Source: Pseudomonadota bacterium
GTDB taxonomy: Bacteria; Verrucomicrobiota; Verrucomicrobiia; Limisphaerales; SXTU01
Reading direction: 5' to 3'
Assembly: GCA_009924135.1 (NCBI GenBank)
Contig: RFSE01000050.1
Coordinates: 1-32,759 of the forward strand
DNA length: 32,759 nt
Positions 1 through 32,759 of the stretch are shown piece by piece. Each line of letters starts with the position of its first letter. Position 1 is the first letter of the stretch. The translations under genes and the position numbers were made by a program. The notes under the pieces are model-generated. The model saw only the letters and a program-made list of their open reading frames with translations. It did not search any database and was not told the origin of the DNA.

Positions 1-1651
1 GCGTGGCGTCGAGGAAGCCCGCCTGCACGTCGCTGAAGCGGTAGCCCTTCGCGTGCTGTTGCGGCGCGCAGTCGCGCAGGACCTCGTTGAACTCCTCCAG
101 CGCGCCCGTGTCGATCAGCGCGATGCGACCGTTCTTCAGGCGCGTCGTGCCGTTGCCGGAGAGGATGAGCCGCTGGATGTCGGCGGCTGAAAACTTCTCG
201 CCATCCGCCGAGGCCAGCGACATCTCGACATCGAACCACCGCTCGCCCGAGGGCCGGATCTCGAAGCGCGGTTCGAGCCGTTCGAAGTTCTTCGTGGTGC
301 TGTGCTGCAACCACTCTTCCAGCGAGACTTCCCATTCCTTCTGCCAGCGCGGGTAGTCCTTCGCGAAGAAGCGCACGACGTTGCTCTCGCCGTGAAGGTT
401 CCAGCGGCCCTGTGGGTCGGGGCCGTTGAAGCCCGCGCGGCGCATCCGTTCCCCCGCCGCGACTTCCGCGCCGAAATCGCGCGTGGAGTAGCGGGTCGTG
501 CACTTCGGGTCGGGCAGCCAGAGGGACTCGTCCTTCGACGTTACGCCCACGGTCATGATGCGCGGGCCGTACGCGCACTGGAGCTGCGCCTGCACCTGCG
601 CCAGCCCGCCGTTGAGCGCGAGGATGAAACGCGGCGATTGCGGCTCCAGGGTGAACTCATCAATGCCAAAGTTCGAATCCACTTCGCTCTCGGCTTCGAG
701 CACGACCAGCTCCTGGCTGAGGAAGAGCGGCACGCGGGCGCGGGGCAGTTTCATCGGCTCGCGGAACAGCGCGCGCCATTGCTTGGGCAGGCCCACCGGC
801 TCCAGCGAATCGCCGCGAAACGCCCAGAGCGATTCACCCGCGATGAGCGTGGGCGGCCGGAGCTTGGGCGGGAGGTTCAGGCGGATTTCGCCCGAGGTTT
901 CCAAGGTCACCTCAACCGGTACGCGCCAGGACGTTGACCCAATCGTCAGCGGCTGGCCGCGTCCGAGCACCACGCGCGGGTGGCCGCCCAGCACATCCAG
1001 CAGCTCGGTCAGCTCGTAGAGGTTGAGCATGAGGCCGCCGGGCGTTTCGTTGTCGGCCAGTTGCTCGGCCTTGTCCAGCAGGCGGGTGTCCTCGGCCGAG
1101 AGGGCGAAGGGCTGGTTCATCGGCAGCGCGCTGAGCGGCACCCGGCCGCGCGCCCATTTGCCCTCAAACGTGACCATCACCTTCCCGCGCTCCAGGCCCG
1201 CCGCGAAGGTCGGGGGCAGGATGACGGAGATTTCCAGACGCTCGCCATTGGCCGCGCGTTTTAGCTTGGGACCCGGCTGCGGCTCGGGCTCGCGCAGAAC
1301 GGGCCGGGGCGCGGAGAGCCGGGCGGGCAACGGCGTGGCGGTGTCGCTGCCCCGGGACGGCGCTTTCGCGCTGAGCAGGTGGTGCAGCCCGATGGCCACC
1401 GAGTGGGCGCAGATGATGCCGGACTCGCGCGACGCCCGGCAGGTGCAGAGGTTGTCGATGTCCACCGGGCCCTTGATGACCAGGCCCGCGCGATAGGACG
1501 AAGTGCCCTCCGCCACCACGCCCTTGAGCAGCGGTGGCGTCCAGTTCGAGGAAAGGACCTTCCCGCCCGCCAGCAGGCCGCGGGCGTTCTTGACCGCTTC
1601 CCAGCCGGCGGACTTCGTGAAGAAAGCCTCCGTCAACTCGTTGAAACTCAT
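1..1651 (-). CDS. SWIM zinc-finger SNF2-family helicase, N-terminal part (truncated by window edge)
   Basis: An open frame runs without a stop from the ATG at 1651 to the left edge, giving about 550 visible residues. Near the N-terminus is a SWIM zinc-finger signature: Cys69-x-Cys71, then Cys81-x-His83 (CTC...CAH). The rest reads as the beta-rich region that precedes the ATPase in bacterial SNF2-associated helicases (e.g. GRWNLHGESNVVRFF). The Walker and DEAD/DEAH motifs are not visible and should lie beyond position 1. In this family SWIM proteins are DNA-dependent ATPases thought to remodel protein-DNA complexes; the substrate is unknown. The start was chosen because it is the first ATG in frame and the reading runs straight into the SWIM motif. 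It is divergent from the gene at 1808. The family call is fairly sure, the function is not. Confidence 0.8.
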   Translation of the reverse strand, partial: MSFNELTEAFFTKSAGWEAVKNARGLLAGGKVLSSNWTPPLLKGVVAEGTSSYRAGLVIKGPVDIDNLCTCRASRESGIICAHSVAIGLHHLLSAKAPSRGSDTATPLPARLSAPRPVLREPEPQPGPKLKRAANGERLEISVILPPTFAAGLERGKVMVTFEGKWARGRVPLSALPMNQPFALSAEDTRLLDKAEQLADNETPGGLMLNLYELTELLDVLGGHPRVVLGRGQPLTIGSTSWRVPVEVTLETSGEIRLNLPPKLRPPTLIAGESLWAFRGDSLEPVGLPKQWRALFREPMKLPRARVPLFLSQELVVLEAESEVDSNFGIDEFTLEPQSPRFILALNGGLAQVQAQLQCAYGPRIMTVGVTSKDESLWLPDPKCTTRYSTRDFGAEVAAGERMRRAGFNGPDPQGRWNLHGESNVVRFFAKDYPRWQKEWEVSLEEWLQHSTTKNFERLEPRFEIRPSGERWFDVEMSLASADGEKFSAADIQRLILSGNGTTRLKNGRIALIDTGALEEFNEVLRDCAPQQHAKGYRFSDVQAGFLDAT

Positions 1652-1739
1652 CCGCGCGACTCTGCCGGACGCAGCGGGTCGCTGGCAAAAAGTTTTCCCG
1701 GAAATGACGGTGCGGGCAGCGATATCACCGGCGCAACTT

Positions 1740-1768
1740 TTGTGGCCCGACGGGTTTGATGCTATGTT
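1740..1768 (+). promoter_or_regulatory. possible sigma-70-type promoter
   Basis: TTGTGG (1740-1745) and TATGTT (1763-1768) are separated by exactly 17 bp in the divergent gap upstream of the gene at 1808. Each box departs from consensus, and high-GC DNA gives such matches by chance, so this is only a candidate. Confidence 0.25.
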
Positions 1769-1807
1769 CGCCGCACATTTCAACGCAACCGCACGCCCTG
1801 CCAACCA

Positions 1808-2395
1808 ATGCACTCCTTTAATGCGCTACGCCTCATCCTCCTCGTCGCGTGGCTCCTCGCCAGTCCCGCTCCGGCCCAGGATACCAAAGCCCTGATCACC
1901 AACGCGCCACTGACGATCCTCGAGCGGTTTGAAGCCCGCTCCGGGGCCGTCCTCATCAAGGCGACCGGACCCGTGGGGGCCTTTTCCCTCCAGGCAGCGA
2001 CGGTGTCCGTGACCTGCCGGGAGACCACGGATGTGGGGGCGGGCCGACGGGAACGCGGGGTCGTCGTCACGCTCCAGCGCGGTGAGCGCGAACAGGACAC
2101 GACGGTCATTGATTACAATGAACTGGAGACCTTCCTGGCCGGACTCACCTACATCAGCCGGGTGGATTCCAACGTCGCGCCCCTGCCCAGCTTTGAAGTG
2201 AGCATCAAAACCCGCGGCCAGTTGCGGGTCTTCATCTACACCAGCAAGACCCGGCCCGGCTCCTTGCAGATCGCGCTGCATGACGACTGGACCGCCAAAC
2301 CCCGGTTGCTGCTCAGCCCCAGCCAGCTCGCCGAGTTCAAGCTGCTCATCGAGGCGGCCAAGGCCAAGCTCGACGCCCTGCATCCAGACCCATGA
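1808..2395 (+). CDS. secreted protein of unknown function
   Basis: This is a 195-residue protein starting at ATG 1808. Residues 1-23 form a clear signal peptide: a short n-region, hydrophobic LILLVAWLLA, and a cleavage-like PAPAQ. The mature part has a predicted alternation of beta strands, including a basic segment (GAGRRERGVVVTLQRGERE), and ends in a helix (SQLAEFKLLIEAAKAKLDAL). I do not recognise a family. It lies between the divergent helicase gene and the downstream CocE-like hydrolase, with about 160 bp to the latter. Export to the periplasm or beyond is inferred from the signal peptide; no catalytic motif is visible. Confidence 0.75.
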   Translation: MHSFNALRLILLVAWLLASPAPAQDTKALITNAPLTILERFEARSGAVLIKATGPVGAFSLQAATVSVTCRETTDVGAGRRERGVVVTLQRGEREQDTTVIDYNELETFLAGLTYISRVDSNVAPLPSFEVSIKTRGQLRVFIYTSKTRPGSLQIALHDDWTAKPRLLLSPSQLAEFKLLIEAAKAKLDALHPDP

Positions 2396-2464
2396 CGGAG
2401 ACGGTGTCGCGCGAAGGCCGCGAAGAGAGCGAAGGTGAAGAAGCTGCGAGCCCACCGCCTTCCC

Positions 2465-2496
2465 TCTGTGTTTAATCTGTGTTCATCTGTGGCCAA
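2465..2496. repeat. single arm of the CTGTGTT-type palindromic repeat (family A remnant)
   Basis: The stretch ctgtgtttaatctgtg, followed by ttcatctgtggcca, matches the right arm of the larger palindromes at 20568-20744, 27491-27674 and 30542-30713. No matching left arm is visible in the 100 bp before it, so this is a one-armed relic. It lies in the 160-bp gap before the hydrolase gene. Confidence 0.7.
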
Positions 2497-2555
2497 ACAC
2501 GCCTTCCCCGAATTTCGCCTTGCCCGTCGCGCCGGAGCGTCGAGAGTGTGACCCC

Positions 2556-4436
2556 ATGAAAGCATTCTTCCGGGCCTGCCTGCTGGCCGCGCTGTTTCTT
2601 TGCGTTCCTTCGCTTCGGGCCGCCGACACCGATACCAACACCGCCTGGCTGGCGGAACATTACACCAAGTACGAGCACCGCATCCCCATGCGCGATGGCG
2701 TGCGGCTCTTCACGCGCGTGTACGTGCCCAAGGACGAATCGCAGAAATGGCCCGTCATCCTCACGCGCACGCCGTACGCGCTGAAACCTTACGGCTCCGA
2801 CAACTACACCGATCCATCCGGCTCGTTCCTCACGCTGGCGAAGGACCGCTTCATCCTCGTCACGCAGGACGTGCGCGGGCGCTACGGCTCGGAGGGCAAC
2901 TACGTGCACGTCCGCCCGTTCAACCCGAACAAGGGCCCCAAGGACATCGACGAAAACTCCGACACCTGGGACACCATCGAGTGGCTCGTGAAACACGTGC
3001 CGAACAACAGCGGCCTCGTCGGCATGTTCGGCATCTCCTACCCGGGCTTTTACACGTCCATGGGCATGATCGACAGCCATCCCGCGCTCAAGGCCGCCTC
3101 GCCGCAGGCCCCGATCGCCGACTGGTTCATGGGCGATGACCTGCATCACAACGGCGCGTTCTTCCTCGCGCAGAACTTCGATTTCTTCTTCCGGTTCGCG
3201 CAGAAAGTCGAGGACCCGTTGCACGATGAATTCCGCAGCTTCAACTTCAAGACGCCGGATGGTTACGACTTCTTCCTGCGCATGGGACCGCTCGCCAATT
3301 CCGACAAGGTGCTCCTCAAGGGCCGGGCGCCCGAGTGGACCGAGTTCCTCACGCACCCGACCTACGACGACTACTGGAAGGCGCGCAACATCCGCCCGCA
3401 TTTGAAGAACGTGCGCTGCGCCGTGATGACCGTGGGCGGATGGTTCGATGCCGAGGACCTCTTCGGCCCGCTGGAGACGTATCGCGCCACGGAGCGACAG
3501 AACCCCGGCATCACAAACCTGCTCGTCATGGGTCCGTGGGCGCACGGTGGCTGGGGCCGTGGGCCGGGCGACACGCTCGGCTCATTCAGCTTCCATGCAA
3601 AGGCCTCGGAGTATTACCGCGAGAAGATCGAGCTGCCGTTCTTCCGCCACTTCCTCAAGGGCGACACGAACTACACGACCACCGAGGCCCACATCTTCGA
3701 GACCGGCACGCACGTCTGGCGGAAGTTCGATGCCTGGCCGCCGAAGCAGGCCGTGCCGCGCACGCTCTACCTGCGGGCCGGCGGCACGCTGGCGTTCTCG
3801 CCGCCCACGGAAGGTACGGCCTTCGACGAATACGTGAGCGATCCCGCGAAGCCCGTGCCCTTCACCGCCGACCAGTCCACCACCTACCCGCGCGCGTATC
3901 CCATCGAGGACCAGCGCTTCGTGGCATCACGGACCGACGTGCTGGTGTACGAGACCGAGCCGCTGGAGGAGGACCTGACCTTCGCCGGCCCGTTGCACGC
4001 GACCTTCCATGTCTCCACCACGGGCACGGACTCCGACTGGGTGATCAAGCTCATCGACGTCTATCCCGGCGACTACCCGAACCCGAATCCGAACCCCGCG
4101 AACGTGAAGCTCGGCGGCGCGCAGCAGCTCGTGCGCGGCGACGTCTTCCGGGGCAAGTTCCGCAACAGCTTTGAAAAGCCCGAGCCATTCGTGCCCGGCA
4201 AGCCGGCGAAGATCGCCTTCGCCATCCCGGACGTGTGCCACACGTTCCGGCGCGGCCACCGCGTGATGATCCAGATGCAAAGCTCATGGTTCCCGCTCGT
4301 GGACCGCAACCCGCAGACCTTCGTAAACATCCCAACCGCCAAGCCCGAGGACTACCGCAAGGCCACCCAGCGCGTGTACCGCTCCGCCAGCGCGCCCACG
4401 GCGCTGACGGTGCAGGTGCTGCCAACGGGGAAATAA
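2556..4436 (+). CDS. CocE/NonD family (X-Pro dipeptidyl-peptidase-like, S15) secreted hydrolase
   Basis: This is a 626-residue exported alpha/beta hydrolase. The ATG at 2556 is preferred to an in-frame start 12 codons earlier because it begins a normal signal peptide (MKAFFRACLLAALFLCV, cleavage near RAA). The catalytic triad of the CocE/X-Pro peptidase group is visible: nucleophile Ser161 in GISYPG, Asp298 in GGWFDAED, and His330 in GPWAHGG. The C-terminal third is the jelly-roll domain of this family (roughly residues 455-620). Members cleave esters, amides or N-terminal dipeptides; the sequence does not show which, so a substrate should not be assigned. A TTG-start membrane ORF follows 10 bp later. 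Family assignment is confident. Confidence 0.93.
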   Translation: MKAFFRACLLAALFLCVPSLRAADTDTNTAWLAEHYTKYEHRIPMRDGVRLFTRVYVPKDESQKWPVILTRTPYALKPYGSDNYTDPSGSFLTLAKDRFILVTQDVRGRYGSEGNYVHVRPFNPNKGPKDIDENSDTWDTIEWLVKHVPNNSGLVGMFGISYPGFYTSMGMIDSHPALKAASPQAPIADWFMGDDLHHNGAFFLAQNFDFFFRFAQKVEDPLHDEFRSFNFKTPDGYDFFLRMGPLANSDKVLLKGRAPEWTEFLTHPTYDDYWKARNIRPHLKNVRCAVMTVGGWFDAEDLFGPLETYRATERQNPGITNLLVMGPWAHGGWGRGPGDTLGSFSFHAKASEYYREKIELPFFRHFLKGDTNYTTTEAHIFETGTHVWRKFDAWPPKQAVPRTLYLRAGGTLAFSPPTEGTAFDEYVSDPAKPVPFTADQSTTYPRAYPIEDQRFVASRTDVLVYETEPLEEDLTFAGPLHATFHVSTTGTDSDWVIKLIDVYPGDYPNPNPNPANVKLGGAQQLVRGDVFRGKFRNSFEKPEPFVPGKPAKIAFAIPDVCHTFRRGHRVMIQMQSSWFPLVDRNPQTFVNIPTAKPEDYRKATQRVYRSASAPTALTVQVLPTGK

Positions 4437-4446
4437 AGCTCCTTAC

Positions 4447-4716
4447 TTGAGCCAATCAGAACAACCTCAACCGGGAGTCAGAAATTTCTCAGGAAAGCGG
4501 GTCGGGTATGTGCTCGTGGCCATCAGCTTCGAGTGTGTGCCAGTCCACTATTTTGTTTCCTGCGAAGCTAGCGTTGCGACTTGTGGCATCGCTAATTTAT
4601 TATTCCTTTCCATTGGCCTGCTTTGTTGGACCGAGCCGAAAGCTACGCCCTATCGGTTCCGTCCGCTGGCTTTTGCCCTCTTTGCACTGGTCCTTCACAT
4701 ATTCTCAACGCACTGA
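4447..4716 (+). CDS. small hypothetical membrane protein
   Basis: This is an 89-codon frame with a TTG start at 4447, ten bases after the hydrolase stop. It encodes three hydrophobic stretches, about residues 20-38, 46-60 and 72-86 (GIANLLFLSIGLLCW, LAFALFALVLHIF), consistent with a tiny integral membrane protein. Base composition is visibly more AT-rich than the flanking genes, and codons such as TTA and ATA appear that are rare around it, hinting at a recently acquired or weakly constrained segment. No family is recognised. The start is uncertain: GTG codons near 4507 are alternatives. It may be an unexpressed open frame. Confidence 0.42.
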   Translation: MSQSEQPQPGVRNFSGKRVGYVLVAISFECVPVHYFVSCEASVATCGIANLLFLSIGLLCWTEPKATPYRFRPLAFALFALVLHIFSTH

Positions 4717-4754
4717 TCGTTGACCTTCATCCCATTTGCTGACACACAACCCCC

Positions 4755-5990
4755 ATGAACTTGTCCGCCCTGCGCCTGCTTCCGTTAGTCCTGGCTTCGC
4801 TCTGCCTCGCGGCGGGTGCCGCTGATTACTTCCCGCCGCCGGACAGTGCGGGCGGCTGGCGCATGGCCACCAATGCCGCCCAAGCCCGCGCGCTCGCCGG
4901 CATGGACGCGGCGTGGTTGGACCGCGCGTATCAGGTCTGCGAGCGGGGCACGCAGAACGGCGGATTGCTCGTCGTACGCCGGGGGCATCTGGTGCTTGAA
5001 AAGTATTTCGGCCGCGCCAGCCGCAATGCGAACCCCGACATGGCCTCGACGGGCAAGGCGTTCACCAGCATCGCGTGCGGCGTCATGCTCAACGAGTTCC
5101 GCGACAAAATCCCGCAGGGCCTCGACACGAAGGTGTTTACCGAGAAGTTCCTGCCCGAGGCGCTGCCGCTGGATGACCCGCGTCGCGCGGACATCTCGCT
5201 CGGGCAGTTGCTGTGCATGTCCGCCGGCTACAACGGCGAAGGTCAGACGCCCTCCGCCATCGTGATGGGCCGCTCCGTCCCGCTCACCGCCAAGCCCGGC
5301 CAGAACATCCGGGACCTCGACCAGTCGTCGCTCAAGTGCGCGATGTGGACGAACGCCGGCGGCGGCTACTCCTACTCGTCACCCGCGCCGCACATCGCGT
5401 CCATCGTGCTGCGGCACGTGACGGGCATGGAATTGCAGGATTACATCCAGACGCGCCTGGCCAAGCCGATGGGCTGGGAATCGTGGGGTTACTGCCTCCA
5501 GCGCGGCGACTTCAAGATGCCGCACGCCAACGGCGCGGGCAGCACGGCCCTGCACGCCACGGACGCGCTGCGGTTCGGCTACTGCCTGTTGCGCAAAGGC
5601 CAGTGGAACGGCAAACAACTCGTCCCCGCCGACTACATTGAGAAGTGCCACTCGCCTTCGCCCTACAATCCGCACTGCCCGTTCAGCCTCCAGTTCGAGC
5701 ACAACGCGGATGGCCACGTGCTGGGCGCACCGCGCGATGCGTTCTTCAAGTCCGGCGCGGGCGGCTTCTGCCTCTATGTGGTGCCGTCGCTCGACCTCGT
5801 CATCTACAAGCTCGGCGGGAAGGACAACCAGTACGACCACGCGCTCACCGGCCTGCCGCAGCCCGAGCAAAGCCACGACCGCGACAACTGGCAGCCCATC
5901 CCGCGCACCGGTTTCAACGAAGGCAGCCTCGCCGGCGGCGACGGCCTGTGGCGTGTGCTGGAGTATGTGTGCGCGGCGGTGCGGGATTAA
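4755..5990 (+). CDS. secreted serine hydrolase, beta-lactamase class C / penicillin-binding-protein-like fold
   Basis: This is a 411-residue exported protein. The signal peptide is residues 1-22 (LRLLPLVLASLCLAAGAA). Active-site motifs of the class C beta-lactamase/DD-peptidase/esterase superfamily are visible: Ser98-Thr-Gly-Lys101 (SxxK), a GGGYSYSS segment at 203-209 in the place of the YxN motif, and Lys332-Ser-Gly-Ala-Gly-Gly replacing the K/H-T-G triad. The Asn of YxN appears to be Ser here, which is common in esterase-like members. The typical PGxxxxYS-type region is seen around 181-209. The family covers esterases, D-aminopeptidases and lactamases, so antibiotic resistance should not be inferred. 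It follows the hydrolase and small membrane ORF on the same strand; 78 bp separate it from hisC. Confidence 0.9.
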   Translation: MNLSALRLLPLVLASLCLAAGAADYFPPPDSAGGWRMATNAAQARALAGMDAAWLDRAYQVCERGTQNGGLLVVRRGHLVLEKYFGRASRNANPDMASTGKAFTSIACGVMLNEFRDKIPQGLDTKVFTEKFLPEALPLDDPRRADISLGQLLCMSAGYNGEGQTPSAIVMGRSVPLTAKPGQNIRDLDQSSLKCAMWTNAGGGYSYSSPAPHIASIVLRHVTGMELQDYIQTRLAKPMGWESWGYCLQRGDFKMPHANGAGSTALHATDALRFGYCLLRKGQWNGKQLVPADYIEKCHSPSPYNPHCPFSLQFEHNADGHVLGAPRDAFFKSGAGGFCLYVVPSLDLVIYKLGGKDNQYDHALTGLPQPEQSHDRDNWQPIPRTGFNEGSLAGGDGLWRVLEYVCAAVRD

Positions 5991-6068
5991 CTCCACGCGA
6001 CGAAAGAGCATTCGCCGCGCGCCTATCCCGGCTCGACTTCTGCGCTGGTTTCTTCCGACACTCCCCGC

Positions 6069-7202
6069 ATGGCAGTTCGCGCCCAACGCCCTTTGATTCG
6101 TCCGCTGGTTCAGCGGTTGCACGCCTATGTCCCCGGCGAGCAGCCGAAGATTCCCGGCCTCATCAAGCTCAACACCAACGAAAATCCCTACCCGCCTTCG
6201 CCCAAGGTCCTCGCCGCCGTGAAGGCCGCCGTGGACGGACGGCTCCGGCTCTACCCGAACCCGACCGCCGCCGCGTTGCGCGAACGCCTCGCGAAACTCC
6301 ACGGTTGCGCGCCGGAGAACATCATTGTCGGCAACGGCTCGGATGAACTGCTCGCGCTGGCGACCCGGGTGTTTGTCGAGCCAAGCACGGAGTCCAAGGT
6401 CCAAGGTCCAAAGTCCAAGGCCCAAGCCAGTGCTTCGTTGGTGCAGTATTTCAATCCGAGCTACTCGCTTTATCCGGTGCTCGCGGAGATCGCCGGCACG
6501 GTGACCAATCCTGTGCCCCTCGGCGCGGACTTCGGCCTGCCAGCCCTCGCGGGCTTGGCGAAGAGCGGCTGGGATTTTAACGCGGCCCTTTCCCTCGTGA
6601 CCACGCCCAACGCCCCGAGCGGCCACGGCTTCACCACGGCCGAGCTGGACGCGCTGTGCGCGAAGTCGAAGGGCATCGTGGTGCTGGACGAGGCGTACGT
6701 GGACTTTGCGCGTGAGAACGCCATGAGCCTCGCGCTCAAGCACTCGCACGTGCTGGTCTCCCGGACCTTTTCGAAGGCCTACTCGCTGTGCTTCCAGCGC
6801 GTCGGCTACTTCGTCGGCCACGCCGACCTCATCGCCGCGCTGGACAAGGTGCGCGACAGCTACAACGTCAACGGCCTGGGCCAGGTGGCCGCGCTCGCCA
6901 CCCTTGATGACCTGCCGTACTACCGGCGCAACTTCCAGCGCATCATCGCCACGCGCGAGCAGGTCACGGCGGAGCTGACCGGTCTCGGCTGGGCCGTCCT
7001 GCCGAGCCAGACGAACTTCCTGCTCGCCCGGCCGACGCGTTACCCCGCCGAGGAATGGCTGGCCAAGCTGCGTGCGCAGAAGCTGCTCGTCCGCTGGTTC
7101 AAGTATCCCGAGGTGCGCGATTACTTGCGCATCACGATCGGCTCGGAGCCGGAGATGGAAGTGTTCGTCAAAACGGTGCGCAAACTCGGGGCAGGAAAGT
7201 AG
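6069..7202 (+). CDS. hisC: histidinol-phosphate aminotransferase
   Basis: This 377-residue fold-type I PLP enzyme interconverts histidinol phosphate plus 2-oxoglutarate with imidazole-acetol phosphate plus glutamate in histidine biosynthesis. Visible landmarks are the N-terminal LNTNENPYPPSP (residues 34-45), Asn181 in TTPNAPSG, Asp207/Tyr210 in VVLDEAYVDF, the PLP-binding Lys236 in SRTFSKAY, and Arg244 in FQRVGY. Length is near the usual 350-370, with one oddity: residues about 106-122 (TESKVQGPKSKAQASA) sit where the family has a short turn, and the DNA there is a 7-bp repeat array. No other his gene is in the window, so it stands alone among exported hydrolases. A related aminotransferase specificity, such as aromatic amino acids, cannot be excluded. 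Confidence 0.92.
   Translation: MAVRAQRPLIRPLVQRLHAYVPGEQPKIPGLIKLNTNENPYPPSPKVLAAVKAAVDGRLRLYPNPTAAALRERLAKLHGCAPENIIVGNGSDELLALATRVFVEPSTESKVQGPKSKAQASASLVQYFNPSYSLYPVLAEIAGTVTNPVPLGADFGLPALAGLAKSGWDFNAALSLVTTPNAPSGHGFTTAELDALCAKSKGIVVLDEAYVDFARENAMSLALKHSHVLVSRTFSKAYSLCFQRVGYFVGHADLIAALDKVRDSYNVNGLGQVAALATLDDLPYYRRNFQRIIATREQVTAELTGLGWAVLPSQTNFLLARPTRYPAEEWLAKLRAQKLLVRWFKYPEVRDYLRITIGSEPEMEVFVKTVRKLGAGK
6392..6426. repeat. 7-bp tandem repeat inside hisC (family C type)
   Basis: Five consecutive 7-mers (gtccaag, gtccaag, gtccaaa, gtccaag, gcccaag) lie inside the hisC reading frame. The same TCCAA-centred 7-bp unit builds the larger repeats at 11207-11360 and 24533-24686. The frame stays open through the array. 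Confidence 0.9.
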
Positions 7203-7220
7203 GGCTGCGGGGACGGTTTT

Positions 7221-7349
7221 GAATCAGGAAAGCAGGAAGAACTGCTGTAAAGTAGTTCGCCCCCTACTGATGCACCGCACCTTTCTGATAGTCTCTTCAC
7301 GAAGGAATACAGGAAGCTTTCCCTTCCTGCCTTCCTGCTTTCCTGATTC
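7221..7349. repeat. inverted-repeat element, family B (ATCAGGAAAGCAGGAAG arms)
   Basis: A perfect 19-bp inverted repeat (gaatcaggaaagcaggaag at 7221-7239 and its complement at 7331-7349) encloses about 90 bp. That interior contains a smaller hairpin-like stretch, gaactgctgtaaagtagttc. The same arms recur at 20616-20684 with a shorter interior. It fills most of the 200-bp gap between hisC and the PepSY-like gene. Confidence 0.85.
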
Positions 7350-7402
7350 ACCAGTTTTCCTTTCCGATTGCGCGAGGCGCTTTCAGCTTTCACATTGGCA
7401 TC

Positions 7403-7906
7403 ATGAAATTGAAGCTGCCCGCCCCGTTGTGCCTTGCCCTCCTCGCCGTCTGCCTTCCGGTTGCCGCCCAGGACGACAAGGCGGCGAACACCATCAGCGT
7501 CGAAGTCCCGGCCGCCGTGAAGACCGCGATCCAGAAGGAAGCCGACGGCGGACGCGTCGTGGAACTGAACCGCGTGAACGAGGACGGCAAACAGCAATAC
7601 GAGGCCACAGTCAGCCATGAGGGCCTGGAATACGCCGTGCGCGTGGACCTGCGCGGCGTGGTCATCCGGGTGGAATTGAAGAACTACAACGACGCCGAGG
7701 ATCAGAGCCCAAGCCAGCTCCCGGCGGCGGTGCGCGACGCCTTCAAGAAGCTCGCCCGCGGCGGCCCCGTGGAAAACACCCGCCGGCAACGGCTCGCCTT
7801 CACGTGTGAAGCACGCATCGACGGTCATCGCTACGCGCTCACCACGGACGAACAAGGCCGCCTGCTGAAGAAGGAACTCCAGCAGGATGAAAACGAGGGG
7901 AAGTAG
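7403..7906 (+). CDS. secreted protein with two PepSY-like repeats
   Basis: This is a 167-residue exported protein. The signal peptide is residues 1-22 (APLCLALLAVCLPVAAQ). The mature part shows an internal duplication. Residues about 36-91 and 107-158 each begin PAAV(K/R)xAxxK, continue through GG-x-V-x-E, and end in paired strands (YEATVSHEGLEYAVRVDLRG versus FTCEARIDGHRYALTTDEQG). That layout resembles PepSY-like periplasmic domains, which in known proteins inhibit peptidases or act as envelope accessory modules. Function here is inferred only from resemblance. It is the last + strand gene before a convergent ABC-transporter binding protein. Confidence 0.78.
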   Translation: MKLKLPAPLCLALLAVCLPVAAQDDKAANTISVEVPAAVKTAIQKEADGGRVVELNRVNEDGKQQYEATVSHEGLEYAVRVDLRGVVIRVELKNYNDAEDQSPSQLPAAVRDAFKKLARGGPVENTRRQRLAFTCEARIDGHRYALTTDEQGRLLKKELQQDENEGK

Positions 7907-7912
7907 TTCGGT

Positions 7913-8062
7913 GTGGCGGCAGGCGTCCCGCCTGCCGTAGAGGGCGGCATCTTGCCGCCCGGAATCGGGCCGCGATATTAGGCAGCCGAAAGAGTTTTCG
8001 TGCGCTTCCACCCGCCGGGCGGGACGCCCGGCTCTACGGCAGGCGAGGACGCCTGCCGCCAC
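7913..8062. repeat. four-hairpin GTGGCGGCAGGC repeat, family D copy 1
   Basis: The outer ends are GTGGCGGCAGGC (from 7913) and its near-complement GCCTGCCGCCAC (to 8062). Inside are short GC-rich palindromes such as ggcaggcgtcccgcctgcc and gccgggcgggacgcccggc, separated by tagag/ctcta. It lies between the convergent ends of the PepSY-like gene and the binding-protein gene, where it could also act as a bidirectional terminator; no T-tract follows the stems. Confidence 0.85.
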
Positions 8063-8079
8063 GGGCCTGCCACCACGGG

Positions 8080-10140
8080 TTACTTCTTCTTGAAGTAAAG
8101 CTCCTCCGCGTTCCACGAGACGCGATAGCTGGTCAGCACCGTCGGACGCACGTTGCCGAGGTCGGCGCGGTAGGCGGCGATGCGATGGGCGCTCACCGTG
8201 TAGATGTAGGGCAGTTCGCGCGAGAGGATTTCCTGCACCTCATCGTAGATGGCCTTGCGCTTGGCGAAGTCCAGCGTCTTGAGCTGGTCGTTCATCAGCT
8301 TGTCAACGCGCGCTTCCCACGCGGTGGCCGGCTGCTTCTGCTGCGGGAACCACATGTGTGTGAAGCCGTCGGACTTGAGCACGTTCAGGCTCGACGCGGG
8401 ATCGCTCGTGCCCCCGCCGAGCGAAAGGAGGATGGCCTCGTACTCAAACGAATTGTCGATCTTGTCCACCAGCGTGTTGAACTCGATGGGCTGGTAGTTG
8501 ACCTTGAACCCCAGCTTCTTGAGGTCGGCCTGGATGACGATGGCCATCTTGTCGCGCGTGTTGTTGCCCGTGTTCGTGTTCAGCGTGAACTCAACGACGT
8601 TGCCTTCGGCGTCGGTGAGCTGGCCGTCACCCTTGCGGTCCTCGATGCCGATCTCCTTCAGCAGCGCCTTGGCCTTGGCCACGTCGTAGGCGTACTTGAC
8701 CACATTCGGGTTCCGCCACTTCTGGTACGCCGTGGAGACAAACCCGTCCGTGCCCTCGCCGCGCCCGGCGAAGATGGACTTCACGATGCTGGGCCGGTCA
8801 ATCGCATGCTGCACCGCCTGGCGGAACTTCGTGTTCAGGAACCACTTCGCGTGCTTTGGGTCCACGAGCGGCTTGGCGGTAAGCTGGGCGGCCCCGTTGG
8901 GCTCGGCCAGCGTCACGGTGGCGGCGTCGAACTTCACGGTCACCGGCAGAGTCATGCCCTGCGTGAGCGTCACGGATTTTTTCTGCTCCGGCCCATTTCC
9001 GATGCTCAGCGTTAGGTCCACGGAGCCGAGGAAAGTACGGGCGGTGTCGGGGAGCTTGGAAAGCTTCTTCTTCTCGATGGTGAGGTGGGCGTCCGGCTTA
9101 TCCACGGAGAACTTCACCTGGGCGACCCAGTTGGTGTTGAGATTGAACCAGACGAAGCTCTTCTCCGGCCCGACGCCGAGCTGCTCCAGCTTGAACCGGT
9201 CCGATGCCGACTCCGTTTTGAAGCGTTCATACTCGTCCGGCCGCACGTCCTCGAAGACGTCGCTCTCGCCCTTGAGAAAGCGCAGCGACATCGCGTTCAT
9301 GTCGGGCACGGTGGTGTAAATGACGTTGTCGAGGTACGGCAGGCGGGTGCCGGCTTTGTCCACCTCGAAGAAGTTGGGATTGCGCTCGAGCAGCGTGAGT
9401 TCGCCGGCCTTGAACTGCTTGAGCTTGAACGGCCCGCTGCACACCAGCTTGTCCGGCGCGGTGTCGATGCCGTAGGCGGACTCGAACTTGCCCTGGGCCA
9501 CGGATTTGGCCAGCACGTGCTTCGGCAGGATGGGGATGCCGCCCCACGCTTCCTCAAACGGAGCGTAAACATCCGGCGTCACAATCCGCACGGTGAGATC
9601 GTCTACTTTTGAAACCGCGAACTTCTTGCCATCGATGGTGAACAGGTCGGCGGTGGCGCTGACGATCTTGGGGTTGTAGATTACGTCGTTCCAGGTGAAC
9701 ACCACGTCATCCGCCGTAAGGGGGTGGCCATCACTCCAGACCAGGCCCTGGCGCAGGTGGAACGTCCAGGTCTTCTGGTCCTCGGCGACTTCCCACTTGT
9801 GGGCCAGCGAGGGTTTCACCTTCTCGGTGGGGGCATCCAGGTCCGTGAGGCCGAGGAAGAGGAAGCGGATGATGTCGCGCGAGGTCTGCTCGTTTTCCGT
9901 GATGGGGTTGAAGGTCTTGGGATCCCCGAAGGTGGCGATGACCAGGCGGCCCCCGCGAATGCCGGGCTGGCAATCAGCCACCAGCGGCGGCACGGGCAGC
10001 GCGCCCTGGGTGGACGAGGCACCGGAGCCGCCGGGCTTTCCGCCTGGGGCGTTGGCCTCATCCTTCTTGCAGCCGGAGAAGAGCAGCGTCGCCACGGCGG
10101 CGACCACGAGACAGAGTGAACTGGTTAGCGTGCGAGTCAT
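8080..10140 (-). CDS. ABC transporter substrate-binding lipoprotein (SBP_bac_5; dipeptide/oligopeptide type)
   Basis: This is a 686-residue periplasmic solute-binding protein anchored through a lipobox-like FSGC (Cys24). The start at 10140 gives a proper lipoprotein signal (MTRTLTSSLCLVVAAVATLL); an upstream in-frame start would add 32 non-signal residues. Family 5 features are visible: FGDPKTFNPI (71-80), the KPSLAHKWEVAEDQKTWTFHLR block (109-130), WSDGHPLTADDVVFT (135-149), and FRQAVQHAIDRPSIV (439-453). Length exceeds the usual 500-600 because about 85 residues (338-424) are inserted between WFNLNTNW and the WFLNTKFRQAV block. It is divergent, by 96 bp, from the permease-ATPase genes of the same importer. 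The ligand, peptide or other, cannot be read from sequence. Confidence 0.93.
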   Translation of the reverse strand: MTRTLTSSLCLVVAAVATLLFSGCKKDEANAPGGKPGGSGASSTQGALPVPPLVADCQPGIRGGRLVIATFGDPKTFNPITENEQTSRDIIRFLFLGLTDLDAPTEKVKPSLAHKWEVAEDQKTWTFHLRQGLVWSDGHPLTADDVVFTWNDVIYNPKIVSATADLFTIDGKKFAVSKVDDLTVRIVTPDVYAPFEEAWGGIPILPKHVLAKSVAQGKFESAYGIDTAPDKLVCSGPFKLKQFKAGELTLLERNPNFFEVDKAGTRLPYLDNVIYTTVPDMNAMSLRFLKGESDVFEDVRPDEYERFKTESASDRFKLEQLGVGPEKSFVWFNLNTNWVAQVKFSVDKPDAHLTIEKKKLSKLPDTARTFLGSVDLTLSIGNGPEQKKSVTLTQGMTLPVTVKFDAATVTLAEPNGAAQLTAKPLVDPKHAKWFLNTKFRQAVQHAIDRPSIVKSIFAGRGEGTDGFVSTAYQKWRNPNVVKYAYDVAKAKALLKEIGIEDRKGDGQLTDAEGNVVEFTLNTNTGNNTRDKMAIVIQADLKKLGFKVNYQPIEFNTLVDKIDNSFEYEAILLSLGGGTSDPASSLNVLKSDGFTHMWFPQQKQPATAWEARVDKLMNDQLKTLDFAKRKAIYDEVQEILSRELPYIYTVSAHRIAAYRADLGNVRPTVLTSYRVSWNAEELYFKKK

Positions 10141-10236
10141 GGGAGGAAGATTTCCACCAGCGCGCGGGTGAGTCGAGTAAACAGTCTGCTTTGAAGCTTG
10201 GAGCCGGGCCGGACCGTCAATAGGCTTCACGCGCAC

Positions 10237-11205
10237 ATGGGCACGTTCATTCTAAAACGTCTGCTGCACATGATCCCGATCCTGCTCGGGGTCTCGCTGC
10301 TCACGTTCCTGCTCATGTCGCTCACGCCCGGCGGTTACCTGCAAAGCCTGAAGCAGAATCCGCAGATTTCCCCCGAGACGGTCGAGAAGCTCCTCGCCAA
10401 ATTCCACCTCGATAAGCCGTGGTATGTCCAATACTGCTACTGGCTCAAGAATGTCGCAGTCGGCGACTTCGGCTACTCGGTCCAATACAAGATCTCCGCC
10501 ACCGACCTCATCACCGCGCGGCTGTGGAACACCTTCTTGCTCTCCTTCTTCGCCACCGTCGTGGCGTGGTTTGTGGCGGTGCCGCTGGGCATCTGGGCGG
10601 CGGTGAACAAGGATTCGCTGGTGGACCGCGCCTGTTCCCTGATTGCGTTCGCCGGCCTTTCGATCCCGGAAATCCTCCTTGCGCTGCTGGCGTTGATGTT
10701 CGCGGCAGCCACCGGCTGGTTCCCCATCGGCGGAGCCCAAGGCTCGCTCTATGACCTGATGACGCCGACGGAACGGTTTTGGAACCGCGCGCACCACCTC
10801 GTCCTGCCGGTGCTGGTCCTCGCCGCAAGTGAACTCGCCGGCATCATGCGCCAAATGCGCTCCAACCTGCTGGACACCCTCCGCGCCGAATACGTCACCG
10901 CCGCCCGCGCCAAGGGCCTGCCGGAAGGCTGGGTGATCTACAAGCACGCACTGCGCAACGCGATCAACCCGTTGCTCACCATTTTCGGCTACTCGCTGGC
11001 CCACCTGCTCAGCGGCGCGTTCATCGTCGAGAACATCATGGCCTGGCCGGGTCTCGGCCGCCTGACCATCGAGGCTTATTCCGCGAAAGACTCGATGCTG
11101 GTGGTGGATTCCGTGGTGATGGCCACCGCGCTGCTCATTGTCGGCAACTTCGTGGCGGACCTCATGCTGGCATGGAGCGATCCGCGGATAAGGTTGAAGG
11201 AATGA
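10237..11205 (+). CDS. ABC transporter inner-membrane permease, DppB/OppB family
   Basis: This is a 322-residue permease with six expected membrane helices. TM1 is at residues 10-28 (MIPILLGVSLLTFLLMSLT), followed by the long periplasmic segment with PWYVQYCYWLKNVAVGDFG typical of the B-type subunit. The cytoplasmic coupling (EAA) loop is visible as EYVTAARAKGLPEGWVIYKHALRNAINP. ATG 10237 was chosen because it starts the normal MGTFILKRLLHMIP N-terminus; an in-frame start 13 codons upstream adds nothing recognisable. It pairs with the C-type permease at 11369 and the ATPase at 12533 and presumably receives substrate from the divergent lipoprotein. A 7-bp-unit repeat separates it from the next gene. 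Confidence 0.94.
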   Translation: MGTFILKRLLHMIPILLGVSLLTFLLMSLTPGGYLQSLKQNPQISPETVEKLLAKFHLDKPWYVQYCYWLKNVAVGDFGYSVQYKISATDLITARLWNTFLLSFFATVVAWFVAVPLGIWAAVNKDSLVDRACSLIAFAGLSIPEILLALLALMFAAATGWFPIGGAQGSLYDLMTPTERFWNRAHHLVLPVLVLAASELAGIMRQMRSNLLDTLRAEYVTAARAKGLPEGWVIYKHALRNAINPLLTIFGYSLAHLLSGAFIVENIMAWPGLGRLTIEAYSAKDSMLVVDSVVMATALLIVGNFVADLMLAWSDPRIRLKE

Positions 11206-11206
11206 A

Positions 11207-11360
11207 AGCTCCAAGCTCCAAGTTCCAAATCCCAAATAAGCTCCAAGCTTCAAGCTCCCAAGGGCTTGCCTGGCTCATCGGCATCCTTGGTAACCGTTGC
11301 GGTTTGGAGCTTGGATTTTGGAGCTTCTTTGGAACTTGGCGCTTGGGATTTGGAGCTTCG
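11207..11360. repeat. AGCTCCA/TGGAGCT palindromic repeat, family C copy 1
   Basis: The left arm (11207-11258) is built of 7-bp units around TCCAA (agctccaagctccaagttcc). The right arm (about 11300-11360) is its imperfect complement (tttggagcttgg, ttggaacttgg). About 40 bp of unique sequence lies between. It occupies nearly the whole gap between the two permease genes, starting two bases after the first stop codon. Confidence 0.88.
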
Positions 11361-11368
11361 TCCATCGC

Positions 11369-12436
11369 ATGAGCGAGCCCGCCCCCAACCTGCCCCTCTC
11401 GCCGCGCCAGCTCTTCTGGAGGCGGCTCCGTGCGCGGCGCGCGGCGATGGCCGGGGGCGTGATCCTCGCCGTCCTTTACCTCACTTCGATCCTTGCCGGT
11501 TTCGTCGCCCCCTATCACTACGAGACGGATGACCGTGACCGGTTCTTTCACCCGCCCATCCTGCCGAAGTTCGACGGCTTGCGGTTCGTCGTCCCGCGCT
11601 GGGAACAGCAGGCCGGTCAGTTCAAGTACGCCCCGGTCCCCGGCGACGTGAAGCCGTTGCACTTCTTCGTGAAAGGCGACAAATACCTCCTCTTCGCCCT
11701 GATTCCCTGCCAGACGCACCTCTTCGGCACCGGCGAAAAGAACTACCCGATCAACCTCTTTGGCACCGACCAGTTCGGGCGCGACGTATTCTCGCGCATC
11801 CTCTACGGCTCGCAGATTTCGCTGAGCATCGGCCTGATTGGCATCACGCTGTCGTTCACCTTCGGCATGTTGAATGGCGGCATCTCCGGGTACTTCGGCG
11901 GGCGGATCGACACCGTCATCATGCGGGTGTGCGAGCTGATCATGTCCATCCCGTCGCTCTATCTCATCATCGCGCTGCGCAACACCTTTCCGCCCAACAT
12001 CTCCTCCACCGAAGCCTACGCGATGATCATTGTAATCCTGAGCTTCATCGGCTGGGCGAGCATGGCACGCGTGGTGCGGGGCATGGCGTTGAGCCTGCGC
12101 GAGCGGCAGTTCGTCCTCGCGGCGCGCGCGATGGGGGCGACGCCGTGGCGCATCATCACGCGGCACATCCTCCCGAGCACGTTCAGCTACGTCATCGTGG
12201 CCGCGACCCTGAGCGTGCCTTATTACATCCTCGGCGAAGTGGTTTTGAGCTACTTGGCCGTGGGCATCCAGGAACCGCAGGCGAGCTGGGGTAACATGCT
12301 CACCGCCGCGCAAAACTCGGAACATCTCCGCAGCTACCCCTGGCTGCTCGCCCCCGGCGCGGCCATCTTTGTCACCGTTCTGGCTTTCAACTTCCTCGGC
12401 GACGGCTTACGAGATGCGGCAGATGCTAAAAGCTGA
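11369..12436 (+). CDS. ABC transporter inner-membrane permease, DppC/OppC family
   Basis: This is a 355-residue C-type permease. TM1 is around residues 27-47, then about 85 periplasmic residues lead to the family signature [13 protein letters not shown] (131-143). The extended loop with [15 protein letters not shown] and [22 protein letters not shown] matches the long-loop subgroup of OppC proteins. The EAA loop is seen in [27 protein letters not shown] 11369 gives a normal N-terminus; the frame stays open upstream through the repeat to a TTG at 11297, which would add 24 repeat-derived residues and is judged unlikely. It forms the channel with the B permease. Confidence 0.94.
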
Positions 12437-12445
12437 ATTCGATCA

Positions 12446-12525
12446 ACCACAGAGACACAGAGAGCACAGAGCCTGCATGAAAACTATTTTCGCCTTCCTC
12501 CCTGTGCTCTCTGTGCCTCTGTGGT
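12446..12525. repeat. ACAGAGAGCACAG inverted repeat, family E
   Basis: A 24-bp inverted repeat (12446-12469 and 12502-12525, one mismatch, accacagagacacagagagc-type arm) encloses about 32 bp. A 10-bp direct repeat, tgaaaactat, occurs at 12478-12487 and 12525-12534, the second copy running into the ATPase start codon. It fills the gap between the second permease and the ATPase gene. Confidence 0.85.
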
Positions 12526-12532
12526 GAAAACT

Positions 12533-13489
12533 ATGCCTCTCCTCGACATCCGCAACCTCCAGCTCGAATTCGGCACCGGCAAGGACGCGCTCCGCGCCGT
12601 GGACGGCGTGTCCTTCACCATCGCGGAAGGCGAGACGCTTTGCCTCGTCGGCGAGAGCGGCTGTGGCAAGAGCGTTTCCGCCCTCTCCATCGCCCGCCTC
12701 GTGCCCACGCCGCCCGCGCGCTACGTCGGCGGCGAGATTCTGCTCAACGGCCGCGACGTGCTGAAAATGGACCAGCGCGAGCTGCGCTCCATCCGGGGTG
12801 GCGTGGTGAGCTACATTTTCCAGGAGCCGAGCGCTTCGCTCAACCCGGTCTTCCGCGTCGGCAACCAGATCAAGGAATCACTGAAACTTCACCGCCCCCA
12901 GTTCGCCACGGACGAGGAAGTCATCCGGCTGCTGAAACTGGTCGGCATCCCCGCGCCGGAATCGCGCATCCGCGATTACCCGCACCAGATGTCCGGCGGC
13001 ATGCAGCAGCGCATCATGATCGCGATGGCGCTGGCCAGCGAACCGAAGCTCCTCGTGGCCGACGAACCGACCACTGCGCTGGACGTGACCATCCAGGCGC
13101 AAATCCTCGAGCTGCTGCGCGAACTCAAGCAACGCCTGCGCATGAGCATCCTGCTCATCACGCACAACCTCGGCATCGTCGGCGACATCGCCGATCGCGT
13201 GGCCGTGATGTATGCCGGGCAGATCGTGGAGCTGTCCCCCGCCCGCGCCCTGCTTCAGCGCCCGTTGCACCCCTACACGCAGGCATTGATGAACTCCGTG
13301 CCACAGCTCGGCCACGAGCTGGACCGCCTCCAAGCCATCCCCGGCAATGTGCCCAACCTCGGCCAGTTCCCCAGCGGCTGCCGTTTCCACCCGCGCTGCC
13401 CCAAGGCGCAAAGCGACTGCTCGCAGAAAGCCCCGGAGCTGGTGGAAGTCGAGCCGGGGCGGTGGGTACGATGTCCGTATTGGAAGTAG
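12533..13489 (+). CDS. ABC transporter ATPase, DppD/OppD family
   Basis: This is a 318-residue nucleotide-binding subunit. The Walker A motif is GESGCGKS, the signature is MSGGMQQR, Walker B is [12 protein letters not shown], and the switch His is in LLITHNLG. The C-terminus carries the oligopeptide-transporter extension with [12 protein letters not shown], a Cys-rich segment typical of DppD/OppD. ATG 12533 is used; GTG codons at 12521/12524 lie inside the repeat arm. Only one ATPase is present: the usual DppF/OppF partner does not follow, as the next + strand 250 bp are repeats. It either works as a homodimer or pairs with an ATPase encoded elsewhere. Confidence 0.95.
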
Positions 13490-13504
13490 ATTATAGTGCA
13501 TCCG

Positions 13505-13742
13505 AGCGGAGGCGGGACGCCTGACGCCACGTTGGTAGGGCGAGACTCCCGTCGAGCCCCCATCTGCGGACGGAGTCGGCGCGAGCGCAGCGAGCATCCC
13601 GGTACTTTGTGGCCTCACACCCGGCCGACGGCAAACCACGCTAGTAAGTCCATCGGAACCCTGCTGCACTGCCGACCCTCGTTGCGTTCCGTCCGGGCGG
13701 CAGGATGCCGCCCTCTACGTCAGGCGGGACGCCTGACGCCAC
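13505..13742. repeat. compound repeat region: family D copy 2 with GCGAGCGCAGCGAGC-type insert
   Basis: The left part has ggcgggacgcctgacgccac (13512-13531). The middle (13533-13600) contains gtagggcgagactcccgtcg and gcgcgagcgcagcgagcat, also found at 18939-19002. The right part is the normal family D 3' half: gggcggcaggatgccgccc, then gtcaggcgggacgcctgac, ending GCCAC at 13742. It lies between the convergent ATPase and metallo-hydrolase genes. Confidence 0.75.
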
Positions 13743-13761
13743 ACCAGAATGGCGACCCGAT

Positions 13762-14781
13762 CTATTTCCCCGTGCCCGCGAGCAGCGCGCTGGCCTTGAG
13801 CTTCACCGGTTCCACCTGCGCCTGCTTCTTGGCCGGAAAAGCGGCCCCGCCCATCTCCTTCCACGCGCTCTCCACCTGCATGGTGATGAACTGGCCGAGG
13901 TAAATCGCGATGCGGTCGTCCTTGCGGAGGGTTTCCCTGATGGTGTCGGCGGCGGCCTGCACTTCGGCGGCGGTCTTGCCGGCGTCCTTGAGCTTTTTCA
14001 CCTCGGCGAGGAGGGACTTGAAATAGAGCTGCTGGTTCACCAACACCTCGGGGCCGCCGCTCGGACCGTGGGCGGGGCAGACTTTCAAGGGCTTGAGCGC
14101 AATGACGTGGTCGAGGGTCTTGATCCATTCGTGGATGTTGCCGTCGCCGGTGTAGTTGTAGGGGCCGTTCACGCAGGCGTCGCCGGTGAACACGATGCGC
14201 TCCTTGGGCAGCCAGCCCCAGCCGTCGCCGTGCGTGTGCGCGGTGCCGAAGTGGTGGAACTCGATGCGGTGGGTGCCATCGTCGAAGTCGAGCTGCTTCT
14301 CGAACAGCAGGCTGGGCGGGCGAAGCTTGCTGGCGGCGACGTCCTTGCGGCCCTTCGCGGCGTCCTCCCAGCGGCCCGGTCCCTTGCCGGTGAAATAGTT
14401 CGTCTCGTATTTCTTCATCTCCGCCAGCACACCGACATGGCCGACGATGGTCGCGCCCGCCTCGTGCATGACCTGGTTGCCGTAGGCGTGATCGCCATGG
14501 TGATGCGTGTCGAAGGCGAAGCGGATGGGCTTGTCCGTCATCGCCTTGATCTTGGGCAGGATGACCTGGGCGCCGGAGGGGAAGTTCGCGTCGATGACGA
14601 GCACGTAGTCGTTAAAGACGATCCAGCCGTTGTTGCAATGCCCGTGGCGGCCGATGTCGCCCTCGTGAAAGTAAACATCAGGGGAAACCTTCTCGATGAC
14701 GTTCACCTCGGCGCGGGCAAAGGGAGCGGCGAGCAACGTGGCGAGGGCAAGGGTTTGGACGGAACAGAGCAGCGGCTTCAT
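13762..14781 (-). CDS. secreted metallo-beta-lactamase-fold hydrolase
   Basis: This is a 339-residue exported enzyme with signal peptide 1-24 (LALATLLAAPFARA). The metal-binding pattern of the MBL superfamily is visible: His93-x-His95-x-Asp97-His98 in THHHGDH, a His in GTAHTHGDG (182 or 184), Asp201 in VFTGDACVNG and His238 in CPAHGPSGG. The start at 14781 was chosen for the signal peptide; the frame continues upstream into repeat DNA. The superfamily includes lactamases, lactonases, glyoxalase II and sulfatases, and the substrate cannot be assigned. Codirectional with the DUF4838 gene upstream, from which a family D repeat separates it. Confidence 0.9.
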   Translation of the reverse strand: MKPLLCSVQTLALATLLAAPFARAEVNVIEKVSPDVYFHEGDIGRHGHCNNGWIVFNDYVLVIDANFPSGAQVILPKIKAMTDKPIRFAFDTHHHGDHAYGNQVMHEAGATIVGHVGVLAEMKKYETNYFTGKGPGRWEDAAKGRKDVAASKLRPPSLLFEKQLDFDDGTHRIEFHHFGTAHTHGDGWGWLPKERIVFTGDACVNGPYNYTGDGNIHEWIKTLDHVIALKPLKVCPAHGPSGGPEVLVNQQLYFKSLLAEVKKLKDAGKTAAEVQAAADTIRETLRKDDRIAIYLGQFITMQVESAWKEMGGAAFPAKKQAQVEPVKLKASALLAGTGK

Positions 14782-14830
14782 GGCGGGCACTTTTGCAGAA
14801 CGGGAATGGGCGTCAAGCGGGTAGGGACGC

Positions 14831-14998
14831 GTGGCGGCAGGCATCTTGCCTGCCGTAGAGCCGGGCGCCCCGCCCGGCGGACGAAACGCCGCCCACCAGG
14901 TAGGATGCACGTAATTTCGTACCCCTATCATCATTCGTCGCACTTTTTCCGGGCGGCGGGACGCCGCCCTCTACGTCAGGCAGGATGCCTGACGCCAC
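14831..14998. repeat. four-hairpin repeat, family D copy 3
   Basis: The order is GTGGCGGCAGGC end, ggcaggcatcttgcctgcc hairpin, tagag, gccgggcgccccgcccggc hairpin, about 70 bp spacer, gggcggcgggacgccgccc hairpin, ctcta, gtcaggcaggatgcctgac hairpin, GCCAC end. It is nearly the whole gap between the DUF4838 gene and the MBL gene. Confidence 0.9.
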
Positions 14999-15003
14999 TG
15001 GGA

Positions 15004-17325
15004 TCACGGAAACGTCGGCTTCAGGTCGCGGATGTTTTCGAGCTTCGCATCCGCGCCGAGGGCCGGGGCGTACAGCATCACGGGCGCGACGATGCCGCCG
15101 GTGCCCAGTTCGTTCACCACCTCGTTGGAAATGAGCACCACGAGGCTGTTCCTGCCCGGCTTCACGGCGGCGGTCGCATCCATTTCGAACGGGTAAAAGG
15201 CTGCGCCGGGGCTGTTGCCGATGTGCTGGCCGTTCACCCAGATCTTCGCGGCCTCGTCCACGCCGCCGCACCAGAGGAAGACCCGTTTCCCGGCGAACTT
15301 CGCGGGCACGTCCACGGTCGTGCGATACCACGCCTGGCCCTTGTAGTAGCGCAGGCCTTGATTGCTCCACGACGAACTGGAGGTCTTGAGCTTCTGCCAG
15401 TTGCCGCCCGTGGTCTCCGGCCGCCAGAGGCCGATGTCCTCGCCGATCTTCGCGGGGTCGATCTGGAACTGCCATTCGTCGGGCGCGGCGGCGACGAGTT
15501 CGTTACCCTCGGTGACGCGCTTGAAGCCCTGCTCCGTGGCCGGTCGGTAAAAGCGCTTCATGTAGTTCACATAGGTGCTGAAACGCCCGGCGGACACCAT
15601 CGCCACGGGCTTGGTGCCCATGAGTTCCCCGGCCACAGCGTCGAGCTTCGTCAGCTCGGCCTTCGCGGTGACAAAGTCCACGCGCGCGCGGGCATCCATC
15701 ATCGTGTTGAACGCATCAACCATGTCGAGGGACTGGCCCATGACCTGCACGCGCGCGGCGTAATCGCTGCCGGCCGGGGCGAGCTTGGTGGCCTGCTGGA
15801 TCAAAGCCAGGGCCTTCGCGCGCAACGCCGGCGGGTAGAAGTGCGGCATGTCCCACGCACAGCCCGTGGAGAAATCGCTGTCGCGCAACGCGGCGTCCAT
15901 GAGCGTGAGGTACTCGCCCATCGGCGCGGCGGCGGGGCCGAAGAACTTCTCGTGGCAGTCCTTCAACAACGCGTCCACATCCGCCTGATGATTCCACATG
16001 AGCTTCGCCGCGATGTACATCGAGGGGAACTGCGGCGCGTAGTTCGGGAAGGTCTCGACCCGCCAGCCCTTTACACCGAGCGCGTGGCACGCGGGGATTT
16101 CATCGCGCAACCGGTGGACGATGATGAACGGGAAGCCGGGATCGGCGAGGTTGCTCCAGTAGCCGCGGTCGTACAGCTCGGGCAGCAGCTTGCCCCACTC
16201 CTGATAGAGCCAGCGCGCGTAGCTCTTCTCCGGCGCGATGGGATTCGAGAAACCATGCACCCGGTCCAGCGCGATGGGCGCAAGCGCTCCCATGATGCGC
16301 GGGTCGGGCTTCCAGCGCTTCGGCGGGCGCATGTAGGAGTGGTAAATATAGAACGCGAGTTTGGTGTCCGGGAACTCGCCCTCAACCCCCTTGAGCACCT
16401 GGTTGAAGAACCAGATGTAGCGGTCTGTCACGGACAACTCGTTGGAAAACGGATCAAAGTCGCCTCCGTCCAGCGCGCGGCAACGTTCGCACTCGCAGAA
16501 GCCGCCGCCGTCGTTGGGACCCATGCCGATGACCGGCCCGCGCCCCGCCTTGCGCGCCTGCCTCACGTGGTTGATGGCGTACTCGACGAGCTTGGGATTC
16601 GACACGCAGTGCTGCCGCGTGGTGCGCTGGCCTTTTACCAGCGAGAACATCTCGGCGACCTCCTGATTTTCAATCTTCTTGGTGGCCTTGTCGATCGTGG
16701 CCTTCGGCGCGGGCAATCCGTGACCGCCGGGAAACGCCACGCCCCCGCAGCGCACACGCACCTGCCAGTCGCGGTCCGGCATCTGGAACCACCGCGAGGG
16801 AAAGGACGGCGACTGCGTGGTCTGCTGCGTCCGCACGTCCACGGTGGCCAGCTTGGGAATAACCGTGCCGAGCTCGCCGGGCATGAACCACCGGCAGCCG
16901 AGCTGTTCGAGCAGTTCCATCGCACCGAAGTGCGTGCCCTCTTCGACGCCCGCAATTATCACCGCGTCCGCCGTCACCTGCAGGGCGAACGCGCCGCGCA
17001 CGGCGCTCGCGGGCAAGGCCACGCGCTCGCGGACATTGCGACCGAGGAAAACGGGGATGCGACCGGCCGCCTTGCTCTTGGCGATGAAGTCGTTGACCTC
17101 GGCCGCGTTAACCGTGGCGGTCTCCAGCTTCGCGCCGGACATTTTTTCGAGGTGCGTGGTGAGTTCCTTCGCCGCGAGTTGTTCGTGCTCATCCGGCGAG
17201 GCGGGCAACGCGAGCACGGCGGCGGACTGGCCGCTCTTCACCAAGGTGGCGGCTTGCAGCGGGATGGCCGCGAGCAAGGTGAAGAGCAACGACAACGCGA
17301 ATGGGTAGGCGGCGCGTGAAATCAT
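15004..17325 (-). CDS. secreted DUF4838 glycoside-hydrolase-like protein
   Basis: This is a 773-residue exported protein. Signal peptide is 1-25 (FALSLLFTLLAAIPLQAA). Residues about 28-165 resemble the alpha-glucuronidase-type N-terminal domain (EHEQLAAKELTTHLEKMSG, FLGRNVRER, EEGTHFGAMELLEQLGCRWFMPGE). The centre, to about 560, has DUF4838 hallmarks such as GMGPNDGGGFCECERC (Cys277, Cys279, Cys282) and the YIWFFNQVLKGVEGEFPDTKLAF block. The last 120 residues form a GH2-like sugar-binding jelly roll (WYRTTVDVPAKFAGKRVFL, KIWVNGQHIG). Related proteins are common in polysaccharide-degrading Bacteroidetes, planctomycetes and Verrucomicrobia. Activity on a uronic-acid or glycan substrate is inferred. 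The catalytic residues are not identified. Confidence 0.9.
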   Translation of the reverse strand: MISRAAYPFALSLLFTLLAAIPLQAATLVKSGQSAAVLALPASPDEHEQLAAKELTTHLEKMSGAKLETATVNAAEVNDFIAKSKAAGRIPVFLGRNVRERVALPASAVRGAFALQVTADAVIIAGVEEGTHFGAMELLEQLGCRWFMPGELGTVIPKLATVDVRTQQTTQSPSFPSRWFQMPDRDWQVRVRCGGVAFPGGHGLPAPKATIDKATKKIENQEVAEMFSLVKGQRTTRQHCVSNPKLVEYAINHVRQARKAGRGPVIGMGPNDGGGFCECERCRALDGGDFDPFSNELSVTDRYIWFFNQVLKGVEGEFPDTKLAFYIYHSYMRPPKRWKPDPRIMGALAPIALDRVHGFSNPIAPEKSYARWLYQEWGKLLPELYDRGYWSNLADPGFPFIIVHRLRDEIPACHALGVKGWRVETFPNYAPQFPSMYIAAKLMWNHQADVDALLKDCHEKFFGPAAAPMGEYLTLMDAALRDSDFSTGCAWDMPHFYPPALRAKALALIQQATKLAPAGSDYAARVQVMGQSLDMVDAFNTMMDARARVDFVTAKAELTKLDAVAGELMGTKPVAMVSAGRFSTYVNYMKRFYRPATEQGFKRVTEGNELVAAAPDEWQFQIDPAKIGEDIGLWRPETTGGNWQKLKTSSSSWSNQGLRYYKGQAWYRTTVDVPAKFAGKRVFLWCGGVDEAAKIWVNGQHIGNSPGAAFYPFEMDATAAVKPGRNSLVVLISNEVVNELGTGGIVAPVMLYAPALGADAKLENIRDLKPTFP

Positions 17326-17388
17326 GTCCTGCTACTGACGCAGACGAGGTGGTTTCTGCTCATCGGTGGGTTCGTGGCGATGTGGCCC

Positions 17389-17555
17389 GTGGCGGCAGGC
17401 ATCCTGCCTGCCGTAGAGCCGGGCGTCCCGCCCGGCGGACAGAACGCCACCCAGTTAAAGGACACTTTAAACTTCACAGCCCCGCCACCCTTCGTGGCGT
17501 TCTATCCGGGCGGCAGGATGCCGCTCTCTACGTCAGGCGGGACGCCTGACGCCAC
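17389..17555. repeat. four-hairpin repeat, family D copy 4
   Basis: It has the same order as copy 3: GTGGCGGCAGGC end, two GC-rich hairpins separated by tagag, about 69 bp spacer, two further hairpins separated by ctcta, GCCAC end. The spacer carries its own perfect 10-bp inverted repeat, agaacgccac/gtggcgttct. It lies between divergent genes, immediately upstream of the MFS gene, so transcription of that gene must start within or after it. Confidence 0.9.
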
Positions 17556-17578
17556 ATGCACGAACACTCGCGCCGGGC

Positions 17579-18916
17579 TTGAGTTCCGTCGCGCCAGACC
17601 GTTCACTCGCGCGTATCAACGCCACCGCCACCAACTTGCCGCCGCCCGCCAATTCCGTGGGGCGCGTCGTGCTCGCCAGCTTCATCGGCACCACGATTGA
17701 GTGGTATGACTTCTTTCTTTACGGCACGGCGGCGGCGCTGGTGTTCAACAAGCTGTTCTTTCCCAACGTGGACCCGCTCGTGGGGACCATGGCGGCGTTT
17801 GGCACGTCGGCGGTCGGATTCGTCGCCCGTCCGCTCGGCGGGGTCATCTTTGGCCATTACGGAGACAAACTGGGGCGCAAGTCCGTGCTCGTCGCCACGC
17901 TGATGCTCATGGGTGTGGCGACCCTCTGCATCGGCCTGCTGCCGACCTACGAACAAGTCGGCATGCTCGCGCCCCTGTTGCTGGTGACGTTGCGCCTCGT
18001 GCAAGGGCTGGGCGTGGGCGGCGAATGGGGCGGCGCGGTGTTGATGGCCGTGGAGCACGGACATCTAGGGAAGCGCGGGCTTTACGCGAGCTGTGTTCAA
18101 GCCGGCGTCCCGGTCGGGTTGCTGCTGGCCAACGGGGTTTTCGGCGTGTGTTCGCGCCTGCCGGAAAAAGATTTTCTCGCGTGGGGCTGGCGCGTGCCGT
18201 TCCTGCTGGGAATTCTGCTGCTCGCAGTCGGGATGTTCATCCGGCTGCGCGTGCTGGAAAGCCCGTTGTTCACGGCGGCCAAGGCGGCGGCACCCGAAGC
18301 CTCACCGCGTCTCCCGGTGCTGGAAGCCATCCGCCTGCACCCGCGCAACGTGCTCGTGGCGATGGGTGCACGGTTCGCGGAGAACGTGTCCTTCTACGTC
18401 TTCACGCTCGTCGTGCTGACCTACGCAACGGCACAGGCCGGAGCGAGCAAGTCTGATGTGCTGAACGGCGTACTGATCGGCTCGGCGGTGCAGCTCTTTG
18501 CGATTCCCTTCTTCGGCGCGTTGTCGGACCGCATCGGCCGGCGACCGGTGTACCTCGGCGGAGCGTTGGCGCTGGCGCTGTTTGCGTTTCCGTTCTTCTG
18601 GCTGGTGGACACGCGCACGACGACCGGGCTGTGGGTGGCGATTAGCACCGGGTTGTTCATCCACTCGGCGATGTATGGCCCACAGGCGGCGTTTTTCTCG
18701 GAGCTGTTCAGCACGCGCGTGCGGTGCAGTGGGGCATCGCTGGGCTACCAGCTTGCGTCCCCGCTGGCGGGCGGACTGGCCCCGCTAATCGCCACGGCGT
18801 TGCTCAAGTGGGCGGATGGGAAGCCCTGGCCCGTGTCGCTCTACCTCATCGCGATGTCCGCCATCACGCTGGTGTCCGTGTGGTGCGCGAAGGAGACGAA
18901 CCGGACGGAATTGTAA
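17579..18916 (+). CDS. MFS transporter, metabolite:H+ symporter (MHS) type
   Basis: This is a 445-residue, 12-helix permease. Diagnostic motifs are FIGTTIEWYDFFLYG (34-48), FVARPLGGVIFGHYGDKLGRKSVL (the loop 2-3 signature), RLVQGLGVGGEWGGAVLMAVEH, and a second GRRPVYLGGA-type loop after helix 8. This layout marks the MHS subfamily, whose characterised members import shikimate, 2-oxoglutarate, citrate or proline with protons. The substrate here is unknown; proximity to a CoA-transferase and a reductase suggests a small organic acid. The start is a TTG at 17579, the first in-frame start after the repeat; the GTG in NSVGRVV is an alternative that still retains helix 1. Confidence 0.93.
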   Translation: MSSVAPDRSLARINATATNLPPPANSVGRVVLASFIGTTIEWYDFFLYGTAAALVFNKLFFPNVDPLVGTMAAFGTSAVGFVARPLGGVIFGHYGDKLGRKSVLVATLMLMGVATLCIGLLPTYEQVGMLAPLLLVTLRLVQGLGVGGEWGGAVLMAVEHGHLGKRGLYASCVQAGVPVGLLLANGVFGVCSRLPEKDFLAWGWRVPFLLGILLLAVGMFIRLRVLESPLFTAAKAAAPEASPRLPVLEAIRLHPRNVLVAMGARFAENVSFYVFTLVVLTYATAQAGASKSDVLNGVLIGSAVQLFAIPFFGALSDRIGRRPVYLGGALALALFAFPFFWLVDTRTTTGLWVAISTGLFIHSAMYGPQAAFFSELFSTRVRCSGASLGYQLASPLAGGLAPLIATALLKWADGKPWPVSLYLIAMSAITLVSVWCAKETNRTEL

Positions 18917-18938
18917 GACCGGTAGACACACCGTTGCC

Positions 18939-19002
18939 CGGTAGGAGCGAGACTCCGTCGAACCCCATTGCGAGCGCAGCGAGGCGAGCAACGCGAGCAT
19001 CT
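18939..19002. repeat. GCGAGCGCAGCGAGC-type repeat
   Basis: The blocks gtaggagcgagactccgtcg and gcgagcgcagcgaggcgagc match the segment at 13533-13600. It is in the 106-bp gap between convergent MFS and CoA-transferase genes. Confidence 0.65.
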
Positions 19003-19022
19003 TTACAGCTCCACTGAGATGC

Positions 19023-20552
19023 TCACTTCGCAAAGCACTCCGCTGGCATTGGTCCGGGAGTGCTGACGTGCGGGGTGAACTCCATCTGGCGCAGCACGTC
19101 GGCAGCGAGATCGGTGCCGGGGGCGAGTTCGCGGAGATGCAGGCCGTCCGCCTTCAGCTCGAACACGGCGCGCTCGGTGACGTAGAGCACCTGCTGGCCG
19201 TTGCGCACCGCGGTGGGGCCGTGAAAGCAGACCTGCGCAACCTGCCGGACAAACTTCGCCTTCTTCCCCTCGCGGACAATCCGCAACGTGCCGTCCACTG
19301 CGTCCACCGCCAGGCCTTCCGTCCGGAAGGTGCAAGTGAAGACGACGCGTTTCGCACTCTGCGTGATGTTCACGAAACCGCCGACACCGCAGAAGCAGCC
19401 GCCCCCGAGCGCGCTGACATTCACGCTGCCCTCGGCGTCCACCTCCAACGCACCCAGCACGGCGATGTCCAGCCCGCCGCCGTCGTAGAAATCAAACTGC
19501 GACGGCTGGTCCACCACCGCCTCCGGATGCGCGCTGCAACCAAAACTCAGTCCGCCGGCCGGCACGCCACCAATGGGACCGCTTTCCACCGTGAGCGTAA
19601 AATCTTTCAACCGCCCCGTCTCCGCTGCAACTGCCGCGACGGATTCGGGCAGGCCAATGCCGAGGTTCACTATCTCACCTGTCTGGATTTCACGTAGCGC
19701 GCGGCGGCCGATGATTTTCCGTTCGCTGAAGGGCATCGGGTCGAAGACGGCCGCGCGTCCCAGGCTATTTACGTAGGCCTCATTAAACGTCTCGGCGAAG
19801 GTCTGGTCATGCTGCACCCCGTCCGAAACGACGATGTAATCCACGAAAATACCCGGCACCCGCACCGCCTTGGGATCGCGGTTGTGCTCCACGATCCGCT
19901 CGACCTGCGCGATGACTATGCCGCCGTGGTTGCGCGCGGCCTGCGCGATGGGCAGCACCTCGCCGATGATCGCCTCACGTTCAAGGGTGAGGTTGCCGTG
20001 CGCGTCGGCGGTCGTTGCGCGGATGAGGCCCACCGTGACCGGGAATGTGCGGTAGCGCAGCCAGTCCTCGCCATCGAGGGAGATGCGTTCGACCAGCAAT
20101 TCGGTGGTGCGTGTGTTCAACCGGCCCCCGCCATTAACGGGGTCGATGAAGGTGTTCATCCCGATGCGCGTGAAGATGCCGGGCCGCTTCGCGGCGATCT
20201 CACGCAGCAGCACGCAGAGGACGCCCTGCGGCAGGTTGTAGGCCTCGATCTGGTTCGCCATGGCGAGCTGGCCCAGCTTGGGCGCGAGGTTCCAGTGACC
20301 GCCGACGACGCGCTTGAGCAAACCCGCATGGGCGAGGTGGTTCAGGCCGCGAGTCCGGCGGTCGCCCTGGCCGGCGCAGTAAACCAGTGTGAGATCACGC
20401 GGCGTGCCTGTCTCGAGGAAGCGCTGCTCCAAGGCGGACGAAAGCAGCTCCGGATGCCCCGCTCCGACGAAGCCCCCGACCGCGACCGTCGCCCCGGACG
20501 GAATCGCGGCCACCGCTTCAGCGGCGGAAACAATGCGGGCCGCAGATCTCAT
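19023..20552 (-). CDS. single-chain CoA-transferase (family I, YdiF/acetate-CoA transferase type)
   Basis: This is a 509-residue protein with alpha and beta subunit halves fused, the usual length for YdiF-type enzymes. The N-terminal half has the GxGGFVGAGHPELL CoA-binding region (25-37). The C-terminal half begins near 275 with RRALREIQTGEIVNLGIGLPESV. The catalytic glutamate is Glu323 in TVESGPIGGVPAGG. The enzyme moves CoA between short-chain acyl-CoA and free acids through a glutamyl-CoA thioester; donor and acceptor cannot be read from sequence. Codirectional with the FabG-like reductase upstream, though about 190 bp of nested repeats separate them. Together with the convergent MHS transporter it suggests uptake and activation of a small acid. 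Confidence 0.93.
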   Translation of the reverse strand: MRSAARIVSAAEAVAAIPSGATVAVGGFVGAGHPELLSSALEQRFLETGTPRDLTLVYCAGQGDRRTRGLNHLAHAGLLKRVVGGHWNLAPKLGQLAMANQIEAYNLPQGVLCVLLREIAAKRPGIFTRIGMNTFIDPVNGGGRLNTRTTELLVERISLDGEDWLRYRTFPVTVGLIRATTADAHGNLTLEREAIIGEVLPIAQAARNHGGIVIAQVERIVEHNRDPKAVRVPGIFVDYIVVSDGVQHDQTFAETFNEAYVNSLGRAAVFDPMPFSERKIIGRRALREIQTGEIVNLGIGLPESVAAVAAETGRLKDFTLTVESGPIGGVPAGGLSFGCSAHPEAVVDQPSQFDFYDGGGLDIAVLGALEVDAEGSVNVSALGGGCFCGVGGFVNITQSAKRVVFTCTFRTEGLAVDAVDGTLRIVREGKKAKFVRQVAQVCFHGPTAVRNGQQVLYVTERAVFELKADGLHLRELAPGTDLAADVLRQMEFTPHVSTPGPMPAECFAK

Positions 20553-20567
20553 GGTTGGGCAGAGTTA

Positions 20568-20744
20568 TTTTTTAGCCACAGATGGAACACAGATGAAACA
20601 CGGATGGGGAAAATCATCAGGAAAGCAGGAAGTGAAGACACTGTTTGGGTGTCCGGCTCTTTCCTGCCTTCCTGCTTTCCTGATAGAATCTCGGTCTTTC
20701 CCCATCTGTGTTTCATCTGTGTTCCATCTGTGGCCAAAAAATTA
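20568..20744. repeat. long palindrome, family A copy 2, with family B nested inside
   Basis: The outer arms are about 40 bp (left 20571-20610 with agccacagatggaacacaga, right about 20697-20744 with its complement). They extend as near-complementary A/T runs into the stop codon of the reductase gene. The interior holds a family B element: atcaggaaagcaggaag at 20616-20632 and its perfect complement at 20668-20684. If transcribed, nearly the whole 175 bp could fold into one stem. Confidence 0.88.
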
Positions 20745-21503
20745 ACCGCGCCATCCTCCGTTGACTTCGAGAGTCTGGCCGCTGACGTAGCTGGCGAGCG
20801 GGGAGCAGAGGAAGAGGGCGACGTTCGCGACTTCCGTCGGGGTGCCGAGGCGCGCGAGGGGAATGTTCTTCAGCATCTCGGCCCGCGCGGCCTCGGGGAT
20901 GGTTGCAGCCATCGCGGTGTCGATGACCCCGGGCGCGATCGCGTTGGCGCGGATGCCGCGTCGCGCACACTCGCGGGCCAGCACACGCATCATGGCCTGC
21001 ACGCCCGCTTTCGCGGCGGCGTAGTTCGTCTGGCCGAAGAAGCCCTGGATCGCCGCGATGCTGCCCATGCTCACGATGGCCCCGTGGTCGCGCATGACTT
21101 CGACGCCAAATTTGCAGCAGTGGAAGACCCCGGTGAGATTCACATCGATCACGGCCTCCCAGTCGTCCGGCGACATCTTGGCGAGGGTGCGGTCGCGGAG
21201 GATGGCGGCGTTGTTGATCAGAAAATCCAGCCCGCCGCGTTGCGCCTTCACCGCCTGCATCATGGCGCGGACGGCTTCGGCGTCGGCAACATTGGCGGCC
21301 TGCAAGTCGGCGCTGCCGGGCCGCAGGGCGTTCAGTTCGGCGGCCAGGCGTTCGGCATCCGCGCGCGTGGTGCCGAGGTCGGGGTGATTGAGCACCACGG
21401 TGGCCCCGGCGGCGTGGAAGGTGCGCGCAATCTGAGCCCCAATGCCCTGCGAGGCCCCGGTGATCAGGGCAACTTTGTTCGTTAAATCAATGGCGGTGGC
21501 CAT
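20742..21503 (-). CDS. short-chain dehydrogenase/reductase, FabG-like 3-oxoacyl reductase
   Basis: This is a 253-residue classical SDR. The cofactor motif TGASQGIG is at 15-22, and NNAA is at 97-100. Catalytic residues are Ser148 in MGSIAA, Tyr161 and Lys165 in NYAAAKAG. The C-terminus (SGQTLEVNGGWRG) is typical of FabG and acetoacetyl-CoA reductases. His39-Pro-Asp after the second strand does not firmly decide NADPH versus NADH. It could reduce 3-oxoacyl-ACP or 3-oxoacyl-CoA; the CoA-transferase downstream favours a CoA-linked hydroxyacid role, as inference only. Its TAA stop lies in the arm of the repeat that follows. The call fabG would be too specific. Confidence 0.9.
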   Translation of the reverse strand: MATAIDLTNKVALITGASQGIGAQIARTFHAAGATVVLNHPDLGTTRADAERLAAELNALRPGSADLQAANVADAEAVRAMMQAVKAQRGGLDFLINNAAILRDRTLAKMSPDDWEAVIDVNLTGVFHCCKFGVEVMRDHGAIVSMGSIAAIQGFFGQTNYAAAKAGVQAMMRVLARECARRGIRANAIAPGVIDTAMAATIPEAARAEMLKNIPLARLGTPTEVANVALFLCSPLASYVSGQTLEVNGGWRG

Positions 21504-21608
21504 GCGATCCGGCCATCAAACCGGAGACGCGGCACGAGTTCAACGAGTTTGCGGCGTGGCCCGGCTGAATTGGCTCTTCCCCGCATTTTGGCAGCGTGCA
21601 CGGAACGT

Positions 21609-21722
21609 GCCGCCTGTAGCGGCGGTCTGCGACCGCCGAGTTGCGCGGGCGGTCGCCCAAGCACGTGCAAACGTCCTGCTGGCCGTCCAACTCGGCGCTC
21701 ATAGAGCGCCGCTACAGCGGCC
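21609..21722. repeat. TGTAGCGGCG inverted repeat in a 315-bp intergenic gap
   Basis: The left arm gccgcctgtagcggcg and the right arm cgccgctacagcggc are near-complementary. A second pair, gccgagttg/caactcggc, and an inner gcacgtgc palindrome lie between. The rest of the 21504-21818 gap shows no convincing gene. Confidence 0.75.
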
Positions 21723-21818
21723 TGGACACTTCGTAGCCAGACGGTGCGCAGGATTCTGTTTGGAATACGTCCTCGGAAACTCTGCGAGAAACTGAGATGG
21801 TCCCGACTGAAACCCGCC

Positions 21819-22259
21819 TCAACCTTTCTTCCGGGTGAGCACCATGAGAAAGGCGTCCGGCGGAGTGCTGCGAAACTGGGTGGGCCGGGCTTTGCCGGGA
21901 TTGCCGGAGCACCATTTGAGCGTGTCGCCGTCGAACAGGAGGATGCCCTGGTAGAATTTCCCGCGCGTTTGCCCGCCGGTGCCATTGGCATCGATCGTCA
22001 ACATGGTCCCGGTCTTTCCGAGCGTAAACGTGCCTTCGCCGAGCGGGTTGCCTTGACCGTCTTTGGCAGTAATTTTTTCAGGCGTGATGACCAGTTCGCT
22101 GATTTTGGCGCGGGCACTGCCGGGACGCGAACCATCGCCTTCCACCGCCGCACCCTCCCAAACGCCGAGCAGTTTCTTCAGCTCGGCGGGCGGCTCCGCT
22201 GCTGAAGCGGGATTGACCAACACTGTAAGAATCAGGCCGAGGAGAAAATTGATTTTCAT
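21819..22259 (-). CDS. secreted TIGR03067-domain protein
   Basis: This is a 146-residue exported protein. Signal peptide is 1-20 (FLLGLILTVLVNPASAA). The mature part fits the TIGR03067 family found in planctomycetes and Verrucomicrobia: LKKLLGVWEGAAVEGDG near the start, ISELVITPEKI, the TIDANG segment, GILLFDGDTLKWC in the middle and FLMVLTRKK at the end. Members are small lipocalin-like beta proteins of unknown role. ATG 22259 is supported by the signal peptide and by the operator ending 23 bp upstream, the same spacing as at the gene starting at 24509. It lies directly downstream of the histidine-kinase gene on the same strand but appears to have its own promoter. Confidence 0.88.
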   Translation of the reverse strand: MKINFLLGLILTVLVNPASAAEPPAELKKLLGVWEGAAVEGDGSRPGSARAKISELVITPEKITAKDGQGNPLGEGTFTLGKTGTMLTIDANGTGGQTRGKFYQGILLFDGDTLKWCSGNPGKARPTQFRSTPPDAFLMVLTRKKG

Positions 22260-22282
22260 GCAGACAGGCTAACCGGACCGCC

Positions 22283-22320
22283 ATGAAGCGAAGATGAAAG
22301 GCACATGAAAACGGGTTCAT
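22283..22320 (-). promoter_or_regulatory. candidate response-regulator operator: three TTCAT boxes plus one inverted box, 11-bp period
   Basis: Read on the minus strand, ATGAA (22320-22316) is followed by TTCAT at 22309-22305, 22298-22294 and 22287-22283. Every step is exactly 11 bp, one helical turn. It ends 23 bp before the TIGR03067 start codon and overlaps the TGA stop of the histidine-kinase gene. A second copy with the same architecture is at 24448-24485. OmpR-family regulators typically bind tandem half-sites at about this period, which makes the neighbouring regulator the natural candidate. Confidence 0.72.
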
Positions 22321-23723
22321 CCGCGCCCGCTCTCCGGCAGCCGCACGCAAAACTCCGTCCCCTGACCCACCTCGCTGGCGACGCTCACCTTGCCGCCGTG
22401 CGCAGTGACCAGCGCCTCGACAATCGACAAGCCCAGGCCCGCGCCGCCGAACTCACGGGAACGCGCCTTGTCCACGCGATAGAAGCGCTCGAAGAGGTGC
22501 GGCAGGTGCTCCGCCGGAATGCCCGGCCCGGTGTCGCGCACGCGTACGACGGCTGCGCCCGATTCCGTGGCGACAGTCAAGGTCACGCCCTCGCCGCGCG
22601 GCGAGTAACGCAGCGCGTTTTCCACCAAATTGGCCAGCACGCGCTCGAGCGCCACACTGTCGCCGTGCACCACCGCCGGAGTCGGCGCGGACACGGTAAT
22701 GGTCACGCCGGCGAGGCCGCTGAGGCCCGCCAGCTTGCGCGCAACCTCCTGGCACAAGGCGGACAAGTCTACCTGTTCGCGGGCCGCGACACCTTCGCCG
22801 GCATCCGCGCGGGCGAGCGCGAGGAGGTTTTCGGTGAGTTTGGAGAGCCGCTCGATTTCCTCGCGGGCGCTCTGGAGCACTTCGCGGTAATCCTCGCCGG
22901 TGCGTTCGCGGCGGAGGGCGACTTCGATCTCGCCGCGCAGGACCGTCAGCGGCGTGCGCAATTCGTGCGAAGCGTCGGCCAGGAAGCGCTGTTGCGTCGT
23001 GTGTGCGGCTTCGAGTCGGTCGAGCAACTCGTTGAACGTGCGGGCGAGCCGCGCGAGTTCATCGTCCTGCGGCGGCACGAAAAGGCGTTCGCGCAGCCGG
23101 CCCTGCGCACCGATCAGGTGGGCGGACTCGCTGGCGGCGTCCACGGTGCGGAGCCAGTGGTTGAGGAGCAGGAGGGCCACCAGCCAGACGGCCGCCACGG
23201 TGGCCACCCCGCCGATCACCAGCCACTGACGCAACGTGCGCAAGCGGGCCTCGCGATCCCGCACCAGCACGGCACACTGGGCGAAGCCGGTGATTTGCTG
23301 CCGGCCGTCGCGGTAGAAGCTCACCGGCACGGTGGCCAGACGGACGAGTTCACCATCCTTGCGCGTCACGGTCTCCGTGTGGCCGGCGTGGGAAGTCTCG
23401 ACGGAACGCCGGGCGGCCTCGGACAGCGGCAGCGGGTCGGCGAGGTTGGCGGACTTGGCGATCAGGTTGCCCTCGATGCCGTAGAGCTGGACGAAGAGCC
23501 GTTGTTTGTCGGATTCGAGGAAGCTTTCCATCCACGGCTGGAGCTGCGGATTTCCGGCGTAGGTGGCCTTCGAGAGCATGAACGCCCGGTCCTGCACGAG
23601 CCGGTCGATGTCCGCGCGCACTGCGTCCGCCGCCGTGAGGTGCACGAACACGCCGAACGCCGCCACCGCCACCGTGGTCAGCACGGTGAGGCCGAGGAGC
23701 AGCCGGAAGCGGAAGGTGTTCAC
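22317..23723 (-). CDS. sensor histidine kinase (CusS/OmpR-partner type)
   Basis: This is a 468-residue membrane kinase. TM1 is about 8-30 and TM2 about 166-188, enclosing a periplasmic sensor region of about 130 residues. A HAMP segment follows (189-242). HisKA has His253 in ASHELRTPLT as phosphoacceptor. The ATPase domain has the N box NLVENALRYSP (365-375), G1 DTGPGIP (397-403), an F box in LFERFYRVD and G2 GGAGLGLS. It overlaps the response-regulator gene by 4 bp, a coupling typical of two-component operons. The stimulus is unknown; sequence-family resemblance to metal or envelope sensors is weak evidence. Confidence 0.95.
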   Translation of the reverse strand: MNTFRFRLLLGLTVLTTVAVAAFGVFVHLTAADAVRADIDRLVQDRAFMLSKATYAGNPQLQPWMESFLESDKQRLFVQLYGIEGNLIAKSANLADPLPLSEAARRSVETSHAGHTETVTRKDGELVRLATVPVSFYRDGRQQITGFAQCAVLVRDREARLRTLRQWLVIGGVATVAAVWLVALLLLNHWLRTVDAASESAHLIGAQGRLRERLFVPPQDDELARLARTFNELLDRLEAAHTTQQRFLADASHELRTPLTVLRGEIEVALRRERTGEDYREVLQSAREEIERLSKLTENLLALARADAGEGVAAREQVDLSALCQEVARKLAGLSGLAGVTITVSAPTPAVVHGDSVALERVLANLVENALRYSPRGEGVTLTVATESGAAVVRVRDTGPGIPAEHLPHLFERFYRVDKARSREFGGAGLGLSIVEALVTAHGGKVSVASEVGQGTEFCVRLPESGRG

Positions 23724-24397
23724 GGTTGGTCCTCCGCCTTCATCACGTAGCCCGCTCCGCGCACGGTGTGGATGAGTTGGGGCTTGAAGTCCCGGTCCAC
23801 CTTTTCACGCAAATGATAAACCGTCACATCGATCACGTTGGTCATCGGGTCGAAGTGCAGGTCCCATACCTGCTCGGCCAGCTCGGTGCGCGTGACTACC
23901 TGTCCGGCATGGCGGACGAAGTGTTCGAGCACGGCAAACTCCTTCACGGAGAGAAAGATCGGCTGGCCGGCCCGCGTGACCTTGCGGGCCTTCAAGTCCA
24001 GCACCAGGTCCGTGAGGCGCAAACTCGTCTGCTCCACCGCACCGCGCCGCAGCAGGGCCCGCACGCGGGCGAGAAACTCGGCGAACGCGAAGGGCTTGGT
24101 AAGGTAATCATCCGCTCCCGTGTCCAGGCCGCGTACCCGGTCATCCACGCCGTCGCGCGCCGTGAGCATGAGCACGCGGCAGGGCCGCTTGGCGGCGCGG
24201 ATTTCGGTCAGGACCTGGAAGCCGTCCTTCTTCGGCATGAGCACATCCAGCACGACGAGGTCGTAGGGATTGACGAGCGCGAGTTCGAGGCCGGCCTCCC
24301 CGTCATGCGCCACGTCCACGGCAAAGCGCTCCTCCTTCAGCCCGCGCTCGATGAAGCGCGCGACCTTTTTCTCGTCCTCGACGACCAGGATGCGCAT
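23720..24397 (-). CDS. OmpR/PhoB-family response regulator
   Basis: This is a 225-residue DNA-binding regulator. The receiver domain (1-115) shows acidic Glu7/Asp8, phosphoacceptor Asp51 in VVLDVLMPKKDG, Thr79 in MLTA and Lys101 in LTKPF. The C-terminal winged helix (about 125-220) ends with NVIDVTVYHLREKVD and IHTVRGAGYVM, the classical recognition-helix and wing region. ATG 24397 (MRILVVEDE) is preferred to the TTG two codons upstream. It is cotranscribed with the kinase. Two matching operators, at 22283-22320 and 24448-24485, bracket the pair. The second lies 50 bp upstream of this gene in the divergent gap, so autoregulation is possible. Confidence 0.95.
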   Translation of the reverse strand: MRILVVEDEKKVARFIERGLKEERFAVDVAHDGEAGLELALVNPYDLVVLDVLMPKKDGFQVLTEIRAAKRPCRVLMLTARDGVDDRVRGLDTGADDYLTKPFAFAEFLARVRALLRRGAVEQTSLRLTDLVLDLKARKVTRAGQPIFLSVKEFAVLEHFVRHAGQVVTRTELAEQVWDLHFDPMTNVIDVTVYHLREKVDRDFKPQLIHTVRGAGYVMKAEDQP

Positions 24398-24447
24398 GGC
24401 CAAGTTCTAGCAGACCTGCCCGCGCCGCCGCGAGTGCTGGCTGCGAG

Positions 24448-24485
24448 ATGAACACTTTTTCATCCGGGGTTCATTTTGCGTTCAT
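24448..24485 (+). promoter_or_regulatory. candidate response-regulator operator, second copy
   Basis: ATGAA (24448-24452) is followed by TTCAT at 24459-24463, 24470-24474 and 24481-24485, each step 11 bp. About 27 of 38 positions match the copy at 22283-22320 in the same order and orientation. It ends 23 bp before ATG 24509 and is also 50 bp upstream of the divergent regulator gene. Confidence 0.72.
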
Positions 24486-24508
24486 GCGGTGCGTGGCAGG
24501 TTGGGCGC

Positions 24509-27487
24509 ATGAAAACGAAATGGATGACGGGAAGCTCCAAGCTCCAAGTTCCAAATTCCAAAGAAGCTCCAAGCTCCAAATCCCAAACGCCGGCCGGAGA
24601 CTCGTGCTTCGGCCGGTCGGCAGCACCCCGCAGGTTGGAGCTTGAAGTTTGGAACTTGTTTGGAATTTGGAGCTTGGGATTTGGAGTTTTCGCCATGCTG
24701 CTCGGTCTCACCACCCAACCCGCGCACGCCGCCACGACCGTAAACGTCTCCACAAACGTCGCCCTCGCCGGTGCCAAACGCATGGGCATGAACTTGAGTT
24801 TCCACACCTACTACGATTCGCGCCTCATGATGAAAGAGCTGGCCTTCCGCAATCCGGGCTTCGAGGGGCAGCAGTACCAGTCCACCGTGCGGGTCGCCTC
24901 CGGCACGGCCACCAGTTGCGTGGATGACACGCCCTTTGGCGGGTGGACGAACGGCTTCTGGGACGGGGCGAGCTATGAGTTCATCTGGGGCACGGCGAAG
25001 GGCCGCACGGGCACGCTCGCAAATTTCACCCGGCCGCCGAACCAGACCACCGGCGCGGGTTACACGTTTGCCAACAGCGGAGTCACGCCCGCGCCCGGCG
25101 ACTACTTCGTCCTGCGGAAAGTCTGGAACACCAACCCCGAGACCGGCTGGAACACCAGCGGCACCAACTTCGTCATCACGCCCGAGCTGGTTGATCTGCC
25201 GCCGGACACCCTCGGCCGGCAGGCCTTGCACGTGACCTCCACCAATTCGCCCGCGAACTTCAGCCTCACGTCCGTCACCGATGCCTATCCCGGCCAGAAC
25301 TTCCTGCTGCTCAACGGTCATTACCGCGTCACGTTCAAGGCCAAGTCCCGCAGCGGGACGCAGGCACTCAACGTCGTGGTGCGGCGTACTGCCACGTATC
25401 TGAACACGAACGTCGCCCTCACCGCCACGTGGACCACCTACGTCCTGGACTTCACCGCCGCCGAGGTCGGCAGCGCGCCAGGCGTGGTCTCGTTCCAGTT
25501 CAACCTCTTCACCGCCTTTGATGCGCTGTTCGACGACGTGAGCTTCACCCAGACGGACAGCGACCCCGGCAACCCGACCGCCTTTCGCGACGCCGTGGTG
25601 AACGCTTTGCAGCTCTACCGCCCCGGCATCCTGCGCGGCTGGCAGGAGATCCACGGTGAATCCCTCGACAACCAGTTGAAGCCCCCGCTGGGCCGCCGCC
25701 GCGCAGGCTACTCGCTCTACGGCACCGCACAGGCCAACGTGCAGTACGGCTGGCACGAACTGCTTGAACTCTGCGAGCACGTCGGCGCGGAGCCTTGGCT
25801 CGCCGTGCCCATCACCTTCTCGGCGACGGACATGGCCGGCCTGATGGAGTATCTGACCGGCCCCACCAACACGCCTTACGGAGCGATCCGGGCGGCCCGT
25901 GGCCACCCGGTGCCGTGGGCCAACGTCCTTCCGAAGATACATCTCGAATTCGGCAACGAGGCGTGGAACGGCTTCACCTACTTCGGCGGCGTGATGACAC
26001 AGGCCGTGCCCTACGGCAACCGCGCAAGCGAACTGTTTGCCGTCGCGCGGTCGGCCAGCGGTTTTGTGGCCAACAAATTCGACCTCGTGCTCGGCGCCCA
26101 TGCCCCCGAGACCGCTCGGAATCTGAACATTCACAACGCCTGCACCAATCACGACACGCTTACGATCGACGGCTATTTTTACACGCGCGTGGACAGTTAC
26201 GCGAACAACGAGGAGCTGTTCGGTCCCCTGCTGGCGCAGCCCGAGGAGTTCAACCGCGCCGGCTACATGCTGACCAATTACCTCAACGTCCGCGCCTCCA
26301 GCCGGCCGGTGGCGCTCTCCATTTACGAGGGCAACCTCAACACTACGCAGGGCCTGATCACGAACTCCCAGGCCGCCCTCGACCAGCTCACGCCCAGCCT
26401 CGGGGCCGGCCTGGCGGTCGCCAACGACATGCTCATGAAACTCCGCCATCTGGGCATGCGCGACCAGTGCCTCTTCAACCTCGGCGGATTCTCCACGGGC
26501 CTGGGCAGCGGCTCGCGCATCTGGGGCGTCACCCGCGACATGGGCGTGACCGACCGCAAACGCCCGCAGTTTTACACGGTGCAGTTCATCAACGACGCCA
26601 TCGGCTCCGGCGCGGACGTGCTCCAGACGACGCACACGGGTGACGATCCCACCTGGAGTTCCGCCGGCACCAACTCCGTGGGGCTGGCCAGCGCGCATCA
26701 CCTCGCCAGCTACGCCCTCGCCAGCGGCACAAACCGCTCGGTCATCGTGTTCAACCTCCATCGTACCAGCGCGCTCGACGTGAACTTCACCGGCAGCAAC
26801 GCCCCGTCCGGCACCGTCACCTTGAAACGCCTCACCTCCGCGAATTTCACGGACAACAACGAAAACGCCAACGTCGTCGTGCCCACCACCAACGTGTTGA
26901 GCAACTTCAACCCCACGCAGAATTTCAACCTGCCCCCGGGTTCCATGAACGTCTTCACCTGGTCCATCAGCGCGCCGGTGGCAGCACCGGCCTTCACCGT
27001 TCCGCCGCAAAGCCAGGTGGTCATTTCCGGAAGCACCGTGACCCTGTCCGCCACGGTCAACAGCCCGGCCCCGCTGACCTGGCAGTGGCAGCGCAACACG
27101 GTGGACCTGCCCGGCGCGACCAACGCCACGCTCCAACTGTCCGGCGTGAACCGTGCCGACACCGGTGTCTACGTCCTCCGGGCCACTGGTCCCGGTGGCA
27201 CCACTGCCAGCCAGCCGGCCCTCGTGCGGGTGTTGAAGGCCACCCGGCTCGGCACACCCCAGCCCCTGGTCGGCGGCGGTCTCCGGGTGTTGTTTAACGA
27301 CTTCGACGGCGGGCTGCTGTCCCTGGGTGATACGCCCAATTTCGAAGTCTGGGTGAGCACGAATCTGCTGGCCACCAACTGGGTGCGCCTGAACCTCCCG
27401 CTCATCGTTACCAATGGCCTGCTGTCCCTGGATGACTCCGACGCGGTCAACCACCGCCACAGGTTTTATCAGGTGATCGAACGCTGA
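24509..27487 (+). CDS. large secreted glycoside-hydrolase-like protein with Ig-like domain
   Basis: This is a 992-residue exported protein. Residues 1-74 should direct export: an unusually long polar n-region, hydrophobic VWNLFGIWSLGFGVFAMLLGL, then QPAHA. About 225-350 resembles a carbohydrate-binding jelly roll (LLNGHYRVTFKAKS, ALFDDVSF). About 355-800 looks like a clan-A TIM-barrel: possible acid/base Glu484 in LEFGNEAWNG and possible nucleophile Glu607 in SIYEGN, as in GH51/GH39-like enzymes. An Ig-like domain occupies about 830-908 (SQVVISGSTVTLSATV, LTWQWQR, DTGVYVL), followed by about 80 terminal residues. Start 24509 is supported by the operator 23 bp upstream. The substrate is not determined and catalytic residues are inferred. 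Most of the signal region is repeat-derived. Confidence 0.82.
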   Translation: MKTKWMTGSSKLQVPNSKEAPSSKSQTPAGDSCFGRSAAPRRLELEVWNLFGIWSLGFGVFAMLLGLTTQPAHAATTVNVSTNVALAGAKRMGMNLSFHTYYDSRLMMKELAFRNPGFEGQQYQSTVRVASGTATSCVDDTPFGGWTNGFWDGASYEFIWGTAKGRTGTLANFTRPPNQTTGAGYTFANSGVTPAPGDYFVLRKVWNTNPETGWNTSGTNFVITPELVDLPPDTLGRQALHVTSTNSPANFSLTSVTDAYPGQNFLLLNGHYRVTFKAKSRSGTQALNVVVRRTATYLNTNVALTATWTTYVLDFTAAEVGSAPGVVSFQFNLFTAFDALFDDVSFTQTDSDPGNPTAFRDAVVNALQLYRPGILRGWQEIHGESLDNQLKPPLGRRRAGYSLYGTAQANVQYGWHELLELCEHVGAEPWLAVPITFSATDMAGLMEYLTGPTNTPYGAIRAARGHPVPWANVLPKIHLEFGNEAWNGFTYFGGVMTQAVPYGNRASELFAVARSASGFVANKFDLVLGAHAPETARNLNIHNACTNHDTLTIDGYFYTRVDSYANNEELFGPLLAQPEEFNRAGYMLTNYLNVRASSRPVALSIYEGNLNTTQGLITNSQAALDQLTPSLGAGLAVANDMLMKLRHLGMRDQCLFNLGGFSTGLGSGSRIWGVTRDMGVTDRKRPQFYTVQFINDAIGSGADVLQTTHTGDDPTWSSAGTNSVGLASAHHLASYALASGTNRSVIVFNLHRTSALDVNFTGSNAPSGTVTLKRLTSANFTDNNENANVVVPTTNVLSNFNPTQNFNLPPGSMNVFTWSISAPVAAPAFTVPPQSQVVISGSTVTLSATVNSPAPLTWQWQRNTVDLPGATNATLQLSGVNRADTGVYVLRATGPGGTTASQPALVRVLKATRLGTPQPLVGGGLRVLFNDFDGGLLSLGDTPNFEVWVSTNLLATNWVRLNLPLIVTNGLLSLDDSDAVNHRHRFYQVIER
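24533..24686. repeat. AGCTCCA/TGGAGCT palindromic repeat, family C copy 2, inside a signal-peptide region
   Basis: The left arm (24533-24587) consists of TCCAA-centred 7-bp units. The right arm (about 24635-24686) is its imperfect complement, with about 47 bp between. The size and design match 11207-11360. It begins 24 bp after ATG 24509 and the frame stays open through it. The left arm reads as a polar Ser/Lys/Pro stretch and the right arm as LELEVWNLFGIWSLGFG. Confidence 0.9.
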
Positions 27488-27490
27488 GGC

Positions 27491-27674
27491 GGACCGATTC
27501 ATTAGCCACGGATTAGACACGGACGGAACACGGATGGGAACGAGCGGAGCATGCGTTTTGTGGAAGTTGCCTGCCGGCACCAAACGGTGCGGGTCAAACA
27601 GCGAGGCAAGGCGGCCCCAGCGTAGTTGGCTCCGTGTTTAATCCGTGTTTAATCCGTGGCTAATGAATCGGTCC
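27491..27674. mobile_element. MITE-like element, family A copy 3, with 25-bp perfect terminal inverted repeats
   Basis: The termini ggaccgattcattagccacg-gatta (27491-27515) and the exact complement (27650-27674) bound 184 bp. Internal degenerate cacgga-type repeats flank a 108-bp core. The core recurs inverted at 30542-30713 with the same length and about 89 of 108 matches by hand. No coding capacity. It fills the gap between the convergent glycoside-hydrolase and moaA genes. Confidence 0.8.
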
Positions 27675-27683
27675 GGCTGAGAT

Positions 27684-28760
27684 TCACCCCCCGATGCAGC
27701 TCATCGTGCGTTCGGGCTGCTGGAAGCCGGGTTCGCCGATGTGGTGGCGGTCTTCCTTCTGCCAGACGATCGCTCGCAGGCGGTCGGTGAGTTCGGCGTC
27801 GGTGGCGTTGCCGCGCAGGAGGGGTTTGAGGTCGTGCTCGTGCAGGCTGAAGAGGCAGGTGCGGATCTTGCCGTCGGCGGTGAGCCGCAGGCGGTTGCAA
27901 TGGCCGCAGAACGCCTCGGTCACGGGGGCGATGATGCCGATCTCGCCGCGTCCGTCGGCGAAGGTCCAGCGTTTCGCCGTCTCAGACTTGTTGTCGGAAA
28001 TGACCGGGCTCAGATCGAAACGGGCTTGCAGCCGGGCGAGGATTTCGCGGCTGGGCACGACGAGATCGCGCATCCAGGCGTGGCCGGAATCGAGCGGCAT
28101 GAACTCAATGAAGCGGAAGCTCACGTCCTGCTCGCGGGCGAACTCCGCGAGTGATTCCAGCTCGTGGTCGTTCATGCCCCGGATGACCACGGCGTTGACC
28201 TTCACGGGGGCGAAACCCAACGCCTTGGCCTGCGGGATGGCGGCCAGCACGGCGGCGAGACCGTCGCGGCCGGTGATGCGTTTAAAATTCGCGGGGTCGA
28301 GGGAATCGCAACTAAAGCTCACCCGCGTGAGCCCGGCGGCGCGCAGGGCGGCGGCCTGGGGGCCGAACTGGAACCCGTTCGTGGTCATCGCCAGATCGCG
28401 GATGCCGGGGATGGGCGCGAGCCGCGCGACCAGGTCCGGCACGCCGCGTCGCAGCAACGGTTCGCCGCCGGTGATGCGCACTTTCTCGATGCCCAATCCG
28501 ACAGCAACGCGCACGACGCGCTCGATTTCCTCGAAGGTCAGCAGCGCGGACTTCGGCTTCCACTCGCGGACGATGGGGGTCAACGGGGCCTGCGGGTGAG
28601 GGTTTTTCAGCGGGTCATACTTGCCGCGATAGAAGTTCGCCGCCTCCTCGGTCTCGGGCAGGCAGTAGAGGCAGCGGAAATTGCAGCGGTCTGTGATGCT
28701 GACCCGGAGGTCGCGCATCGTGCGACCAAAGGAGTCGTTCAATGACAGGAGGCTGCTCAT
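27684..28760 (-). CDS. moaA: GTP 3',8-cyclase (molybdenum cofactor biosynthesis)
   Basis: This is a 358-residue radical SAM enzyme that, with MoaC, converts GTP to cyclic pyranopterin monophosphate. The SAM cluster cysteines are Cys26, Cys30 and Cys33 in CNFRCLYC. ITGGEPLLRRG (97-106) is the SAM-binding GGEP motif. The second cluster ligands are Cys285, Cys288 and Cys302 in FCGHCNRLRLTADGKIRTC. The C-terminus is the conserved IGG. One oddity: about 40 residues (33-73) lie between the first cluster and LLTFEEIERVV, longer than the usual 15 or so, including NPHPQAPLTPIV. ATG 28760 overlaps the upstream EamA gene by 4 bp. No other moa/moe gene is in the window. Confidence 0.94.
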   Translation of the reverse strand: MSSLLSLNDSFGRTMRDLRVSITDRCNFRCLYCLPETEEAANFYRGKYDPLKNPHPQAPLTPIVREWKPKSALLTFEEIERVVRVAVGLGIEKVRITGGEPLLRRGVPDLVARLAPIPGIRDLAMTTNGFQFGPQAAALRAAGLTRVSFSCDSLDPANFKRITGRDGLAAVLAAIPQAKALGFAPVKVNAVVIRGMNDHELESLAEFAREQDVSFRFIEFMPLDSGHAWMRDLVVPSREILARLQARFDLSPVISDNKSETAKRWTFADGRGEIGIIAPVTEAFCGHCNRLRLTADGKIRTCLFSLHEHDLKPLLRGNATDAELTDRLRAIVWQKEDRHHIGEPGFQQPERTMSCIGG

Positions 28761-29194
28761 TTCTTCAGACCCAGCAGGATAACCCCCGCCCCGACCAACG
28801 CAACCCCGGCCCATTCACGGGCGTTCAGCTTCTCCTTCAGAAACACCACGGCGAACACCGCGACGAGCAGCAGGCTCAGCTTGTCCACCGGCGCGACCTT
28901 GGCGGCATCCCCGGTCTTCAGAGCGCGGAAGTAGCAGACCCACGAAGCCCCCGTGGCCAGGCCAGAGAGCGTGAGGAACAGCAGCGGTTTCGGCTCCAAC
29001 GTGAGCGGATTGCTCCACTTGCCGGTGAAGGCCACGAACGCAGCGAGCGCGACGAGGATGACCACCGTGCGTACCAGCGTGGCGAAGTCGGGATCAATGC
29101 CCGCCAGGCCGACCTTGGCGAGGATGGCCGTCAGTGCGGCGAACACGGCCGAGAGCAGCGCCCACTGGAACCAGCTTTCGGTGACGGGAAACAT
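28757..29194 (-). CDS. single-domain EamA (DMT superfamily) membrane transporter
   Basis: This 145-residue protein has five predicted helices (about 9-28, 39-60, 70-92, 100-121 and 128-143), matching one EamA domain; most DMT exporters have two. Typical features are the SAVFAALTAILAKVGL first helix, FYFRAL-like CYFRALKTGDAAKVAPVDKLS before helix 4, and FLKEKLNAREWAGVALVGAGVILLG at the end. Half-size members are thought to act as dimers. Its stop overlaps the moaA start (ATGA), so translation is probably coupled. A role linked to molybdenum or cofactor precursors is possible but unsupported by sequence. Confidence 0.9.
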   Translation of the reverse strand: MFPVTESWFQWALLSAVFAALTAILAKVGLAGIDPDFATLVRTVVILVALAAFVAFTGKWSNPLTLEPKPLLFLTLSGLATGASWVCYFRALKTGDAAKVAPVDKLSLLLVAVFAVVFLKEKLNAREWAGVALVGAGVILLGLKK

Positions 29195-29254
29195 GTTGGG
29201 TCGGGTCAGGCCCGCTTCCTCACCGCGCCTTCGCAGCGCAGGCTGCCGTCGGGA

Positions 29255-30346
29255 TTACTTCTTCTTCGGCGTGGCCGGGAAGTCCGGGCCGCCGACGGTG
29301 ACGCTCTTCTCGACGCCCGACTCAGGCTTGGGCGCGGGCGCGGTGGGCGGCTTGATGGTGACAGTGCCGTCGCGGTGGACCTCGACGTTGAGCTGGCTGC
29401 CGCGCGTGCTGGAAGGTTTGCTGGAGGGGAGCGGCTTGAGGCCGTCGTTGAGCAGCGTGGCGAGCTTGCGCTCGTCCATGTACGTCCCGCGGCGCATCCA
29501 GTCCACGCGGCGCGCGATGGCCTGATCGCTCTTGATGGTGGAGATTTGCTCGCGGAGGAAGGCGAGGTCGTTCATCTTGCGCTCCATCTCGGTGCGCTCG
29601 CCCTGCATGCGGGCCAGTTCCTTCGTGAGGAACGACTTGTCGTCCTTGGCGACCTGCAGCTCGCCTTCGACCAGCGTGATGCGGGCGTTAAGCGTGCCGA
29701 TGGTGGAGTTGAGCTTGACGATGTCCGCGTTCAGGCCGGCGATCTTGGCGTTCAACTGGTCGCGCGTGTCCTGCAAGTCCTTGATGCTGGCGTCGCGCTT
29801 GGCGATTTCCTCCTGCTTGGACTTGTCGAGGGCGGCATAACGGGCGGCGGCAGCCTTCGCGGCGGCCTCGGCTTCCGCCTTGGCCTTTGCCTTGGCATCT
29901 TCCATTGCGGCCGTGAGCCGGGTCTCGACCTGCTTGGTCTCGGCCTGCGCGGCCTTCGTCTCGGCCTGGGCCTGTTTGGTGGCTTCCTGAGCCTGCTTGG
30001 TTTCGGCCTGGGCGACTTTGATCGCGGCCTGCGCGGCCTTGGTCTCGCCCTGCGACTTGGCGAGCGATTCCTTGGTTTGGCCCAGCTCCGCCGTGGTGGC
30101 GGCCACCTGGGCGGTGAGCGTCTTGGCCTCCTCGGTCTTGGCGACGAGATTGGTGGTGAGCGTGGCGTTGACCTGTTTTTGCTCGGTCAGCTTGCCTTCG
30201 GTGTCCTTGACCGTGCCTTCCAGCGAGGCGATGGACGCATCGTCCTTCTTCTTCTGGTCCACCGCTTTGATATGCCGCATGTAAAGGCCGATGCCGAGCA
30301 AGATGCTCAGGGCCGCCAACACCACAACTGCCGACTTGTTATTCAT
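29255..30346 (-). CDS. membrane-anchored coiled-coil protein
   Basis: This is a 363-residue protein. One N-terminal membrane helix (residues 6-23, AVVVLAALSILLGIGLYM) is followed by a long predicted coiled coil from about 30 to 275, rich in Ala, Gln, Lys and Glu. Residues 102-143 are six near-perfect heptads of consensus TKxAQAE, mirrored as 21-bp DNA repeats. After the coil come a basic segment (RRVDWMRRGTYMDERK) and a Pro/Lys-rich tail with PPTAPAPKPE. ATG 30346 was chosen because it directly starts the membrane helix; upstream in-frame sequence is repeat DNA. No catalytic motif. A structural or cell-envelope scaffold is a reasonable guess, nothing more. Orientation in the membrane is not clear. 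Confidence 0.82.
   Translation of the reverse strand: MNNKSAVVVLAALSILLGIGLYMRHIKAVDQKKKDDASIASLEGTVKDTEGKLTEQKQVNATLTTNLVAKTEEAKTLTAQVAATTAELGQTKESLAKSQGETKAAQAAIKVAQAETKQAQEATKQAQAETKAAQAETKQVETRLTAAMEDAKAKAKAEAEAAAKAAAARYAALDKSKQEEIAKRDASIKDLQDTRDQLNAKIAGLNADIVKLNSTIGTLNARITLVEGELQVAKDDKSFLTKELARMQGERTEMERKMNDLAFLREQISTIKSDQAIARRVDWMRRGTYMDERKLATLLNDGLKPLPSSKPSSTRGSQLNVEVHRDGTVTIKPPTAPAPKPESGVEKSVTVGGPDFPATPKKK
29918..30043 (-). repeat. 21-bp (seven-codon) repeats in the coiled-coil gene
   Basis: Six successive 21-bp units encode TKAAQAA, IKVAQAE, TKQAQEA, TKQAQAE, TKAAQAE and TKQVETR. Their length equals one heptad, so unit gain or loss would change coil length without breaking frame or phase. 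Confidence 0.85.
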
Positions 30347-30424
30347 ACGAGTGAAGCATGAGGAGGGGGCACGGGTTTGGCAAGCCCACAGCGGCACGGG
30401 CAAGGTCCGGGGAAAATGGCCCCC

Positions 30425-30787
30425 GTGGCGGCGGGCATCCTGCCTGCCGTAGAGCCGTAGCTTCCAGCCCGGCGGAATAAGAGCCTCGATCATCGGCTGA
30501 CCCGCGGAAAACACCGTGTCGTAAGCCGGGACGAAGCAGTTGAGCCACGGATGGAACACGGATTAAACACGGAGCCAACGGTGCCGGGACCGCCGTGCCC
30601 CGCAGCTTGACCCGCACCGTTTGGTCCTAGCAGGCAACTGCGCCAAAACGCGGGCTCAGCTCGTCCCCATCCGTGTTCCGTCCGTGTTTCATCCGTGGCT
30701 AACGAATCGGTCCGTATAGGAACTCCGCGCCCCAATCCGGGCGGCAAGATGCCGGCCCTCTACGGCAGGCAGGATGCCCGCCGCCAC
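30425..30787. repeat. family D copy 5, split by a family A element
   Basis: The left half is 30425-30482 (GTGGCGGCGGGC end, ggcatcctgcctgcc, tagag). The right half is 30736-30787 (gggcggcaagatgccggccc, ctcta, ggcaggcaggatgccc, GCCGCCAC end). Between them sits the family A copy at 30542-30713. Without it the spacer would be about 80 bp, close to the 69-70 bp of intact copies 3 and 4. It is part of the 506-bp gap 30347-30852 between divergent genes, in which I see no gene. Confidence 0.8.
30542..30713. mobile_element. MITE-like element, family A copy 4 (inverted relative to copy 3)
   Basis: The right terminus, atccgtggctaacgaatcgg-tcc, matches the 27491-27674 terminus with one change. The left terminus matches only through agccacggat, so its outermost bases have diverged. 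The 108-bp core aligns without gaps to copy 3 in reverse complement. The most conserved stretch, accaaacggtgcgggtcaa, is identical. Confidence 0.78.
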
Positions 30788-30852
30788 CGGCGTCCGCTGC
30801 CCTCCCACATTGCAGGCGTGACGACCGCGCTGGCTTGCCTATCCTCTCCGCC

Positions 30853-32759
30853 ATGCAAGTCCGCCTCACCGCTCTCGTCGCGTTGGTTTCCTTCGCGCTG
30901 TCCGCCTCCGCGGCGTCGTTGTCCACGGAGCAGCAGGCCCACCTCTGCCGCTGGTGCGCAGCGCAGTTCGCGCCGGCCGCCGTGGATTCGCCCGCCTACC
31001 GCAAATACGCGCCCGACCGCCGCGCGGACATCCTGCATCTCGCTCTCGACGTGACGCCGGACTTCAAGGCCCGCACCATCGCCGGCACCGCCACGCTCAC
31101 CTTCAAGCCCATCGCCACACCGCTGGACGAGCTGCGGCTGGACGCGGTGGACTTGCGCATCGCGTCCGTGACCAGCTCGGAGAAGCTGCTGGGCCACCAG
31201 GTCACGGACAGCCAGATCGTCATCACCTTCGCCCCGCCGATTCCCGTCGCGAAGGAGGCCCGCGTCACTGTGAAGTATTCCGCCGAGCCGCGCAAAGGCC
31301 TCTACTTCCGCACGCCGGAAATGGGTTACCCCGAGACGCACCTGTGGACCCAGGGCGAGCCCGCCGAAGCGCGCCATTGGTTCCCGTCGTTCGATCATCC
31401 GGTCGAGAAGTTCACGAGCGAGATGACCTGCCACGTGCCCACTGACATGGTCGCGTTGTCGAACGGGCGGCAGGTCTCCGCGCAGCCGGGCGCCGGTGGC
31501 CTCGTCGCGTTCCACTGGGTGCAGGAGAAGCCGCATGTGAACTACCTCATCACGCTCGTGGCCGGACGATTGACGAAGGTCGCGGACAAGCACCGCGACA
31601 TCCCGCTCGAGTTCTGGACCACCGCCAGCGACCACGCGGAGGCCCCAAGCTCCTTCCGCAACACGAAGAACATGATGCAGTTCTTCGAGCGCGAGATCGG
31701 CGTGAACTATCCATGGGCCAAGTACGGCCAGGCCGCCGTGCATGATTACCACTGGGGCGGCATGGAAAACACCAGCCTCACCACGCTGAACTACCGCACG
31801 CTCTTCACCGCCCAGACCGAGAACCTGTTCAACAGCGACAGCCTCGTTGCCCACGAGCTGGCGCACCAGTGGTTCGGCGACCTCGTCACGTGCAAGGACT
31901 GGAGCCACGTCTGGCTCAACGAAGGCTTCGCCACCTACTACGACTGGCTGTGGCAGGGCGATTTCGGCGGGACGAACGAGACGTTGAACGCCCTGGCCAG
32001 CGCGGCCAAGGGCATCCTGGCGAACCAGAACGAGACGCGCGGCATCGTCTGGCGCAAGTTCGGCGAGCCCGAGGAGATGTTCAACTACCTCGCCTATCCC
32101 AAGGGCGCGTGGGTGCTGCACATGCTCCGCTGCCAGCTCGGTGCGGACCTCTACCGCCAGTGCATCCGCACGTACCTGGACCGCCACGCGTATGGCTCGG
32201 TGGAGACGGCGGATTTGCGCAAGGTCATCGAGGAACTGTCCGGCCGCAGCTACGACCGGTTCTTCGAGCAATGGGTCCACGGCATCGGCGCGCCGACGCT
32301 GGACGTGAACTATTCGTGGGACGAGAAGACGAAGCTCGCGCACGTGAGCGTGAAGCAGACGCAGAAGATTTCCGACGAGGCGCACCTCTTCCAGTTCCCG
32401 CTGCCGCTGCGTTTCAAGTCCAAGTCCGGTACCACGGACCTGGTCGTGCAGGTGCGGGAGAAGGAGGAGGATTTTTACGTCCCGCTGAAGGCCGCGCCCG
32501 ATGTGGTGCGCGTGGACCCCGGCCTCACGTTGCTCGCGCGCATCAACTTCAAGCCCGCCACGCCCATGCTCCTCACGCAGCTCGCGGACAAGTCCGACTT
32601 CACGGGCCAGCTCCACGCACTGGACAACCTCGCCGGCCGCAGCGACAGCGAGACCGTGGGAAAGCTCAAGGCCGCGCTGAACAGTGACTCGCACTACGTC
32701 ATCCGCACGCGCGCCGCCGACCTGCTCAAGCAGGCGCATACGGACGAGGCGCTCGCGGT
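30853..32759 (+). CDS. M1-family zinc aminopeptidase, secreted (C-terminus beyond window)
   Basis: At least 635 residues run to the window edge without a stop. Signal peptide is 1-20 (ALVALVSFALSASAA). The M1 fold is clear: N-terminal beta saddle (about 45-230), substrate-binding GGMEN (302-306), zinc ligands His334 and His338 in HELAHQWF, catalytic Glu335, and third ligand Glu357 in WLNEG. Residues 500-600 match the beta domain of the shorter bacterial M1 peptidases, and the sequence is entering an alpha-helical C-terminal segment (AALNSDSHYVIRTRAADLLKQA) at the edge, resembling HEAT-like repeats. It trims N-terminal residues from peptides, probably in the periplasm. The start is an ATG just after the signal-peptide-free leader. 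Confidence 0.94.
   Translation, partial: MQVRLTALVALVSFALSASAASLSTEQQAHLCRWCAAQFAPAAVDSPAYRKYAPDRRADILHLALDVTPDFKARTIAGTATLTFKPIATPLDELRLDAVDLRIASVTSSEKLLGHQVTDSQIVITFAPPIPVAKEARVTVKYSAEPRKGLYFRTPEMGYPETHLWTQGEPAEARHWFPSFDHPVEKFTSEMTCHVPTDMVALSNGRQVSAQPGAGGLVAFHWVQEKPHVNYLITLVAGRLTKVADKHRDIPLEFWTTASDHAEAPSSFRNTKNMMQFFEREIGVNYPWAKYGQAAVHDYHWGGMENTSLTTLNYRTLFTAQTENLFNSDSLVAHELAHQWFGDLVTCKDWSHVWLNEGFATYYDWLWQGDFGGTNETLNALASAAKGILANQNETRGIVWRKFGEPEEMFNYLAYPKGAWVLHMLRCQLGADLYRQCIRTYLDRHAYGSVETADLRKVIEELSGRSYDRFFEQWVHGIGAPTLDVNYSWDEKTKLAHVSVKQTQKISDEAHLFQFPLPLRFKSKSGTTDLVVQVREKEEDFYVPLKAAPDVVRVDPGLTLLARINFKPATPMLLTQLADKSDFTGQLHALDNLAGRSDSETVGKLKAALNSDSHYVIRTRAADLLKQAHTDEALA

Follow-up and report, generated by a model that had tools for sequence, protein, structure and literature searches.

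Two arrays of four 5-bp boxes flank a two-component gene pair in the window (the whole stretch of DNA analysed, 32,759 nt), and both arrays are likely to be activator operators of the adjacent CusR/HprR-like regulator, with two target genes that would be expressed as leaderless mRNAs. The features of the locus are as follows.

21819..22259, minus strand: target 2, a TIGR03067 domain protein with a signal-like N-terminus (TIGR03067 57.1 bits, cut-off 40.15)
22266..22271, minus strand: -10-like TAGCCT, 11 bp past the last box
22283..22320, minus strand: left putative operator, an exact four-box match with a counterpart in the relative genome G007 that has one box mismatch
22317..23723, minus strand: sensor histidine kinase, heavy-metal-sensor subfamily (TIGR01386)
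23720..24397, minus strand: OmpR-family response regulator, CusR/CopR/HprR-like (Response_reg and Trans_reg_C, Pfam)
24448..24485, plus strand: right putative operator, an exact four-box match with 0 shuffle matches, found at the same place in G007
24497..24502, plus strand: -10-like CAGGTT, 11 bp past the last box, with A and T at positions -11 and -7 relative to the ATG
24509..27487, plus strand: target 1, probably secreted, with an Ig domain (Pfam Ig_3) and a weak alpha-L-arabinofuranosidase-like segment (PDB phmmer)

The right array on the plus strand is composed of ATGAA (24448-24452) followed by TTCAT at 24459-24463, 24470-24474 and 24481-24485 with a pitch of 11 bp, and the left array has the same arrangement on the minus strand with ATGAA at 22320-22316 and TTCAT at 22309-22305, 22298-22294 and 22287-22283. 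An ATGAAA start follows each array after 23 bp, at 24509 (plus) and 22259 (minus). The right array is placed between the regulator start (24397, leftward) and the target 1 gene (24509, rightward), and the left array overlaps the kinase stop codon. A first-pass annotation of this DNA had described the twin four-box sites, their 11-bp steps and the 23 bp to ATG; these and its coordinates are exact, and its count of 27 identical positions out of 38 between the two 38-mers is confirmed. Box 1 reads as the reverse complement of boxes 2-4, each array thus being formed by one inverted and three direct half-sites. The inverted pair ATGAA-N6-TTCAT in both arrays has the 16-bp outer length of CusR/AgrR/LciR-type operators, and two more in-phase TTCAT boxes at 11-bp steps lie between this pair and the -10 element.

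The best NCBIfam match of the regulator, for which the ATG at 24397 was chosen as the start, is TIGR01387 (heavy metal response regulator) with 262.4 bits, under the cut-off of 279.2. The kinase, with a GTG start overlapping the regulator stop codon, scores 295.8 bits against TIGR01386 (heavy metal sensor histidine kinase), over the cut-off of 292.55.

Within the window the only four-box matches with up to three mismatches are these two, and 0 of 100 dinucleotide shuffles of the window gave any such match. The exact three-box pattern is present in the 6.68-Mb genome at the same two sites only, and the three one-mismatch three-box places elsewhere are all 11-bp repeats of the CTGTG/CCGTG type. 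Four boxes followed by 23 bp and ATG occur genome-wide (up to three mismatches) at two places, both with 0 mismatches, compared with 0 places for the reversed four-box and ATG pattern used as a control. It is exceedingly improbable that chance or a dispersed 11-bp-period repeat (TTCATCYGTGT type in the genus) mimics phased TTCAT boxes here. Several genus and order matches are indeed such repeats, but the inverted box is found in 0 of 11 repeat-type places, the spacers of the window sites are unlike each other, the shuffles gave no four-box match and the rest of the genome is without four-box sites having ATG at +23 at this tolerance. Chance and dispersed repeats were rejected as the origin of the arrays on the genome scans, the shuffles and the order-wide set described below. 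The first-pass judgement that chance was unlikely is therefore upheld, and at the stringency searched the pattern is confined to this locus and does not fall at random positions. Dispersed repeats with an 11-bp period, TTCATCYGTGTTTCATCYGTG, were seen separately in the source genome and the genus (for example G000:C1:111339 and G004:C277:29428), where they can be mistaken for phased TTCAT boxes.

Three TTCAT boxes alone were found in the order (293 genomes searched) at 44 places in 25 genomes, compared with 4 places, all in G143, for the reversed control. In a separate box search the counts were 26 places and, for its reversed control, 2. Examination covered 29 of the 44 places (the 15 left out are in G013:C310, with 12, G260:C23, with 1, and G105:C826, with 2), and of these 11 were excluded as tandem or CYGTGT repeats, leaving 18. 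Box 1, matching ATGAA in at least 4 of its 5 letters, occurs in 17 of these 18 sites, which were selected without regard to box 1, the -10 element or the ATG. The ATG lies exactly at +23 in 10 of them, any other offset between 5 and 39 occurring at most twice, and A is found at the -11 place in 13 and T at the -7 place in 11. The complete four-box and ATG pattern (up to three mismatches) recurs in the order at 45 places in 34 of the 293 genomes, compared with 1 for the reversed pattern; 43 stretches, including the window, were examined, the places in G013:C310 and G220 being left out. Both arrays have counterparts in G007 beside the target orthologs, which are 79% identical to target 1 and 79% identical to target 2.

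The first-pass annotation had also proposed checking whether the operator travels with the regulator/kinase pair, and it does so at most of the strong sites. Among 29 sites with at most one box mismatch, a regulator/kinase homolog (E<=1e-20) lies within 1 kb of 21 and within 5 kb of 22, with no regulator in the stretch examined for the other 7. No such homolog was found near any of 22 other two-box loci of the source genome (about 1.5 kb in either direction, less where a contig ended), and within the genus the 2 of 11 genomes that carry the regulator (E<=1e-75) are also the two with a four-box site. Regulator homologs at E<=1e-75 occupy 14 places in 12 of the 293 genomes and 9 have a four-box grid nearby, including that in G236, which only an unspelled scan lacking a dedicated control revealed; no grid was found near the remaining 5 (G127 twice, once at a contig edge, G091:C197, G035 and G077). 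The local two-component regulon originally proposed is thus sustained in the confinement of the sites to the locus and in their linkage to the regulator across the order, while its binding and activation components are still inferred.

In G036, G189, G210, G185 and G091 the regulator is followed by an operator, the kinase, a second operator and a gene for a probably secreted protein, with some of the target reading frames broken or running off the contig. The second operator is about 12 kb away in G023 and on a separate contig in G078 and G145. Regulator, kinase or target genes in the G185 and G036 loci (L196 and L073) appear to be split between frames with the operators intact, from assembly errors or decay.

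The arrays had initially been interpreted as a head-to-tail operator of the OmpR family. PhoB and CreB have direct-repeat boxes at a pitch of about 11 bp, and the boxes of PhoB, CreB and TorR resemble those of the window in having direct half-sites near one helical turn apart, differing in the absence of an inverted first half-site. The three direct boxes at 11-bp pitch in the window are as expected for an operator of this kind, with the front ATGAA incidental, but such a reading is very unlikely. Box 1 is present in inverted form in 17 of the 18 sites collected without it in the search pattern, so that the half-sites do not share one orientation as in the PhoB type, and it is respelled together with the other boxes elsewhere, as in operators of the CusR/AgrR/LciR type: the box 1/direct pairs are ATGAA/TTCAT in the window, CTTAA/TTAAT in G091, CTTAA/TTAAG in G236, ATTAA/TTAAT in other phyla, and ATGAC/GTCAT and ATTAC/GTAAT in E. 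coli. Orientation was also compared without prescribed spelling in 80 regulator loci from other phyla (regulators 55-62% identical). At a pitch of 11 one inverted and three direct boxes gave 21 sites in 13 loci, several of the sites being overlapping registers or unrelated sequence, compared with 6 sites in 1 locus for the all-direct arrangement and 4-6 sites for other orientations. The same inverted arrangement gave 3 sites in 3 loci at each of the pitches 10 and 13, but at pitch 9 there were 34 sites (14 loci) and at pitch 12 there were 23 (18 loci), pitches at which other orientations are mostly high too (8-193 sites), presumably from codon periodicity. An all-direct operator was rejected on the conservation of the inverted box and this orientation scan.

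The spelling in the other phyla differs from that of the window. The ATGAM/KTCAT/TTCAT four-box pattern was absent from the 80 loci at up to three mismatches, and ATTAR-N6-TTAAY with three TTAAY boxes, a spelling chosen post hoc from a looser scan with the reversed pattern as a control, gave 13 sites in 11 loci at up to two mismatches compared with 0 reversed; 69 of the 80 loci have no site at this tolerance. At 3 mismatches the counts are 3 and 1, and at 4 they are 11 and 18, which is the chance level. All 13 sites are on the strand of the regulator, either 70-184 bp upstream or 2.07-2.17 kb past its start, the latter being about where the kinase is expected to end. The recognition helix reads DVT(V/I/L/M) in the clade of the window, DVY(V/I)N(H/Y) in the TTAAT loci and DVAVKR in CusR. 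Its match with box spelling is loose, as five other-phyla loci without a found site share the DVY-N helix and a distant group of the order has DVY(I/V)(K/M/R)R yet TTCAT-like boxes.

A comparable grid can be traced in E. coli, where the cusC promoter reads ATGAC-6-GTCAT-6-GTCAC-6-ATCAG-11-TAAAGT and that of hiuH, a target of HprR, reads (by eye) ATTAC-6-GTAAT-6-GTAAG-6-CTGGA-11-TATCCT. Both share with the window the inverted 5-6-5 pair, a third direct half-site in phase and a -10-like element 11 bp past slot 4, and differ in slot 4 being degenerate (ATCAG, CTGGA). A short CusR-box query gave no match in the E. coli genomes searched. The CusR site is described as a palindrome in text quoted in an excerpt of PMC11195947. 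According to sections of PMC7380067, AgrR of Cupriavidus metallidurans, which may be a Type II activator, binds a 16-bp inverted repeat joined at some operators by one or more in-phase direct half-site repeats, and mutation of the inverted or the direct part abolishes or strongly reduces activation, both parts contributing as would be the case here. In the same sections AgrR differs in its half-site (ATKACA/TGTMAT), in its silver/copper-resistance setting and in having direct repeats only at some operators, upstream and/or downstream. For LciR of Legionella, parts of PMC6989116 describe an inverted repeat and two short conserved sequences before the -10, all needed for full induction, mutations in the inverted or accessory parts abolishing or strongly cutting activation, and one divergent target beside the regulator as in the window. 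LciR differs, in the same portions of text, in its ATTACAAnnTTGTAAT spelling, its response to copper and its two short elements, which are 4-bp sequences not termed half-sites. Two plasmid loci with CusR homologs, inspected by eye, fit the four-slot grid only in part: that of Acidovorax reads ATTAC-6-GTTAT-6-GTCAG with AGAAA in slot 4 and no clear -10, and that of A. junii reads ATGAC-6-GTAAT with a poor slot 3 (CGATC), TTTAT in slot 4 and TAGTTT 10 bp further on. The layout is thus already known in pieces for copper and silver regulators. Measured against the open-licence literature searched, what appears to be new is the spelling, the presence of four half-sites that are all near-perfect, the phase relative to the start codon and targets unlike metal genes. 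The same literature yielded no relevant paper on a TTCAT operator or on leaderless genes of Verrucomicrobia.

The phase of the -10 element was compiled from 20 sites, including the two of the window, with positions counted from +23. A is found at -11 in 20 of 20 and T at -7 in 19 of 20 with the bases between them varying; one site was originally detected with the -10 as part of the search pattern, and looser scans supplied the two G091 sites. The start at +23 is ATG or GTG in 16 of the 20, with ATG at +22 in one, at +24 or +25 in two and absent in one, a figure biased by the ATG at +23 in the order-wide search pattern, the unbiased value being 10 of 18. No conserved -35 hexamer occurs between the boxes of the 20 sites, and a -10 at fixed distance without a -35 hexamer, a trait of CusR/AgrR/LciR-type promoters, is present here as judged by sequence only. 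Recognition of a sigma-70 -10 depends chiefly on A-11 and T-7, and for this reason transcription is expected from the start codon itself. The transcripts of both targets are probably leaderless, and the very short leaders of the first-pass annotation would thus have a length of zero; its placing of boxes 2-3 near -35 is about right, with box 3 covering -39 to -35 and box 4 covering -28 to -24 (ATG as +1). There is a small probability that YANNNT is instead a ribosome-binding site with the transcript starting further upstream. Some copies do contain AGGA (CAGGAT), but only A-11 and T-7 are near-invariant, and because the middle three bases vary the element fits a -10 and a Shine-Dalgarno identity was rejected. 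In four kinase genes (G023, G210, G185 and G189) the +23 start corresponds to a 16-17-residue extension in frame with a start at +71/+74, and either start could be real. Five of eight order-wide sites without ATG at +23 show, by eye, (C/T/G)ANNNT 10 bp and not 11 bp past the last box, a spacing also seen in other-phyla loci, and the box-to--10 spacing may mark leadered versus leaderless targets.

For the preferred activator operators we infer that a signal would lead the phosphorylated regulator to bind as a head-to-head dimer together with a head-to-tail dimer. Boxes 1-2 would form a palindrome of the CusR, CopR and AgrR kind, boxes 3-4 would occupy the -35 place with the -10 (YANNNT) 11 bp downstream, and the bound regulator would recruit RNA polymerase to a promoter without a -35 hexamer, with transcription from the ATG or an adjoining base giving a leaderless mRNA. 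The regulon in the source genome would then be, at the stringency searched, two genes for probably secreted proteins, and in related families an operator ahead of the kinase gene would provide sensor feedback alongside one ahead of a large, probably secreted protein. It is unlikely that bound sites instead repress, with the genes off until a signal arrives. The boxes do overlie the -35 region and stop 11 bp short of the -10, and CopR of P. paraeruginosa can exert negative control from a shared site according to part of PMC11195947, but the absence of a conserved -35 hexamer between the boxes leads to the expectation of an activator, and AgrR and LciR activate from the same kind of layout in the sections cited (PMC7380067, PMC6989116). 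Another OmpR-type regulator may bind the sites. The activator reading is weakened by the 5 of 14 close regulators without an operator nearby, the 7 of 29 strong sites without a regulator in the stretch, the 69 of 80 other-phyla loci without a site, the regulator score under the TIGR01387 cut-off and the loose helix correlation.

A wider proposal can be put forward tentatively as a single claim. One inverted and three direct boxes at 11-bp pitch with 10-11 bp to the -10 would be the ancestral promoter plan of CusR/CopR/HprR regulators across phyla, the textbook palindromes would be its distal half only, with half-site spelling drifting and the grid staying, and in the order of the window the grid would be locked to the start codon, with a single array governing activation as well as the leaderless start of translation. 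It is judged somewhat less likely than not to be right as a whole, the partial fit of the two plasmid promoters having lowered its odds slightly. Apart from this proposal, the arrays of the window bring together in a single four-slot layout the CusR palindrome, the AgrR direct repeats and the LciR accessory elements, which had been published separately. A link between operator spacing and leaderless mRNA is suggested. The locus provides a testable regulon for a regulator subfamily usually read as metal-responsive, and the pattern is distinctive enough for targets to be recognised by sequence alone.

Both targets are probably secreted proteins, as suggested by their N-termini, judged by eye for all targets described as secreted. 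The glycoside-hydrolase label given to target 1 at first pass finds weak support in residues 394-471, which match arabinofuranosidases in the PDB by phmmer (E about 6e-6) and which we take to be GH51. An order search with target 1 (146 genomes) gave, beyond the window gene and its ortholog in G007, matches that chiefly involve the C-terminal region, and an AlphaFold model from a two-row alignment is unusable (mean pLDDT 28.6). Among the 11 window proteins scanned with Pfam (positions 1-15000 and 30560-32759 left out) there is no metal-resistance protein, and the control of metal-resistance genes characteristic of CusR, AgrR and LciR was not found for the scanned genes. Targets in relatives are not one family: of eight scanned with Pfam four have no match, and the others show TSP3 repeats, DUF5122 with peptidase M23, an InlB-like repeat with CARDB, and Ig (the G007 ortholog). 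In the distant group of the order (regulator about 44-52% identical) ATGA(C/A)-N6-(T/G)TCAT-N6-TTCA(T/G)-N6-TTCAT precedes small, probably secreted proteins, and five of these scanned gave PepSY in 3, PepSY_like in 1 and only a sub-threshold DUF3108_like in 1. In other phyla what we take from the sequence to be a DegP/HtrA-like protease gene lies about 0.16-0.35 kb past the operator in L086, L087, L094, L118 and L130. The probably secreted targets here, the PepSY proteins elsewhere in the order and the DegP/HtrA-like gene in some other-phyla loci advise caution in heavy-metal naming based on homology. The start of the target 1 gene contains a palindromic repeat (24532-24689) with 62-nt arms that are 76% complementary, which is in frame and adds about 45 residues ahead of the signal-peptide-like region, the G007 ortholog being without it.
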